Positions 1 through 64,000 of a stretch of 64,000 bases of DNA are shown here, in pieces. Position numbers and translations under genes: made by a program. The DNA lies in contig NZ_NBDP01000030.1 in NCBI RefSeq assembly GCF_004123845.1, positions 496,001 to 560,000 on the forward strand, in the 5' to 3' direction. The DNA comes from Allobosea sp. Tri-44 (GTDB taxonomy: Bacteria > Pseudomonadota > Alphaproteobacteria > Rhizobiales > Beijerinckiaceae). The first letter of the stretch is position 1. Every line of letters begins with the position of its first letter. The notes under the pieces were generated by a model that had not been told where the DNA came from, searched no databases, and was given only the letters and a program-made list of their open reading frames with translations.

Positions 1-34
1 CCCGGCAGGCCGCCTGACTAGCCGGGGCATTCGT

Positions 35-66
35 GGACGGGCCGGCGCCGAGACGCCGGCCCGTCC
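35..66 (-). terminator. Terminator-like hairpin downstream of bioY
   Basis: A perfect 13-bp GC-rich inverted repeat (35-47 pairing with 54-66) encloses a 6-nt loop and lies 4 nt past the bioY stop on the minus strand. There is no U-tract, so it may be a 3'-end stabilising hairpin or a rho-assisted terminator rather than a classical intrinsic one. Confidence 0.6.
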
Positions 67-70
67 CGAC

Positions 71-661
71 TCAACCCTGCTCGGCCTTGTTCGTGCGGCG
101 CGAGAACGCCATCAGGATCGCCGTACCAAGCCCCGACTTCACCAGCGAGCCAAGCAGGAAGGGCACGACGCCGGCGAGCATCGCCTTCTCCGGACCGATC
201 AGCGTGGCGAGCCAAGCTGCGCCGAGCAGCAGGCAGAGAGCGTGGCCGAGCAGCATCGAGACGAAAGCGAAGGCCGGACGGCTGCCATTCCAGCCGCGCT
301 CGGCGAGCCAGCCGACCAGGGCGGCGACGAGCGGGAAGGAGGCGAGATAGCCCGCGGTCGGGCCCATGAAGGGCGCCAGTCCACCGTTGCCATTGGCGAG
401 CACGGGCAGGCCTAGCGCCGCCTCTCCGAGCCAGGCGACGATGGTGAGCGCGCCGAGCCGCCAGCCATAGAGCGCGCCGATCAGGATCACCGCCAGTGTC
501 TGCATGGTCATCGGCACCGGCAACATCGGTACGCTGATCTGCGAGGCGATCGCCAGGACCAGGGTGCCGGCGAGGACTGCCCCGAGCTGGACGAATGCCG
601 GACGCGCTTGCAGATCGAGCGGGCTGAAGCGGGGGGGTGCGGCGTAGCTGAGGTCGCTCAT
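71..661 (-). CDS. bioY: Biotin transporter BioY
   Basis: Encodes a 196-residue, strongly hydrophobic protein with about six membrane segments, which is the size and topology of BioY, the substrate-binding S component of the biotin ECF transporter. Visible family signatures are the Ala/Gly-rich first helix after residue 25, the PVPMTMQTLAV stretch near residue 50, and the GPTAGYL segment near residue 95. The start at 661 is chosen because GGAGA lies 8 nt upstream on the minus strand. An exact BioR box (688-697) lies 26 nt upstream of the start, and the biotin regulator gene lies next upstream in the same direction. Many alphaproteobacteria use BioY alone or with BioMN. No bioM or bioN is present nearby. 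Confidence 0.92.
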   Translation of the reverse strand: MSDLSYAAPPRFSPLDLQARPAFVQLGAVLAGTLVLAIASQISVPMLPVPMTMQTLAVILIGALYGWRLGALTIVAWLGEAALGLPVLANGNGGLAPFMGPTAGYLASFPLVAALVGWLAERGWNGSRPAFAFVSMLLGHALCLLLGAAWLATLIGPEKAMLAGVVPFLLGSLVKSGLGTAILMAFSRRTNKAEQG

Positions 662-687
662 GGGTTTGATCTCCATTGATTCCAGAA

Positions 688-697
688 TTATAGATAA
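688..697 (-). promoter_or_regulatory. BioR operator upstream of bioY
   Basis: The 10-bp sequence TTATAGATAA matches the BioR consensus of alphaproteobacteria (TTATMKATAA). It lies 26 nt before the bioY start codon, where bound BioR would block the promoter or early transcription. The assignment is by consensus and by the neighbouring GntR-family gene. Confidence 0.85.
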
Positions 698-830
698 TTT
701 AGCAAGTCGATCTATCTCAGAATCCATAAGGCCGATCGGATTGCAAGTCAGCAGCGCTCGGCTACCCCACGCGCGAAAATGCACAGCCGCGTTGTAGCCA
801 CGCCCCGCCGCCGATGGCCCGGCCTCGGCT

Positions 831-1499
831 TCAGCCCTGGATGGCGAAGACGTCGCGGGTTCCGCCGGTGGCAGTGCGGACCGGCTTGGAGCCGATCCAT
901 TGGACATGGCGGGCGAGGATCGCCGCGGCGTCGTCGACCTGGCCAACGCGCAATGCTGCGAGGATGGCACGGTGATCGTGATCGGTCCGCGCCTCCCAGT
1001 CCGAGCGCCACGACGAGAACAGGAAGCGGGCGCTGGCGGCGTGGAGATCGTCGATCGCCGCCAGCAGGCGCGGCATGGCGCAGGGTGTCACGATCAGGCG
1101 GTGGAAGCGCCGATTCGCCTCCTCCCAGGCGCGGACATCCGGCGAATTGTCGCCGGCGCGGGTCGCCTCCTCGGCCTCGTCGAGGATCGCGCGCGTCAGA
1201 TGCGGCCCGGCGTGGCGCAAGGCGAGAACTTCCAGCGCCGCGCGCATCTCGGCGACTTCGCGAACCTCGCGCAGGTCGAAGGCGGCGACGCGCACACCGC
1301 GGCGCGGCTCGCTGACGGCGAGACCCTGCGCCTCGAGGCGCTGGAAGGCTTCGCGCACCGGGACATGGCTCGCGCCGAACTCGGCCGCGACATGGTCCTG
1401 CCGCAGCCTTGCCCCCGGCTCGAGCTGCCCGGAGATGATCCGTTCGGCGAGAACGCGGCTGATGCGGACTGGAAGGGTCTCGGATTTCTCGCTGGCCAT
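831..1499 (-). CDS. bioR: GntR-family regulator, probable biotin repressor BioR
   Basis: A 222-residue GntR/FadR-type repressor. Residues about 10-75 form the winged helix, with the VPVREAFQRLEAQGL recognition region, and the remainder is an all-helical FCD ligand domain. Two things identify it as BioR: it lies directly upstream of bioY in the same orientation, and a BioR box lies immediately before each of the two genes. Known BioR proteins repress biotin synthesis or uptake genes and usually their own gene. The box in front of this gene sits only 3 bp from the start codon, and no Shine-Dalgarno sequence is visible there, so the message may be leaderless or nearly so. The alternative is an unrelated GntR regulator, but the paired boxes make that unlikely. 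Confidence 0.85.
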   Translation of the reverse strand: MASEKSETLPVRISRVLAERIISGQLEPGARLRQDHVAAEFGASHVPVREAFQRLEAQGLAVSEPRRGVRVAAFDLREVREVAEMRAALEVLALRHAGPHLTRAILDEAEEATRAGDNSPDVRAWEEANRRFHRLIVTPCAMPRLLAAIDDLHAASARFLFSSWRSDWEARTDHDHRAILAALRVGQVDDAAAILARHVQWIGSKPVRTATGGTRDVFAIQG

Positions 1500-1502
1500 G
1501 GA

Positions 1503-1512
1503 TTATCGATAA
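1503..1512 (-). promoter_or_regulatory. BioR operator at the bioR start
   Basis: TTATCGATAA is a perfect 10-bp palindrome that fits the BioR half-site pattern with a CG centre in place of MK. It ends 3 bp upstream of the bioR ATG and would give direct autoregulation. Confidence 0.75.
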
Positions 1513-1612
1513 TTTTTCCGGCGGGCGGCGTCGAGCCCGGTGCGGCCGGTTGTACCCTTGTCGTGCGCGACGTCCGGGGCCAGTCTTCTCACGCTCACAG
1601 GAGGACATCGCC

Positions 1613-2533
1613 ATGTCGCAGCTGCCCGATCATGATCCGATCGCGGGCGATACCCGCTCCTGCGAGGCGCTCGAGCAGGTGATCGTGCCACGCGCGCATG
1701 ATCTCGGTGGTTTCTCGGTCCGCCGCGCCTTGCCTTCGATCGGACGCAAGATGGTCGGCCCCTTCATCTTCTTCGACCAGATGGGCCCGGCCGAGTTTCT
1801 GCTCGGCGAGGGCATCGACGTGCGCCCGCACCCCCATATCGGGCTTTCCACCGTCACCTATCTCTTCGACGGCGAGATCATGCACCGCGATTCGCTCGGC
1901 ACGGCGCTGCCGATCCGCCCCGGCGCGGTGAACCTGATGACGGCCGGGCGCGGCATCGTCCATTCCGAGCGCACCGCGCCGGAAGAGCGGCTGAAGGCGC
2001 CCAAGCTCTATGGCATCCAGACCTGGCTCGCTTTGCCGAAGACGCATGAGGAGGTCACGCCGGAATTCATCCACCACGCCGCGCCCGAATTGCCGCGCAT
2101 CGTCGGCGAGGGCAAACGCGTCAGCCTGATCATGGGCTCGGCCTTCGGCCAGACCTCACCGGTGAAATTCCCCTGGGAGACGCTCTATGCCGAGGCCGTG
2201 CTGGCGCCAGGCGCGATCCTGCCGCTCGACCCTGACTATCACGAGCGTGCCGTCTACATCGTCACCGGCAAGATCGACATCGCCGGCGATGAGTTCGGCG
2301 CCGGCCAGCTCCTGATCTTCAAGCCGGGCGACCGGATCTCGATCCTCGCCGTCGATCAGAGCCGGCTGATGCTGATCGGCGGCGAGCCGATGGACGGCCC
2401 CCGCCATATCTGGTGGAACTTCGTCTCGTCCTCGAAGGAGCGCATCGACCAGGCCAAGCAGGAGTGGAAGACCGGCCGCTTCGACACCGTGCCCGGCGAC
2501 GAGGAAGAATTCATTCCGCTGCCGGAGCGCTGA
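1613..2533 (+). CDS. Pirin family protein
   Basis: A 306-residue bicupin of the pirin family. The N-terminal cupin carries the metal ligands in the RPHPHIGLSTVTYLFDG stretch (residues about 75-90) and the later HSE triad (IVHSERT, about residue 120). The C-terminal pirin domain contains HERAVYIVTG and ends in the family-typical WWNFVSSSKERI segment. Bacterial pirins include quercetinase-like dioxygenases and proteins that bind central metabolic enzymes, and the role here cannot be told from sequence. ATG 1613 follows CAGGAGGACATCGCC, a strong ribosome site. An upstream TTG at 1550 in the same frame lacks support. The 3' end overlaps the convergent MFS gene by 23 bp. Confidence 0.9.
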   Translation: MSQLPDHDPIAGDTRSCEALEQVIVPRAHDLGGFSVRRALPSIGRKMVGPFIFFDQMGPAEFLLGEGIDVRPHPHIGLSTVTYLFDGEIMHRDSLGTALPIRPGAVNLMTAGRGIVHSERTAPEERLKAPKLYGIQTWLALPKTHEEVTPEFIHHAAPELPRIVGEGKRVSLIMGSAFGQTSPVKFPWETLYAEAVLAPGAILPLDPDYHERAVYIVTGKIDIAGDEFGAGQLLIFKPGDRISILAVDQSRLMLIGGEPMDGPRHIWWNFVSSSKERIDQAKQEWKTGRFDTVPGDEEEFIPLPER

Positions 2534-3743
2534 GTTCCCCCACCGGCATCACCTTCAACCGCGGCATCTGCGAGGCCAGGATCGCCAGCATCGACAGCGC
2601 GAAGAGGCCGACCGGCAGCCACATCGCCGCCTCGACGCCGAGCCATTCGCCGGCGAGGCCGCCGGCGAGCGCCCCGATCGGGCGCATGCCATACATGGCG
2701 GTGGTGATCGTCGCGCTGACGCGGCCGAGCAGCGGCTGCGGCGTCACCGCTTGGCGCAAGGTGGTCTGGGTGATGAACCAGAGGATCGGACCGAAGCCGA
2801 ACAGGAAGAAGGCGAGTGCCAGCGCCGGCCAGCCCAGCGCCGGCGGCGCGAGCGCCAGCGCGGCTGCCCCGAAGAGCGAGACCGCCGGACCGAAGACGAA
2901 CAGGAACCCGGTCGGCAGGCGCGCGATCAGCCAGGCGCCGGACAGCGCAGCGGCGATCGCGCCCGCACCATAGACCGAGGATGCCAGGCCGACCGCGGCG
3001 GGGTCGAGCGCCAGCACACGCAGCGCATAGGGCGCGAGCAGCGCCATGAAAGCGAAGAAGGCGAGGTTCCAGCCGATGGCGCAGAGCGCGATCGGCCTGA
3101 GATAAGGATGGCGCGCGACGAAGGCGCCGCCCTCGGCGATGGCGCGGTGCAAGGGCTGGCGCGGCTGCACAGGCGGGCGCTCAGCCGGGAGGCGGGCTGC
3201 CGCAAGGATCACGACGACGCCACAGGCGGCGCAAAGCCCCAGGCTGAGCCAGCCCGAAGCGCGTGCCACCGCCCAACCGGCGATAAGCGGCGCGATCAGA
3301 CTGAGGGCCGCCCGGCCGAGCTCGAGGCGGCTGTTGGCGCGCGGCAGCTCGGCGAGCGTCACGGCTTTCGGCATCAGCACGAAGATCGAGAGCGCGATGG
3401 TGACTGGTCCCGCCGCCGCGATGAAGGTCGAGAGCGCCAGCGCCGGCCCGATCGCGCCGCTGGCGAGCAGAACCGCGCCTAGGCTGGAACCCAGCGCCAT
3501 CAGGGCACCGCCGGCGAGGATCAATGTGCGCGGCGCCATGCGATCGGCGAGCACGCCGGCCGGCAGCGAGATCAGCAGCCAGGCCGCCGACTGCGCAGCG
3601 ACCAGCAAACCGACGAAGCGCGGCGTCGCGCCGGCCTGCGTTGCTGCGAGCGTGATCGTGTCGAGCGCGAGCTTGTCGGCGAACTGCGCCGTGACGCCTG
3701 CCAGCAGCAGGGCGATGAAGAAGGGCGAGGTCATGGGAGACAT
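2511..3743 (-). CDS. MFS transporter (12-TM, exporter-like)
   Basis: A 410-residue major facilitator with about 12 hydrophobic segments. The motif [15 protein letters not shown] in the loop after helix 2 is the MFS motif A equivalent, and the general layout resembles the EntS/MFS_3 exporter group. The substrate is unknown. The gene is convergent with the pirin gene and overlaps it by 23 bp. Its start is only 12 bp from the first ATG of the dxs frame on the other strand. ATG at 3734 is an equally possible start, because neither site has a clear ribosome-binding sequence. Confidence 0.85.
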
Positions 3744-3887
3744 CCAGCAAAGAGGATGACCCTGATTTTCCAGATCGGACCGCTTGCTCCCACCCGTTTC
3801 CTGCCCGGCTGCGACGACAAGCCGGTTTGCCAGCGTCGCCGTGAAAGACTATTTCGGAGGCACGATCCAGCAAGCTTCGGCCAGCCC

Positions 3888-5798
3888 TTGCCTCGCCCCC
3901 ACACTCCGCTTCTCGACCAGACGCCCGATCCCGCCGCATTGCGCCGGCTCGACGACGCACAGTTGCGCCAGCTCGCCGACGAGCTCCGGGCCGAGACCAT
4001 TGATGCCGTTTCCGTCACCGGCGGCCATCTCGGCGCCGGCCTCGGTGTGGTCGAGCTCACCGTCGCGCTGCACCATGTCTTCGACACGCCGCGCGACCGG
4101 CTGATCTGGGATGTCGGTCACCAGGCCTATCCGCACAAGATCCTGACCGGCCGCCGCGCCGAGATCCGCACGCTGCGCCAGCCGGGAGGCCTCTCCGGCT
4201 TCACCAGACGGGCCGAGAGCGAGTACGACCCGTTCGGCGCCGCCCACTCCTCGACCTCGATCTCGGCCGGCCTCGGCATGGCGGTCGGGCGCGATCTGGC
4301 GGGCGGGCGCAACAACGTCATCGCCGTGATCGGCGACGGCGCCATGTCGGCCGGCATGGCCTATGAGGCGATGAACAATGCCGGGGCGACGGGCTCGCGG
4401 TTGATCGTCATCCTCAACGACAACGACATGTCGATCGCCCCGCCGGTCGGCGCGATGTCGGCCTATCTCGCGCGCCTCGTCTCCGGCCGGACCTATCGTT
4501 CGCTGCGCGAGATCGCCAAGTACCTCGCCGAGAAGCTACCGCGTTTCTTCCATGAGAAGGCGAAGCGGACCGAGGAATATGCCCGCGGCTTCTGGACTGG
4601 CGGCACCCTCTTCGAGGAGCTCGGCTTCTACTATGTCGGCCCAATCGACGGGCACAATCTCGACCATCTGCTGCCGGTGCTGCGCAATGTCCGCGACGCC
4701 GAGACGGGGCCGATTCTCGTCCATGTCGTGACGCAGAAAGGCAAGGGCTACGCCCCGGCCGAGGCAAGCGCCGACAAGTATCACGGTGTGGTCAAGTTCG
4801 ATCCGGTCACCGGCCTTCAGGCCAAGGCGCCGGCGAACGCGCCGAGCTACACCAATGTCTTCGCCAACGCGCTGGTCAAGGCCGCGCGTGAGGACGAGAA
4901 GATCGTGGCGGTGACCGCCGCCATGCCGTCCGGCACCGGGCTCGACGCCTTCGGCAAGGAATTCCCGGGCCGCATCTTCGATGTCGGCATCGCCGAGCAG
5001 CATGCGGTGACCTTCGCGGCGGGTCTGGCGACCGAGGGCTTCAAGCCGTTCTGCGCGATCTATTCGACCTTCCTGCAGCGCGCCTATGACCAGGTCGTGC
5101 ACGACGTCGCGATCCAGAAGCTGCCGGTTCGCTTCGCGCTCGACCGGGCCGGGCTCGTCGGAGCCGACGGTGCGACCCATGCCGGCGCCTTCGATGTCGC
5201 CTATCTCGCCTGCCTGCCCGATATGGTGGTGATGGCGGCTGCCGACGAAGCCGAGCTCACCCATATGGTGGCGACAGCAGCCGCCTATGACGACGGCCCG
5301 ATCGCCTTCCGCTATCCGCGTGGCGAGGGCGTCGGCGTCGAGATGCCTCAGCACGGCGTGCCGCTCGAAATCGGCAAGGGCCGGATCGTCCGGGAAGGCA
5401 CGCAGGTCGCCCTGCTCTCGCTCGGCACGCGGCTGGCCGAATGCCTCACGGCAGCCGAGCAGCTCGGCCAACGCGGGCTTTCGACCACTGTTGCCGACGC
5501 CCGTTTCGCCAAGCCGCTCGACGAGGAGATGATCCTGCGCCTCGCCCGTGAACACGAGGTGCTGATCACGGTCGAGGAAGGTTCGGTCGGTGGCTTCGGC
5601 AGTCATGTGCTGCAGTTGCTGGCGCGCGAAGGCGCACTCGATCGCGGCCTGAAGATCCGCAGTCTGACGCTGCCCGACATCTTCCAGGAGCACAACAAGC
5701 CCGAGGCGATGTATGCACAGGCCGGGCTCGACGCCGCCGGGATCGTGCGCACCGTCGAGACCGCGCTCGGCCCGGCCAGCGCAGCACGGCGCGCCTGA
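3888..5798 (+). CDS. dxs: 1-deoxy-D-xylulose-5-phosphate synthase
   Basis: Dxs condenses pyruvate with glyceraldehyde 3-phosphate, the thiamine-diphosphate-dependent first step of the MEP isoprenoid pathway. Visible marks are [16 protein letters not shown] with the catalytic-region His, the ThDP motif starting [16 protein letters not shown], the transketolase pyrimidine region [15 protein letters not shown], and the C-terminal domain. The start is uncertain. The open frame runs from an ATG at 3756, but the first 44 residues would be Arg-rich and unlike Dxs. A TTG at 3888 gives 636 residues beginning close to the conserved TPLLD motif, the usual length. No good ribosome site precedes either. 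tlyA follows after 4 bp, a common alphaproteobacterial arrangement. Confidence 0.93.
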
Positions 5799-5802
5799 GC
5801 CC

Positions 5803-6549
5803 ATGACCGCCGGCCTGCCGCGCCGGGTCCGCGCCGACCTGCTGCTGCTCGAGCGCGGCCTGTTCGAGAGCCGTGCGCGGGCGCAGGCCGCCATCGCCGC
5901 GGGCCTCGTCAGCGCCGACGGCGTCGTGTTGCGCAAGGCGTCGGAGACGGTGCTCGCAGCGGCGAAGATCGAGGCTCAGGCAGCGCATCCTTACGTCTCG
6001 CGCGGCGGGGTGAAGCTCGCCGCGGCGCTCGATACCTTCGGCTTCGACCCAAACGGATTGACCTGCCTTGATGTCGGCGCCTCGACCGGCGGCTTCAGCG
6101 ATGTGCTGCTCCGGCGCGGCGCGGCCCATGTCTACGGCATCGATGTCGGCCAGGCGCAGTTGCATGAGAGCCTGCACGGGCATCCGCGCCTGACCAGCCT
6201 GGAGAGCCAGGACATCCGCACACTCGATCCCTCCCTTTTCACCCAGGCGCCGGCACTCGCCGCGATCGACGTCAGCTTCATCTCGCTGAAGCTGGTGCTG
6301 CCGGCGGTGGCAAAGCTGCTGGCGCCGCAGGCCCGGCTGGTCGCACTGGTGAAGCCGCAATTCGAGACCAAGCGTTCGGCGCTGAAGAGAGGCGTGCTGC
6401 GCAATGAGGCGCTTCAGGAGCAGATCTGCACCGAGATCGCGGACGCGGTCAGCGGACTCGGCTTCGCCATCAGCGGGCTCATCCCCTCCCCGATCGAGGG
6501 CGGCGACGGCAACCGCGAATTCCTGCTCGGCGGCGTGCGGAGCGTTTAG
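5803..6549 (+). CDS. tlyA: TlyA family rRNA methyltransferase / hemolysin-like protein
   Basis: A 248-residue protein with an N-terminal S4 RNA-binding domain (residues about 5-65, RADLLLLERGLFESRA) and a FtsJ/RrmJ-like SAM methyltransferase fold carrying CLDVGASTGGFSDVLL as motif I. TlyA proteins 2'-O-methylate 16S and 23S rRNA cytidines in mycobacteria, and the alphaproteobacterial members are usually annotated as hemolysin A or TlyA. The ATG lies 4 nt after the dxs stop, so the two are almost certainly co-transcribed. Its last 4 bp overlap the convergent hypothetical gene. Confidence 0.9.
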   Translation: MTAGLPRRVRADLLLLERGLFESRARAQAAIAAGLVSADGVVLRKASETVLAAAKIEAQAAHPYVSRGGVKLAAALDTFGFDPNGLTCLDVGASTGGFSDVLLRRGAAHVYGIDVGQAQLHESLHGHPRLTSLESQDIRTLDPSLFTQAPALAAIDVSFISLKLVLPAVAKLLAPQARLVALVKPQFETKRSALKRGVLRNEALQEQICTEIADAVSGLGFAISGLIPSPIEGGDGNREFLLGGVRSV

Positions 6550-7031
6550 CTCGCCATTACGGCATCGATGTCGGCCTGCACGGCACCGGCATCGATATAG
6601 GCCGCCTGACCCTGGCCATTGGCGTTGATGAATGCAGTAGCGCGCGCAATCAGGCGGCGCAACGACAGGCTCGCGACATCGACGATCAGGGTGGGGTCTT
6701 CCTCGGACGGCATCTCATCGAGCAGCGCCGTCGCGGTGTAGACCAGCCGGTCCATGGCCGTGCAGAGCTGCTCGAAACTCTCCGCCTCGCGCCTGCCGAG
6801 CGCGCGATAGGCGGCAGTGGCCTCGCCGGCGCAGCGCAGCGGGGAGATCGCGAAATGCTCGACATAGCCCAGCCCGCGCCAGGCCTTGAGATCAACGACG
6901 ATCTCGCGGTCGAGCGGCACCATCTCCAGCAGCATCAGCGCCTCGCTGTGCCGGTTGAGATAGTCGGTCGAGAGTTGCGGTGTGGCTCTGCCCGCCGCGG
7001 TCGCTGATGTCTCGGTCGCGGAAGCAGACAT
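6546..7031 (-). CDS. Hypothetical helical protein
   Basis: A 161-residue, acidic, mainly helical protein without a signal peptide or membrane segment. No family is recognised. The repeated Leu/Ala heptad-like stretches and the long charged C-terminal helix suggest a four-helix bundle. It overlaps the tlyA stop by 4 bp tail-to-tail, and its codon use matches its neighbours, so it is probably a real, vertically inherited gene. Function unknown. Confidence 0.7.
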   Translation of the reverse strand: MSASATETSATAAGRATPQLSTDYLNRHSEALMLLEMVPLDREIVVDLKAWRGLGYVEHFAISPLRCAGEATAAYRALGRREAESFEQLCTAMDRLVYTATALLDEMPSEEDPTLIVDVASLSLRRLIARATAFINANGQGQAAYIDAGAVQADIDAVMAS

Positions 7032-7119
7032 GAAGAGGCCCCGGAAGCGGCGCGACTATGCTGTGCCAACAGCAAACAAAGTCTTGATCCGGTCACGATA
7101 AGACGGAAGTCATCCTTAT

Positions 7120-7878
7120 ATGTGTGGTCGCTATGCCATTACCCTGCCGCCGGAGGCGATGCGCGAGGCCTTCGCCTATCGCGAGCAGCCGAATTTCCCG
7201 CCGCGTTACAATATCGCGCCAACGCAGCCGGTGCCTGTCGTCCGGCTCGACGAAGGCCGGCGCCAGTTCATCCTGATGCGCTGGGGCTTCATCCCGGGCT
7301 GGGTCAAGGATCCGAAAACATTTCCTTTGGTCATCAATGTCCGCAGTGAAAGCGCCCGCGAGAAACCCTCCTTCCGCGCCGCTTTCATCCGCCGGCGCTG
7401 CCTGATGCCGGCTGATGGCTTTTATGAATGGCATCGGCTCGGAGAAGGCCGGCAGCAGGAGAACCGGCCCTACCTCTTCCGCAAGCCCGATCAGGGCTTC
7501 TTCGCCTTCGCGGCGCTGTGGGAGACCTGGCACAGCCCTGATGGTTCCGAGATCGACACCGTCGCGATGGTCACCGGTTCCGCGAACGGTCAGATGGCGG
7601 CGATCCACCACCGCTCGCCGGTCATCGTGCCGCCCGAAGCTTTCGACACCTGGCTCGATCCGGCGGCCGAACCGGCCGATCTGCAGGAGCTGCTGCGGCC
7701 GTCGCCGGACGACCTTCTGGAGATGCTCCGGCTCGGCCCCGCGGTGAACAAGGTCGCCAATGATGGGCCGGAGGTACAGGAGGCCTTCGATCCAGCCTCG
7801 GCGCCGGCGCCTCCCGCCAAGCCCGTCATGCGTTCTCGTCGGGGCGGCCCGGACGATGCACAGGGCAGCCTGTTCTAG
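7120..7878 (+). CDS. SRAP-domain DNA-protein crosslink enzyme (YedK/HMCES family)
   Basis: A 252-residue SOS-response-associated peptidase family protein. After Met removal, Cys2 of MCGRY forms the thiazolidine link to abasic sites in single-stranded DNA. The other active-site residues are present: Asn31 in YNIAPTQ, Glu103 in DGFYEWH, and His163 in IHHRSPVI. Length is slightly above that of YedK (222) because of a Pro/Ala-rich tail. It shields abasic sites from replication damage. No LexA-type GAAC/GTTC repeat was found in the 88 bp upstream, so SOS control is not evident here. Confidence 0.93.
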   Translation: MCGRYAITLPPEAMREAFAYREQPNFPPRYNIAPTQPVPVVRLDEGRRQFILMRWGFIPGWVKDPKTFPLVINVRSESAREKPSFRAAFIRRRCLMPADGFYEWHRLGEGRQQENRPYLFRKPDQGFFAFAALWETWHSPDGSEIDTVAMVTGSANGQMAAIHHRSPVIVPPEAFDTWLDPAAEPADLQELLRPSPDDLLEMLRLGPAVNKVANDGPEVQEAFDPASAPAPPAKPVMRSRRGGPDDAQGSLF

Positions 7879-7940
7879 CGCAAGCCATGACGGCGCGCGT
7901 ACTCTCCTCTCGAACGAGACCAACAGAGGAAATGCCCGAT

Positions 7941-9548
7941 ATGGATGGCCGCCGCCCGACGATGAGCTCCCTGCACGGCATGGTCGCCGCCGCGCATCCG
8001 CTGGCGGCGCAGGCCGGTGCCCGTATCCTCGCCCAGGGCGGCAATGTCTTCGACGCGGTCGGCGCGGTCGCGGCCGCGCTCAACGTGGTCGAGCCGTTCA
8101 TGTCGAGCCTTGCCGGCATGGGCTCGGCGACGATGTGGGTCGCGGCTGAGAAGCGCGTACGCGTGCTCGATTTCGTGCCACGTGTGCCGGAGAGCTTCCC
8201 GCTCAAGCGCTTCAGCCAGCGCTCCGATCTCGAGCGCGGCGCGCTCGCGGTGGCTCCGCCCGGCAACCTCGCCGGCTGGTGCGAGCTCAACCGTGCCTAT
8301 GGCCGCCTCTCACTCGCGCAGGTCTTCGCCCCGGCGATCGCGCTCGCCGAGGACGGCTTCCCGATCGCCGAATTCGGCGTGGTGGAATTCAACGAGCAGG
8401 CGCCATTGCTGCGTGAGCGGCCCGAGCTCTACGAGAATTGGGCGCGGAACTATCTGCGCGAAGGCGGAACAAGCGTCGCGCTGGGCCAGATCCTGCATCA
8501 GCCTGAGTTGGCGACGACCCTACGCGACATCGCCGTCAAGGGGCCGGGTCATCTCTACCAGGGGCCACTCGGCGAGACGATCACCGCCCATCTCAAGGCG
8601 CAAGGAGGCACGCTGACCATGGCCGATCTCGCCAAGGTCTCACCCAGTTGGCGCGAGCCGCTCGCTGTCGCCTATCGCGACCGGCAGGTGCATGTGCCGC
8701 CGCCAGCCTGCGAAGGCTTCCAGTTCCTGCTGACCTTGCGTATCCTTGATGGCTTCGACCTCTACAAGTTGGAGCGCAACGGCGCCGAGCATCTCGACAT
8801 CGTCTACCGCGCCATCCGCCTCGCCGCCGGCGTCCGGATCGCGCACAATAATCCCAAACCAGAGAAGCTCGCCGAGATCCTGTCCGACGCCTTCGTCGAG
8901 CGGCTGCGGGCGCGGGCCCGCGACGGCAAGCCGATCGACGGTCCGACCGAGCAATGGATGCCGCAGGCGCCAGCGGGCGAGGACCCCGGCCATACCACCT
9001 CCTTCTCGATCGCCGACCGCGACGGCAATCTGATCTGCGTGACGCAGAGCATCGGCAGCCCCTTCGGCAGCGGCGTGGTGGTGCCCGGCACGGGGCTTTG
9101 CCTCAACAACTTCCTGTACTGGGCCGACGTCCAGCCCGGCAGCCCGAACCGTTCGCTGCCCGGCTCGGAACTGCCGATGTGCATGTCGCCCACGCTTTCG
9201 ACCAAGGATGGCGCGCCGGTGCTCGCGCTCGGCACGCCTGGCAGCTACGGCATCCTGCAGACGCAGGTGCAGGCCATGGTCCAGCACGTCGATTTCGGGC
9301 TTCCGCTGCAGGACGCGATCGAGGCGCCGCGCGCCCGGCTCTGGGATGGCCGCAAAGTCGAGGTCGAGAACCGGCTTCCCACGGCGACCATCACGGCGCT
9401 GGCCGGGCGCGGGCACGGCATCTTCGCCAACGACAGCGGCTGGACGATGCGCGTCGGCGGCATGCAGGCGGTTTCGCGCGATCCGGCTACGGGCCGGCTG
9501 ACCGGCGCCTGCGACCCGCGCCGCGACGGCTATGTCGCGACGCCCTGA
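7941..9548 (+). CDS. Gamma-glutamyltransferase family protein (no signal peptide)
   Basis: A 535-residue Ntn-hydrolase of the GGT family. The N-terminal part has the family-typical HPLAAQAGARILAQGGN, and the autoprocessing/catalytic Thr is Thr352 in GHTTSFSIADRDGN. The small-subunit signature SPTLSTKDGAP and the GTPGSYG loop follow. Unlike periplasmic GGT it lacks a signal peptide, so it is probably cytosolic. Such proteins include acylases and GGT-like enzymes of uncharacterised substrate. Start: ATG 7941 has AGAGGA 10 nt upstream, while ATG 7932 (three residues longer) is too close to that site. Confidence 0.88.
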   Translation: MDGRRPTMSSLHGMVAAAHPLAAQAGARILAQGGNVFDAVGAVAAALNVVEPFMSSLAGMGSATMWVAAEKRVRVLDFVPRVPESFPLKRFSQRSDLERGALAVAPPGNLAGWCELNRAYGRLSLAQVFAPAIALAEDGFPIAEFGVVEFNEQAPLLRERPELYENWARNYLREGGTSVALGQILHQPELATTLRDIAVKGPGHLYQGPLGETITAHLKAQGGTLTMADLAKVSPSWREPLAVAYRDRQVHVPPPACEGFQFLLTLRILDGFDLYKLERNGAEHLDIVYRAIRLAAGVRIAHNNPKPEKLAEILSDAFVERLRARARDGKPIDGPTEQWMPQAPAGEDPGHTTSFSIADRDGNLICVTQSIGSPFGSGVVVPGTGLCLNNFLYWADVQPGSPNRSLPGSELPMCMSPTLSTKDGAPVLALGTPGSYGILQTQVQAMVQHVDFGLPLQDAIEAPRARLWDGRKVEVENRLPTATITALAGRGHGIFANDSGWTMRVGGMQAVSRDPATGRLTGACDPRRDGYVATP

Positions 9549-9568
9549 GCGCGATCTGCCCTGACAGC

Positions 9569-9604
9569 GCGATTTCGAGCTCCAACACATCGAGCCGAAA
9601 TCGC
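9569..9604. repeat. Intergenic inverted repeat
   Basis: A 9-bp arm GCGATTTCG (9569-9577) pairs with CGAAATCGC (9596-9604), and an inner GCTC/GAGC adds four pairs with small bulges. It lies in the 127-bp gap between the GGT and epimerase genes and resembles a short dispersed palindrome more than a terminator, because no T-tract follows. Confidence 0.6.
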
Positions 9605-9675
9605 GACTGTTGGAACTTGCCCCAGCGCCGCGCTCGATCGAGCACGCCTCGCACGCGGCTCCGAGGATTTAAAGC

Positions 9676-10821
9676 ATGTCGAACCCAGCACCAGACGATC
9701 TACAGCCCTGGCTGACAGGCACATTGCTACCAGGCTGGATCAACCGCACCTTCGACCCGGCGCGGCCCGGCTTCGTCGAGTATCTCGGGCCCGACGGGAC
9801 GCCCGAGGCCAGCGATCTGCGCACGACCCTGGTCACGGCACGGCTGACCTATGTCTTCAGCCATGCGCATCTGCTCGGCGTGCCCGGGGCATTGGCAGCG
9901 GCGCGACACGGTTTCGCCTTCCTGGCGGGCGCCTGCCGCGACGCCGACGGGCGCTTCAGTCATTCCTGCACGACGCGCGGAGAGGCTGTCGACGGCAGGT
10001 CCGACTTCTACGATCTCGCCTTCGTCCTGTTCGCGTTCGGCTGGTTCGCCAAGGCGACCGGCGAGACAGGCGCGCTGGCGATCGCCGGCGAGGTGATGGA
10101 CTTCCTCGACCGCGAGCTGGCGCATCCGGACGGCGGTTATCGCGAGGATACGCTGGGCTCGCAGCCCCGGCGCCAGAACCCGCATATGCACCTGCTCGAG
10201 GCCTGTCACGCTCTCGCGGCGGCATCGCCCGATCCGCGCTGGCTGGCGACGGCCGACAGGCTCGTGCGGCTGATGCGGGAGCGGATGCTGGACGCCAATA
10301 GCACGCTCGGCGAGTTTTTCGATGAGAACTGGGCGACGTTCCCGGGCCCGCGCGGGCTGATCCGGGAACCCGGCCATCATTTCGAATGGACCTGGTTGCT
10401 CTATCACCACGAGCGGCTGACCGGTTCGGGCGAGGCTCGCGAGACGGCGCGAACGCTCCATGCGTTCGGGCAGCGTCAGGTCGATGCCTCGGCCAATCCA
10501 TCGCGGCTCGTCGTGAATGAGGTCGATCCGACAGGCCGCGTGCGGAACGGCGCGGCCCTGCTCTGGCCGCAGACCGAATATCTGAAGGCGCTCGTCGCGA
10601 GGATCGAGTTCGAGGGCGACGACGATGCTTCGGTGCGGCTCGAACAGCACCTGCGCCTGGTCTTCAGGCACTTCGTCGACGCCAAGAGCGGGCTATGGAT
10701 CAACCAACTCGACGATCAGGGACGGCCGATGAGCGAGCGGGTCCCGGTCCGGGTGCTCTACCATCTGGTGCTGGCGCTCGCCGATATCTGCCGCGCCACC
10801 AAGGGCAATATGGCTCTGTAG
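9676..10821 (+). CDS. AGE-family epimerase/isomerase
   Basis: A 381-residue (alpha/alpha)6-barrel protein of the N-acylglucosamine 2-epimerase superfamily, which interconverts sugars such as GlcNAc/ManNAc or mannose/fructose. The conserved ring of residues is visible: RLTYVF(S)HAH near residue 60, NPHMHLLEA near 170, EPGHHFEW near 235 and RVLYHLVLAL at the C-terminus with the catalytic His pair. The start has GAGGA 8 nt upstream. No sugar transport or kinase gene is adjacent, so the substrate cannot be assigned. Mannose or cellobiose isomerisation is possible. Confidence 0.85.
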   Translation: MSNPAPDDLQPWLTGTLLPGWINRTFDPARPGFVEYLGPDGTPEASDLRTTLVTARLTYVFSHAHLLGVPGALAAARHGFAFLAGACRDADGRFSHSCTTRGEAVDGRSDFYDLAFVLFAFGWFAKATGETGALAIAGEVMDFLDRELAHPDGGYREDTLGSQPRRQNPHMHLLEACHALAAASPDPRWLATADRLVRLMRERMLDANSTLGEFFDENWATFPGPRGLIREPGHHFEWTWLLYHHERLTGSGEARETARTLHAFGQRQVDASANPSRLVVNEVDPTGRVRNGAALLWPQTEYLKALVARIEFEGDDDASVRLEQHLRLVFRHFVDAKSGLWINQLDDQGRPMSERVPVRVLYHLVLALADICRATKGNMAL

Positions 10822-10825
10822 TGCT

Positions 10826-11464
10826 TCAGCGACCAGCGGCCCCGCCCGTGGTCACCGTCTCCTCCGGAACCGCAAACACGCCGCTGTAGCGGAACAGTTC
10901 GCCAAAGAGCGGATGCTTCAGCGTCATCCGCATGCTGAAGCTGTGCTCATCGATCGGCCGTTCCTCGATGTAGCCGGTGCCGAGGAGAAGCCCGACCGGC
11001 AAGGGCAGGTCGTAGCCGAAGAGCCGCCAGACATAGCCCGCATCGCGGAAGACCAGCGCCCCCTCCTCCGCCGTCACCCTGAGGCGCATGCCGACGCCGA
11101 AGCGGACGAATTCGATAACCTGGCTGGGGCCCGTCTGCTGCATGCGCGAGCGGAAGTGGAAGGGCTTGCGCCCGGCGAAATGGAACACCCGATCCCAGTG
11201 CAGCGTGCTGTCATTGGGTTGCGCGGTGTAGTGCACCTCGATCGGCACGTCGCGGCCGCGATAGGGCACCAGCGCCCCGACGATCCGGGCAAAGGGCAGC
11301 AGCAGCCTGGCGAAGGCGCTGTGCTCGACCTCGTGCATCACGCCTTTGGCGCAGATGGTATCGTCGCTGAACGAGCGCAAGAAATAATGGCGCCGGATGA
11401 TCTCGCCGAGCTTCGCCCAGTCCTCGCCGAGAACCTGCTGGAAGACGGGCCGGCGCTCGCGCAT
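10826..11464 (-). CDS. DUF4166 domain protein
   Basis: A 212-residue cytosolic protein that matches the DUF4166 pattern by its beta-rich central part (FHFRSRMQQTG, FVRFGVGMRL) and the C-terminal HPLFGELFRYSG motif. The biochemical role of the family is unknown. It begins 3 bp after the stop of the FAD oxidase gene in the same direction, so they form an operon. It is convergent with the epimerase gene, with a 4-bp gap. Confidence 0.7.
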   Translation of the reverse strand: MRERRPVFQQVLGEDWAKLGEIIRRHYFLRSFSDDTICAKGVMHEVEHSAFARLLLPFARIVGALVPYRGRDVPIEVHYTAQPNDSTLHWDRVFHFAGRKPFHFRSRMQQTGPSQVIEFVRFGVGMRLRVTAEEGALVFRDAGYVWRLFGYDLPLPVGLLLGTGYIEERPIDEHSFSMRMTLKHPLFGELFRYSGVFAVPEETVTTGGAAGR

Positions 11465-11467
11465 GCG

Positions 11468-12874
11468 CTAGAGCACCGATCCCGGATTGAGCACGCCCTT
11501 GGGATCGAGCGCCGCCTTCACCGTCCGCATCAGGTCGAGCTCGACCGGGTCCTTGACGCCCGGCAGGAGGGAACGCTTGAGGCGGCCGATACCGTGCTCG
11601 GCCGAGATCGAGCCTTTGAGCTCGGTGACGATGGCGTGCACCGCCTCGTTCATCGCGCTCCAGCCGGCAAGATAGGCGGCCTTGTCGGCGCCGACCGGCT
11701 GGCTGACGTTGAAATGGATGTTGCCGTCGCCGAGATGGCCGAAGGGCACGGGACGGCAGCCCGGCACCATCGCCTCGACCCTGGCGGTAGCTCGCTTCAG
11801 GAACTCGGGCGTGGCGTGGAGCGGCACGGAGATGTCGTGCTTGATCGAGCCGCCCTCATGGGTCTGCACTTCCGAGAGCATCTCGCGCAGCTTCCAGAGA
11901 TCGGCGCGCTGGCCGAGCGAGCCGGCGAGCACGGCATCGGTGACGAGCCCCTCCTCCAGCGCCTCGCCGAGGAAGGCTTCGACTGCCTCGCTGAGCCCGG
12001 CCTCGGCCTGCGCCGAGACCTCCATCAGCACATACCAAGGCGACGGCTCCGAGAGCGGATCGCGGGCGCCGCTGGCATGGCGGACGACGAAGTCGAGGCC
12101 GATGCGCGGCATGATCTCGAATGTGGTGAGCGTGCCGCCGGCGCTGGCCTTGGCCTTGTTGAGCAGGGACAGCGCGGCTTCCGGATCGGGCACGGCGAGG
12201 AAGGCGGTGGCGCGCGCCGTCGGCAGCGGGAAGAGCTTCAGCACCGCGGCGGTGATGATGCCGAGCGTGCCTTCCGAGCCGATGAAGAGGTTCTTGAGGT
12301 CATAGCCGGTATTGTCCTTGCGGAGCTGGCGCAAGCCATTCCAGACGCGCCCGTCGGCGAGGACGACCTCGAGGCCGAGGCAGAGCTCGCGAGCATTGCC
12401 ATAAGCGATCACCGCCGTGCCGCCGGCATTGCTCGAGAGATTGCCGCCGACCGTGCAGGAGCCTTCCGAGGCGAGCGAGAGCGGGAAGAGCCGCCCGGCG
12501 GCCTCGGCCGCCTCCTGCGCCTTCTGCAGGATGACACCGGCCTCGACGGTCATGGTGTCGCCGGAGACATCGACCGAGCGGACCTTGTCGAGCCGCTGCA
12601 GCGACAGGATGATCTCCCGGCCTTCGGCGACCGGGGTCTGGCCCCCGACCATGCCGGTATTGCCGCCTTGCGGCACGACCGTCGCGCCGGTCTCGCTCGC
12701 CCATCTCATCACGGCCGACACCTCGGCGGTCGAGCCCGGCCGCACCACCGCCTGCGCCTTGCCGTGGAAGAGACCGCGCGGCTCCTTGAGATAGGGCACC
12801 ATCGCATCAGCGTCGGTGATGACGTTCTTCGCGCCGACGATGCCGGCCAGAGCTTCGATGGTAGGCGCGCTCAT
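11468..12874 (-). CDS. FAD-binding D-2-hydroxyacid dehydrogenase (GlcD/D2HGDH type)
   Basis: A 468-residue PCMH-type flavoprotein. Residues about 35-215 form the FAD-binding domain, with VVPQGGNTGMVGGQTP and SEGSCTVGGNLSSNAGG as pyrophosphate and isoalloxazine loops. The C-terminal FAD-oxidase cap has GHLGDGNIHFNVS with the metal-binding His, and the final SAEHGIGRLKR motif. Family members oxidise D-lactate, glycolate or D-2-hydroxyglutarate. The D-2-hydroxyglutarate group fits best, because it acts alone without GlcE/GlcF, neither of which is present here. It is the first gene of a pair with DUF4166. Confidence 0.88.
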   Translation of the reverse strand: MSAPTIEALAGIVGAKNVITDADAMVPYLKEPRGLFHGKAQAVVRPGSTAEVSAVMRWASETGATVVPQGGNTGMVGGQTPVAEGREIILSLQRLDKVRSVDVSGDTMTVEAGVILQKAQEAAEAAGRLFPLSLASEGSCTVGGNLSSNAGGTAVIAYGNARELCLGLEVVLADGRVWNGLRQLRKDNTGYDLKNLFIGSEGTLGIITAAVLKLFPLPTARATAFLAVPDPEAALSLLNKAKASAGGTLTTFEIMPRIGLDFVVRHASGARDPLSEPSPWYVLMEVSAQAEAGLSEAVEAFLGEALEEGLVTDAVLAGSLGQRADLWKLREMLSEVQTHEGGSIKHDISVPLHATPEFLKRATARVEAMVPGCRPVPFGHLGDGNIHFNVSQPVGADKAAYLAGWSAMNEAVHAIVTELKGSISAEHGIGRLKRSLLPGVKDPVELDLMRTVKAALDPKGVLNPGSVL

Positions 12875-12894
12875 CCTGCCTCCAGGGCGATCAA

Positions 12895-14154
12895 CTATTT
12901 GCGGCTGCCGGCAGCCTTGCGGAAGACGCCGACGAGTTCGATGTGGGCGGAATAGCGGAACTGGTCGACCGGCGTCACACGCTCCAGCGCATAGCCGCCT
13001 GCGACCAAAAGCGCCGCGTCGCGGGCAAAGCTGCCGACATCGCAGGAGACATAGGCGATCAGCGGCACCTTCGATGCCGCAAGCCGCTTGACCTGCGCCT
13101 CAGCACCAGCGCGCGGCGGATCGAGCACGACGGCGTCGAACGCGTTGAGCTCATGCTCCAGCAGCGGGCGGCGGAAGAGGTCGCGCGCTTCGACTGCGAC
13201 CTGCTTCAGGCCTTGCGTATGATTGGCGGCGCGGCTCAAGGCCTGGACCGCGGCCTTGTCGCTCTCGAAGGCCAAAACCTGCGCCTTCTCGGCGAGCCGG
13301 ACGCTGAACGGGCCGCAACCGGCGAAGAGATCGGCGACGCGCTTCGCCTTGGGGATCGCATCGAGCACGAGCCGCGACAGTGTCGCCTCGCCCTCGGCGG
13401 TCGCCTGCAGGAAGCCGCCGGGCGCTGGCGTCACCGAGGCCTTGCCCATCAGCTGGAACGGCGCGCGCCGCTCGACGATGATCTCGCCATGCATGGCGAG
13501 GCGGGCGAGATCGAGCCGCTCGGCCGCTTCGGTGAGTTGTCGGCGCAAGGAATCGCCGGCCGGCCCGTGGCCGCGAATGTCGACATCGAGGCCAGCTTCA
13601 GAAGCGGTCAATTGGATGTCGAGCGGCTTGTTCGAGGAGCGCAGGCGGTTGGCGAGGAGTTGCGCCACGGCGGGCGCCCGCGCCAGACCCGGGGCCAGCA
13701 CCGGGCAGGCCTCGACCTCGACCAGGTCATGGGTCCTCGCCGCCATGAAGCCGACGCGCATGCCATCGTCCTCACGGCGGGCATGGAAGGTGACGCGGCG
13801 GCGGCCGGCGCCATGGGCATCGACCAGTGCCGCGACCTCGGTTTCAAGTCCGGCGCGAGCCAGCGCCGTGACCACCTGCTGGCGCTTCCATTCCGCATAG
13901 GGCCCCTCGCCCATATGCTGCACGGCGCAGCCGCCGCAGCGGGTGAAGAGCGGGCAGATCGCGGCGATGCGCGAGGCGGAGGGCGCGAGAATCTCGACAA
14001 CCTGCGCTCTGTCGCCATCGCGCACCACCCGCACACTCTCGCCCGGGAGCGCAAACGGCACGAAGACCTGGCCTCCCGCCGTCTCGGCGACGCCGTCGCC
14101 GCGCTGGCCGAGCCGAGCGATCGTGAGCGTTTCATTCATGGCGAGGGCGGACAT
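12895..14154 (-). CDS. 23S rRNA (uracil-5-)-methyltransferase, RlmD/RumA type
   Basis: A 419-residue class I RNA m5U methyltransferase. A short TRAM-like N-terminus is followed by the iron-sulfur cysteines C-x5-C-x2-C in CPLFTRCGGC and a fourth Cys in VEACPVL. SAM motif I is FAGCGPFSVRLAE, the nucleophile Cys lies in YVSCDVGSFARD, and LDPPRAG is the motif with the catalytic Asp. Substrate is probably U1939 or U747 of 23S rRNA. Start 14154 has GGAAGC just upstream. ATG 14139 is an alternative. It diverges from cysK across 79 bp. Confidence 0.9.
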   Translation of the reverse strand: MSALAMNETLTIARLGQRGDGVAETAGGQVFVPFALPGESVRVVRDGDRAQVVEILAPSASRIAAICPLFTRCGGCAVQHMGEGPYAEWKRQQVVTALARAGLETEVAALVDAHGAGRRRVTFHARREDDGMRVGFMAARTHDLVEVEACPVLAPGLARAPAVAQLLANRLRSSNKPLDIQLTASEAGLDVDIRGHGPAGDSLRRQLTEAAERLDLARLAMHGEIIVERRAPFQLMGKASVTPAPGGFLQATAEGEATLSRLVLDAIPKAKRVADLFAGCGPFSVRLAEKAQVLAFESDKAAVQALSRAANHTQGLKQVAVEARDLFRRPLLEHELNAFDAVVLDPPRAGAEAQVKRLAASKVPLIAYVSCDVGSFARDAALLVAGGYALERVTPVDQFRYSAHIELVGVFRKAAGSRK

Positions 14155-14233
14155 ATGCTTCCGGATCGTGACGTAATCGAGGGTTTGGCCTATCAGGTGA
14201 CGGCATGCAGGGAAATGGCTGGAGTTGCCTAAT

Positions 14234-15277
14234 ATGACTATCCGCAACGGCGTCGTCGAAGCGATCGGCAACACCCCCTTGATCAAATTGAAGCGCGCCT
14301 CGCAGGAAACCGGCTGCGAGATCCTCGGCAAGGCCGAGTTCATGAACCCCGGCCAGTCGGTCAAGGACCGCGCCGCGCTCGCCATCATCCGCGACGCCGA
14401 AAAGAGCGGCGCGCTCCGCCCTGGCGGCGTCATCGTCGAGGGCACAGCCGGCAATACCGGCATTGGCCTCGCGCTGGTCGGCAACGCGCTGGGCTATCGC
14501 AGCGTGATCGTCATCCCGGACACGCAGAGCCAGGAAAAGAAGGACATGCTGCGGCTCGCCGGCGCGACTTTGGTCGAGGTTCCGGCCGTCGGCTACGTCA
14601 ACCCGAACAATTATGTGAAGGTCTCCGGCCGCCTCGCCGAGGAACTGGCGAGGACAGAACCCAACGGCGCGATCTGGGCCAACCAGTTCGACAATGTCGC
14701 CAATCGCCAAGGCCATATCGAGACCACCGGCCCGGAGATCTGGCAACAGACCGACGGCAAGGTCGACGGCTTTGTCAGCGCGGTCGGCACCGGCGGCACG
14801 CTCGCCGGCGTCGCGATCGCGCTCAAGGGCTTCAATCCGAAGATCCGCATCGCCCTCGCCGACCCGATGGGTGCGGCGCTCTATGCCTACTACACCACCG
14901 GCGAACTCAAGGCCGAGGGCTCCTCGATCACCGAGGGGATCGGCCAGGGCCGCATCACCGCGAATATCGAGGGCGCGCCGATCGACGTCGCCTTCCAGAT
15001 CCCCGACGAGGAGGCGATCCCGCTCTGCTTCCAGCTGCTGGAGGAAGAGGGCCTGTGCCTCGGGGGCTCCTCCGGCATCAACGTCGCCGGCGCGATCCGG
15101 CTGGCGAAGGAGATGGGGCCCGGCCACACCATCGTGACCATCCTCTGCGACTACGGCACGCGCTATCAATCAAAGCTGTTCAATCCGGAATTCCTGCGCT
15201 CGAAGAACCTGCCGGTGCCCGGCTGGCTCGAACGCGATGGCGGGCTGAAGGACGTGCTGGCCAAGGTGATGGCCTAG
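14234..15277 (+). CDS. cysK: Cysteine synthase A
   Basis: A 347-residue PLP enzyme that makes L-cysteine from O-acetylserine and sulfide. Lys44 in NPGQSVKDRAA binds PLP, EGTAGNTGIG is the substrate loop, and GTGGTLAG binds the phosphate. The C-terminus with CDYGTRYQSKL follows the longer alphaproteobacterial CysK form. ATG 14234 has GGAG 9 nt upstream. A TTG at 14225 would add three residues. It heads a likely three-gene operon with the ASCH and MOSC genes at gaps of 5 and 4 bp. Confidence 0.93.
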   Translation: MTIRNGVVEAIGNTPLIKLKRASQETGCEILGKAEFMNPGQSVKDRAALAIIRDAEKSGALRPGGVIVEGTAGNTGIGLALVGNALGYRSVIVIPDTQSQEKKDMLRLAGATLVEVPAVGYVNPNNYVKVSGRLAEELARTEPNGAIWANQFDNVANRQGHIETTGPEIWQQTDGKVDGFVSAVGTGGTLAGVAIALKGFNPKIRIALADPMGAALYAYYTTGELKAEGSSITEGIGQGRITANIEGAPIDVAFQIPDEEAIPLCFQLLEEEGLCLGGSSGINVAGAIRLAKEMGPGHTIVTILCDYGTRYQSKLFNPEFLRSKNLPVPGWLERDGGLKDVLAKVMA

Positions 15278-15282
15278 ACGCC

Positions 15283-15858
15283 GTGCTGCTCGACCGGCGC
15301 ACGCTCCAGGGCATCGCCGAGAGCCACATCACGCAGGTGCTGCGCCGCTGGTGTCGGCCGAGCGTCAAGAGCGGTGGCAGCTTGCTGACGGCGATCGGCC
15401 AGCTCGCCATCGACGCCGTCGAGCCGATTACGGAAGACCAGATCGACGCAGCCGATGCGAGGGCCGCAGGCTTCGAAACGCGCGAAGCCGCGCTCGCCGC
15501 GCTGACCGGCCGCGAGGGCAGCCTCTACCGCATCCGCATTCGTCTCGCCGGCCCCGATCCGCGCGAAGCCTTGCGACGCACCGGCGAACTGACCGACGCG
15601 GAAACGGGCGAGTTGGTCGCACGCCTCGGCAGGCTCGATTCCCGCCGCCCTTGGACGCGCGCCACATTGCGGGTGATCGCGACCCACCCGGGACGCCGCG
15701 CGCCGAAGCTCGCCACCTTGCTCGGCCGCGACGTGCTGCCCTTCAAGCAGGATGTCCGCAAGCTCAAGGCGTTGGAGCTGACCGAAAGCCTCGATGTCGG
15801 CTATCGGCTCTCTCGACGCGGCGAGACCCTGCTGTCGCGCCTCGGGCTGGAAGGCTAA
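15283..15858 (+). CDS. ASCH-like domain plus winged-helix protein
   Basis: A 191-residue protein from a GTG start 5 nt after the cysK stop. Residues about 5-100 resemble an ASCH domain (RRW near residue 22, then DAADARAAGF and the closing YRIRIRLAG strand), a PUA-like fold tied to RNA or nucleotide binding. Residues about 115-190 look like a winged helix (RVIATHPGRRAPKLATLLGR, then the LSRRGETLL wing). No function is established for this combination. Its place between cysK and a MOSC gene suggests a link to sulfur or cofactor metabolism, or only transcriptional convenience. Confidence 0.65.
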   Translation: MLLDRRTLQGIAESHITQVLRRWCRPSVKSGGSLLTAIGQLAIDAVEPITEDQIDAADARAAGFETREAALAALTGREGSLYRIRIRLAGPDPREALRRTGELTDAETGELVARLGRLDSRRPWTRATLRVIATHPGRRAPKLATLLGRDVLPFKQDVRKLKALELTESLDVGYRLSRRGETLLSRLGLEG

Positions 15859-15862
15859 CCTC

Positions 15863-16369
15863 ATGCTCAACCCCGCCTCACCGCTCGCACGCCTGACTGA
15901 AGCTCCCATGCTGCCGGGTCGCATCGTCTGGATCGGTCTCAGACCGGCACGACGCGCCGTCATGACAGTCGCCGACCTGGCAACGCTGGACGAAGGGCAA
16001 GGCCTGGTCGGGGATCACTACAGCAGCCGCACCGGCGGGGCGCGCCACGTCACCTTGATCCAGCAGGAACATCTTGCCGCCATCGCCAGCTATCTTGGCC
16101 TCACCACGGTCGCGCCTGATCTGCTCCGACGCAATATTGTCGTGGCCGGCACTAATTTGCTCGCCCTGAAGAACCATCGCTTCTCGCTTGGGGAGGCCGT
16201 GCTGGCATGGACCGGCGAATGCCATCCCTGCTCGCGGATGGAGGAGGCTTTCGGCACGGGCGGTTACAACGCCGTGCGCGGCCATGGCGGCATCACGGCG
16301 CAGGTGATCAAGGGCGGGGCCATCGCGGTTGGCGACGAGCTGGAACGGCTCGCGGCAAACCGTGCATAG
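15863..16369 (+). CDS. MOSC domain protein
   Basis: A 168-residue single MOSC domain protein. The conserved Cys lies in GECHPCSRME (residues about 115-124), and GLVGDHYSSRTGGARHVTLI is the family N-terminal motif. MOSC domains carry or transfer sulfur to molybdenum cofactor or reduce N-hydroxylated substrates (YiiM, mARC). Starting 4 nt after the ASCH gene and co-directional with cysK, it may draw on cysteine-derived sulfur. This is inference from position. Confidence 0.85.
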   Translation: MLNPASPLARLTEAPMLPGRIVWIGLRPARRAVMTVADLATLDEGQGLVGDHYSSRTGGARHVTLIQQEHLAAIASYLGLTTVAPDLLRRNIVVAGTNLLALKNHRFSLGEAVLAWTGECHPCSRMEEAFGTGGYNAVRGHGGITAQVIKGGAIAVGDELERLAANRA

Positions 16370-16408
16370 TTGCTGCTTGCCCGAGCCGCACCGCCCCGTT
16401 GAGCCGCC

Positions 16409-17776
16409 TCAGGCCGTTTGCGCGCCGGCGTCGATCGCCTCGATGTCACCAGCGCGGTCATACTGCGCCTGGTCGAGCATGCCCTGACGCTTGGCGACGA
16501 TGGTCGGCACCAGCGCCTGGCCGGCGACGTTCACCGCGGTGCGGCCCATGTCGAGGATCGGATCGATCGCGAGCAGCAGGCCGACACCAGCGAGCGGCAG
16601 GCCGAGCGTCGACAAGGTCAGCGTCAGCATCACCGTTGCGCCAGTGAGGCCGGCGGTTGCGGCCGAGCCAATCACCGAGACGAAGGCGATCAGCACATAT
16701 TCCTGCAGGCCGAGCGGGACACCATAGAACTGCGCGACGAAGATCGCCGAGATCGCCGGATAGATCGCGGCGCAGCCATCCATCTTGGTGGTCGCGCCGA
16801 GCGGCACGGCGAAGGCGGCGTACTCGCGCGGCACGCCGAGGCTCTTCTCGGTCACGGCCTCGGTCACCGGCAAGGTGCCGACCGAGGAGCGCGAGACGAA
16901 GGCGAGCTGGATCGCCGGCCAGGCGCCCGCGAAGAAGCGCAGCGGCGACAGCCCGTGCAGGAGGAGCAAGGCCGGATAGACGATCAGCAGCACGATGGCG
17001 AGCCCGAGATAGATCGCGAAGGCGTACCAGGAGAGCTGCTGCAGGGTCTGCCAGCCATATTGCGCCACGGCATTGCCGAGCAGGCCGATGGTGCCGATCG
17101 GGGTCAGCCGGATCACCCACCACAGGATCTTGCGGACGATCGCCAGCAGCGACTCATTGAAGGCGAGGAAGCTGTTGGCGCGCTCGCCGACCTTCAGCGC
17201 CGCGACACCGACGACGATCGAGATCACCAGCAGCTGCAGCACGTTGAAGCCGAGCCGGGTCGTCGCCGCGCCGCCATCGATCCGGGTCGAGGCCTGCAGG
17301 CCGAAGACGTTGGCGGGAACGAGGCCCTTCAGGAAATCGAGCCAGGAGCCGACCGAGCCAGGCGCCTTGGCGCTGGCCGCGAGCACGCCCGAATTGATGC
17401 CGGGCTGGATGATCAGGCCGAGCGCGATGCCGATCAGCACGGCGATGAAAGCGGTGAGCGCGAACCAGAGCAGCGTCTGCCAGACCAGCGCGGCCGCATT
17501 GGAGAGCTGCCTGAGATTGCTGATCGAGGCGACGATCGCCGTGAAGATCAAAGGCGGCACCAGCGCCTGCAACAGCTGCACGAAGATCGAGCCAGTCGTC
17601 GCCAGCGTGGTCGTCAGTGCATTCGGCTGCCCGGCCGCATCGGGGCCGATATTGCGCGCGATCCAGCCGAGCACGAGCCCGATCACCATGGCTGCCAGAA
17701 CCTGAAAGCCGAAGCTCGCATAGAACGGCTTGGCGCCGGCGGTCGCCGCGCCGGCTCGGGACGTCACTGTGGTCAT
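16409..17776 (-). CDS. Dicarboxylate/amino acid:cation symporter (DAACS)
   Basis: A 455-residue glutamate-transporter-fold permease. Reentrant loop 1 has SRSSVGTLPVT, TM7 has the GATTKMDGCA motif (NMDGT in GltPh), and TM8 has DPILDMGRTAVNVAG with the Asp, Arg and Asn that bind substrate carboxylate and amino groups. The Arg in TM8 favours dicarboxylates or acidic amino acids. The cystine carrier TcyP is another relative. It is monocistronic, with a long upstream gap containing a palindrome near the promoter. Confidence 0.88.
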   Translation of the reverse strand: MTTVTSRAGAATAGAKPFYASFGFQVLAAMVIGLVLGWIARNIGPDAAGQPNALTTTLATTGSIFVQLLQALVPPLIFTAIVASISNLRQLSNAAALVWQTLLWFALTAFIAVLIGIALGLIIQPGINSGVLAASAKAPGSVGSWLDFLKGLVPANVFGLQASTRIDGGAATTRLGFNVLQLLVISIVVGVAALKVGERANSFLAFNESLLAIVRKILWWVIRLTPIGTIGLLGNAVAQYGWQTLQQLSWYAFAIYLGLAIVLLIVYPALLLLHGLSPLRFFAGAWPAIQLAFVSRSSVGTLPVTEAVTEKSLGVPREYAAFAVPLGATTKMDGCAAIYPAISAIFVAQFYGVPLGLQEYVLIAFVSVIGSAATAGLTGATVMLTLTLSTLGLPLAGVGLLLAIDPILDMGRTAVNVAGQALVPTIVAKRQGMLDQAQYDRAGDIEAIDAGAQTA

Positions 17777-17821
17777 GGCTGGAACTCGCAGATCGCCGCA
17801 ACGCGGCTGAACATATTTGCC

Positions 17822-17833
17822 GCTTATATAAGC
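17822..17833. promoter_or_regulatory. Palindrome upstream of the DAACS gene
   Basis: GCTTATATAAGC is a perfect 12-bp palindrome, 46 bp upstream of the start codon in an AT-rich patch. On the minus strand TATAAG within it could act as a -10 element. This is consistent with an operator overlapping the promoter, but the cognate protein is unknown. Confidence 0.4.
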
Positions 17834-17979
17834 ACCGCCGCAACTTGCGGGAAGCCAAGCACGTCCATTCTACGCCACATCGGCAGTAGAAGTGTTCTCC
17901 ACTGAAGCATGTGGGCAGAGATTCTTTCTCCTCGCTCCGGCCGCCCTTCTGGAGCGGGGGTTCTCGTTCAAACCCTGCT

Positions 17980-18083
17980 GTCATTCCGGCCGCAGCGAAG
18001 CGGAGCGCCGGAATCCATCGGAGAGCGCAACGCCCCTTGATGGATTCCGCAGCTGCGCGGCTTCGCCGCTTGTCCGGAATGAC
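17980..18083. repeat. REP-like palindromic element
   Basis: The outer arms GTCATTCCGG (17980-17989) and CCGGAATGAC (18074-18083) are exact inverse complements. Inner arms CGGAATCCATC (18009-18019) and GATGGATTCCG (18039-18049) form a second 11-bp hairpin. A GCAGCGAAGCGGAGC stretch completes a pattern seen in many Rhizobiales intergenic regions. The same outer motif recurs at 60316-60460. Confidence 0.75.
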
Positions 18084-18128
18084 GGTGCAATCTGGTCGAG
18101 ATGGGTTCCGGCCAAGAACGCCCCGCGC

Positions 18129-19907
18129 TCATCGCAGCGGCCAGACCAGGAGGATCAGCGGCACGGCGAGCAGGATCACCAGCAGCGACAATGGCGCGCC
18201 GAGCCTGGCATAGTCGCCGAAGCGATAGCCGCCCGGGCCCATCACCAGCGTGTTGCACTGGTGGCCGATCGGGGTGAGGAAGTCGCAGGCGGCGCCGATC
18301 GCCACCGCCATCAGGAAAGCATCGGGATTGTAGCCGAGCGTCTTGGCGAAGCCTGCGCCGATCGGCGCCATCACCAGCACGGTCGCGGCGTTGTTGAGGA
18401 AGGGCGTCACCGCCATGGCGGCGACGAGCATCAACCCGACGGCGCCCCAGCCCGGCAGGCCGGCGCCGAGCTGCGCCAGCAAACCGGCGAAGACATCGGT
18501 CGCGCCAGTGACGCGCAGGCTGTCGCTGACCGGGATCAGCGCCGCCAGCATGATCAGGATCGGCGCCTCGATCGAGTCGTAGGCATCGCGCAGCGTCAGG
18601 GCGCGCGTCGCCAGCAGAAGCACCGCGGCAGCAAAGAAGGCGATCGCCACCGGCAGCAGGCCGAGCGCGACGACGACGACCGTCGCGGCGACGATCGTCC
18701 CGGTGACGAGGCGGCGACGTGTGCTGCCGAGCTGAAGGCTGCGCGCCGCCAGCGGCAGCAGGCCGAGCTCGCGCAGGCGCTCGGGCAGGAGATCCTCGTC
18801 GCCCTGCAGCAGGACGACGTCGCCGACGCGCAGGCGGATGTCGCGCAGCCGCTCGGTGAAGCGCTCGCCGGCGCGGCTGATGCCGAGCAGGTTGATGTGG
18901 AAGCGCGCATGCAGGTCGATCTCGGCGGCGCTGACGCCTTCGAGCAGCGAGCCCTGCGTGACGATCGCCTCCCCCGTGCGGGCGGGGTCGAGCGAGCCCT
19001 CGCGCTGCGTCGAGCGGTGCTGACCGGCAAGCTCGAGCTCACCCGAGGCGATGACGCGCTCCAGGGCCTTGGGCTCGCCGCGCAGCAGCAGGATATCGCC
19101 GGCGCGCAGACTGGCGTCAGGCAGCGGTGCCCGGCGGCGCTCGCCATCGCGCAGGATCGCTACGACCTCGACCTCGCCATCGCCCGGCCTCCTGAGGTCG
19201 GCGATGGTCTTGCCGGTGAGCGGCCCCTTCTCGGGCAGGCGCGCTTCGGTGACGTAATCCTTGATATCGAGCGCCTGGTCGAGCGAGCGCGAGCCCTGGC
19301 GATCCTTCGGCAGCAGCCGGTAGGCGACGCTGAGAAAGGCGCAGCCTATGACCGCGATGCCGATGCCGACCGGCGTGAAGTCGAACATGGCGAAGGGCTC
19401 GCCACCGAGCTCCTGGCGCACGCGCGAGACGATGACGTTGGGCGAGGTGCCGACAAGCGTGACGATGCCGCCGAGCAGCGAGGCGAAGGCCATCGGCATC
19501 AGGAAGACCGAGGGCGATTTCCCGTCCTTGCGGGCGAGCTGATAGGCGATCGGCAGCATCATCGCGAGCGCACCGATGTTCTTGATGATCGCCGACATTG
19601 CGGCGACGACGAAGACCAGGACCGCGACCTGCGCCTGCGTCGAGCGCAGCGCCGGAGCGATGCGGGCGAGTGCGGTCTCGACGAGGCCGGAGCGCGCCAC
19701 GGCAGCACTGACGATCAGGGCGCTGGCGACGATGATGACGATGTCGTCGGAGAAGCCCTTGAAGGCCTCCTTGGCCGGGACGACGCCAAGCGCGACGCCG
19801 GCGAGGAGGGCCAGAAGCGCAACGACGTCATAGCGCAGCTTGCCCCAGACGAAAGCCGCCATCATCGCGGCAACGAGGGAACAGGAGAGAATTTGCGGGA
19901 GTGTCAT
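18129..19907 (-). CDS. SLC13/DASS-type permease with two RCK_C domains
   Basis: A 592-residue membrane protein. The first block of helices contains NIGALAMMLP and the GTSPN motif near residue 155. Residues about 205-385 are soluble and hold two TrkA-C/RCK_C-like domains (ILLLRGEPKALE and VVLLQGDEDLLPERL). A second block of helices has NNAATVLVMAPI and TPIGHQCNTLVMGPGGY. Both Asn-containing motifs fit the sodium or anion sites of the DASS family. Relatives transport sulfate, phosphate or dicarboxylates, and the substrate is unknown here. It lies 39 bp downstream of corA in the same direction. Confidence 0.87.
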   Translation of the reverse strand: MTLPQILSCSLVAAMMAAFVWGKLRYDVVALLALLAGVALGVVPAKEAFKGFSDDIVIIVASALIVSAAVARSGLVETALARIAPALRSTQAQVAVLVFVVAAMSAIIKNIGALAMMLPIAYQLARKDGKSPSVFLMPMAFASLLGGIVTLVGTSPNVIVSRVRQELGGEPFAMFDFTPVGIGIAVIGCAFLSVAYRLLPKDRQGSRSLDQALDIKDYVTEARLPEKGPLTGKTIADLRRPGDGEVEVVAILRDGERRRAPLPDASLRAGDILLLRGEPKALERVIASGELELAGQHRSTQREGSLDPARTGEAIVTQGSLLEGVSAAEIDLHARFHINLLGISRAGERFTERLRDIRLRVGDVVLLQGDEDLLPERLRELGLLPLAARSLQLGSTRRRLVTGTIVAATVVVVALGLLPVAIAFFAAAVLLLATRALTLRDAYDSIEAPILIMLAALIPVSDSLRVTGATDVFAGLLAQLGAGLPGWGAVGLMLVAAMAVTPFLNNAATVLVMAPIGAGFAKTLGYNPDAFLMAVAIGAACDFLTPIGHQCNTLVMGPGGYRFGDYARLGAPLSLLVILLAVPLILLVWPLR

Positions 19908-19946
19908 TCGCGCCGATATCCTGGGGCGCGGGGGGCGCCGGCTCGG

Positions 19947-20936
19947 TCAGAGCCACTTCTTCCAGCGGAAGAAGAGGTAGGGCAGGATCGCCGCGACCAC
20001 CATGATCACGAGCGACATCGGATAGCCGAGCTCCCACTTCAACTCGGGCATCTTCTCGAAGTTCATGCCGTAGATCGAGGCGACGAGCGTCGGCGGCATG
20101 AAGACCACCGCGACGACCGAGAACAGCTTGATGATCTTGTTCTGCTCGATGCTGACCAGGCCGAGCGTCGCGTTCAGCATGAACTGCAGCTTGTTCGACA
20201 GGAAGGTGGCGTGTTCCTCGATCGCCTGGACGTCGCGGATCGCGGCCCGCCACTCCGGGGTGAAGCCGCTCGCCGCCTTCTTGGTGCGCTTGAAGTTGGC
20301 CGAGAGGTAGAGCAGCACACGCTCGACCGAGACCATGCTCTCGCGCACATTCGAGATGATGTGCTCGTACTGGCCGATCTTGCGCACCACCGCCTGGTAG
20401 ACACGGCCCTGCTCGACGCTGGCGCTGTTGCCGTCGAAGATCTGGCGCGAGCGCAGGTCGATCCGGTCGCCGACCCCGCGCAGCACCTCGGCGGCGCGAT
20501 CGACAATCGCTTCGATCAACCCCTCGATGACGCCGGCGGGCTCGAGCTCGCAGCCGCCAGGCTTGGTGACGCGGCTCATGAAGATGTTGAAAGCACCGGG
20601 CTCGTCATAGCGCACCGTGACCAGCGCCTTCTCGGTCAGGATGAAGGTGACGTCGGCGAGGCGGGGGACATTGGTGTCCGACTGGCAGATGACGCGCAGC
20701 GTCATGTAATGCGCGCCATCCTCGGCATAGATCGTCTCCGAGGGCTCGAGATCGTGCATCTCCTCACGGGTCGGGATCGAGATGCCGAGATGCTGCTCGA
20801 CCTTGGCGTCCTCGGCCGATGTCGGATTGAGCAGGTCGATCCAGATCGAGCCCGGTGGAATCTCCTCCTCGACCGCCAGGGTGCGGTGCGCGAGCTTGTC
20901 GCCGTGCGTCTGGCAGATGCCGTGGATCAGGAGCAT
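19947..20936 (-). CDS. corA: CorA family magnesium/divalent cation channel
   Basis: A 329-residue CorA protein. A large N-terminal cytosolic funnel domain precedes two C-terminal membrane segments, with the signature YGMNFEKMPEL in the periplasmic loop and the basic RWKKWL tail. It forms a pentameric Mg2+ channel in the inner membrane. It is followed by the SLC13 gene on the same strand with a 39-bp gap. It diverges from the chemoreceptor gene. No M-box-like leader was recognised in the 218-bp upstream gap. Confidence 0.92.
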   Translation of the reverse strand: MLLIHGICQTHGDKLAHRTLAVEEEIPPGSIWIDLLNPTSAEDAKVEQHLGISIPTREEMHDLEPSETIYAEDGAHYMTLRVICQSDTNVPRLADVTFILTEKALVTVRYDEPGAFNIFMSRVTKPGGCELEPAGVIEGLIEAIVDRAAEVLRGVGDRIDLRSRQIFDGNSASVEQGRVYQAVVRKIGQYEHIISNVRESMVSVERVLLYLSANFKRTKKAASGFTPEWRAAIRDVQAIEEHATFLSNKLQFMLNATLGLVSIEQNKIIKLFSVVAVVFMPPTLVASIYGMNFEKMPELKWELGYPMSLVIMVVAAILPYLFFRWKKWL

Positions 20937-21154
20937 GGCCGGTCATCCGGAATCAGGCGCCTCGCGGCGCGATTTGCACTGCAACAACTCCAAACGTCCT
21001 GCAGTGTCAAACCGATGACGCACCCAGGGCAATGGTTGAGCCCCAAGCGTGGAATCTCTCGTCCTGGCCAGCCGCCAAGTGCGTCAGCGTGGTTAGCATA
21101 AAATAAATCGCAGGATGAGACACCGATCAGACCAGTTTCTCTTCCGAGTTTGCC

Positions 21155-23653
21155 ATGCTCAACGCCGCGAAAAACCTCAGCATCAAGACCATGCTCCTGA
21201 CCGTCCTCGGTCTTGCCAGCGCGGCGATCGTAACGCTCTCGACGCAATCGCTCTGGCAGGCCTGGACGCGCTACAACACGGCCGTCGAGGTCTCCGTTCT
21301 CGCCGATCTGAACAAGGCGTATTTCGCAGCGCTCCAGAATCTCCGCTACGAACGCGGCAACGGCGCGAGCGCGATGACGATGCCCACCGACAAGAACGGC
21401 GGGATGATCGAGGACGTGCTGACGCGGCGCAAGCGGCTGGACGATGCGATCGCCACGGCGCAGGCCATCGTCAAGAAGAACGGCTACAGCACTGCAGCGA
21501 CCGTATCGAACGAGATCGACGGCCATGTCGCGGCGCTGAAGCCCTTGCGGGCGAAGATCGACGCCAACTGGAAGCTCCCGGTAGAAGCGCGGGAGAAGGA
21601 ACTGGTCGGGACCAGCATGGCCCAGACCGGCAAGTTCCTGACGGCGCTAGAGACCGCGTCGGCGACGCTCGAAGAACGCATCCTCGTCCTCGACGCCAAC
21701 TTCGCCAACCTCACCTCCATCCGCTCGATGGCCTGGGCAGCGCGCTCGTTCAGCGGATCGTCGACGATCGTCCTCAACAACGCCGTCGCCCAGGACCGGC
21801 CGCTCGACACCAAGGAGAGCAATGCCGTCATCGTCAGCGATGCCCGCATGGAGTTCGCCTGGGGCGTGGTGAAGCAGCTCATCGGCCAGGCGAGCACGCC
21901 GCGGGCACTGAAAGATGCGCTGGTACTCGCCGAGAACACCTATTTCGGCGGTGCCTTCAAGGCGACGCGGGCCGACCTGGTCGCCAATGCGACGGGCGGG
22001 CGCAAGCCTTCGATCAATCCCGACCAATGGCGCGACCAGATCGTCGCCGCCTCCGAAACCGTCGGCGCCGTGGCGAGCCACGCCATCGACGTCCTGTCGG
22101 ATGCCGCCGACGCGAAGGCAGCCGCCGCAATGCGCTCGCTCGTCATGTACGGCCTCGTCCTGCTGGCCGCGCTCGTGCTGGCGCTGGTCGGACTTTGGCT
22201 GGTCCAGAGCCGCGTAACGCGCCCGATCACCGCGTTGACCGCCTCGATGAAGCAGCTGGCAGAGGGCGACTTCTCGACCGAGATCATCGACAGCGGCCGC
22301 AATGACGAGATCGGCGGGATGGCGGCCGCCGTCCTTGTGTTCAAGGAGAACGGGCTGCGCGTTCAGGCCCTCGAAGCGCAGGAACGTGCCGCCGCGGCCG
22401 AGCGGACGGCGCGGACCGAAGCCATGGTCGCCGTGGTCAGCGATGTCGGGACGGTCGTCGCCGCGGCGGCGGCGGGCGATTTCAGCGCGCGGCTGCAACT
22501 GGAGAACGCCGACGCGCAGATGCAGCAGTTGGTCAACGGCATCAACCAGATCAACGCCGTCGTCGATGGCGCGACGACGGAGTTCGCCGACATCCTGGCA
22601 TCAGTCTCGCAGGGCGATCTGACCCGCCGGATCGCGACCGACTATCAGGGCCGCTTCGCCGAGCTGAAGCACTCGGTCAACGAGACGGTCGAGCGGCTTT
22701 CGGAGACGATCGGCGGCATCCAGGCGACGACGTCGCAGGTCTCGGCCTCGGCCCGCGAGATCAAGGCGGGCGCCGACGATCTCGCCAAGCGGACCGAGGA
22801 GCAGGCCGCCTCGCTGGAGGAAACCGCGGCCACGACCGAGGAGCTCGCAGCCTCCGTCAAGGCGAGCGCCGGCTCCTCGAAGGTTGCGGCATCGGCCTCC
22901 GACGAGGCCACGAACGTGGCGCAGCAGGGCGGCACGATCGTGCAGAACGCCGTCGAGGCGATGGAGCGGATCGAGGCCGCCTCGCGCAAGATCACCGACA
23001 TCACTTCGGTGATCGACGGCATCGCCTTCCAGACCAATCTGCTGGCGCTGAACGCCGCGGTGGAAGCAGCCCGGGCCGGCGATGCCGGCAAGGGCTTCGC
23101 CGTGGTCGCCTCGGAGGTCCGGACGCTGGCGCAGCGCTCCGCCGAGGCCTCCAAGGACATCACGACCTTGATCCAGTCCTCGACCATTGAGATCGAGGAG
23201 GGCGTCAAGCTGGTCCGCTCGGCCGGGACGGTGCTCGACAAGATCGTCTCGGCATCGAGGCAGGTCGCTGCGACCGTCGTCGAGATTTCGGCAGCGGCGG
23301 GCGAACAGGCCAACGGCATCGACGAGATGAGCCAGACCGTCGCCCATATGGACGAGATGACCCAGCAGAACGCGGCTCTGGCCGAGGAAAGCGCCGCTTC
23401 TGCGGCCTCACTCGCCGACCAGATCCACAACCTGGACCAGCTCGTCGCGGCCTTCCGCATCGCAGGCAGCGATGACAGGGCGAGCAGCGAGCCGGAACGC
23501 CTGCGCAACCTCGCCGCAGCCGCGATGTCGGAAACGCGCGCGGCTCCGCGCGCGCCGACGCGGAAGGCTCCTGCGCCCCACACCGCTCCGATGCCCGCCC
23601 GCAAGGTCGCGGGCGGTGGAGCGCGCGACAACCACAGCTGGGAGGAGTTCTGA
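21155..23653 (+). CDS. Methyl-accepting chemotaxis protein
   Basis: An 832-residue transmembrane chemoreceptor. TM1 is residues about 10-32, a helical periplasmic sensor with a NIT-like RYERGNGAS motif spans about 35-325, and TM2 is about 329-350. A HAMP region follows, then a second HAMP-like segment, and the methyl-accepting signalling domain (about 540-780) with the hairpin tip [19 protein letters not shown]. The C-terminus ends in HSWEEF, a CheR/CheB-tethering pentapeptide of the xWxxF type, preceded by a flexible Ala/Pro/Arg linker. The ligand is unknown. No che genes are close, so it is an orphan receptor. Confidence 0.93.
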
Positions 23654-23657
23654 GCCC

Positions 23658-23707
23658 CTGGAGAATTTGCGCGCTTATCCGAAGCGCGCAAATTCTCCAG
23701 TCTTTTT
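23658..23707 (+). terminator. Intrinsic terminator of the chemoreceptor gene
   Basis: A perfect 19-bp stem (23658-23676 with 23682-23700) closes a 5-nt loop and is followed by TCTTTTTTT. It starts 4 nt after the stop codon. This is the clearest rho-independent terminator in the window. Confidence 0.95.
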
Positions 23708-23726
23708 TTGATGTGCCGCATTTTCT

Positions 23727-23765
23727 TGACGCGAACCGGTACCCACTTCGCTCGAAAATGCTCTG
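23727..23765. repeat. Dispersed Rhizobiales-type intergenic repeat
   Basis: The segment beginning TTGACGCGAACCGGTACC and running through ACTTCGCTCGAAAATGCTCT resembles a short repeat found many times between genes in Bradyrhizobium, Methylobacterium and relatives. The recognition is from memory of that pattern, and only one copy occurs here. Confidence 0.5.
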
Positions 23766-23771
23766 GCGGGC

Positions 23772-24632
<861 letters not shown>

Positions 24633-24646
24633 GGTGTCCTCCCTCG

Positions 24647-25504
24647 TTAAGTCTGCAAGCTGAACCGGTCCGGCTGGCTGCCGTCCGCATCGGTGAAGCC
24701 ATAGCTGCGCGCCAGATCGGCGACATGCAGCACCTGGCCGGCATGGCGGCCGACATCCGGATCGGCCGCCAATGCAGCAACCGCGCGCCCGGCATAGAGC
24801 GGCGTCTCGGTGGTCTCGGCAGCCAGGCCGGCGTCGCGCACGCGCTCGGTCAGAACATGGCCGGGCGAAAGACCGAGCGCCGTGACGCCATAAGGCTTGA
24901 GTTCCTGCGCCATCGCCAGTGTCAGCCGGTTCATTGCCGTCTTGGCGAGGTCGTAGAAGACGTCGCCAAGATAGCCGCCGGCGGTGTCGAAGCTCACCGT
25001 GACGATCAGGCCCTGGCGCATCTGCACCATGGCAGGCGCGACGGCGCGAGCCAGCAGCAGCTGCGCATAGACGCCGCTCTCGAAGCTCTGACCGAGGCGC
25101 GCGACGGGGCGGCGCCAGAACGGCGCGCCGAAGGCAGAACCGTCCGGATAGCGCTCGCCATCATAGCCCTCGTTGCCGCCCCAGACCGCGTCGACGACGC
25201 AATCGAGGCGGCCGAAACGGCGCAGGGACCACGCCACGAGCTGGTAGACCTCGCGCTCATTTGTGTGGTCGCAGCGATAGGGCTCGCCGCGCCCGCCGGC
25301 AGCCTCGACCTCGCGGGCCGTGTCCTCGAAGGTTTCCGAGCGCTGGTCGGTGCGCGGTCCGGCCTCGCTGGAGCGGCCGGTGACGATCACGGTGGCGCCG
25401 GCCTGGCCAAGCGCTCGGGCGATGCCGCGCCCGAGCCCGCGCGAAGCGCCGGCAGCGAGGCAGACCTTGCCGGCAAGCGGCTTTGGCAGGCTGTCGCCGG
25501 TCAT
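24647..25504 (-). CDS. Short-chain dehydrogenase (DHRS1-like)
   Basis: A 285-residue SDR with a degenerate first Gly motif (AAGASRGLGRGIA), a Ser in VTVSFDTAGG and the YxxxK pair in FYDLAKTAM. The long insertion between strand 4 and helix 4 (WGGNEGYDGERYP) is typical of the DHRS1 group. The substrate is unknown. It forms a two-gene unit with the HSDL2-like gene downstream and diverges from a methyltransferase gene. Confidence 0.82.
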   Translation of the reverse strand: MTGDSLPKPLAGKVCLAAGASRGLGRGIARALGQAGATVIVTGRSSEAGPRTDQRSETFEDTAREVEAAGGRGEPYRCDHTNEREVYQLVAWSLRRFGRLDCVVDAVWGGNEGYDGERYPDGSAFGAPFWRRPVARLGQSFESGVYAQLLLARAVAPAMVQMRQGLIVTVSFDTAGGYLGDVFYDLAKTAMNRLTLAMAQELKPYGVTALGLSPGHVLTERVRDAGLAAETTETPLYAGRAVAALAADPDVGRHAGQVLHVADLARSYGFTDADGSQPDRFSLQT

Positions 25505-25584
25505 TGCGACAAGCCTCGCGAGCGGGCTGGCACAATGCGACCGGCTCCGCTAGAAGCCCCCTCCCCCGAACGGCGAGGACGATC

Positions 25585-26373
25585 ATGGAAGCCAGCGATG
25601 TCGCGGCCTGCTGGGAGGCCAATGCCGAAACCTGGACCCGGCATGCACGGGCCGGCTACGACCTCTATCGGGACGCCCAGAACACACCGGCCTTCTTCGC
25701 GAACCTGCCCGACATCGACGGTCTGGATGGCCTCGACATCGGCTGCGGCGAGGGCTCGAACACGAGAAAGCTCGCTGAGGCCGGCGCACGCATCACCGCG
25801 ATCGACATCGCCCCGACCTTCATCCGCCATGCGCAGGAAGCGGAAGCCGAGAAACCGCTCGGCATCGCCTATCGCGTCGCCGACGGCATGGCCCTGTCCT
25901 TCGCTGACGCCAGCTTCGACTTCGCCACCGCGTTCATGTCGCTGATGGATATGCCGCGGCAGGATCTGGTCCTCGCCGAGGCCAGGCGCGTACTGAAGCC
26001 CGGCGGCTTCCTGCAGTTCTCGATCCTGCATCCCTGCTTCGCGACACCGGGCCGCAAGGTGATGCGCGACGAGGCCGGCAACGTGCTCGGCATCGAGGTC
26101 CGCGAGTATTTCCGCGTCAGCGATGGCGAGGTCGAGAGCTGGCGCTTCGGCGCTGCGCCGGCCGAGGAGAAGGCCAGGGTCGAGCCGTTCCGGGTGCCGC
26201 GCTTCCATCGCACCCTCAGCGACTGGATCAACCTTCTGGTCGCCACCGGCTTCCGGATCGAGCATATGCACGAGCCGGGCGTCGATGCTGAGACGGCCAA
26301 GGCCGTGCCCTATCTCGCCGACACCTACATCGCACCACTGTTCCTGCACATGCGCGTGCGCAAGCCAGCCTGA
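25585..26373 (+). CDS. Class I SAM-dependent methyltransferase
   Basis: A 262-residue methyltransferase with motif I GLDIGCGEGSNTRKL (residues about 49-63), the acidic loop ITAIDIAP and a motif IV region FATAFMSLMDM. The UbiE/Methyltransf_11 fold gives no substrate. ATG 25585 follows GAGGACG. It is convergent with the acyl-CoA dehydrogenase gene, with 23 bp between them, and diverges from the SDR pair. Confidence 0.82.
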   Translation: MEASDVAACWEANAETWTRHARAGYDLYRDAQNTPAFFANLPDIDGLDGLDIGCGEGSNTRKLAEAGARITAIDIAPTFIRHAQEAEAEKPLGIAYRVADGMALSFADASFDFATAFMSLMDMPRQDLVLAEARRVLKPGGFLQFSILHPCFATPGRKVMRDEAGNVLGIEVREYFRVSDGEVESWRFGAAPAEEKARVEPFRVPRFHRTLSDWINLLVATGFRIEHMHEPGVDAETAKAVPYLADTYIAPLFLHMRVRKPA

Positions 26374-26396
26374 CGCGATCGGTGCGGCGAGCAGCG

Positions 26397-28172
26397 TCAC
26401 GCCGCGAAGACCGCAGCCGAATCCTCGACGGCGCCGGCGCCCTCCGTCACCGCGAGCTCCAGCGCGGTGGCTTCGCCGACATGGTGCTCGGCATAGAAGC
26501 GGGCGGTGGCGAGCGCTGCCGCGCCCTGATCCTCGTCCCGCATCGCCAAGGCCTTCTTCGCCAGGCCCGTGCCGCCCTGGGCAAGCGCGAACAGCTTGAG
26601 ATAGGGCGTTGCGCCGGCGAGCACGCTCGCCTGGTCGATGCCCATGGTCGCCAGCATCCATTGCGTGGCGCGTTCGAGCGAGTCGACCGCAGCGCCGAGT
26701 CGCGCCGCGCTGTGGCCGAAGCCGGGCGTGTTGGCCTCGCGCACCTCGGCAACGACGCCTCGCATCTCGCCGATCAATGCCTTGACCGCATCGCCATTGG
26801 AGAGCGGCAGCTTGCGCAGGACGAGATCGATCGCCTGGATGCCGTTGGTGCCCTCGTAGATCGTGGCGATGCGGGCATCGCGCAGATGCTGGGCCGCCCC
26901 GGTTTCCTCGACATAGCCCATGCCGCCATGGACCTGAACGCCGGTAGAGGCGACCTCGACGCCGATATCGGTGGCGTAGGCCTTGGCGATGGGCGTGATG
27001 ATCGCCGCCCGTTCGGCCGCGGCCTTGCGCTTGGCCTCGTCGGTCTCGCGATGCGAACGGTCGAGCAAGGCGGCGAGCAGCAGCGAGAGCGTGCGCGCGG
27101 CCTGCGTCTTGGCGCGCATCTCCATCAGCATGCGGCGGATGTCGGGATGGACGATGATCGGGCTCATCGGCGCACCCTTCGGCGCATCGAGCGCCGCGCC
27201 CTGCCTGCGCTCCTGCGCGAAGGCAAGCGCCTGCTGATAGGCACGCTCGGCGATAGCGACACCCTGCACCGCGACGTTGAGGCGGGCATTGTTCATCATC
27301 GTGAACATGCAGGCGAGGCCGCGATTCTCCTCGCCGATCAGCCAGCCGATCGCGCCGCCCTCGTCGCCATAGCTCATCGCGCAGGTCGGCGAGGCGTGGA
27401 TGCCGAGCTTGTGCTCGACGCCGGTGCAGCGGACATCGTTGCGCGCGCCGAGCGAACCGTCGGCATTGACCATGAATTTCGGCACGAGGAAGAGCGAGAT
27501 GCCGCGCGTGCCGGGAGGGGCATCGGGCAGGCGGGCGAGGACGAGATGGACGATATTGTCCGTCATCTCGTGATCGCCATAGGTGATGAAGATCTTCTGG
27601 CCGCTGATGCGATAGGTGCCGTCGCCGGCACGCTCGGCCTTGGAGCGCAGCGCGTTAAGGTCAGAACCGGCCTGCGGCTCGGTCAGGTTCATCGTGCCCA
27701 TCCACTCGCCGGAGACGAGCCTGGCGAGATAGGTTTCCTTCAGATAGTCGGAGCCGTGGGCGTGCAGCGCCTCGATCGCGCCGACCGTCAGCAGCGGGCC
27801 GAGCGCGAAGGCGAAGGCGGCCGAATTCCACATCTCGGTGCAGGCCGACTGCACCAGCACCGGCAGAGCCTGGCCGCCATAGGCTTCAGGCGCCGGCAGC
27901 GCGTTCCAGCCTCCTTTAGCCCAGGCGTGATAGGCTTCCTTCCAGCCCGGTGGCGTCACGACGATGCCATCCTTGAGCCTGGAGCCGTGGCGGTCGCCGA
28001 CGATGTTCAACGGAGCCAGGACATCGCCGGCGAACCTCGCCGCCTCCTCCAGCACCGCCTCGGTGACGCCGTCGGCAAGTTCCGGTGCGAGGCCCTCAGC
28101 GATCAGGGCGTCGAGCCCGGCGACATGGCGCATCGTCGCCAGGATATCCTCGACCGGAGCACGGTACGACAT
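26397..28172 (-). CDS. Acyl-CoA dehydrogenase, DmdC/FadE-like
   Basis: A 591-residue acyl-CoA dehydrogenase of the long form. The FAD region has MGTMNLTEPQAGSDL, the second FAD contact is YGDHEMTDNI, and the catalytic Glu sits in IYEGTNGIQ, as in 3-methylmercaptopropionyl-CoA dehydrogenase (DmdC) and many alphaproteobacterial FadE-type proteins. An extra C-terminal helical domain completes the family length of about 590. The substrate is not decidable. A fatty acyl-CoA role is more common than DMSP demethylation. Monocistronic. Confidence 0.88.
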   Translation of the reverse strand: MSYRAPVEDILATMRHVAGLDALIAEGLAPELADGVTEAVLEEAARFAGDVLAPLNIVGDRHGSRLKDGIVVTPPGWKEAYHAWAKGGWNALPAPEAYGGQALPVLVQSACTEMWNSAAFAFALGPLLTVGAIEALHAHGSDYLKETYLARLVSGEWMGTMNLTEPQAGSDLNALRSKAERAGDGTYRISGQKIFITYGDHEMTDNIVHLVLARLPDAPPGTRGISLFLVPKFMVNADGSLGARNDVRCTGVEHKLGIHASPTCAMSYGDEGGAIGWLIGEENRGLACMFTMMNNARLNVAVQGVAIAERAYQQALAFAQERRQGAALDAPKGAPMSPIIVHPDIRRMLMEMRAKTQAARTLSLLLAALLDRSHRETDEAKRKAAAERAAIITPIAKAYATDIGVEVASTGVQVHGGMGYVEETGAAQHLRDARIATIYEGTNGIQAIDLVLRKLPLSNGDAVKALIGEMRGVVAEVREANTPGFGHSAARLGAAVDSLERATQWMLATMGIDQASVLAGATPYLKLFALAQGGTGLAKKALAMRDEDQGAAALATARFYAEHHVGEATALELAVTEGAGAVEDSAAVFAA

Positions 28173-28340
28173 CGCTTACCTCCCTCGGCGCCCGCGCATT
28201 CCCGGCGGGCATTCTGCATCGTTGCGTTTGACGGCCATGCTAGCCGCGAACTATGCGCTTGCCCACGCGTCAGCCGGCGCGCCTACACGCATGCCATCCC
28301 GGCATTGTTATAGTTTACATATGAACTTTCAAGAGCACCC

Positions 28341-29318
28341 GTGACCAACCCTCGCCAGACCCAGCGCCTTTCCGCCGACGAGGCCGGTATCGCCGCCGCC
28401 GCGGAGCTGCTGCGCGCCGGCAGGCTTGTCGCGCTGCCGACCGAGACGGTCTACGGGCTCGCCGCCGATGCCAGCGACGATCGGGCCGTCGCCTCGATCT
28501 ATGCCGCGAAGGAGCGCCCGAGCTTCAACCCTTTGATCTCGCATCTGCCGGATGTCGACGCCGCAAGGCGCCAGGGCCTCTTCGACGCCCCAGCGCTGGC
28601 GCTGGCGAAGGCGTTCTGGCCGGGACCGCTCACCTTGGTCGTGCCCGCCTCCAGCGCCTGCACGATCTGCAGCCTAGCGCGGGCCGGTCTCGACAGCGTC
28701 GCGCTCCGGGTGCCGTCGCATCCGGTGGCGCGCGCTGTGCTCCAGGCCGCAGGCCGGCCGATCGCCGCGCCCTCGGCCAACCGCTCCGGGCGGGTCAGCC
28801 CGACGCAGGCCGAGCACGTGCTCGCCGATCTCGACGGCCGCATCGATGCTGTACTCGATGCCGGACCGACAGTGGTTGGAGTCGAATCCAGCATCGTCGC
28901 CTGCCTTGGCGGCGCGCCGCGCCTGTTGCGACCCGGCGGCGTGCCGCGCGCGGCGCTGGAAGCGGCGATCGGGCAAGCCCTCGTCATCGTCGCGGAAGGC
29001 GGTGCGGCGCCGCTCGCGCCCGGCCTGCTCGCCTCGCACTACGCCCCCCGGGCCGCCGTCAGGCTCGATGCGGAAGCGCCGCTCGCCGACGAGGCTTGGC
29101 TCGGCTTCGGCGCGGAGCCGAACAGCGGGCCACTGCCCGCGCTCGCCTTCAACCTCAGCCCGACAGGCGACCTGACCGAGGCAGCGGCCAACCTCTTTGC
29201 TGCGATGCGCCGGCTCGACGACCAGCGCCCAGCGACGATCGCGGTCGCCTCGATCCCGATGCATGGCCTCGGCGAAGCGATCAACGACCGGCTGAAGCGC
29301 GCCGCCGCCCCACGCTGA
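28341..29318 (+). CDS. tsaC: L-threonylcarbamoyladenylate synthase (TsaC/Sua5)
   Basis: A 325-residue Sua5-type enzyme that makes threonylcarbamoyl-AMP for the tRNA t6A37 modification. The YrdC domain (residues about 12-200) has LPTETVYGLAADA, KxRP-type AAKERPSFNPL and the SANRSG loop. The C-terminal Sua5 domain is present (about 240-325), so the long form applies. The start is GTG 28341. A seven-codon reading frame from ATG 28321 ends with its TGA overlapping this GTG. Confidence 0.92.
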   Translation: MTNPRQTQRLSADEAGIAAAAELLRAGRLVALPTETVYGLAADASDDRAVASIYAAKERPSFNPLISHLPDVDAARRQGLFDAPALALAKAFWPGPLTLVVPASSACTICSLARAGLDSVALRVPSHPVARAVLQAAGRPIAAPSANRSGRVSPTQAEHVLADLDGRIDAVLDAGPTVVGVESSIVACLGGAPRLLRPGGVPRAALEAAIGQALVIVAEGGAAPLAPGLLASHYAPRAAVRLDAEAPLADEAWLGFGAEPNSGPLPALAFNLSPTGDLTEAAANLFAAMRRLDDQRPATIAVASIPMHGLGEAINDRLKRAAAPR

Positions 29319-29360
29319 CAGCCGGCGGCATCGCCTGCTCCCGCTTGCAATTCCGCAAGA

Positions 29361-29390
29361 TCCGGCAATGCTGCGCGCGGACTTGCCGGA
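29361..29390 (+). promoter_or_regulatory. Inverted repeat covering the LysR ribosome site
   Basis: TCCGGCAA (29361-29368) and TTGCCGGA (29383-29390) are perfect 8-bp inverse complements separated by 14 nt. The right arm runs into the GGAGA Shine-Dalgarno of the LysR gene whose TTG start is at 29400. It may be an operator or an RNA hairpin that hides the ribosome site. Confidence 0.45.
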
Positions 29391-29399
29391 GAATGCGCG

Positions 29400-30308
29400 T
29401 TGTCGACGTCGAAGCTCGCCTGGGATGATTTCCGCCTGATCAAGGCGATCGCCGACGCCGGCGGCTTGACTGGGGCGGCCGCCGCGCTCGGCGTCAACCA
29501 TTCGACTGTGTTCCGCCGGCTCGGGCAGGTCGAGGAGCAGGTCGGCCACGCCCTCTTCGAACGGCGCAAGACCGGCTATGTCGCGACCTCCGCCGGCGAG
29601 GAAATGACGACGCTCGCCTCGCGCATCGACGATGACGTCACCGCCTTCGGGCGTCGGCTCGCAGGACGCGACCTCGCACCCTCCGGCGAATTGCGGGTCA
29701 CCACCACCGATACGCTCTATCTGCATACGCTGCTGCCGATCTTCGCGGCGTTCCGGGCAGCGCATCCGCTGATCCGGCTCGATGTCGTCATGGCGAGCCA
29801 GACGCTCAACCTGTCGCGCCGCGACGCCGACGTCGCCATCCGCGCCAGCGATTCGCCGGGCGAGACCTTGGTCGGCCGGCGCCTCGCCAATCTGAACTGG
29901 GCCGTCTACGCCCGCGCCGACGCGCCGGCGACGGCAGAAGAAGCGGCCGATCCGAAGCTGTTCTTCCGGCGCGACTGGGTCGCGCTCGGTGACCCTCTCG
30001 GTTACGTCAAGGCGGCCCGCTATGTCCGCGACCATGTCCCGGCCGAGCGGATCGCACTGCGCTCCTCGGCCGTGCTTGGGCTGACGGAAGCGGTTGAGCA
30101 GGGAGTCGGCATCGGCCCCCTACCCTGCTTCATCGCCGACCAGCGGCCAGGGCTGGTGCGGTTGCTGCCGCCAGATCCTGATTTCGCGACAGGCCTCTGG
30201 ATTCTAACCCATCCCGACATCCGGCACGCGCCGCGCGTGCGCGCCTTCATGGATTTCGTCGGCGGCGAGCTGGCGAAGCGAAAAGCGCTGCTTGAGGGAG
30301 CGGGTTGA
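29400..30308 (+). CDS. LysR-family transcriptional regulator
   Basis: A 302-residue LTTR. The winged helix is at residues about 6-65 (GGLTGAAAALGVNHSTVFRR), and the LysR substrate-binding domain begins near residue 95. The start is TTG 29400, preceded by GGAGA with good spacing. The target is unknown. The gene lies directly beside the AT-rich nuclease gene and shares its strand, but there is no evidence that it regulates it. Confidence 0.88.
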   Translation: MSTSKLAWDDFRLIKAIADAGGLTGAAAALGVNHSTVFRRLGQVEEQVGHALFERRKTGYVATSAGEEMTTLASRIDDDVTAFGRRLAGRDLAPSGELRVTTTDTLYLHTLLPIFAAFRAAHPLIRLDVVMASQTLNLSRRDADVAIRASDSPGETLVGRRLANLNWAVYARADAPATAEEAADPKLFFRRDWVALGDPLGYVKAARYVRDHVPAERIALRSSAVLGLTEAVEQGVGIGPLPCFIADQRPGLVRLLPPDPDFATGLWILTHPDIRHAPRVRAFMDFVGGELAKRKALLEGAG

Positions 30309-30469
30309 AGCGTGGCGACGCTCCCCATGTCATAACAGCAATATCACGCACCTTCCTGGACAACATGATGTTCAAGAATGCCCCACAGCCTAGCGTTGCA
30401 TATGGCAGTTGAGGAATAGTGAGTTAGCAAGCTATCCTTCCCGGCGAATGATGCCCGGGGGGATAGCGA
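30309..30469. other. AT-richer gap at the left edge of the foreign segment
   Basis: Composition shifts from GC-rich to AT-richer over this 161-bp gap between the LysR gene and the nuclease gene. A GGGGGGA ribosome site (about 30457-30463) precedes the GTG start. No integrase, terminal repeat or tRNA end was recognised. Confidence 0.5.
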
Positions 30470-31594
30470 GTGACCACGATTGAGGATTTCCGCACGAATC
30501 TTGTCTCTTACGCGGAGCGCGTGCAACGCGTTCGCGAGCACATCAAGAATGAAGAAGCCACCAAAGTTGCTCTGATACTGCCGTTTATCGCACTGCTAGG
30601 CTATGACGACAGAGACCCTACGGAAGTTTCGGCAGAGCATGCCGCCGACTTCTCGGACAAATACAAAAATAGAGTCGATTATGCTATTTTGAAAGAAATG
30701 AATCCCATTATCGCTATTGAATGCAAATCTGTTGGAAACGGAAAGAAAGACGACAGAGGACAGCTGAAGAGTTATTTTAACGCGTCAAAAAGCGTAAAAC
30801 TTGGAATACTAACTGACGGGATTGTCTATGATTTTTTTGTAGACTCTGAAGAACCGAATATGATGGACGATGATCCGTTTCTAATTATTGATTTCGAGAA
30901 AATATCCAAAGCGCAAGTCTCTGACACGGCTATCGAGGGACTTTATGCTCTAACAAAATCTAAATTTGATCCTGACACGATAGCAGAGAATGCACGACGA
31001 AGCCTAACGCATCGCGCATTTTTCGACTATCTGTCGAAACAGTTCACAGAACCCTCTATAGACTTCACCCGTTTCCTCCTCAAAGAAAACGATATAAAGC
31101 ACATAAGGTCTCACGCGCTCGAAGGTTACCGATCCATCACAAAGGCCGCCTTCAATGATGTTTTTACATCAAATGTTCTCAAAAAACTTGATATATCCCC
31201 CTCACTTCCCAAGCAACCCGCCCGGATAGAGAACACACCCGCATCGACTCCGATTGAATTACCAGCTCCGCCCCCCACTACAGGCATTGTAACTTCCGAG
31301 GCGGAAATTGCGGCATTCGAAAGTATCAGACGGCACCTCGCCTTTCTTTCAGCCGGGAACTCGCTGACATTCGATGCAATATCAGACGTCAAATTCCGAG
31401 ACTACCAAGGAAAGATGGTTGTTTTTTACCGGCAAGAGCGAAAGGGTCGATTGATCGACATCATCGAAGCTCGGGATGGGACAATAAAGTTTATCATCGT
31501 AGATGGAGACGACTTCACGCCTGTCTCCGATCTAGTCCAATCTGGCGAACGGCTGCGCGCTCTCTTTGAGAAGCGCATCGGTGAATTTGCCTAG
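30470..31594 (+). CDS. Solitary HsdR-N-like nuclease (COG4748 type), probably horizontally acquired
   Basis: A 374-residue protein unlike its neighbours. Residues about 25-150 match the HsdR N-terminal PD-(D/E)xK nuclease pattern: Asp70 in NRVDYAI, Glu84-Cys-Lys86 in [10 protein letters not shown] and a Gln98 in GQLKSYF. Residues about 270-374 form a second, unassigned domain. The central part has a Pro-rich linker. Such proteins are described as type I restriction-like or COG4748 proteins of unknown function. There is no helicase domain and no hsdM or hsdS nearby. The codons are AT-rich, with many ATA, TTT and AAA, unlike the rest of the window. Its stop overlaps the acuI stop by 4 bp. It may be a stand-alone defence or phage-derived gene. 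Confidence 0.8.
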
Positions 31595-32577
31595 CCGATC
31601 TCGACCACGACCCGGCCGCGGACCTTGCCGTCGAGCAAAGCGCGGCCAGTCTCGACGACATCCTCGAGCGGGATCGTCGTCGTCATCGCCGCGAGCTTGT
31701 CGCGGTCGAGATCGCGGGCGAGGCGCTGCCACGCCTCGAGCCGGCGCGGCTTCGGGCACATCACCGAATCGATGCCGAGCAGCGCAACGCAACGCAGGAT
31801 GAAGGGCGCGACCGAGGCCGGCAGGTCCATGCCCTGCGCCAGGCCGCAGGCGGCGACGGCGCCGCCATATTTCGTCATCGACAGGACATTGGCGAGCGTA
31901 TGCGAGCCGACGGCATCGACGCCGGCGATCCAGCGTTCCTTGCCAAGCGGGCGGCCGGGAGCGGAGAGTTCGTTCCGATCGATGATCTCGGCCGCACCGA
32001 GGCCTTTCAGATAATCCGCCTCCTCCGGCCGGCCGGTCGAGGCGATGACGTGCCAGCCCGCCTTGGCGAGTAGCGCGGTCGCGACCGAGCCAACGCCGCC
32101 GGCCGCTCCGGTGACGACGACCGGGCCGTCGGCTGGCTTCACGCCATAACGCTCCAGCGCGAGCAGGCTCAGCATGGCGGTATAGCCGGCGGTGCCGATC
32201 GCCATCGCTTCGGCCGGCGTCATCCCATCCGGCAGCGGCACCAGCCAATCGCCCTTGACTCGGCTCTTCTGGGCATAGGCGCCCAGATGCGTCTCGCCGG
32301 TGCCCCAGCCATTGAGGATGACGAGGTCGCCGGGCTTGAAGTCCGGATGATCGGAGGTCTCGACCCTGCCGGCAAAATCAATGCCGGGGATCATCGGCCA
32401 GCGCCGCACCACCGGCGCGCGGCCGGTGATGGCGAGGCCGTCCTTGTAGTTCAACGTCGAATGGGTGACGCGGACGGTGACGTCGCCTTCCATCAGGTCC
32501 GCTTCGGCGAACTCGCCGAAAGCGATGCTGGTGCCGGCTTCGCCCTTGCTGGCGATGAGGGCCTTGAAGGTCGACAT
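31591..32577 (-). CDS. acuI: Acryloyl-CoA reductase AcuI / YhdH-type MDR
   Basis: A 328-residue zinc-free MDR oxidoreductase of the AcuI/YhdH group. Family marks are [10 protein letters not shown] (residues about 43-52), [24 protein letters not shown] and the nucleotide motif [17 protein letters not shown]. AcuI reduces acryloyl-CoA to propionyl-CoA with NADPH, protecting against acrylate. YhdH homologues may do this as a housekeeping detoxification. No DMSP lyase gene is in the window. The stop overlaps that of the foreign nuclease gene by 4 bp. Confidence 0.88.
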
Positions 32578-32665
32578 GAATTCACTCCCGGGAAGCCATG
32601 GAACAGGCCCCTAGGAGTGGCGCGCCCGGCCGCCGCCCGCAAGCGGCAAGCCGGTGCGGGTTTGG

Positions 32666-33901
32666 TCAGGCCGGCTGCGGCACGGCGCGCGCCACCGGTT
32701 TCTCGACGATCGGCAGATTGATCAGCGCCGAGGCGACGCCGAGCGCGACCGAGAGCCACCAGACGATCGTATAGGAGCCGAACTGCTCATACAGGATGCC
32801 GCCGAGCAGCACGCCCAGGAAGCCGCCCACTTGATGCGAGAAGAAGGCGAAGCCGTAGAGCATCGCCATGTACTTGGTCCCGAACATCAGCATCACCAGC
32901 GCCGAGGTCGGCGGCACGGTCGAGAGCCAGAACACGCCGATGACGATGCCGAAGGCGATCGCGGTCATCGGGCTTGGCGGCAGCAAGATAAAGGCGGCAA
33001 TGGCGACCGCCCGGCCGAGATAGATCCAGGCGAGCAGATGGCGCTTGGGCATGCGCGACGTCAGCCAGCCCGAGCCGAGCGAGCCGACCGCATTGGCGAG
33101 GCCGATCGCAGCCAACGTCCAGCCGCCGACCCAGGCCGGCATTCCGGTGTCCTTGAGATAGGCCGGCATGTGCACGGTGATGAAGGCGAGCTGGAAGCCG
33201 CAGGTGAAGAACCCCAGCACAAGCAGGACATAGGAGCGGTGCTTGAAGGCTTCGGCCAATGCCTGCGCAATGCTCTGGTTCGGCGCGGCGACCGCACCGA
33301 GCGCAGCCGCAGGCTGCTTTGAACCCCGCATCGCCAGCATCACCGAGAGCGGCAGCACTGGCAGCAGCGTGAAGGCGAAGACGATCAGCGCCTGCTGCCA
33401 GCCCAGCGTCTCGATCAGGATGTTGCCGATCGGCGGGAAGAGGAACTGGCCGAAGGAGCCGGCGGCAGTGCCGGCGCCGAAGGCGAGCGGGCGCCATTGC
33501 TCGGGCAGCAGCTTGCCGAAGGCGGCGAGGATCAGATTGAAGGAACAGGCCGAGAGGCCGAAGCCGATCAAGACGCCAGCGCCGAGATGAAGCTGCAGCG
33601 GTGTTCCGGCATAGGCCATCGTCACCAGGCCGGCCGCATAGAGCAGTGCGCCGACGCAGAGCACCCGCACCATGCCGAAGCGATCGGCGATCGCGCCGGC
33701 GAACGGTGCGCCCAGGCCCCAGAGCAGGTTCTGGATCGCGAGCGCGAGGCTGAACGTGTCGCGGCCCCAGCCGAACTCGGATGTCATCGGGATCTGGAAC
33801 AGGCCGGCGCTGGCGCGCGGGCCGAAGCTGATCAGCGCGATCAGACAGCCGGCGGCGACGATGATCTCCGGCGCGTAGCCGCGCTTGGCGGTGGCGGACA
33901 T
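32666..33901 (-). CDS. MFS transporter (OFA-like)
   Basis: A 411-residue 12-TM major facilitator resembling oxalate/formate antiporter-type (MCT-like) carriers, with FGPRASAGLF in helix 1, ADRFGMVRVL after helix 2 and FWLSTVPPTSALV in a later helix. The substrate is probably a small organic anion but is unproven. Start 33901 is chosen at MSATAKRGY. A longer frame reaches 33958 without support. It lies 88 bp upstream of acuI on the same strand. Confidence 0.83.
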   Translation of the reverse strand: MSATAKRGYAPEIIVAAGCLIALISFGPRASAGLFQIPMTSEFGWGRDTFSLALAIQNLLWGLGAPFAGAIADRFGMVRVLCVGALLYAAGLVTMAYAGTPLQLHLGAGVLIGFGLSACSFNLILAAFGKLLPEQWRPLAFGAGTAAGSFGQFLFPPIGNILIETLGWQQALIVFAFTLLPVLPLSVMLAMRGSKQPAAALGAVAAPNQSIAQALAEAFKHRSYVLLVLGFFTCGFQLAFITVHMPAYLKDTGMPAWVGGWTLAAIGLANAVGSLGSGWLTSRMPKRHLLAWIYLGRAVAIAAFILLPPSPMTAIAFGIVIGVFWLSTVPPTSALVMLMFGTKYMAMLYGFAFFSHQVGGFLGVLLGGILYEQFGSYTIVWWLSVALGVASALINLPIVEKPVARAVPQPA

Positions 33902-34085
33902 GACAGGCTCCGGAGCGGGAATCGTGTGTCTGCACGATATGCCCCGCGACCGGGACATGCCAACGCGATTTCGTTACGTGGCGCATCACAGGATTGCATG
34001 ATCGCCACGCACCAAATTCATCGGATTTCGTCGGCAAACAACGTGTTTTTCTGCTAGGATCGCCTTGCAAATGTGGAGGCTAGCT

Positions 34086-34220
34086 ATGCGTGCCGTCATG
34101 CAGTTGCTATCGGCCTATTCCTCCTGGCTGTCCCGGATGCTCCTGGTGTCGCCGGAGTTCATCACCAAAGATCGACGGGGCAACATGCCGCCGCCATCCG
34201 GCGGCATCGGCGCCTATTGA
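34086..34220 (+). CDS. Small protein of 44 residues
   Basis: An ATG at 34086 follows GGAGG (34075-34079) with an ideal 6-nt gap and opens a 44-codon frame ending TGA 34220. The product begins MRAVMQLLSAYSSW, has a hydrophobic first half (to about residue 23), a KDRRGN turn and a Pro/Gly-rich end PPPSGGIGAY. A stable hairpin (34226-34251) follows. The strong ribosome site and the hairpin argue for a real small gene. It may be a membrane-associated or peripheral peptide. No family is recognised. Confidence 0.6.
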   Translation: MRAVMQLLSAYSSWLSRMLLVSPEFITKDRRGNMPPPSGGIGAY

Positions 34221-34225
34221 CGATC

Positions 34226-34251
34226 GCTGCCCGCTTTTGACGGCGGGCAGC
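34226..34251. terminator. Hairpin between the small gene and the dapA-like gene
   Basis: GCTGCCCGC (34226-34234) pairs with GCGGGCAGC (34243-34251) around an 8-nt loop. It lies just past the small gene's stop and 13 bp from the stop of the convergent dapA-like gene, so it may end transcripts from both sides. There is no long T-tract. Confidence 0.6.
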
Positions 34252-34264
34252 AAGAGCAGCTGGG

Positions 34265-35182
34265 CTATTTCCCCCAGCGCAGGGCCAAGGGATCGAGTTC
34301 GCGCGCGAGCTCGAGCAGGCCTTCGCGCGTCTTCGGGTGCAGCGGCGTCAGCGGGTGGCGGACGGCATCCGACTTGATCACGCCGCCTGCCTTCATCACC
34401 GCCTTGGCCGAGCGCAGGCCGCATTGCCGGTTCTCGTAATTGATGATCGGCAGGACGCGGGCATAGAGCGCCGCCGCCTCTCTGCGATCGCCGGCGGCAT
34501 GAGCCGCCAGGACCGGCTTGATCAAATCGGGGATCATCGCCGAGGTCATCGTACCGGTGGCGCCAGCGTCGAGATCGGCCATCAGGGTGATCGCCTCCTC
34601 GCCGTCGAAGGGACCGATAATGGCGTCGCCGCCCGCCTCGATCAGGGAGCGCAGCTTGCCCGCCGTGCCCGGCACCTCGATCTTGAAGTAGCGGACGAGC
34701 GGCACCTCCTTGTTGAGCCTGATCATGAAGGGCACGGTCATGGTCACGCCCGAGAGCGGCGCGTCCTGCAGGATGATTGGGATGCCGCAGGCATCGGCGA
34801 CGATCTTGAAGTGCTCGATCATGCCCTGCTCGTCGGCCTTGAGCAGCGCGCCGTGATAGGGCGGCATCATCATCAGCATCCTGGCGCCGGCGTCAGCCGC
34901 GGCCTTGGCGCGATGCGCCGCGATGCGCGTCGAGAAATGCGAGGTGGTGACGCAGACCGGCACCCGGCCCGCGACCTGCTCGATCGAGAGCCGCATGACC
35001 TCGTCGCGCTCGGCGTCAGTCAGGAGGAACTGCTCAGAGAAATTGGCGAGGATGCAAATGCCGTCGACGCCCTGATCGACCATCAGGTCCATGACCCGGC
35101 GATTGCCGTCATGGTCGACATCGCCGTTCTCGTGGAAGATCGTCGGCGCGATCGGGATGATGCCCTTGTAGGGTTCGGTCAT
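34265..35182 (-). CDS. Dihydrodipicolinate synthase-family aldolase/dehydratase
   Basis: A 305-residue (beta/alpha)8 barrel of the DapA/N-acetylneuraminate lyase superfamily. The Schiff-base Lys is Lys167 in VRYFKIEVPG, and Tyr109 in MMPPYHG is the usual proton relay. It lacks the features of housekeeping DapA and is the last gene of a catabolic operon with a tripartite transporter and a PdxA-like dehydrogenase. Cleavage or dehydration of a sugar acid or hydroxy acid derivative is therefore likely. Alternatives include 2-keto-3-deoxy acid dehydratases and retro-aldolases. Confidence 0.83.
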   Translation of the reverse strand: MTEPYKGIIPIAPTIFHENGDVDHDGNRRVMDLMVDQGVDGICILANFSEQFLLTDAERDEVMRLSIEQVAGRVPVCVTTSHFSTRIAAHRAKAAADAGARMLMMMPPYHGALLKADEQGMIEHFKIVADACGIPIILQDAPLSGVTMTVPFMIRLNKEVPLVRYFKIEVPGTAGKLRSLIEAGGDAIIGPFDGEEAITLMADLDAGATGTMTSAMIPDLIKPVLAAHAAGDRREAAALYARVLPIINYENRQCGLRSAKAVMKAGGVIKSDAVRHPLTPLHPKTREGLLELARELDPLALRWGK

Positions 35183-35222
35183 GGCAAGGCCTCGGTTGTT
35201 CGTGGCTGGAAGAGAGTGGGAG

Positions 35223-35756
35223 CTACTGCGCCTGCGGATCGCCGGCCTCGGCGAGCTCGCGCTGGTAGATGGCGAGGTCCTCGGGCGAGAAGCAGCAGAG
35301 AGTGATCGCGTCGAAAGCGGCCCCGTTCTTCAGGGTGGCAGCGACCGTCGCCACCGCGATCTTCGCCGCGGGCGCGACCGGATAGCCGTAGACGCCGGTG
35401 CTGATGCTCGGAAAGGCGATGGTGCGGATGCCCGCCCCGGCTGCGACCGCCAGCGAGCGGCGATAGCAGGATGCCAGCAACTCCGCCTCGCTTTGACCGC
35501 CGCCCTGCCAGACCGGCCCGACCGTGTGGATGACGAAGCGCGCCGGCAGGCGGTAGCCCTGGGTCAGCTTGGCGTCGCCGGTCTGGCAGCCACCCACCTT
35601 GCGGCATTCCTGCAGGAGTTCGGGCCCCGCGGCGCGATGGATCGCGCCGTCGACGGCGCCTCCGCCCAGGAGCGAGTTGTTGGCTGCATTGACGATGGCG
35701 TCGACTGTCAGCGTCGTGATGTCGGCCTGGATGGCGCGCAATCTCGATTCCGTCAT
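35223..35756 (-). CDS. Macro-domain protein (O-acetyl-ADP-ribose deacetylase type)
   Basis: A 177-residue single macrodomain of the MacroD/YmdB class. The ADP-ribose-binding loops are [18 protein letters not shown] (residues about 22-39) and ISTGVYGYP (about 117-125), and the catalytic Asp follows the Gly triplet. Members hydrolyse O-acetyl-ADP-ribose or remove ADP-ribose from proteins. It lies between tctA (75 bp upstream) and the dapA-like gene (40 bp downstream) in the same direction, an unexpected place for this enzyme. Confidence 0.88.
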
Positions 35757-35831
35757 CGGCGTTCCGCCCTCGGCTCGGTTCTGGACGGTTCACCATAGCG
35801 TCGGCAGTCACTATCCGGCAGTGCGTCTGAC

Positions 35832-37349
35832 TCAGGCCTTGGCTGCGCGCGCGGTCACCAGCTTGCGGATGCCGCGCCGGGTCGAGCCGATCAGCGGAAA
35901 GAGCAGCAGCGCGAGGCCGATCGCCATCAGGCTCGCAACCAGCGCGTTCGACCAGAAGATCGAGAGCGAGCCCTGGCTGAAGATCATCGACTGGCGGAAG
36001 GCGTCCTCCGCCTTGTCGCCGATGACCATCGCCAGCACGAGCGGCGCGATCGGGTAATCGAGCTTCTTGAAGAGATAGCCGACGATGCCGAAGGCGAGCG
36101 CCAGCCAGATGTCGAACTGCTTGTTGCCGACGGTATAGGCGCCGATGAAGCAGACCACGACGATCACCGGACCGATGATCGAGAACGGAATGCGCAGGAT
36201 CGAGGCGAAGAGCGGCACCGTCGCGAGCACGACGATGACGGCGACGACATTGCCGAGATACATCGAGGCGATCAGGCCCCAGACGAAATCGGGCCGCTCG
36301 ACGAAGAGCATCGGGCCGGGGTTGAGGCCCCAGATCATCAGCCCGCCCATCATCACCGCAGCGGTCGCCGAACCCGGAATGCCGAGCGCCAGCATCGGCA
36401 GCATGGCGGCGGAGCCGGCGGCATGGTCGGCGGTCTCGGGCGAGATCACGCCCTCGGGCTCGCCCTTGCCGAACTTCTCCGGATTGCGCGAGGAACGCTT
36501 GGCCATGGCGTAGCTCATGAAGGAAGCGGCCGTCGGCCCGCCCGGCGTGATGCCCATCCAGATGCCGATGATGCTGGAGCGCAGCAGCGCGAACCAGTAG
36601 CGCGGCAGCTTCAGCGCGGTGGCGAGCACGTCGCGCGGACGCACCTTGGCCTTCACCCCGTCGAAGCGTAAGCCCTCCTCCATCGTCTGCAGCAGTTCGC
36701 CGAGGCCGAACAGGCCGATCACCGCGATCAGGAAGCTGACGCCCGCAAGCAGCACGTCGAACTCATAGGTCAGGCGGACATTGCCCGAGACCGAATCCAT
36801 GCCGATCGAGGCGAAGGCAAAGCCCATCGCCATCGAGACGATGGTCTTCAGGGGCGAGGCGCCGCCGAGGCCGACAAAGCTGGCGAAAGTCATGAAATAC
36901 ACCGCGAAATACTCTGGCGAGGAGAACTTCAGCGCAAAGCGCGCGACCCAGCCCGAGAGCAGCGTGATCAGGATGACGCCGGCCATGGCGCCGATGCCGG
37001 CCGAGAGGAAGGCGAAGGAAAGCGCCTCCGTCGCCCTGCCCTGCTTGGCCATCGGATGGCCGTCGAAGGTGGTGGCGACCGAGGACGGCTCGCCCGGGAT
37101 GTTGAACAGGATCGAGGTAGTCGAGCCGCCGAACAGCGCCCCCCAATAGAGCGAGGTCAAAAGGATGATCGCCGAGACCGGGTCCATGCTGAAGGTCAGC
37201 GGCAGCATCAGCGAGACGCCGTTCGGCGCCCCAAGGCCCGGCAGCACGCCGACCAGGATACCGAGCAGCACGCCAGCGAACATCAGCGCGACATGATGAG
37301 CAGTCAGCGCGACCTCGAAGCCGTGGAGGAGCGAAGCGAAGTTTTCCAT
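35832..37349 (-). CDS. tctA: Tripartite tricarboxylate transporter, large permease TctA
   Basis: A 505-residue polytopic protein with about 12 membrane segments. TctA hallmarks are GVLPGLGAPNGVSLMLPLTF near residue 35, and the conserved loop ISPETADHAAGSAAMLP followed by GIPGSATAAVMMGGLMI near residue 310. Together with TctB and the binding protein TctC it forms an ion-driven uptake system for carboxylates. The gap to tctB is 21 bp. Confidence 0.92.
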   Translation of the reverse strand: MENFASLLHGFEVALTAHHVALMFAGVLLGILVGVLPGLGAPNGVSLMLPLTFSMDPVSAIILLTSLYWGALFGGSTTSILFNIPGEPSSVATTFDGHPMAKQGRATEALSFAFLSAGIGAMAGVILITLLSGWVARFALKFSSPEYFAVYFMTFASFVGLGGASPLKTIVSMAMGFAFASIGMDSVSGNVRLTYEFDVLLAGVSFLIAVIGLFGLGELLQTMEEGLRFDGVKAKVRPRDVLATALKLPRYWFALLRSSIIGIWMGITPGGPTAASFMSYAMAKRSSRNPEKFGKGEPEGVISPETADHAAGSAAMLPMLALGIPGSATAAVMMGGLMIWGLNPGPMLFVERPDFVWGLIASMYLGNVVAVIVVLATVPLFASILRIPFSIIGPVIVVVCFIGAYTVGNKQFDIWLALAFGIVGYLFKKLDYPIAPLVLAMVIGDKAEDAFRQSMIFSQGSLSIFWSNALVASLMAIGLALLLFPLIGSTRRGIRKLVTARAAKA

Positions 37350-37370
37350 GGAGGGCTCCGGCTCGCTGGT

Positions 37371-37859
37371 TCAGAGGCCGAGCATCGCTTCGACCGGCCC
37401 TTTGAGCAGGCCGACCTGGGCGAATTTCTCGAGGCCGAGATAGAAGAAGGCAGCAGTGCCGATCGCCGTCGCGACCGAGGGCAGCCAGCCATAGCGGCCC
37501 TGGAAGCGCATCGCGAAAACGAGGTAGAGCAGCATCGCGACATACATGCCGAGCGTCACGCTGAGCACGACGAAGGCAAGCATCGGCACGAAGAAGGAGA
37601 GGACGCGCTTGCCCTGCTCCTTGTCGAGGATGATTCCGGCGAGCGCCGCCGAGCCCCCCATCCGTCGGCCTATCGTGGTCGCGATCGTGCCGAGGCTGGC
37701 GAGTGCGATCAGCAAACCGCAATAGAACGGGAAGGCGCCGGGCTGCGGGCCGGAGGAATCCCAGCCAAGGCCGAATTCGCGGGCGCCATTGACGATCACG
37801 AGCCCGAAGGCGAGCGTCGCCAGCGCTGTCGCGATCTCGGCCTGGAAGCGGCTGATCAT
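37371..37859 (-). CDS. tctB: Tripartite tricarboxylate transporter, small permease TctB
   Basis: A 162-residue protein with four predicted membrane segments, the expected TctB form. The second segment lies near residues 40-60, and the paired last helices contain FVVLSVTLGMYVAMLLYLV. It is the weakly conserved small membrane subunit of the TctABC carrier. The assignment rests on size, topology and its place between tctC and tctA. Confidence 0.88.
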   Translation of the reverse strand: MISRFQAEIATALATLAFGLVIVNGAREFGLGWDSSGPQPGAFPFYCGLLIALASLGTIATTIGRRMGGSAALAGIILDKEQGKRVLSFFVPMLAFVVLSVTLGMYVAMLLYLVFAMRFQGRYGWLPSVATAIGTAAFFYLGLEKFAQVGLLKGPVEAMLGL

Positions 37860-37893
37860 CGGCGCTCTCCTGAATGCTGACGGTGTTCCGAAC

Positions 37894-37931
37894 GATCATC
37901 CCGGGCCGAGCAGCGCTCGCCCGGGATGATC
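37894..37931 (-). repeat. Strong hairpin between tctC and tctB
   Basis: A 12-bp perfect arm (37894-37905 with 37920-37931) continues after a one-base bulge into CGAG/CTCG around the loop CAGCG. It starts 19 nt past the tctC stop, inside the operon. It may protect the tctC message or partly stop transcription, giving more binding protein than permease. Confidence 0.7.
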
Positions 37932-37950
37932 CGATTTCGACCTGTTCGGG

Positions 37951-38946
37951 TCAGTTCACGACCCAGCCTTCGTTCTTGAAGACCTTGGCGTTGGCGGCCT
38001 CGTCCTTGGCGACGAACTCGGTGAGCTCCTTGCCCTTCATGAAGCGGGCGGTCTGCGCGGTGCGGGCAATGAACTCAGCCCATTCCGGCGTCTTGCTTAC
38101 CTTCTCCATGACGTCGGCATAGTAGGCGACGGCGTCAGCCGGAACCTCGGCCGGCAGCCAGACGGTGCGCGGCATCTGGAAGGCTTCGAGCGGCAGGCCC
38201 GCTTCCTTGCAAGTCGGGATGTCGCCCCAGCCCTTGCCGTCATGGATCGGGTCGCTCTTGGCGAGGCGCACCGGCGAGAAGACGCAGAGCGGCTTCACCT
38301 GGCCGGCCTTCCACTGGCCGATGTTCTCGTTCGGGTTGTTGGTGTTGGAATCGACATGCCCGCCGGCGAGCTGGGTCGCAGCCGCGCCACCACCCTGGAA
38401 GGGCACGTAGATCCATTTGGCGCCGGTCGCCTCCTGGATCATCGCGGTCAGCGTCTGGTCGGTATCCTTGGACTGGCTGCCGGCCATCTTGAAGCTGCCG
38501 GGCTTGGCCTTGGCCGCCTCGACATAGGCCTTGGCGTCGTTGAAGGGCGCGTCGCCCTTGACCCAGATCAGGAACTCGTCGAGCGCCAGCGCCGAGACCG
38601 GCGTCAGGTCGGAGAGCTTGTAGCCGAGCTTGGCGACATAGGGCAGCAGATAAGCGTTGTTGGTGCCGAAGACGACCTTGTGGGCATCGCCCTTGGCGCC
38701 CTTGCCGTAGATGTAGCCCTCGGCGCCGCTGCCGCCGCCCTTGTTGAGCACCACGACCGGCTGCTCGATGAGCTTGTGCTTGGCGATGATCGACTGGACG
38801 ATGCGGGCGAAATTGTCGGTGCCGCCGCCGGGCCCCGAGGTCACGACGAACTCGACCGACTTGGTCGGCTGCCAGGCTGCGGCCGGAACCACCGCGGCAA
38901 TGACGGAGGCAAGGGCAGCGCCCGCTGCAATGCAGAAACGTTTCAT
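37951..38946 (-). CDS. tctC: Tripartite transporter substrate-binding protein TctC (Bug family)
   Basis: A 331-residue periplasmic binding protein with an N-terminal signal peptide (MKRFCIAAGAALASV, with cleavage expected near AAA-WQ at about residue 25). The Bug fold motif SGPGGGTDNFAR is near residue 40, and ALDEFLIWVKGDAPF is characteristic. The start at 38946 has GGGAG upstream. A longer frame to 38994 would bury the signal. The ligand should be the carboxylate handled by the PdxA-like and DapA-like enzymes. Confidence 0.9.
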   Translation of the reverse strand: MKRFCIAAGAALASVIAAVVPAAAWQPTKSVEFVVTSGPGGGTDNFARIVQSIIAKHKLIEQPVVVLNKGGGSGAEGYIYGKGAKGDAHKVVFGTNNAYLLPYVAKLGYKLSDLTPVSALALDEFLIWVKGDAPFNDAKAYVEAAKAKPGSFKMAGSQSKDTDQTLTAMIQEATGAKWIYVPFQGGGAAATQLAGGHVDSNTNNPNENIGQWKAGQVKPLCVFSPVRLAKSDPIHDGKGWGDIPTCKEAGLPLEAFQMPRTVWLPAEVPADAVAYYADVMEKVSKTPEWAEFIARTAQTARFMKGKELTEFVAKDEAANAKVFKNEGWVVN

Positions 38947-39017
38947 GCTGTTTCTCCCTGGATGATTGTTTGGAAACGGGGCGCGGCTCTTCACGGCCGC
39001 TCTGCCGGGATTTTGGT

Positions 39018-40052
39018 TCAGGCGGCCTTGCGCGCCGCCTTGCCCTCGCTCGCCATCCTGATCGCGAGCGACAGCGCCGCGCGGGTGGCGCCAAGATTGG
39101 CGATGCCCTTGCCGGCAATCTCGTAGGCCGTGCCATGGGCCGGCGTGCAGATCGGGAACGGGAAGCCACCGATCAGCGTGACGCCGCGGTCGAAGCCCAT
39201 CAGCTTCATCGCGATCTGGCCCTGGTCATGGTACATGGTCAGCACCGCGTCGAAATCGCCATTCCTGGCACGCAGGAACACCGTATCCGACGGGAACGGC
39301 CCCTCGACCACGTAGCCCTTGGCCTTCGCCGCCTTCACCGCCGGCTCGATCACGTCGATCTCGTCGCGGCCGAAATTGCCGCCGTCGCCGGCATGAGGAT
39401 TGATGCCGGCCACAGCGATGCGCGGCGGGTTGAAGCCGGCGGCGCGCAGGTTCCGGTCAGCCAAGTCGAGCGCACGCAGGATGCGCTCCTGGGTGATGTT
39501 TTGAGCGACCTCCGAGAGCGGGATATGCGAGGTGACGCGGGCGTTCCAGAGCTTGTCCAGCACGTTGAATTCGCTGGCCGGCCCCTCGAATGCAATCGCG
39601 TCCCGCACGAAGCGAATCTCGTCGTCATAGCCGGGATAGGCGAAGCGCATCGCCGCCTTGTTGAAGGGGGTGAAGAACACTGCATCGGCCCTGCCGGATG
39701 CAGCAAGACGCAGCGCGCGGCGGAAATTGTCGGTCGCGGCCTTGCCACCGGCGAGTGTTGCCTTGCCGCGCTGGAGGTCGGCCGGATCGTGGTTCTTCAG
39801 GTCGACGAAGACCGCCTTTCCGGCATCGACCGGCAGGGCATCGCCCTCGCCCACAACATGCAGATCGGGCTTCAGGCCGGCATCGTCGGCGCCGAGCTGG
39901 AACAGGCGATAGTCGCCGAAGACGACATAACGAGCAGCTTTGCTGAGATCGGGCTCGGCCAGGATGCGGGCGGTGAGCTCGGGGCTGATGCCGGAGGGGT
40001 CGCCCAGGGCGACCGCGATCACCGGCAAGGAAGCCTGCGCCTTGATGTCCAT
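39018..40052 (-). CDS. PdxA-family 4-phosphohydroxyacid dehydrogenase (PdxA2-like)
   Basis: A 344-residue metal- and NAD-dependent oxidative decarboxylase of the PdxA family. The three metal-binding His lie in TSHIPLSEV, NPHAGDGGNFGRDE and MYHDQGQIAMK, and GDPSGISPE marks the N-terminus. Its operon place with TctABC and a DapA-like enzyme suggests the catabolic PdxA2 role (for example 4-phospho-D-erythronate type substrates) rather than vitamin B6 synthesis. However, no DUF1537 kinase accompanies it. ATG 40052 follows GGGAGGACGAG. It is the first gene of a six-gene leftward operon. Confidence 0.85.
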   Translation of the reverse strand: MDIKAQASLPVIAVALGDPSGISPELTARILAEPDLSKAARYVVFGDYRLFQLGADDAGLKPDLHVVGEGDALPVDAGKAVFVDLKNHDPADLQRGKATLAGGKAATDNFRRALRLAASGRADAVFFTPFNKAAMRFAYPGYDDEIRFVRDAIAFEGPASEFNVLDKLWNARVTSHIPLSEVAQNITQERILRALDLADRNLRAAGFNPPRIAVAGINPHAGDGGNFGRDEIDVIEPAVKAAKAKGYVVEGPFPSDTVFLRARNGDFDAVLTMYHDQGQIAMKLMGFDRGVTLIGGFPFPICTPAHGTAYEIAGKGIANLGATRAALSLAIRMASEGKAARKAA

Positions 40053-40124
40053 CTCGTCCTCCCGACGCCAGCCGCAGCCGGTTGCTTGCCGCTGGCCTAT
40101 CATGGGGGGCGTCGCGAAAGCAAG

Positions 40125-40142
40125 TATGCTGTATGCAGCATA
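40125..40142. promoter_or_regulatory. Candidate GntR operator between pdxA-like and gntR genes
   Basis: TATGCTG (40125-40131) and CAGCATA (40136-40142) are perfect 7-bp inverse complements around TATG. The site is 73 bp upstream of the pdxA-like start and 151 bp from the regulator start, well placed to control both. It fits the TGTATGCA-like centre common in FadR/VanR-type GntR sites. Confidence 0.6.
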
Positions 40143-40293
40143 ACCTAACTGCACTACCCTGCTGCGAGCCTGGTGGCGGCCTCACCTGTCCACAGGCGGG
40201 GCCGCCACCAGCCGGGAAGGCCACGTCGCAGCCGGACCGCTCGCGTTGACAGCGCGGAAGCACCATGCCGTACAGATACAAAGGAGAGCCGCG

Positions 40294-40980
40294 ATGACGA
40301 ACGAGGCCGGCATGTCGAGCGAGGCGCAGGACGTCTATCCGCGCATCACGCGCCGCACCCTGCACGAGGAGGTGCTCGAGCGGCTGCGCGACATGATCAT
40401 CGAGGGCAGGCTGGCGCCCGGACAGCGCATCAACGAAGGCGCCGTCGGCGCGCAGCTCGGCGTCTCGCGCACACCGCTGCGCGAGGCGATCAAGACCCTG
40501 GCGAGCGAGGGCCTCGTCGAGATCCAGCCGGCGAAGGGCGCCGTCGTCCGCAAGTTCTCGGCGCATGACCTGCTGCAGATCCTCGAAGTGCTGAAGACGC
40601 TGGAGCAGCTCGGCGGGCGGATGACCTGCGCGCAAGCGAGCGACGAGGCCATCGCCGCGATCAAGGCGATGCATGACGAGATGATGGAGCTCTACCGGGT
40701 CCGCAACCGGCTCGATTATTTCAAGCTCAACCAGGCGATCCACAGCGCCATCGTCACCGCTTCAGGCAATAACGTGCTGGTCGAGATGCACGGCACGCTG
40801 CAGGCCAGGATCAAGCGCCTGCGCTTCATCGGCAATGAAGGCCCGGAGAAATGGGCCGGCGCCGTGGCCGAGCACGAGGAGATGATCGAGGCCCTGCTGA
40901 AGCGCGACGGCGACGCGCTCGCCGTGATCATCGGCAAGCACATGGATTCGACGCTGGTGCGCGTGCGCGACGTGCTCTGA
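40294..40980 (+). CDS. GntR-family (FCD) regulator of the adjacent catabolic operon
   Basis: A 228-residue FadR-subfamily GntR protein. The winged helix is at residues about 22-90 (GAQLGVSRTPLREAIKTLASEGLV). The FCD ligand domain has the metal-binding residues in HSAIVTASGNN and KHMDSTL. ATG 40294 follows AAGGAGAGCCGCG. It diverges from the pdxA-tctCBA-macro-dapA operon and is likely its substrate-responsive repressor. Inference rests on gene order and the inverted repeat. Confidence 0.87.
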   Translation: MTNEAGMSSEAQDVYPRITRRTLHEEVLERLRDMIIEGRLAPGQRINEGAVGAQLGVSRTPLREAIKTLASEGLVEIQPAKGAVVRKFSAHDLLQILEVLKTLEQLGGRMTCAQASDEAIAAIKAMHDEMMELYRVRNRLDYFKLNQAIHSAIVTASGNNVLVEMHGTLQARIKRLRFIGNEGPEKWAGAVAEHEEMIEALLKRDGDALAVIIGKHMDSTLVRVRDVL

Positions 40981-41133
40981 GCCTGACGCCACTTCCCATT
41001 TCTGGATGCCCGGCTTCCACGGCAGGCGCCCCGACGCGCGCTTGCCGTAGAAACACGCCAGAATTCGGCCGCCAAACCTACTGGACACCACGCCTAATGG
41101 TTGAGTACTGTACGCTGAAGCAATCAAAGATAT

Positions 41134-41139
41134 TATAAT
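41134..41139 (+). promoter_or_regulatory. Possible -10 element upstream of aspT
   Basis: TATAAT occurs at 41134-41139 in a locally AT-rich stretch 64 bp before the aspT start. No good -35 match lies at the right distance, so the promoter is uncertain and may need an activator. Confidence 0.35.
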
Positions 41140-41202
41140 TTTACCAAATATTGCCTTCAGGCAACCTGGTTTCCGAAGACTTCGATGTCGAGGGACGCGC
41201 TC

Positions 41203-44501
<3,299 letters not shown>

Positions 44502-44549
44502 GCGCCCATGGCGCCGCGAATCTCCGCCGCCTGACCATGGAGAACGCCG

Positions 44550-44828
44550 ATGATCCAAAGGATCACCGGCGGCGCGCTCGCCGCGTCGGCCATCATCGCC
44601 TTGGCAGGAAGCCTGCCCGCGGGCCCGGCGGCGGCCTGCAACCGGATGGATGGCTGTATCCATGATACCCAGCTCGAGAATTACGGGATGATGCATGATG
44701 GCCGCATGGATGCGGCAATGCGCAACGGTGCGGCCAGCGTCGAAGCATTCCGATCGCTCGGCACAACGGTCCGCCAGGAGAAGCAGTCCCGGCCGGTTGC
44801 ACAGCGCCGGGACGGCCGACGCTTCTGA
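44550..44828 (+). CDS. Small exported protein, unknown
   Basis: A 92-residue protein with a signal peptide (hydrophobic residues 8-28, probable cleavage after PAAA at about residue 29). The mature part has two Cys (CNRMDGC), a Met-rich segment (GMMHDGRMDAAM) that could bind copper or another soft metal, and a basic Arg/Gln tail. It begins 48 bp after aspD on the same strand. No family is recognised. The Met/Cys/His pattern suggests a periplasmic metal-binding role, an inference only. Confidence 0.6.
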   Translation: MIQRITGGALAASAIIALAGSLPAGPAAACNRMDGCIHDTQLENYGMMHDGRMDAAMRNGAASVEAFRSLGTTVRQEKQSRPVAQRRDGRRF

Positions 44829-44862
44829 CCGACAAGCCGAGCCAGAAAACCAGCCGCTGCGC

Positions 44863-46095
44863 TCAGTGCCCGCTGAAGACGAGGGTCTTGATCGGCAACA
44901 CAAGCGCCTGGATGCGCAGCAGCATGGCGTGCACCAGCCCGACGGCGTCCACCGCATGGAGGGCGATGCGGCGAAGCGTGCCGGTGTCCTTGGCCGCGAT
45001 CACGTCATGGTTGTTGCTGTAGGCGTTGGCGATGCAGCTTGAGCCAGGCGTCACGCCGTCGAGCCCGTTCGGATAGAGCGGCTCGAGATAGGCGAGGATC
45101 GTTCCCGGCCGCACGACCTGCTGGGCGTCGATCAACTGCTCGCCGCTGCGGATCTGGCCTGCCGCGATGAAGTCCTGCACGCCGGTCACGACCATCGGGA
45201 TGACCGTCCAGGGCTTCGAAATGCAGGTGACCTCGGCGACCATCCCGACCTTGATGACCTGCGCCTCGATCTGGCCGAAGCCGGCCTGAAGCCGCCCGCG
45301 GCCGGCCTCCTCCGGGATGATCGCTCCGGCCGGGCGCATGAACGGGTTGACGATGTCGCCAGGCCGCAGCGTGAACTGCTCGACATGTCCGTTGAATCCG
45401 GCCCGCACGACCGTCTTGCTCAGCTCGACTTCGGCCTGCGCCAACGCAGCCTCGGCACTGGCCCGCTCGGCCGGGAGCAAGGTCGAGATTTTCGTCTGGG
45501 CAGCCGCCTGCGACGCCGTCGTTGAGGCAACGGCGGCCTCGCGCCCTGCCACGATGTTCTCGAGCCGCTCGATCTCGCGGGTCGCGACGATGTCGTCATT
45601 GCGCCGCTTCAGTTCGCGCTTGGTCTGGAGCTCGTCGAGCGCCTGCTGCAGCGCGCTTTTCGCCTCCTGGATCTTGCCGTCATAGGTGAGGATGTCGGCC
45701 TTCGCGACCACGAGCGCCGCGTCGACCTCGGCGAGCTTGCGCCGCGCCGTCTCGACCGCCGCCTGCTGGCTGGTGCTGTCGAGCGTGAAGATCGGCGCGC
45801 CCTGCGCCACCTTGCCGCTGACGCCGACATGGACCTGCGCCACCCGGCCGTTGATCTCCGGCACGATCGGAACGCTCCGGAAGAACACCGTGGCGCTGGT
45901 CGTCGAGGGATGGTTGTAGAAGATCACCGTGATCAGCCCGACCGTCAGCATGACGCAGGTGACGATGCCCCAACGCAGTTCGAACCAGGCCGAGTAGAGC
46001 GTGATCTCCTTGCCCAGCCGCTTGCCCTGACCATAGCGACGGTAGAGGTAATCCGGGACGATGGTGAAGAGCGCGCAGACGAGAAGTTCGAGCAT
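44863..46095 (-). CDS. HlyD-type membrane fusion/efflux adaptor
   Basis: A 410-residue periplasmic adaptor. An unusual N-terminus has a hydrophobic stretch (residues 1-12), a basic loop (YRRYGQGKRLGKE) and a membrane helix at about 44-64. The biotinyl-lipoyl half motif (VPEINGRVAQVHVGVSGKV) is next, followed by a coiled-coil hairpin at about 120-225 and the beta-barrel (VRAGFNGHVEQFTLRPGD). Unlike classical RND adaptors it has no partner pump nearby. It is paired with a 2-TM protein gene 12 bp upstream. A YibH/YiaV-like accessory adaptor is a possibility. Confidence 0.83.
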   Translation of the reverse strand: MLELLVCALFTIVPDYLYRRYGQGKRLGKEITLYSAWFELRWGIVTCVMLTVGLITVIFYNHPSTTSATVFFRSVPIVPEINGRVAQVHVGVSGKVAQGAPIFTLDSTSQQAAVETARRKLAEVDAALVVAKADILTYDGKIQEAKSALQQALDELQTKRELKRRNDDIVATREIERLENIVAGREAAVASTTASQAAAQTKISTLLPAERASAEAALAQAEVELSKTVVRAGFNGHVEQFTLRPGDIVNPFMRPAGAIIPEEAGRGRLQAGFGQIEAQVIKVGMVAEVTCISKPWTVIPMVVTGVQDFIAAGQIRSGEQLIDAQQVVRPGTILAYLEPLYPNGLDGVTPGSSCIANAYSNNHDVIAAKDTGTLRRIALHAVDAVGLVHAMLLRIQALVLPIKTLVFSGH

Positions 46096-46107
46096 CGCCC
46101 CCTCCCC

Positions 46108-46563
46108 TCAATGCTGGCCGGCTGGCGCGGAGGCCGCGATCGGCGCGGACGCCGGTTCGCCCTCCAGCGGGGCGATTCCATGCTCCACGTCGGAAGCGGC
46201 CTCGCCGCCGCGGCCCGGCGCGATACCGGCGATTTTCTCGAGCGCGCCTGCCATGCGGCTGAACATGCCGGAGAAGTCGGGAACGTCGATCAGAGCGAGC
46301 AGCAGGCCGATCACCCAGAACAGATGCACATGCGTGAACAAAGCGAGCAGCCCGAGCACGGCGACGATCTCGAATTGCAGCTTGTGGGATTTATGCGCGA
46401 TGCGCTCCGGCAAGGTATGCAGGCGCAGGAAGAGCAGGCCGATGCCCAGCACGGCGCCGATCAGGATGACCGCCGCGGCCACCATCAGATAATCCGTGCC
46501 GCCCGGATCGGTGATGAATGCCGGCAGGTGATGCGGCGCCACCGGGTGAGCCTGGTCAGCCAT
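46108..46563 (-). CDS. Two-TM inner membrane protein partnered with the HlyD gene
   Basis: A 151-residue protein with two predicted membrane helices (residues about 22-46 and 63-93) and a long Ala/Pro/Glu-rich cytosolic or periplasmic tail. The start 46563 follows GGGGGGATGAT. A longer frame to 46626 exists without support. The stop lies 12 bp before the HlyD start, so the two genes are co-transcribed. Function unknown. It resembles the small membrane partner found with YibH-type adaptors in topology only. Confidence 0.7.
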   Translation of the reverse strand: MADQAHPVAPHHLPAFITDPGGTDYLMVAAAVILIGAVLGIGLLFLRLHTLPERIAHKSHKLQFEIVAVLGLLALFTHVHLFWVIGLLLALIDVPDFSGMFSRMAGALEKIAGIAPGRGGEAASDVEHGIAPLEGEPASAPIAASAPAGQH

Positions 46564-46717
46564 ATCATCCCCCCGGATCGATCGACGACGTAGAGGCAGG
46601 TGACTGGCAATTCGAGCCAGAGTCAACTCGCTTCGCCCAGACCGACGCCAGGCGCCTTGACAGGCAGCCAGCCCTCGCTTCCGCTATCGGCAAGAAGCCG
46701 GCGAGGAAACGCCATCC

Positions 46718-47632
46718 ATGCTCACGTTGCGCCAGATCGAGGTGATCCGGGCGATCATGATCACCGGCACGATCGCCGGCGCGGCCAAGCTGCTCAACGT
46801 CTCGGCGCCCGGCATCAGCCGCTTGATGAAGCACACCGAGCGGACGCTCCGCCTCAAGCTGTTCGACCGCCGGCACGGGCGCTATGTGCCGACGCCGGAA
46901 GCCAAGGACATCTTCGAGCAGATCAACGGCGTCTACCGCAAGGTCGACGACCTGCACTCGATGCTGGCCCGGATCGAGCGCGGCGGCGATGTCGAGTTCA
47001 AACTCGGCTCGGTGCCGAGCATCTGCCATGTCATGGTGCCGCGCGCGATCGAGCGCCTCAGGCGCAAGCATCCCGACCTGCGCATCGATATCAACATCCT
47101 GAAGATCGAGGAGGCGCTGGATTATCTCCTGCTCGGCAAGGGCGAGATCGTGGCGATGAGCTACAAGCTCGATCATCCAGGGCTGGACTTCATGCCCTTG
47201 GCGATGGGTGAGCTGCTCTGCATCGTCCCGCAGAACCACGCACTCGCCGGCCGCACCAGCATCTCGGCCCGAGAGATCGTCACGCATCAGTTGATCGGCA
47301 TCGACCCGAACGATCCCTATGGCCGAATCATGAGCGAGATCTTCGAGCGCCAGAAGCTCCGCTACGACATGGCGATCAAGGCACGTTTCGGGACAACGGT
47401 CTGCACGCTGGTCCGGGCCGGCCTTGGCATCGCCATCATCGACCAGTTCACCGTGGCGCACGGCTCGATGCAGGGGATCGTCACCATCCCGATCGAGGAG
47501 CCGACCCATTTCCAGACCTATGTCGCGATGAAGAACGACAAGGCTCTCTCGCTCTACGCCGAAACCTTCGTCCGCCTGCTGCGCGAGGAAATGACTGCCG
47601 TCGTTTCAACAAGGGTTGTGGCAGAAAGATAA
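46718..47632 (+). CDS. LysR-family regulator, probable activator of the shikimate operon
   Basis: A 304-residue LTTR with the winged helix at residues about 3-62 (TGTIAGAAKLLNVSAPGISR) and an effector domain from about residue 90 (SVPSICHVMVPRAIE). The form resembles NocR/OccR-type regulators. It lies directly upstream of, and co-directional with, the shikimate dehydrogenase-ABC-quiC operon. Two copies of a 13-bp motif lie between its stop codon and the next gene. Control of that operon by an aromatic-precursor ligand is inferred from gene order and motif. Confidence 0.87.
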   Translation: MLTLRQIEVIRAIMITGTIAGAAKLLNVSAPGISRLMKHTERTLRLKLFDRRHGRYVPTPEAKDIFEQINGVYRKVDDLHSMLARIERGGDVEFKLGSVPSICHVMVPRAIERLRRKHPDLRIDINILKIEEALDYLLLGKGEIVAMSYKLDHPGLDFMPLAMGELLCIVPQNHALAGRTSISAREIVTHQLIGIDPNDPYGRIMSEIFERQKLRYDMAIKARFGTTVCTLVRAGLGIAIIDQFTVAHGSMQGIVTIPIEEPTHFQTYVAMKNDKALSLYAETFVRLLREEMTAVVSTRVVAER

Positions 47633-47642
47633 CATCAGGTTA
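47630..47642 (+). promoter_or_regulatory. 13-bp motif copy 1 (TARCWTCAGGYTA)
   Basis: TAACATCAGGTTA is a 4-bp inverted repeat (TAAC/GTTA) around ATCAG. It overlaps the LysR stop codon. A near copy lies 47 bp further on. Confidence 0.55.
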
Positions 47643-47688
47643 GGCTGTAGCGACGAATTGGTTATCGCGTTACGGCTGCAAATCGGTT

Positions 47689-47701
47689 TAGCTTCAGGCT
47701 A
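47689..47701 (+). promoter_or_regulatory. 13-bp motif copy 2 (TARCWTCAGGYTA)
   Basis: TAGCTTCAGGCTA is part of a 5-bp inverted repeat (TTAGC/GCTAA, 47688-47702). It matches copy 1 at 10 of 13 positions, and the two changes in the arms (A-to-G, T-to-C) are complementary, preserving symmetry. The centres are 59 bp apart, and the site is 101 bp before the shikimate dehydrogenase start. Confidence 0.55.
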
Positions 47702-47801
47702 ATGCGCAAGCCTGCCGAGACGGACGCCAACTAAAAGTAAGAGGCGGATTCACCGATCATGCTGATTCAGCCTGACCGGATCCGGCTCCAGAGGGAGTGG
47801 A

Positions 47802-48686
47802 ATGTCGACCATCGTCACCGCCAAGAAGAGCAAACGCGTCCTGCTCGGGCTGCTCGGCTCGCCGATCGCGCATTCGGCAACGCCAGCGGCGCAGGAAGCG
47901 GCGGCGCGTGCCGCCGGCATCGAGGCGCACTACCATCTGATCGAGGTCGCCGGCGCAGGGCGCGACGATCTCGTCGCCATGCTCGACGGCATCCGCCGGC
48001 TCGGCTTCTCCGGCATCAACGTGACCTACCCTTACAAGGAAGCGGTCCTGCCGCTGCTCGACGGGCTGTCCGACCAGGCCGCCGCGATGGGCGCGGTCAA
48101 CACCATCGTCGTCGACGGCGGAAAACTGACCGGCCACAACACCGACGCCACCGGCTTCGCCACCGCCTATCGACGGCTCGGCCGCCAGGATGGCGACAAG
48201 CCGGTCGCGATCATCGGCGCGGGCGGCGTCGGCAAGGCCATCGCCTTCGCGCTCGCCGGCAGCGGCGTCAGTCGCCTCAGGCTCTACGACACCGATCGCA
48301 GCAAGGCAGAAGCACTCGCGGCCGCCCTGGGCACACGCGTTGAGACCGTGATCTCCGACAGCGCCGAGGCTGCGGCCGAGGGAGCCGCGGGCATCGTCAA
48401 CGGCACGCCGATCGGCATGCTGCCGGACCGTGGCATCCCGATCGCGGCGGACGCGATCCTTGCGTCGCAATGGGTCGGGGACGCGGTCTATCACCCGCTC
48501 TTTACTCCGCTGCTGAAAGCGGCGCAAAAGGCCGGCGCCACCGTGATGACCGGGCGCGAGCTCGCAGTCCATCAGGGCGTCGACGCCTTCCGGTTGTTCA
48601 CCGGGCTGGAGGTTTCGGAGGCAGTCATCGGCGCGGCATTCGACGCCGTGATCGCGGCGCGCGAAGGCGCCCAAGTAGCCGCCTGA
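47802..48686 (+). CDS. Shikimate/quinate dehydrogenase, probably NAD-dependent and catabolic
   Basis: A 294-residue AroE-family enzyme. The catalytic Lys is in NVTYPYKEAV and the Asp in HNTDATGF. The dinucleotide loop is GAGGVGKAIAF. At the end of the second strand the sequence reads RLYDTDRSKAEALA. It lacks the Asn-Arg-Thr basic patch of NADPH-dependent biosynthetic AroE and carries an Asp as in NAD-dependent YdiB/QsuD. This, together with the downstream dehydroshikimate dehydratase and importer, points to oxidation of shikimate or quinate for growth. Biosynthesis remains possible only if no other aroE exists in the genome. Confidence 0.88.
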   Translation: MSTIVTAKKSKRVLLGLLGSPIAHSATPAAQEAAARAAGIEAHYHLIEVAGAGRDDLVAMLDGIRRLGFSGINVTYPYKEAVLPLLDGLSDQAAAMGAVNTIVVDGGKLTGHNTDATGFATAYRRLGRQDGDKPVAIIGAGGVGKAIAFALAGSGVSRLRLYDTDRSKAEALAAALGTRVETVISDSAEAAAEGAAGIVNGTPIGMLPDRGIPIAADAILASQWVGDAVYHPLFTPLLKAAQKAGATVMTGRELAVHQGVDAFRLFTGLEVSEAVIGAAFDAVIAAREGAQVAA

Positions 48687-48751
48687 GCACGACGACCCGG
48701 ATATCACCGGGCGGGGATCAAGAAACGACAAGACGAGTGGAGGGAACGAAA

Positions 48752-49888
48752 ATGAAAAAGCACTGGATCATCGCCGCCGCGCTCGGCATGGCTGTCAGCC
48801 TGCCGGCGCTGGCGCAGGACAAGGTCAAGCTGGTCGACGTCGTCGAGCTCTCGGGCGCAGGCGCGACCGCCGGCACCAACTGGAAGAACGGCATCGACCT
48901 CGCCGTCGCCGACATCAACGCCAAGGGCGGCATCCTCGGCAAGCAGATCGAGATCGTCCATTACGACACCCAGACCAATCCGGGTAACACCCGCGCCGCC
49001 GTGCAGCGCGCCATCGACGAGGGCACCTATGCCGTGCTCGGCCCGGTCTTCTCCGGCCCGATCGGCGCCTCCATGCAGATCGCCCAGCGCGCTGAAATCG
49101 CTCAGATCGTCGGCGGCGAGGCGGCTGGCCTGACCAAGCAGGGCAACGAATACCTGTTCCGCACCTCGCTCAGCCAGAGCGCGGCGATGCCCAAGATCGC
49201 CAAATACCTGAAGGAGACGGTCAAGGCCGGCTCGGTCGCGGTCGTCTGGGTCAACAACGACTTCGGCAAGGGCGGGCGCGACGCGATCATCCCCGAGCTC
49301 GAGAAGGCCGGCATCAAGCTCGCGGTCGACGTCTCGACCGAGCAGGGCCAGGCCGACTTCGCCGCCGACGCGATCAAGGTCAAGAATTCGAACGCCGACG
49401 CAATCTTCGTTTATCTGAACGAGGAGGAGAGCGCCCGCTTCCTGCGCGCCGCCAAGCAGCAGGGCATCACCAAGCCGATGGTCGGCGAGACGACGCTACT
49501 CGGATCGAAGGTGATCGAGCTTGCGGGCGATGCGGCCAATGGCGTCAAGGGCCATGTCGGCCTCTCGATCGACGCGCCGATCCCGGCCTTCCAGGAGTTC
49601 GGCAAGAAGTTCCAGGCCAAGTACAACTACGCCTCCGACCATAACGGCCTGAAGGGCTACATGGCCGTCCACATGATCAAGTGGGCGACCGAGAAGCAGA
49701 AGAAATTCGACAAGAAGGGCGTCGCCGACACGCTGCGCGGCGCGACGATCAAGACCTCGGAAGAGCCGGGCATCCTGATCGAGACCACCGTCGAGAAGAA
49801 CGGCGACCTCGACCGCGAGAGCTTCCTCGCCGAGGTCAAGGACGGCAAGCAGGTGATCACGGCGACGCTGCCGAAGATCAACCCGTAA
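48752..49888 (+). CDS. ABC transporter periplasmic binding protein (LivJ-type), probable shikimate/quinate
   Basis: A 378-residue type I periplasmic binding protein with a signal peptide (hydrophobic residues 5-20, cleavage near ALA-QDK). Family motifs include AVADINAKGGILGKQIEIV and the hinge region VAVVWVNNDFGKGG. ATG 48752 follows GGAGGGAACGAAA. Branched-chain-type importers often carry aromatic acids in soil bacteria. The operon's shikimate and dehydroshikimate enzymes suggest that ligand here. Confidence 0.88.
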   Translation: MKKHWIIAAALGMAVSLPALAQDKVKLVDVVELSGAGATAGTNWKNGIDLAVADINAKGGILGKQIEIVHYDTQTNPGNTRAAVQRAIDEGTYAVLGPVFSGPIGASMQIAQRAEIAQIVGGEAAGLTKQGNEYLFRTSLSQSAAMPKIAKYLKETVKAGSVAVVWVNNDFGKGGRDAIIPELEKAGIKLAVDVSTEQGQADFAADAIKVKNSNADAIFVYLNEEESARFLRAAKQQGITKPMVGETTLLGSKVIELAGDAANGVKGHVGLSIDAPIPAFQEFGKKFQAKYNYASDHNGLKGYMAVHMIKWATEKQKKFDKKGVADTLRGATIKTSEEPGILIETTVEKNGDLDRESFLAEVKDGKQVITATLPKINP

Positions 49889-49898
49889 CAGGCGCGTC

Positions 49899-49969
49899 AT
49901 TCTCGGGCGGCGCGACGCGCCGACCCGAGAATCTCGATATCCAGAGATGGTCGGGTCAGCCCCGACCAT
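49899..49969. repeat. Tandem hairpins between binding-protein and permease genes
   Basis: Hairpin 1 pairs ATTCTCGGG (49899-49907) with CCCGAGAAT (49924-49932) and extends inward by about six more pairs. Hairpin 2 pairs ATGGTCGGG (49947-49955) with CCCGACCAT (49961-49969) around TCAGC. The layout resembles a two-unit REP/BIME element and lies directly after the SBP stop codon. Confidence 0.75.
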
Positions 49970-49998
49970 GACGCTCAACGCACCGAGCGAGCAAAGCC

Positions 49999-50877
49999 AT
50001 GGCCGAATTCCTCGCCTACCTCATCGCCGGCATCGCCACGGGCGCGATCTATGCCCTGGCCGCGATCGGCTTCACCTTGGTCTGGCAGACCTCGCAGACG
50101 ATCAATTTCGCCCAGGGCGAGTTCGTCATGCTGCCGGCCGTGTTGGTCCTGCTCGCGATCAAGCTCTTCGGCGCGCCGATCTGGCTCGGCGCCCTGATCG
50201 GCATCGCCGCCTTCATCCTGATCTTCGGCGTCGGCTTCAAGCTCGCCGTGGTCGACCCGATGATCCGGCACGGCGTATTGCCGCTCGCCATCGCCACCAT
50301 GGCGCTGTCGATCATCATGAAGGAAGGCGCCAAGGACGGCTTCTCGGCCGAGGCGCAGAAATTCCCCTCCTTCGTCCCGACCGAGACGATCTCGGTGTTC
50401 GGCGCGGCGATCTCGCTGCAGCATGTCGCGATCATCGCGGTTGCGTTCGCGGTCATCGGCCTGCTGCAATGGTTCGTCGGCAGCACCCGCCTTGGCCGCC
50501 AGATGCAGGCGACCGCGCAGAACCCGACGGTGGCGCGCATCCTCGGCATCCCGGTCGAGCGCATGGTGCTGCTGACCTTCGTGATCAACGCGGCCCTCGC
50601 CGTGGTCGCCTCGGTGCTGATCTCGCCGATCTATCTGGCAAAGTTCTCGAATGGCGAGGTGATTGGCCTGTTCGCCTTCATCGCGGCGATCGTCGGCGGC
50701 TTCAACCAGGTCCGCGGCGCCCTTGTCGGCGGACTGATCGTCGGCATCGTCGACAGCATGGCCGCCGCCTACATCTCGACCTCCTACCGGCTCGCGGTAC
50801 CGCTCGTGCTCCTGGTCATCGTCATCCTCGTCAAGCCGGAAGGCCTGATGGGCCGCAAAGAGGAGCGCCGGGTATGA
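49999..50877 (+). CDS. ABC transporter permease (LivH-type)
   Basis: A 292-residue inner-membrane permease with about eight helices. FTLVWQTSQTINFAQGEF near residue 25 is the LivH signature, and the coupling-helix region is RQMQATAQNPTVARILGIP. The last four bases overlap the next permease start (ATGA). It pairs with the LivM-type subunit. Confidence 0.92.
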   Translation: MAEFLAYLIAGIATGAIYALAAIGFTLVWQTSQTINFAQGEFVMLPAVLVLLAIKLFGAPIWLGALIGIAAFILIFGVGFKLAVVDPMIRHGVLPLAIATMALSIIMKEGAKDGFSAEAQKFPSFVPTETISVFGAAISLQHVAIIAVAFAVIGLLQWFVGSTRLGRQMQATAQNPTVARILGIPVERMVLLTFVINAALAVVASVLISPIYLAKFSNGEVIGLFAFIAAIVGGFNQVRGALVGGLIVGIVDSMAAAYISTSYRLAVPLVLLVIVILVKPEGLMGRKEERRV

Positions 50878-51887
50878 CCGCGCCCGCAACCCACAGTGCC
50901 GCCCCGGCAGCGCGCCGCCTGCCGCTGCCCACCTTCGTCGACGGCACGCTGCTGACGCTGGTCGCCGCCGCGGTCATCCTCTGGTTCGCTCCATCAGGCA
51001 TGGGCCGCTACGGCACCTATGTGCTCTCGCTCTGGCTGGTGATGAGCGTCGCCGTGATGGGCCTCAACCTGACGCTCGGCTATGCCGGCCTGAAGTCGCT
51101 GGCCCAGGCCGCCTTCATGGGCATCGGCGCCTATGCGACGGCGCTGCTCACCAGCAAGGTCGGGCTGAACTGGTACGCCTCCTTTGCGATCTCTGGCCTG
51201 CTCACCTTCGCGGTCGGGCTCGTGCTCGGCTTCCCGGCGCTCAGGGTCAAGGCGCACTACCTAGCCTTCGTCACCCTCGCCTTCTCGACGCTCATCTGGC
51301 TCGTTCTGCGCAATGAGCAATGGCTGACCGGCGGCGTCTTCGGTCTCTCCAACATCCCGCGGCCGAGCTTCTTCGGCCTCAAGCTCGACGGGGCGCTTGC
51401 CTTCCACCGCTTCGTCGTGGTCGTCACCTTCCTGCTCGCGGCTGTGCTCTGGTGGATGATCCGTTCGCCCTGGGGCCGCGCCTTTACGGCGCTGCGCGAG
51501 AACCCCATCCGTGCCGCGAGTCTGGGCATCGACACCCGCATGTACACGCTGCTCGCCTTCGCGATCGGCTCGGCCTATGCCGGCTTTGCCGGCGCGCTCT
51601 ATGCGCCACTCGTCGAGTTCATCGACCCCTCGCCCTTCTCGCTGTCACAGAGCTTCTTCCTGCTGCTGATGGTGGTCGCAGGCGGCGCCGGCTATCTGCT
51701 CGGGCCCTTCATCGGGGCGCTGCTTGGCGTCGTGCTGCCGGAATGGCTGCGCTTTGCCGGCTCGCTCTACCTGATCATCTTCGCGGCGATCGTCATGCTG
51801 CTGCTGATCGCCTGCCCGCAAGGCATGAGCGGCCTGCTCGAACGCGGCTGGGCCAAGCTCACCGGCAAGAAGGAGGGCGCGCGATGA
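50874..51887 (+). CDS. ABC transporter permease (LivM-type)
   Basis: A 337-residue permease of the LivM family. Typical segments are LNLTLGYAGLKSLAQAAFMGIG near residue 60 and SPWGRAFTALRENPIRAASLGID near 205, which contacts the ATPases. The start overlaps the LivH stop and the end overlaps the LivG start, both as ATGA, indicating translational coupling. Confidence 0.92.
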   Translation: MTAPATHSAAPAARRLPLPTFVDGTLLTLVAAAVILWFAPSGMGRYGTYVLSLWLVMSVAVMGLNLTLGYAGLKSLAQAAFMGIGAYATALLTSKVGLNWYASFAISGLLTFAVGLVLGFPALRVKAHYLAFVTLAFSTLIWLVLRNEQWLTGGVFGLSNIPRPSFFGLKLDGALAFHRFVVVVTFLLAAVLWWMIRSPWGRAFTALRENPIRAASLGIDTRMYTLLAFAIGSAYAGFAGALYAPLVEFIDPSPFSLSQSFFLLLMVVAGGAGYLLGPFIGALLGVVLPEWLRFAGSLYLIIFAAIVMLLLIACPQGMSGLLERGWAKLTGKKEGAR

Positions 51888-52627
51888 ACCAGGTCCTCGA
51901 AGTCTCGAACCTCCACAAGGCCTTCGGCGGCATCAAGGCGGTGAACGGCGTCTCCTTCAAGGTCAACGAAGGCGAGATCCTCGGCATCATCGGCCCGAAC
52001 GGTTGCGGCAAGTCGACCCTGTTCAACTGCATCCTCGGCCAGCTCGAGCCGACCGAGGGCGCGGTGAAGCTCGACGGGCGCGACGTCACCAACATGCGCC
52101 CCTCCGAGCTCAACCGGCTCGGCGTCAGCCGCACCTTCCAGCTGCTGCAGGTCTTCCCCGAGCTCTCGGTGCGCGAAAACCTGATCCTCGCCGGCCAGGA
52201 GCACGAAGGCACGATGCTCTCGCGCTTCTTCGGGTCGCGCGATGCCGGGCTGACGGCAAAGGCCGAGCAGATGATCGGCTTCTTCAAGCTCGGCCATCTC
52301 GCCGACGCCAAGGCCGGCGGCCTGTCCTATGGCCAGCAGAAGCTGCTCGACGCCGCCATGGCCTTCATGGCGGGCCCGCGCCTCGTCCTGCTCGACGAGC
52401 CGGCCGGCGGCGTCAACCTGACCATGCTCGGCGACCTCAAGGAGCGCCTGCGCGCCATCAATGCCGAGCAGGGCGCGACCTTCGTGGTGATCGAGCACAA
52501 CATGGATTTCGTGATGTCGCTGTGCTCGCGCGTCATCGTGCTGGCCGAGGGCAAGGTCCTGGCCGAGGGCACGCCGGCCGAGGTCCGCGCCAATCCGGCA
52601 GTCATCGAAGCTTATCTGGGGCACTGA
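51884..52627 (+). CDS. ABC transporter ATPase (LivG-type)
   Basis: A 247-residue ATP-binding subunit. Walker A is GPNGCGKST, the signature is LSYGQQK, Walker B is LVLLDEP and the switch His lies in IEHNMD. AGGVNL after Walker B is the LivG D-loop. It is separated from the LivF gene by a 210-bp palindromic element, the only large gap in the permease-ATPase block. Confidence 0.93.
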   Translation: MNQVLEVSNLHKAFGGIKAVNGVSFKVNEGEILGIIGPNGCGKSTLFNCILGQLEPTEGAVKLDGRDVTNMRPSELNRLGVSRTFQLLQVFPELSVRENLILAGQEHEGTMLSRFFGSRDAGLTAKAEQMIGFFKLGHLADAKAGGLSYGQQKLLDAAMAFMAGPRLVLLDEPAGGVNLTMLGDLKERLRAINAEQGATFVVIEHNMDFVMSLCSRVIVLAEGKVLAEGTPAEVRANPAVIEAYLGH

Positions 52628-52676
52628 CATGCACGGCCGCGTCAGCAACACCTCGCCATCGGTCGGCCTTGCTCCT

Positions 52677-52802
52677 CTCTCCCCCCTTGTGGGGGAGAGC
52701 TGGAGAGGGGGGTATGCCACCCTCGGCGACGGACCAGTCAGCCACCTCCAACTCTGCGACCTCGATACCCCCCTCCCAACCCTCCCCCACAAGGAGGGAG
52801 GG
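52677..52802. repeat. Compound palindromic element inside the ABC operon
   Basis: A first hairpin (CTCTCCCCC 52677-52685 with GGGGGAGAG 52691-52699) is followed by GGGGGGTAT (52707-52715), which pairs with ATACCCCCC (52765-52773). A second unit of opposite orientation, rich in CCCTCCCCC, ends near 52802. The CTTGTGGGG core is typical of REP-like intergenic elements in Rhizobiales. It occupies most of the gap between the ATPase genes. Confidence 0.78.
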
Positions 52803-52837
52803 CTCCCGCGGTTCCTCGCATCGAAGGGAAGCCGGCC

Positions 52838-53575
52838 ATGACCACCCCCATCCTGGAACTCGACGGCGTAGTCGGCGGCTACGGCGCCATGACCATCCTC
52901 AACGGCACGACCTTCAAGGTGCCGCGCGCCGCGATCACCACGGTCATCGGCCCGAACGGCGCCGGCAAGTCCACCGTGTTCAAGGCGATTTTCGGCCTGC
53001 TCAAGGTGCGCGAGGGCCATATCCGGCTGGAAGGCCGGGAGATCACCAACTGGAACCAGCGCAAGCTGCTCGAAGCCGGCATCTGCTACGTGCCGCAGGG
53101 CCGCAACATCTTCCCCGAGCTCTCGGTGCGCCACAATATCGAGCTCGGAGCGGTCGCGGCCGGCAACCAGATCACCGATATGCCAAAGCGCATCGAGGCG
53201 GCCCTCGACCGCTTCCCGTCACTGCGCGCCAAGGCCGACGTCCAGGCTTCGACGCTCTCCGGCGGCCAGCAGAAGCAGCTCGAGATCGTGCGCGGGCTAC
53301 TGCTCGACCCCAAGCTGGTACTGATCGACGAGCCCTCGATCGGCCTCTCGCCGATGCTGGTGCAGGAGACCTTCGACATCCTGAAGGAGTTGCGCGCCAA
53401 GGGCGTCACCATCCTGATGATCGAGCAGAACGCCCGCTCGGCGCTGGAAATCTCCGACGAAGGCCTGGTGCTGGAGCTCGGCCAGACCCGCATGCAGGGC
53501 CCGGCAGCGGACATTCTCGCCGACCCCCGCGTCGCCCAACTCTTCCTCGGCGGCGCGATGACGGAAGCGGCCTGA
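52838..53575 (+). CDS. ABC transporter ATPase (LivF-type)
   Basis: A 245-residue ATP-binding subunit. Walker A is GPNGAGKST, the LivF-type Q-loop is YVPQGRNIFPELSV, the signature is LSGGQQK, Walker B is LVLIDEP and the switch is IEQNA. It completes the LivH-M-G-F importer and sits 3 bp before the quiC-like gene. Confidence 0.93.
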   Translation: MTTPILELDGVVGGYGAMTILNGTTFKVPRAAITTVIGPNGAGKSTVFKAIFGLLKVREGHIRLEGREITNWNQRKLLEAGICYVPQGRNIFPELSVRHNIELGAVAAGNQITDMPKRIEAALDRFPSLRAKADVQASTLSGGQQKQLEIVRGLLLDPKLVLIDEPSIGLSPMLVQETFDILKELRAKGVTILMIEQNARSALEISDEGLVLELGQTRMQGPAADILADPRVAQLFLGGAMTEAA

Positions 53576-53578
53576 ACC

Positions 53579-55474
53579 ATGAACCCGACCTCGATCGCCA
53601 CCGTCTCGCTCTCCGGCGATCTCGCCGACAAGCTGCAGGCCATCGCCGCAGCCGGCTTCGACGGGGTCGAGGTCTTCGAGAACGACTTCCTGACCTTCGA
53701 CGGCAATCCGCGCGATGTCGGCAGGATGATCGCCGATCTCGGCCTCGCCATCGTTGCCTTCCAGCCCTTCCGTGATTTCGAGGGCATGCCGGAGCCGCTG
53801 CGCACACGCACCTTCGAGCGGGCGCGGCGCAAATTCGAGCTGATGAACGAGCTCGGCGCCGGGTTGATGCTGATCTGCTCGAACGTCTCGCCGCAATCGC
53901 TGGGCGGCATCGACCGTGCGGCCCACGATCTCAGCGAGCTCGGCGACCTCGCCGGCAAGCATGACGTGCGCGTCGGCTTCGAGGCCTTGGCCTGGGGCAA
54001 GCACGTCAACGATTATCGCGACGCCTGGGAGATCGTGCGCCGGGCGAACCATGAGCGCATCGGCCTGATCCTCGATTCCTTCCACACGCTGGCGCGGCGC
54101 TCGCCGCTGGAGCCGATCGCCTCGATCCCCGGCGACCGGATCGAGCTGGTCCAGCTCGCCGATGCCCCGCTGCTCGACATGGACGTGCTGAGCTGGAGCC
54201 GGCATTTCCGCAACTTCCCCGGCCAGGGTGACCTGCCCGTCGCCGATTTCCTCCGAGCGGTCGAGGCGACCGGCTATTGCGGCCCGCTCTCGCTCGAGAT
54301 CTTCAACGACCAGTTCCGCGCCGGCTCGGCCAAGCGCGTCGCGGTCGATGGCCTGCGCTCGCTGATCCAACTCGCCGACCAGACGGCTCGGCTGAACAAT
54401 CCCGCGAAGGCCGAGATACCGGACCGCGCGCCGCTGCTTGGCGTCGAGTTCATCGAATTCGCGCTGGACGAGGAACCGGCGCAAGCGCTGACCGCGCTGT
54501 TCTCGGCGCTCGGCTTCCACAGAAGCGGCGAGCACCGCAGCAAGGCGGTGACGCGCTGGAGCCAGGGCGGCATCAACCTGATCGTCAACACCGAGAAGGA
54601 CGGCTTCGCTCAGTCGCATGCGATCATGCACGGACCCGGCGTCTGCGCACTGGCGCTGCGGGTCGCCGATGTCGCGGCGACGATGGCGCGCGCCCGAGCG
54701 CTGAAGGACACGACCTTCGAGCAGCGTGTCGCGCCTGGTGAGATGGAAATCCCGGCGATCCGCGGCGTCGGCGGCAGCCTGATCTACTTCACCGAACCGC
54801 GCCCGGATGGCGCCCAGAGCTGGCATGACGACTTCATCGCGATCGACGGCAGCAGCAGCGCCCCTGCCCTGCTCACCGACGTCGACCATATCTCGCAGTC
54901 GATGGACTATGACGAGATGCTGTCCTGGCTCTTGTTCTACACCTCGCTCTTTGCGCTCGACCGCATCCCGCAGCTCGCCATTGCCGATCCCGCCGGGCTG
55001 GTGCAGAGCCGGCCGCTGGTCGCTGCGAATGGCTCGGTCCGCCTCATCCTCAACGGCTCGCAGGCGACGCGGACACTGTCCTCGCGTTTCGTCTCTGAGC
55101 ATTTCGGCTCGGGCGTGCAGCACATCGCCTTCACCTCGCCGGACATCTTCGCGGCCGTGACCGCGATGCGCGCCGCCGGGCTCGATTTCCTCGATATCCC
55201 CGAGAACTATTACGACGACCTGGAGGCCCGCTACGGGCTGGAGCCGGCCTTCCTCGACCGGCTGCGCGAGCACCACATCCTCTATGACCGCGACGGCGAA
55301 GCCGAGTTCCTGCAGGTCTACACCCACGTCTTCGCGCAGCGCTTCTTCTTCGAGATCGTCGAGCGGCGCGGTGGCTATGGCGGGTTCGGCGCGGTCAATG
55401 CGCCGGTGCGGCTGGCAGCGCAGGCGCGCGAGGCGCGGCCCGTGACGGTGCCGCGCCCGCTGCACGACGACTAG
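53579..55474 (+). CDS. quiC1: Two-domain 3-dehydroshikimate dehydratase (QuiC1 type)
   Basis: A 631-residue fusion. Residues about 1-270 are a xylose-isomerase-like TIM barrel, with metal residues in the GFDGVEVFEND, RVGFEAL and LSLEIFND strands, and carry the dehydratase activity in known QuiC1 enzymes. Residues about 290-610 resemble 4-hydroxyphenylpyruvate dioxygenase, with the metal His in LTDVDHIS and VQHIAFTSPDI and the Glu in FFFEIVERRGG. The TIM barrel converts 3-dehydroshikimate to protocatechuate. With the dehydrogenase and importer upstream it completes a shikimate/quinate-to-protocatechuate route. Its last 4 bp overlap the convergent oxidoreductase gene. Confidence 0.9.
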   Translation: MNPTSIATVSLSGDLADKLQAIAAAGFDGVEVFENDFLTFDGNPRDVGRMIADLGLAIVAFQPFRDFEGMPEPLRTRTFERARRKFELMNELGAGLMLICSNVSPQSLGGIDRAAHDLSELGDLAGKHDVRVGFEALAWGKHVNDYRDAWEIVRRANHERIGLILDSFHTLARRSPLEPIASIPGDRIELVQLADAPLLDMDVLSWSRHFRNFPGQGDLPVADFLRAVEATGYCGPLSLEIFNDQFRAGSAKRVAVDGLRSLIQLADQTARLNNPAKAEIPDRAPLLGVEFIEFALDEEPAQALTALFSALGFHRSGEHRSKAVTRWSQGGINLIVNTEKDGFAQSHAIMHGPGVCALALRVADVAATMARARALKDTTFEQRVAPGEMEIPAIRGVGGSLIYFTEPRPDGAQSWHDDFIAIDGSSSAPALLTDVDHISQSMDYDEMLSWLLFYTSLFALDRIPQLAIADPAGLVQSRPLVAANGSVRLILNGSQATRTLSSRFVSEHFGSGVQHIAFTSPDIFAAVTAMRAAGLDFLDIPENYYDDLEARYGLEPAFLDRLREHHILYDRDGEAEFLQVYTHVFAQRFFFEIVERRGGYGGFGAVNAPVRLAAQAREARPVTVPRPLHDD

Positions 55475-56460
55475 CTCGTCACCACGACCTTGCCCACGGC
55501 GCGGCCGCTCTCGACCACCTCATGCGCCTGCGCGACCTGATCGAGTGGGAAGCGCGCGGCGATCTCGTGGCTGAGCCAACCGTCTCGTAACCCGTCACCG
55601 ATCGCGGTTGCAGCGGCATCATGCGCGGCCGCATCCATGACATAGACGAGGACGAAGCGGATCGTCGCATCGAGCGTGATCAGAGGCCAGAACGGCAGCG
55701 CCGGCTCGGGCTTCGCATCGGAAGCATAGGTCGCAACCACACCGCGCGGCGCCAGCACCCGCATGGTCAGATCGAGATTGGCGCCGAAAGCGACCTCGAC
55801 GATGCGATCGACACCACGTTCCTTGCCGGTGAACTCGCGAATGCGTGCCGCCAGATCGTCGGAGAGGCGGTTGAGCACGAGATCGGCGCCCGCCGCCTTG
55901 GCGGAGCGCGCCTGCTCCTCGCGGCTGACGGTCGTGATCACCCGCGCCCCGCCCTGTTTGGCGAACTGGACGGCGTAGCGACCGACCGCGCCGGCACCGC
56001 CGGTAATGAGCACGACCTTGCCGGCAACCGGCCCATCCGCGAAGACGCAGCGATGCGCCGTCATCGCCGGCACGCCGAGGCAGGCTCCTTCCTCAAAGGA
56101 GACGCCAGCCGGCAAGGGCTGCACCTGCCGCGCCGGCAGCGCGACATAGCCCGCCGCTCCGCCGAAGGGCCGGCCGAGCGACGCCTCATAGAACCAGACA
56201 CGCTCGCCAACACGGCTCTCCAGCTCGGGCGAGCCGACAGCCACGACCTCGCCGGCGCCGTCCTGGTGCGGGATGATCAATGGAAACGGCATCTGGTCGC
56301 GGCCGAGCCAGCCGGCGCGGCCCTTCCAGTCCGACGGGTTGATGCCACTGGCGCGGACCCTGATCAGCAATTCGCCCGGCCCGGCGACTGGCTGAGGCTG
56401 CTCGCCGACCTGCAGGACCTCACTCGCCGGCCCCTTGCGTTCATACCATGCTGCCTTCAT
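55471..56460 (-). CDS. NADPH:quinone reductase-like MDR oxidoreductase
   Basis: A 329-residue zinc-free MDR with the nucleotide motif ITGGAGAVGRYAVQFAKQGGA (about residues 150-170). The N-terminus GINPSDWKGR and PHQDGAGEV fits quinone oxidoreductase/zeta-crystallin. The start at 56460 is preferred because AGGA lies 9 nt upstream. ATG 56466 adds two residues. It diverges from an HxlR-type regulator over an 82-88-bp gap, an arrangement typical of redox-responsive qor loci. Confidence 0.87.
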   Translation of the reverse strand: MKAAWYERKGPASEVLQVGEQPQPVAGPGELLIRVRASGINPSDWKGRAGWLGRDQMPFPLIIPHQDGAGEVVAVGSPELESRVGERVWFYEASLGRPFGGAAGYVALPARQVQPLPAGVSFEEGACLGVPAMTAHRCVFADGPVAGKVVLITGGAGAVGRYAVQFAKQGGARVITTVSREEQARSAKAAGADLVLNRLSDDLAARIREFTGKERGVDRIVEVAFGANLDLTMRVLAPRGVVATYASDAKPEPALPFWPLITLDATIRFVLVYVMDAAAHDAAATAIGDGLRDGWLSHEIAARFPLDQVAQAHEVVESGRAVGKVVVTS

Positions 56461-56520
56461 CGCCATGCTTCCTGTTCGATTGCGGAAGCAGGCAAGTGTC
56501 GTCATAGATCATCAGGAACA

Positions 56521-56545
56521 AGTACGTACAAAGAGAACATGTACT
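56521..56545. promoter_or_regulatory. Candidate HxlR operator in the divergent region
   Basis: AGTAC (56521-56525) and GTACT (56541-56545) are inverse complements, and an extra GTAC follows the first at 56526. The site lies just before the HxlR start and 61 bp upstream of the oxidoreductase start, so it could serve both genes. Confidence 0.4.
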
Positions 56546-56548
56546 ATC

Positions 56549-56986
56549 ATGGATGTAACTACCCTTCAGAGCGCGCATGCAACCGGGACACGACCACGAC
56601 GCGAACCTGCGGCTCGCACAGGCTGCGGCGTCGAGGCGACCTTGTCGGTGATCGGCGGGGTCTGGAAACCGGTGCTGCTGTTCCAGCTTTTGCGCGGCAA
56701 GCTGCGCTTCAACGCCCTGTGCCGACTGACGCCACGGGCGACGCCGCGGATGATCACCCTGCAATTGCGCGAGCTGGAAGCGGATGGCGTCGTGCGCCGG
56801 ATCGTCTACCCGGAGGTGCCGCCGAAGGTGGAGTACGAGTTGACCGAATTCGGGCTCTCGCTGGAGCCAGTGCTGCTCGCCATGCGCGCCTGGGGCCAGA
56901 GCTTCCAGGCGCGCATGGACGCTGCGGAGACTGAGTCCGGGGGAGGAACAGCTCAGCCGCGCAGCATCTGCATCGGCGCTGGATAG
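56549..56986 (+). CDS. HxlR-family transcriptional regulator
   Basis: A 145-residue HxlR winged-helix protein. Cys26 in RTGCGVEATLSVIGGVWKP is the conserved cysteine just before the DNA-binding helices, the position used for thiol redox sensing in YodB, HypR and QorR. PRMITLQLRELEADGVV is the recognition region. It diverges from the quinone-reductase gene, so control of that gene by electrophile or oxidant stress is likely. The final 34 bp overlap the convergent metallo-hydrolase gene. Confidence 0.85.
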   Translation: MDVTTLQSAHATGTRPRREPAARTGCGVEATLSVIGGVWKPVLLFQLLRGKLRFNALCRLTPRATPRMITLQLRELEADGVVRRIVYPEVPPKVEYELTEFGLSLEPVLLAMRAWGQSFQARMDAAETESGGGTAQPRSICIGAG

Positions 56987-57939
56987 TAGCGGAAGCCGTC
57001 GCCGGCCTTGGCGAGATTGCCGAAGCCCGGCCAGGCGAAGTGATAGGACATCACGGGGATCTTTTGCTCGGCCAGCATGGTGAGCAGCCTGACCCGCGAC
57101 TGCACCGACTGCTTCGGGTCCCAGTCATAGGCGAACTCGACGCGCGGATTCTCGGTCAAAAGGATCGGGTGGTGGGTGAGATCGCCGAGGAAGGTGAAGG
57201 ACTTCCCGCCGGAGGAGACGTTGAAGATGGTGTGGCCGGGGCTGTGGCCCGGCGCCGAGATCGCGGTGATGCCCGGCAGGAACTCCTGGCCATCCTTGAA
57301 GAAGACGATGCGGTCGCGCACCGGACGCAGATTGGCGCGGGCATGCTCGCCAAAGGCCTTGAACGGCGAACCGAGCCTGGCATCGTCGAGCCAGTAATCA
57401 TGGTCGACCTGGCTGATATAGATCTGCGCGTTGGGGAAGTTGGGCTTGCCCTCGGCCGAGCAGATGCCGCCGGTATGATCGATATGGGCGTGGCTGCAGA
57501 CGATGGCGTCGACCGAGGCCGGGTCGATGCCGGCCTCCTGCATGCTCTTCAGCAGCCGCCCAGTGGTCGGCCCGAAGGCCTTGGAGAAACCCATGCCGGT
57601 GTCGAACATCACGAGCCGGTCGCCAAAATTGACGATCGGGATGTTCTGCTCGAGCACGACATTGTCCTTGGGCAGGAAGTTTGTCTCCAGCAGGCCGTAG
57701 ACCTGCTCCTTCGGCAGGCCGAGGAAGCTGGAGCCGGGATCGCCGAGCGGCAACGGCCCGTCCGAGACGACCGTAATCTCGGCCTGGCCGAGCATGAAAC
57801 GGTAGTAATAGGGCACCTGGCTGTTCGCGAGCGGGGCCTTGGCAAGGACGCCGCTGGGCAAGGTCGCACCGGCGGCGAGCGCGGCCGCGCCCGAGAGGAA
57901 ACCGCGGCGATCGAGGGAGGGAATGAGCAGCTTCGACAT
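56953..57939 (-). CDS. Tat-exported metallo-beta-lactamase-fold hydrolase
   Basis: A 328-residue MBL-fold protein. A Tat signal (DRRGFLSGAAALAAGATL) occupies the first 30 residues. The metal site is in SHAHIDHTGG (His-x-His-x-Asp-His) with later His in GHSPGHTIF and LGDLTHHP. The export signal and layout resemble secreted lactonase-like or alkylsulfatase-unrelated MBL hydrolases. Hydrolysis of a lactone or ester in the periplasm is plausible, but no substrate is shown. It diverges from a LysR gene by 202 bp. Confidence 0.85.
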   Translation of the reverse strand: MSKLLIPSLDRRGFLSGAAALAAGATLPSGVLAKAPLANSQVPYYYRFMLGQAEITVVSDGPLPLGDPGSSFLGLPKEQVYGLLETNFLPKDNVVLEQNIPIVNFGDRLVMFDTGMGFSKAFGPTTGRLLKSMQEAGIDPASVDAIVCSHAHIDHTGGICSAEGKPNFPNAQIYISQVDHDYWLDDARLGSPFKAFGEHARANLRPVRDRIVFFKDGQEFLPGITAISAPGHSPGHTIFNVSSGGKSFTFLGDLTHHPILLTENPRVEFAYDWDPKQSVQSRVRLLTMLAEQKIPVMSYHFAWPGFGNLAKAGDGFRYYPAPMQMLRG

Positions 57940-58141
57940 GGCGTTCCTCCGGATGAAAGGGGAGCGGCGTCGGGCGCCGTCTTCTTCGCCGGGCGGCCTT
58001 GTGTCGCGTCAGGCCTTGCCGGAGGGGAAAGATGCACGCCTGCGGAGTGGACGGCCAATAAGGCTTCGCTCTAGTCTGCATAAGCGAAAGCTGCCGCCCT
58101 CGCGGCGAGACGAAACAAAACCAATGGGGGATCGGGCGGCG

Positions 58142-59104
58142 ATGGATCTGCGCCAGTTGCGCTATTTCACGGCCATCGTCGAACAGGGCTCGTTCTCCAA
58201 GGCAGCAGTCAAGCTAAGGGTGGCGCAGCCGGCGCTGAGCCAGCATCTGCGCCATATGGAAGACGAGCTCGGCGTTGCCCTGCTGCATCGCGGTACCCGC
58301 GGCGTGCAGGCGACCGAGGCCGGCGAGCGTCTGCTCGCCAAGGCCCGCACCATCCTCGCCGAATTCGCCGAACTGCGCGACAGCGTCCGCGGCGAGCAGG
58401 CGGCACCGGCCGGGGAGGTCCGCATCGGCCTGCCCGGCACTGTCAGCGAGCAGTTCAGCGTGCCGCTGATCGAGGCGACGCAGGAGCGCTATCCGGATGT
58501 GCGCATCCGCATCGCCGAGGCGATGAGCGGCTTCGTGCTCGACTGGCTGCGCAAGGGCGAGGTCGATCTTGCGGTGATCTACTCGACCTCGGACCCGAAG
58601 GGGCTCGGCATCCACCACATCCTGACCGAGGAGCTCTGCCTGTTCGGCGTGCCGGCCCTGACGGCGCTCGGGACCCCGCCCGGCAAGGCGGTGACGCTGA
58701 CCGAGGCGGCCGGGCTCGACCTGATCCTGCCCGGGCCGGGCCATGGCCTGCGCGACCAGATCGACGAAGCGGCAGCGGGCATCAACGCCACCGTCCACGC
58801 TGCGGTCGAGATCGAATCCTATGCCCAGATCAAGCGCCTGGCCGAGCGCGGGCTCGGCTATGGCATCCTGCCGCGCATGGCGGTCAGGGCGCAGGAGAAG
58901 GCTGGAGTCTTCCACACCTGGCCGATCGAGCAGCCTTCGCTCTATCGCAAGGTCTATCTCGCCTATTCGACCGAGCGGCCGATGACGGCCGCAGCCCGCG
59001 CCATCGGCCAGCTCTCCTGGGAGATCCTGCGCGGCCTCGTCACCGAGGAGAGCTGGACCGCGACGCTCGGCGACGAGAGCGATCCGCCGGCCTTATACGG
59101 CTGA
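58142..59104 (+). CDS. LysR-family regulator (NAC-like)
   Basis: A 320-residue LTTR. The winged helix (residues about 3-62) has QGSFSKAAVKLRVAQPALSQ, and the effector domain starts near 90 with GEVRIGLPGTVSEQF. The form resembles Nac/CynR-like regulators. It diverges from the Tat-exported hydrolase gene, which it may control. ATG 58142 has a G-rich site upstream. ATG 58124 in frame would add six residues. Confidence 0.87.
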   Translation: MDLRQLRYFTAIVEQGSFSKAAVKLRVAQPALSQHLRHMEDELGVALLHRGTRGVQATEAGERLLAKARTILAEFAELRDSVRGEQAAPAGEVRIGLPGTVSEQFSVPLIEATQERYPDVRIRIAEAMSGFVLDWLRKGEVDLAVIYSTSDPKGLGIHHILTEELCLFGVPALTALGTPPGKAVTLTEAAGLDLILPGPGHGLRDQIDEAAAGINATVHAAVEIESYAQIKRLAERGLGYGILPRMAVRAQEKAGVFHTWPIEQPSLYRKVYLAYSTERPMTAAARAIGQLSWEILRGLVTEESWTATLGDESDPPALYG

Positions 59105-59176
59105 TCGGGATTTCGTCTTTGACAGGCGGCGCGACCAGCCGAACACTCGCCTGCAGATCAGCCACGAGGATACGTC

Positions 59177-60301
59177 TTGAAGACCCGCGCCGCCGTCCTG
59201 CATGCCAGTCCCGTCGCCGCGCCCTATGCGCAGTCGAAGCCGCTCCGGATCGAGGAGGTCGAGCTCGCCCCGCCTGGAATGGGCGAGGTGCTGGTCAGGG
59301 TCCGCGCCGCGGGCCTCTGCCATTCCGACCTCTCGGTGATCGACGGCAACCGGCCACGCCCGGTGCCGATGGTGCTCGGCCATGAGGCGGCGGGCGAAGT
59401 CGAGGAGGTCGGCCCCGGCGTCACCGATCTCAGGAAAGGCGACCGTGTCGTCATGGTCTTCGTGCCCTCCTGCGGCCATTGCGCGCCGTGCAGCGAGGGG
59501 CGCCCCGCCTTGTGCGAGCCCGGCAACGCCGCCAACGGCGTCGGCGAACTCATGGCCGGCGGGCGCAGACTCTCGCAGAACGGCAAGCCGGTGTACCATC
59601 ATGTCGGCGTCTCCGCCTTCGCCGAGCATGCGGTGATGTCGCGCCATTCGCTGGTGAAGATCGAGGCTGATATCCCGCACGAGATCGCGGCATTGTTCGG
59701 CTGCGCCGTGCTGACCGGCGTCGGCGCCGCGGTGAACACAGCCAAGGTCCGTGCCGGCGAAACCGTCGTGGTCGTCGGCCTCGGCGGCGTCGGCCTCTCG
59801 GCCCTGCTCGGCGCCGCCGCTTGCGGCGCCGCCCGTGTCATCGCCGTCGACCTGTCGGATGAGAAACTGAAAATCGCCCGCGAGCTCGGCGCGACCGACA
59901 CTTTCAACGCCGGCGCGCCCGATGTGGTCGAGGCGATCCGGGCCGCGACCCGAGGAGGTGTCGATCACGGGCTGGAGATGGCCGGCTCGGTCAAAGCGCT
60001 GGAGCTCGCCTACCAGGTCACACGGCGCGGCGGCACCACGACGACCGCCGGCCTCGCCAACCCCGCCCACACCATGGCTCTGGCGCCGGTTAGGCTCGTC
60101 GGCGAGGAGCGGACTCTGAAGGGCTCCTATGTCGGCTCCTGCATCCCGGTGCGCGACATCCCGCGCTTCATCGAGCTCTATTTGCGCGGCCGGATGCCGG
60201 TCGACAAGCTCTGGACCAGCTCGAGCCCGCTCGAGGGGATCAACGAAGGCTTCGACGCGCTGAACGAGGGCCGGACGATCCGCCACGTCATACAGATGTA
60301 A
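59177..60301 (+). CDS. Zinc-dependent alcohol dehydrogenase
   Basis: A 374-residue MDR alcohol dehydrogenase. The catalytic zinc site is in AGLCHSDLSV with GHEAAGEV following. The structural zinc loop is CGHCAPCSEGRPALC, and the nucleotide motif is GLGGVGLSALLGAA. The form is like class III or aryl-alcohol dehydrogenases. The start is TTG 59177 with GAGGA 8 nt upstream. The aldehyde dehydrogenase at the window's end is not in the same operon, though it could act on the product. Confidence 0.9.
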   Translation: MKTRAAVLHASPVAAPYAQSKPLRIEEVELAPPGMGEVLVRVRAAGLCHSDLSVIDGNRPRPVPMVLGHEAAGEVEEVGPGVTDLRKGDRVVMVFVPSCGHCAPCSEGRPALCEPGNAANGVGELMAGGRRLSQNGKPVYHHVGVSAFAEHAVMSRHSLVKIEADIPHEIAALFGCAVLTGVGAAVNTAKVRAGETVVVVGLGGVGLSALLGAAACGAARVIAVDLSDEKLKIARELGATDTFNAGAPDVVEAIRAATRGGVDHGLEMAGSVKALELAYQVTRRGGTTTTAGLANPAHTMALAPVRLVGEERTLKGSYVGSCIPVRDIPRFIELYLRGRMPVDKLWTSSSPLEGINEGFDALNEGRTIRHVIQM

Positions 60302-60315
60302 GATCAGCCCGGCGT

Positions 60316-60460
60316 CGTCATTCCGGGGCGCTGCGAAGCAGCGAGCCCGGAACCCAGAACCGATGCCGTTTCCGGAAGAGGCTGGCAGTCCCAGTACTAT
60401 CAAGAACCCGCATCGGTTCTGGGTTCCGGGCTCAGGCCTGCGGCCTGCCCCGGAATGACG
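60316..60460. repeat. Large REP-like palindrome overlapping an MFS gene end
   Basis: Outer arms (60316-60328 and 60448-60460) are perfect over 13 bp with a CGTCATTCCGGGG core. Inner arms (60343-60365 and 60411-60433) are perfect over 23 bp. The 45-nt centre contains the MFS stop codon. The outer core is shared with the element at 17980-18083. Confidence 0.85.
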
Positions 60461-61623
60461 GAGCGAGGCGCCAGCGCGGCGGCGAGAGCCGCCACCAGCA
60501 TCAGCGCGACCGCCAGTCCGGCAAGTGCCGGAAAGCCGGCACGGGCATAGAGCGGCCCGAAGCCCGTCGTCCCGGCGAAGAGCGCGAGATAGGTCACGCT
60601 GCTGTTGAGCCCCATGATCGCACCGCGGCGGCTGGCATCGAGTGCGCCCAGCCGGAGGATCAGCACGTTCAGCCCGGCATGGTTGGCCATGCCCCAGAAG
60701 AACACCACGGCGAGCAGAGCGGGATAAGACGCAGCGACCAGGCTCATCACCAGATAGACAGCGCCGACCACTGCGAAGAACATCGGCAGCAGGCGAGCCG
60801 GGCCGAGGCGGTCGATCCAGCGGTCGAGGAACGTCGTCGCCCCGAAGCCGAGGCCGTAACACAAAGCGAGCAGGCCACCGGCGCTGACCGGCAGACCCAG
60901 CACGCGATGCAGATGATCGCCGACATAGGCGTAGACGCCGTAGAACGAGGCCATGAAGGCGGCGCAGGCGAGCAGCAGCGGCGCGATGCCGGGAACCCGC
61001 AAGGCCGAGAGCGGCGATGGTGCGGCGCGCCCGGTCGCAGTGCCGCCCGCGGTCAGTTTGGTGGTTCCAGCCATCGCCGCGACCCCGGCGACGACGACGA
61101 TGGCGTAGACCATGCGCCAGCCGAAGAGGTCGGCAACCACCGCCGAGAGCGAGACGCCGGCGACCATGCTGAGCGTCCAGCCGAACAGGACGACGCCGAG
61201 CGTGTCGCTCTCGCGACCAGCCGGCGCCGCCAGCGCGGCAAGCGTATAGATCGACGGCAGCGCCAGACCGGCAGCGAGGCCCGCCAGCAACTGCGCCCCG
61301 ACGAAGGCCGAGAGAACCGGCGCTGCCCCGCTCGCCGCGAGCGCGACCAGGAAGGCGATCAGGGCATAGCGCAACATGCGGCCCGCGCCGAAGCGATCGA
61401 TCAAGCCGGCGAGCAGCAGGGCGCTCGCTGCCGTACCAATGCCGAAGGCGGCCGAGGCCATCATCACCGCCGGCACGTCGCTGGCGAAGCTTTCGGCGAC
61501 GCGCGGCGCGATCGGCCCCAACGCCAGCGAGTTGGCGCCGACCAGCCCGATGCACAGGCAGAGCGCATAGGCTGCCGGGGGTATCCGGGGCGCCTTCGAA
61601 GCTGTTTGATTTTCATTCGTCAT
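60400..61623 (-). CDS. MFS transporter with a repeat-derived C-terminus
   Basis: A 407-residue 12-TM major facilitator. IDRFGAGRMLRYALI after helix 2 is the motif A equivalent. The last 20 residues and the stop (60400-60402) are encoded by the right half of a large palindrome, so the original C-terminus was probably replaced. The gene diverges from an Lrp-type regulator over only 48 bp, which suggests that the regulator controls export, as for LysE-type or amino-acid exporters. The substrate is unknown. Confidence 0.83.
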   Translation of the reverse strand: MTNENQTASKAPRIPPAAYALCLCIGLVGANSLALGPIAPRVAESFASDVPAVMMASAAFGIGTAASALLLAGLIDRFGAGRMLRYALIAFLVALAASGAAPVLSAFVGAQLLAGLAAGLALPSIYTLAALAAPAGRESDTLGVVLFGWTLSMVAGVSLSAVVADLFGWRMVYAIVVVAGVAAMAGTTKLTAGGTATGRAAPSPLSALRVPGIAPLLLACAAFMASFYGVYAYVGDHLHRVLGLPVSAGGLLALCYGLGFGATTFLDRWIDRLGPARLLPMFFAVVGAVYLVMSLVAASYPALLAVVFFWGMANHAGLNVLILRLGALDASRRGAIMGLNSSVTYLALFAGTTGFGPLYARAGFPALAGLAVALMLVAALAAALAPRSVIPGQAAGLSPEPRTDAGS

Positions 61624-61671
61624 TTTGACAGAATGGCCGAATGAAATTCTGGATCAATCGAGGATCGACGA

Positions 61672-62232
61672 ATGCTCGAAAAAACAGATGGCGTTCGGCG
61701 AAGCCGCGGGGCGGATCGCGAACTCGATGCCATGGACCGAAAGCTGTTAGGCGTTCTCGTCGAGGATGCGACGATCAGCTACGCCGATCTCGGCGAGCGC
61801 GTCGGCCTGTCGCCGCCGGCGGCTCATGAGCGGGTGAAGCGGTTGCGGCGCTCCGGCGTGATCAAGCGGGTCGCGGCGCTGATCGAGCCGGAGGCGACGG
61901 GGAAGACGCTGCTCGCCTTCGTCCATGTCGACACCACCGGCTGGGGCAAGACGACCACCTTGCTGGCGATCGAGGCCCATCCCGAGGTCGAGGAGATCCA
62001 TTCGGTCGCCGGCGACACCTGCATGATGCTCAAGGTGCGGACCGAGAGCACCCATGCGCTCGAAGGCCTGCTGGCCAAGATCTATGACGTTCCCGGCGTC
62101 ACCGCGACGCGCAGCTATGTCGTGCTCTCGACCTATCTGGAGCGGCCGGTCCAGCCGGGCATCACCGGCGAATGGCCTGGGCGCGTCAAGGACCCGCGGC
62201 AGCTGCCCGTCAGCCAAACATCGCGGGATTGA
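61672..62232 (+). CDS. Lrp/AsnC-family transcriptional regulator
   Basis: A 186-residue Lrp-type protein. The HTH (residues about 22-70) has DRKLLGVLVEDATISYADLGERVGLSPPAAHERVKRL, and the RAM/ligand domain spans about 80-160 with VAGDTCMMLKV. The start at 61672 has GAGGA 8 nt upstream. The end has about 25 residues beyond the usual length, overlapping the convergent methyltransferase by 23 bp. It diverges from an MFS gene by 48 bp and is its likely regulator. Confidence 0.88.
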   Translation: MLEKTDGVRRSRGADRELDAMDRKLLGVLVEDATISYADLGERVGLSPPAAHERVKRLRRSGVIKRVAALIEPEATGKTLLAFVHVDTTGWGKTTTLLAIEAHPEVEEIHSVAGDTCMMLKVRTESTHALEGLLAKIYDVPGVTATRSYVVLSTYLERPVQPGITGEWPGRVKDPRQLPVSQTSRD

Positions 62233-62938
62233 CGGACGGCTTCGAGCCGACCGGCACCTTGAGATGGTGCAGCCTGATTGGCTGATGCAGGACGTAGCCG
62301 CCATCCTCATGCTCCGACAGCGCCTCGAAACGCGCGAGCAGCTTGCCGCGCGCCGCCTCTGCCCGTTCCTCCCGCGAGGGATCGGCCGCAACGGCGCGCG
62401 CCATGAAGGCGGCGGCATCGGGGAACGTCTCGATGCGATCGTATTCGATCCGCCGGCTCTCGCTGACGATGCCGCGGCGCATCGCGCGGACGATCGCGTC
62501 CTGCGCCGCGTGCCTGACCTCGGTCTCATCCTCGATCAGGCGCAAGGCATCGAAGAAGGAGCCTTCCGACAAGGGCTCGATCACGACGACGCTGCCGCCC
62601 CTGCCGACGACGCGTGCCGCCTCCTCCAGCGCCAGCAGCATGTCCGGCACCGGGACATGATGCAGGCTGTTGAGGAAGATTGCAGCGTGCATGCTGGCAT
62701 CGCCCCAGGGCAAAATCTGGGCGCAGCCATGCTTCAGCGCCGCCTTGGGCGCAAGCTTCTGCGCGACCTCCAGCATCGCCTCGTCCGGATCGAGACCGAC
62801 GACGCTGGCACCGCGCTCGACCAGCGCCTGCAGCAGGTTGCCCCTGCCGCAGCCAATGTCGAGGATACGCCGCCCTTGCAGGGGCGTTAGCAGCTTTTCC
62901 AGAATCTCGACGGTATCGCCTGCCGGCCGCGTGATCAT
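62210..62938 (-). CDS. Class I SAM-dependent methyltransferase
   Basis: A 242-residue methyltransferase with motif I ILDIGCGRGNLLQALVERG (residues about 25-43), VVGLDPDEAML as the acidic loop and LNSLHHVPVPD as motif IV, in the Methyltransf_11/25 class. The C-terminal domain after residue 130 is helical. The substrate is unknown. It overlaps the Lrp gene by 23 bp tail-to-tail. It is followed by nothing else on its strand inside 20 bp. Confidence 0.8.
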   Translation of the reverse strand: MITRPAGDTVEILEKLLTPLQGRRILDIGCGRGNLLQALVERGASVVGLDPDEAMLEVAQKLAPKAALKHGCAQILPWGDASMHAAIFLNSLHHVPVPDMLLALEEAARVVGRGGSVVVIEPLSEGSFFDALRLIEDETEVRHAAQDAIVRAMRRGIVSESRRIEYDRIETFPDAAAFMARAVAADPSREERAEAARGKLLARFEALSEHEDGGYVLHQPIRLHHLKVPVGSKPSVNPAMFG

Positions 62939-63045
62939 AGTAAATCAATGGTTGCGCCCGCGGCGGGGCGCAAGACCTGTTCTTCAGCGATCCAGAGCTA
63001 CTCGCTTCGGGCAAGCAACCTGGCCGCGACCTGCTTCGCCGGACT
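62939..63045. other. 107-bp gap before the aldehyde dehydrogenase
   Basis: Both flanking genes read leftward. No hairpin with a T-tract or clear promoter was seen, and no coding frame is supported. Confidence 0.4.
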
Positions 63046-64000
63046 TCACCCGTGCTTGTGCACGATGGTCTTGGCGACGGCGAACTCCTCCAGCGCCATG
63101 AAGCCCTTCTCGCGGCCATGGCCGCTCCTGCCGGTGCCGCCGAAGGGCAGTTCAATGCCGCCGCCGGCGCCATAGCCGTTGATGAAGACCTGTCCGGCCC
63201 GAACGCGCTTGGCGACGCGCTGCTGGCGTCCGCCATTATTGGTCCAGACGCCGGCAACAAGGCCGTAGGGCGTGGAGTTGGCGAGCTTCACGGCATCTTC
63301 CTCGTCGTCGAAGGCGAAGGCAGCGAGGACCGGGCCGAAGACCTCCTCCTGCTCCAGCCGGTTGCCGCGCGGCACCTGCCCGAACAGGGTCGGGGTCACA
63401 TAGAAGCCGCCATTCGGTACGCCCTGGGCGATCGCGCCTTCGGCGAGGACCGGAATGCCCTGCTCGCGGGCCTGGTCGACGAAGCTCTGCACCCGGCCGC
63501 GCTGCCTGGCGTTGATCACCGGGCCGCAGTCGAGGTCCATTTCGGGCGTGCCGGCGCGCAACTTGGCGAACTGTTTGGCGACCGCGCCGACGAAGTCGTC
63601 ATAGACGGTCTTCTGCACCAGCACGCGGCTGCCGGCCGAGCAGGTCTGGCCGGTGTTCTGAACGATCGCCTTGCAGACGATCGGCACGGCGGCTTCGAAA
63701 TCGGCGTCGTCGAAGACGATCTGGGGCGACTTGCCGCCGAGCTCCAGCGTGCAGGTGATGAAGTTGTCGGCGCAGGCCTTCTGGATGATCTGGCCGACTT
63801 GCGGCGAGCCGGTGAAGGAGATGAAGCCGACGCCGGGATTGCGGCAGAGCGCCTCGCCTGCCTCATGGCCGCGGCCGGTGACGATGTTGATCGCGCCATC
63901 GGGGAAGCCGACCTCGCTGGCGAGCTCGGCGAGGCGCAGTGCCGTCTGGCAGGCATCCTCGGCGGGCTTCAGCACCACGGCATTGCCCATGGCGAGCGAA
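63046..64000 (-). CDS. Aldehyde dehydrogenase, C-terminal part (cut by window edge)
   Basis: At least 318 residues of an NAD(P)-dependent aldehyde dehydrogenase, whose N-terminus lies past the window end. Visible are the NAD loop GNAVVLKPAED, FTGSPQVGQ, the general-base Glu in ELGGKSPQ, the catalytic Cys in NTGQTCSAGSRVLV, and the C-terminal EEVFGPVLAAF, FGGTGRSGHGREKG. The substrate is not decidable. The C-terminal segment is intact, ending HKHG. Confidence 0.92.
   Translation of the reverse strand, partial: SLAMGNAVVLKPAEDACQTALRLAELASEVGFPDGAINIVTGRGHEAGEALCRNPGVGFISFTGSPQVGQIIQKACADNFITCTLELGGKSPQIVFDDADFEAAVPIVCKAIVQNTGQTCSAGSRVLVQKTVYDDFVGAVAKQFAKLRAGTPEMDLDCGPVINARQRGRVQSFVDQAREQGIPVLAEGAIAQGVPNGGFYVTPTLFGQVPRGNRLEQEEVFGPVLAAFAFDDEEDAVKLANSTPYGLVAGVWTNNGGRQQRVAKRVRAGQVFINGYGAGGGIELPFGGTGRSGHGREKGFMALEEFAVAKTIVHKHG

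Follow-up and report, generated by a model that had tools for sequence, protein, structure and literature searches.

A putative LysR-controlled operon for ABC-type import and catabolism of shikimate in Allobosea sp. Tri-44

Plants commonly contain the acids shikimate and quinate, and the pathway chemistry that leads from shikimate through 3-dehydroshikimate to protocatechuate is already established. In a 64,000-nt stretch of the genome of the soil bacterium Allobosea sp. Tri-44 (the window), genes for this route lie together with a complete Liv-type ABC importer, which raises the question of what compound this importer brings into the cell.

Gene content of the cluster

Eight genes, all on the + strand, occupy positions 46718-55474, so that the co-directional cluster described in the initial annotation was borne out by its coordinates and by the Pfam and NCBIfam families of its products. 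A LysR-type regulator gene (lysR, 46718..47632; Pfam HTH_1 and LysR_substrate) is followed by the gene for a QsuD-like shikimate dehydrogenase of the AroE family with an Asp in its cofactor loop (47802..48686). The HAAT (Liv-type) importer consists of a solute-binding protein (SBP, 48752..49888; Peripla_BP_6) predicted to bind shikimate, two BPD_transp_2 permeases of the LivH type (livH, 49999..50877) and LivM type (livM, 50874..51887), and two ATPases of the LivG type (livG, 51884..52627; ABC_tran and BCA_ABC_TP_C) and LivF type (livF, 52838..53575; ABC_tran). The last gene, quiC (53579..55474), encodes a QuiC1-type 3-dehydroshikimate dehydratase, in which a TIM barrel is fused to an HPPD-like domain. 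The intergenic gaps from lysR to quiC are, in order, 169, 65, 110, -4, -4, 210 and 3 nt; within 46500-55900, we found no terminator-like site on the + strand and no sigma-70 type promoter. The transcription unit is likely to be aroE-quiC, with lysR placed ahead of the predicted operator. Neither a dehydroquinase gene nor pca genes lie inside the cluster, and the term "self-contained" used previously had to be dropped, since pcaDCHG sits on another contig and two relatives have quiC elsewhere.

The best PDB sequence matches of the window AroE are 2nlo/3jyo (208 bits), and its cofactor loop reads LYDTD, compared to VNRS in the other AroE of the genome (contig C4). These features agree with the earlier view of a QsuD-like enzyme with an NAD-type loop, from which we infer NAD use. 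The protein passes NF001319, the general model for shikimate dehydrogenases (351.9, cut-off 252), and falls below the curated NCBIfam cut-off for NAD quinate/shikimate dehydrogenases, NF010631 (211 vs 515 bits). The possibility that it is the only, biosynthetic AroE of the genome was ruled out by the second AroE on C4, which is of the biosynthetic type with an NRS loop. The quiC product matches 5HMQ across residues 4-620 (E 2.4e-184) and contains 10/10 of the active-site residues given in the available text of PMC7442255; this two-domain architecture and full residue set uphold the assignment as a fused QuiC1-type dehydratase. Because it falls below the curated QuiC cut-off NF042435 (698.8 vs 1200 bits), a model that appears to be tuned to a narrower group, we name it QuiC-type and not a QuiC equivalog.

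The importer and its genomic neighbours

The structure model of the SBP (pLDDT 81) has a LivJ/LivK-like fold. Among the matches listed, its subfamily is discrete, with at least 43% identity for members and at most 30% for other Liv SBPs, and its members come from Alphaproteobacteria; Massilia has one relative, of the SBP only. LivJ/LivK-type residues at LivJ positions 102 and 226 are absent from the 38 aligned members: the position aligned to Thr102 is Glu in 36 and Asp in 2, and that aligned to Glu226 is Thr in 31, Val in 5 and Ser in 2. We take Thr102 and Glu226 to be the residues of LivJ that contact the amino acid. The available text of PMC3223731 warns that sequence and genome context predict the ligands of Liv-type SBPs poorly.

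The linkage of the importer to pathway genes was examined within ~10 kb of 26 loci chosen by SBP similarity alone, with 20 other Liv SBPs as the control. quiC and/or aroE were nearby at 20 of the 26 subfamily loci, compared to 0/20 controls (Fisher P 4e-8), with quiC at 17 and an aroE-type gene at 17; counted by genus, 11/14 in the subfamily and 0/11 in the control had quiC or aroE (P 8e-5). quiC was present somewhere in 21 of the 22 genomes bearing the subfamily, while pcaGH was nearby at 5/26 loci. This linkage ties the importer to the pathway, as had been proposed, with shikimate as its predicted substrate. The six loci with neither quiC nor aroE nearby (L166, L184, G505, G487, G042 and G147) include two orphan SBP paralogues that have no permeases (L166 and L184) and one in a genome that has no quiC whatsoever (G487). 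In Paracoccus (L130), the importer adjoins pca genes, and aroE and quiC are absent within 10 kb.

Among 80 loci retrieved via AroE similarity, a set in which the presence of aroE itself is circular, the same SBP occurs in 66, and 56 of these 66 also have a clear quiC, which implies that the gene order is not due to chance. The search for the same order in other genomes found it kept in Bosea and Bradyrhizobium; Bradyrhizobium sp. BTAi1, for example, has the full set of eight (L052). A broken pathway was considered for B. lupini (L034) and B. caraganae (L047), where quiC is missing beside livF, and was rejected, as a different quiC (56-57% identical) is present elsewhere in both genomes. The dehydrogenase partner varies by lineage and the SBP and permeases are constant: AroE types 26-33% like that of the window adjoin the same importer on plasmids of Rhizobiaceae and Paracoccus. 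The importer appears to form a family not described before, one that accompanies genes of this kind in related bacteria.

A T-N11-A palindrome, TAACATCAGGTTA (47630..47642; consensus TAACATNATGTTA), overlaps the lysR stop codon, precedes aroE and is the predicted LysR operator. No other place in the 6-Mb genome, the neighbourhood of the orphan SBP paralogue (L166) included, has a site within one mismatch. At the same threshold, the palindrome was found at 60/64 Bosea/Bradyrhizobium loci and 8/30 other loci, including clusters with other AroEs; the LysR is 59-64% identical in five Rhizobiaceae-plasmid clusters (L128, L131, L133, L134 and L135). The Bosea/Bradyrhizobium alignment revealed a second conserved element, TTGGTTATCGCGTTA (47658..47672, + strand), possibly an activation site or part of the promoter. 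It has one exact copy in the genome and two more matches with two mismatches, no excess over the reversed-pattern control, and it was not found in clusters of the other lineages scanned.

Proposed function and alternatives

Taking together the computed genes and families, active-site residues, controlled linkage, operator conservation and absence of AroQ, we consider it probable that this LysR-controlled operon serves the ABC import of external shikimate and its conversion, through dehydroshikimate, to protocatechuate as a carbon source. The SBP would capture shikimate, and possibly also 3-dehydroshikimate, in the periplasm, and LivHMGF would bring the bound shikimate into the cell, driven by ATP. 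In the predicted direction, the QsuD-like AroE would convert shikimate to 3-dehydroshikimate, probably with NAD, QuiC would dehydrate this to protocatechuate, and the ring would be opened by the pca products encoded on another contig. LysR, acting on the palindrome before aroE, may activate the operon in the presence of a pathway compound, the presumed inducer.

The use of quinate requires the dehydroquinase AroQ. If quinate, or quinate and shikimate alike, were imported, the QsuD-like enzyme would form 3-dehydroquinate from quinate and an AroQ from elsewhere would bridge to QuiC, a scheme compatible with the two AroQ encoded in this genome, both outside the window, and with the naming of the nearest solved relative of the AroE as a quinate/shikimate dehydrogenase. 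We regard it as unlikely, since AroQ is missing from the window and from 100/101 Liv-type loci (the exception, L173, has it ~8 kb off), and both this genome and plasmids have separate modules in which AroQ is accompanied by other importers. AroQ was present at all four plasmid loci selected via the Gfo-type gene that adjoins AroQ on contig C23 of this genome, a count that omits L168, which was itself found via AroQ and would be circular. Its occurrence at one of 101 Liv-type loci, yet at 4/4 of the Gfo-type plasmid loci, makes shikimate a better fit than quinate, and quinate, named as a substrate in the initial annotation, was not sustained. A Gfo/Idh/MocA gene is found in 27/66 related loci, where it could be an alternative dehydrogenase; as AroQ is absent there, a quinate dehydrogenase role at these loci is unsupported.

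An importer whose substrate is protocatechuate or some other aromatic acid, and which simply lies beside genes of a route yielding the same product, would resemble PcaMNVWX, a HAAT importer under LysR control in the available text of PMC4495286, and would suit both the 5/26 loci with pcaGH and the Paracoccus locus with pca genes only. This is quite improbable given the far more frequent proximity of quiC or aroE (20/26), and no S. meliloti replicon was among the SBP matches listed at >=40%, with pSymB of strain 1021 in the searched set. In one pSymA stretch and one 45-kb pSymB stretch searched for a direct comparison, pcaM was not located. That an ordinary branched-chain amino-acid importer came to lie in the operon by chance, as families and fold of the LivJ/LivK and LivHMGF type would allow, is very hard to reconcile with the controlled linkage, the conserved order, the changes at the two presumed contact positions and the operator common to clusters of other lineages.

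Beyond the import of shikimate by this operon, there is an even chance that SBP-LivHMGF represents an ABC-type family of shikimate importers, the first to be recognised: a discrete alphaproteobacterial HAAT subfamily (with the one Massilia relative) in which the substrate was kept, the LysR operator was kept in several lineages and the dehydrogenase was replaced several times, with labour divided with separate AroQ-Gfo/Idh/MocA modules that use their own importers for quinate. An importer that depends on a binding protein and has a predicted operator would account for the ability of soil and root bacteria to scavenge shikimate at low levels, open "branched-chain amino acid" importers in these clusters to re-annotation and offer a sensor/transporter pair for biotechnology.

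Comparison with known systems

QsuA and ShiA are MFS carriers. The quinate/shikimate utilisation operon qsuABCD of C. glutamicum, with its LysR-type regulator QsuR (available text of PMC11258901 and PMC7442255), resembles the present cluster in having a two-domain dehydratase (QsuB) and a QsuD-like dehydrogenase under a LysR regulator. Unlike here, uptake is attributed not to an ABC importer but to QsuA, a quinate transporter, and ShiA (strain R, PMC11258901), and QsuR is divergent to qsuA, whereas lysR is co-directional in the window. In R. leguminosarum, a related member of the order, shikimate is taken up by RL4709, according to the available text of PMC3333776; this single MFS carrier differs from the ABC importer of the window and counts against the ABC-import reading. 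QsuA, ShiA and RL4709 were the shikimate/quinate uptake systems found described, and no report of an ABC importer for either acid was among the literature matches listed from the open-licence papers searched. PcaMNVWX of S. meliloti and R. leguminosarum is also a LysR-controlled HAAT importer for a ring acid that feeds the same lower pathway, but its substrate is protocatechuate, and the available text of PMC4495286 describes no link to aroE or quiC. The AroQ-Gfo/Idh/MocA clusters (e.g., R. johnstonii pRL11, L221) likewise combine a shikimate-dehydrogenase-like gene and an ABC importer with QuiC or a single TIM barrel, and with dioxygenase or pca genes close by. They differ in their amino-acid-type ABC class (by product names), in their regulators and in containing AroQ, and are probably the quinate counterpart of the shikimate operon proposed here.

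Organisation of the gene cluster and its predicted operator

The eight co-directional genes proposed in the initial annotation were confirmed at 46718-55474 (lysR, aroE, SBP, livH, livM, livG, livF and quiC), with Pfam families LysR, Shikimate_dh_N, Peripla_BP_6, two BPD_transp_2, two ABC ATPases and a TIM barrel plus HPPD-like domain. The genome (6.05 Mb, 76 contigs, with the window at C1:496001-560000) has as its nearest named relatives, among the matches listed, Bosea-type records with an AroE identity of 83-97%, Boseaceae bacterium BT-24-1 and Bosea lupini among them. The 4-nt overlaps of livH/livM and livM/livG, the 3-nt livF-quiC spacing and the fact that no + strand terminator-like site was found within the cluster fit a single transcript starting at aroE, with lysR lying 169 nt upstream. 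The operon is real and its pathway chemistry is established. The 210-nt livG-livF gap (52628-52837) contains an inverted repeat with 33-nt arms (82%; 52679-52711 and 52768-52800) and, since it is nearly missing in sister loci L034 and L035 and present in L033, looks like a mobile palindromic element within the operon. Elsewhere in the window, an Asp-Al_Ex exchanger gene adjoins an aminotransferase-family gene (41185-44501), a pair which we take to resemble the aspartate-alanine exchanger/aspartate 4-decarboxylase AspT/AspD, and a second catabolic-looking group (34265-40980) has TctA, TctC and PdxA family genes (Pfam) and, judged by eye, an apparent DapA-family gene and a GntR-type regulator.

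LysR proteins bind T-N11-A palindromes, and a predicted operator of this type, TAACATCAGGTTA (47630-47642), lies at the start of the lysR-aroE gap, overlapping the lysR stop codon. Its consensus, TAACATNATGTTA, was present with at most one mismatch in 60 of the 64 Bosea/Bradyrhizobium loci, with 44 perfect copies, as well as in 8/30 other loci scanned (L128, L131, L133, L134, L135, L178, L181 and L182), and was not found in the remaining 22 of these 30. The site at 47630-47642 is the genome's only one within one mismatch, and none occurred in the 376 kb of sequence from the control loci (those of other Liv SBPs). Conservation of the palindrome as a by-product of the overlapping lysR stop codon was ruled out, since it lies downstream of the annotated lysR end in L131 and L135 and is offset from the stop codon in 7/64 Bosea/Bradyrhizobium loci. 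Conservation of a second element, TTGGTTATCGCGTTA (47658-47672), is limited, among the lineages scanned, to Bosea and Bradyrhizobium.

Enzymes and solute-binding protein

The best PDB sequence matches of the cluster AroE were 2nlo and 3jyo (208 bits), followed by 1npd (119) and 1nyt (71), which are, respectively, the C. glutamicum quinate/shikimate dehydrogenase, YdiB and AroE. Its cofactor loop, LYDTD, bears the Asp that had been claimed, and, as to whether it might be the genome's only biosynthetic AroE, a second AroE is present on contig C4 (34% identical, loop VNRS). Because it scores above the cut-off of the general NCBIfam shikimate dehydrogenase model and below that of the NAD quinate/shikimate one, we call the cluster enzyme QsuD-like, and it would presumably use NAD. 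The dehydratase proved to be a fused QuiC1-type protein as annotated: residues 4-620 align to 5HMQ (QuiC1, P. putida; E 2.4e-184), although it scores below the NCBIfam QuiC cut-off. In its HPPD-like domain (54434-55399, residues 286-607), H437, H515 and E592 are retained at HPPD-aligned places, presumably those with the metal role in HPPD. All ten QuiC1/QsuB active-site residues given in PMC7442255 are present, and the same paper states that ring-cleaving activity was not found for the HPPD-like domain of QsuB. A protocatechuate dioxygenase is encoded outside the cluster on contig C23 (TIGR02422, 355 bits), where pcaD-, pcaC-, pcaH- and pcaG-like genes are consecutive.

Among 38 aligned SBP members, the residue corresponding to LivJ Thr102 is Glu in 36 and Asp in two (the orphans described below), with one residue fewer ahead of it, and at the position of LivJ Glu226 there is Thr in 31, Val in five and Ser in two; we assume both LivJ residues to be amino-acid contacts. 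E226 and R229 of the window SBP are kept in 38/38 and 37/38. The AlphaFold model (pLDDT 81, pTM 0.81) has a LivJ/LivK-like fold, and its top structural matches also include aromatic-acid SBPs. Together, the pocket alignment and model matches argue against an ordinary amino-acid binder, while the pocket data leave the ligand unnamed. An orphan paralogue (69% identical; G000:C12:384991-386094, L166:8971-10098), also present in the sister genome (G993:C22, L184), has no permeases and adjoins a PEP_mutase-type and a GntR gene, followed in the sister genome by a DHDPS-family gene. The orphan may supply the same permeases with another ligand.

Linkage of the importer to predicted hydroaromatic catabolism genes

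An SBP-only query matched 12/385 genomes of a class sample and 14/398 of an overlapping phylum sample (E 1e-60 or better), giving a union of 22 genomes and 26 loci. The subfamily is discrete: in a permissive search of 14 of the 22 genomes, 18 matches had at least 43% identity and none of the others listed exceeded 30%. Flanks of about 10 kb per side, shorter at contig ends (L174, L177 and L183), were compared with those of 20 controls, the first other Liv SBPs by rank in that search. In the subfamily, quiC (>150 bits) was found at 17/26 loci, aroE-type genes at 17/26 (the AroE query set contained types drawn from this subfamily's plasmid loci, which leaves the quiC count unaffected), either at 20/26 and pcaG/pcaH at 5/26; in controls, each was 0/20, leaving uncounted weak matches to quiC (29%, L204), pcaB (L202, L205, L207) and pcaD (L208). 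By locus, P was 4e-8 for either gene and 2e-6 for quiC alone, with 8/26 loci coming from Bradyrhizobium-type genomes of a single genus (g41) and hence not independent; by genus, linkage was 11/14 versus 0/11 (P 8e-5). The six unlinked loci are the two permease-less paralogues and those of G505, G487, G042 and G147. Anywhere in the genome, quiC occurred in 21/22 subfamily genomes (the exception, G487, is 90% complete), against a background of 151/297 genomes sampled from the order having no match. SBP-LivHMGF is a well-supported candidate for a shikimate uptake family of the ABC type that has so far gone undescribed.

The lysR-aroE-SBP-livHMGF-quiC order recurs in Bosea and Bradyrhizobium, as the initial annotation had suggested looking for. 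Among AroE-found loci having the SBP, quiC was clear in 56/66, or 56/61 with at least 6.5 kb downstream of the SBP, the five others being L034, L047, L062 (weaker match), L083 and L105 (contains Ns). A Gfo/Idh/MocA gene occurs in 27/66, between livF and quiC in six loci inspected and after livF in L047. Ten plasmid loci (Sinorhizobium, Rhizobium, Neorhizobium, Paracoccus, Massilia) carry SBP orthologues (40-55%) with aroE-type genes in 9/10 and quiC in 7/10. In the Rhizobiaceae and Paracoccus loci, AroE, where present, is only 26-33% like that of the window, and its gene is placed either ahead of the SBP or in the livF-quiC slot. In three loci this slot is filled by an SMP-30/gluconolactonase gene. 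In G593, aroE, SBP, livHMGF and pcaCHGB are consecutive; G344 groups pca genes, lysR, aroE, importer, lactonase and quiC. With the importer as the constant part, these clusters point to a shared hydroaromatic substrate.

Shikimate, quinate and comparison with known systems

Quinate use via this route requires a 3-dehydroquinate dehydratase. No AroQ was found in the 64-kb window, and AroQ occurred in 1/101 Liv-type loci (66 + 10 + 25, sets partly overlapping), about 8 kb from the SBP in L173. Of the two substrates proposed for the operon, shikimate is therefore the more probable and quinate the less likely. Quinate could still be routed to the operon if a distant AroQ bridged the two, and the genome encodes two such enzymes (on C23 and C56; no type I dehydroquinase was found in it). 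The C23 AroQ and the Gfo/Idh/MocA gene directly after it (L168:8981-10471) are followed by genes for an RpiR-type regulator and an ABC importer of the peptide type (SBP_bac_5), whereas the C56 AroQ has GntR and TRAP importer genes beside it. AroQ also lies beside a Gfo gene in 4/4 plasmid loci chosen from 170 records similar to the C23 Gfo protein (L219-L222, Rhizobium and Shinella); in the three for which annotation exists, an ABC importer of the amino-acid type is accompanied by a shikimate-dehydrogenase-like gene and by either QuiC or a TIM barrel on its own. These clusters are candidate quinate modules, and the Gfo/Idh/MocA protein may be a quinate dehydrogenase of a type not yet described. 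Among 14 AroE-found loci without a Liv SBP, AroQ occurred in L079 and L099. In the latter (219-10882, Bradyrhizobium-type MAG), a window-like AroE is encoded together with AroQ, a TIM barrel of one domain, a protocatechuate dioxygenase subunit and a TRAP importer, pairing the same enzyme with a different importer. As AroQ is nearly absent from Liv-type loci and present beside other importers, quinate modules seem separate from the Liv-type clusters.

The phrases 'shikimate ABC transporter' and 'quinate ABC transporter' had no match in the open-licence literature searched. R. leguminosarum is reported to take up shikimate via the MFS protein RL4709 and protocatechuate via a TRAP system, and PcaMNVWX is described as a HAAT importer of protocatechuate controlled by PcaQ. 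The R. palustris SBP screen included shikimic and quinic acid in its ligand library, reported neither as supporting growth of R. palustris, and seldom confirmed predictions for Liv-type SBPs (PMC3223731). For C. glutamicum, QsuR, QsuA and ShiA have been described. The QsuB/QuiC1 dehydratases are the described counterparts of the cluster dehydratase (PMC7442255).
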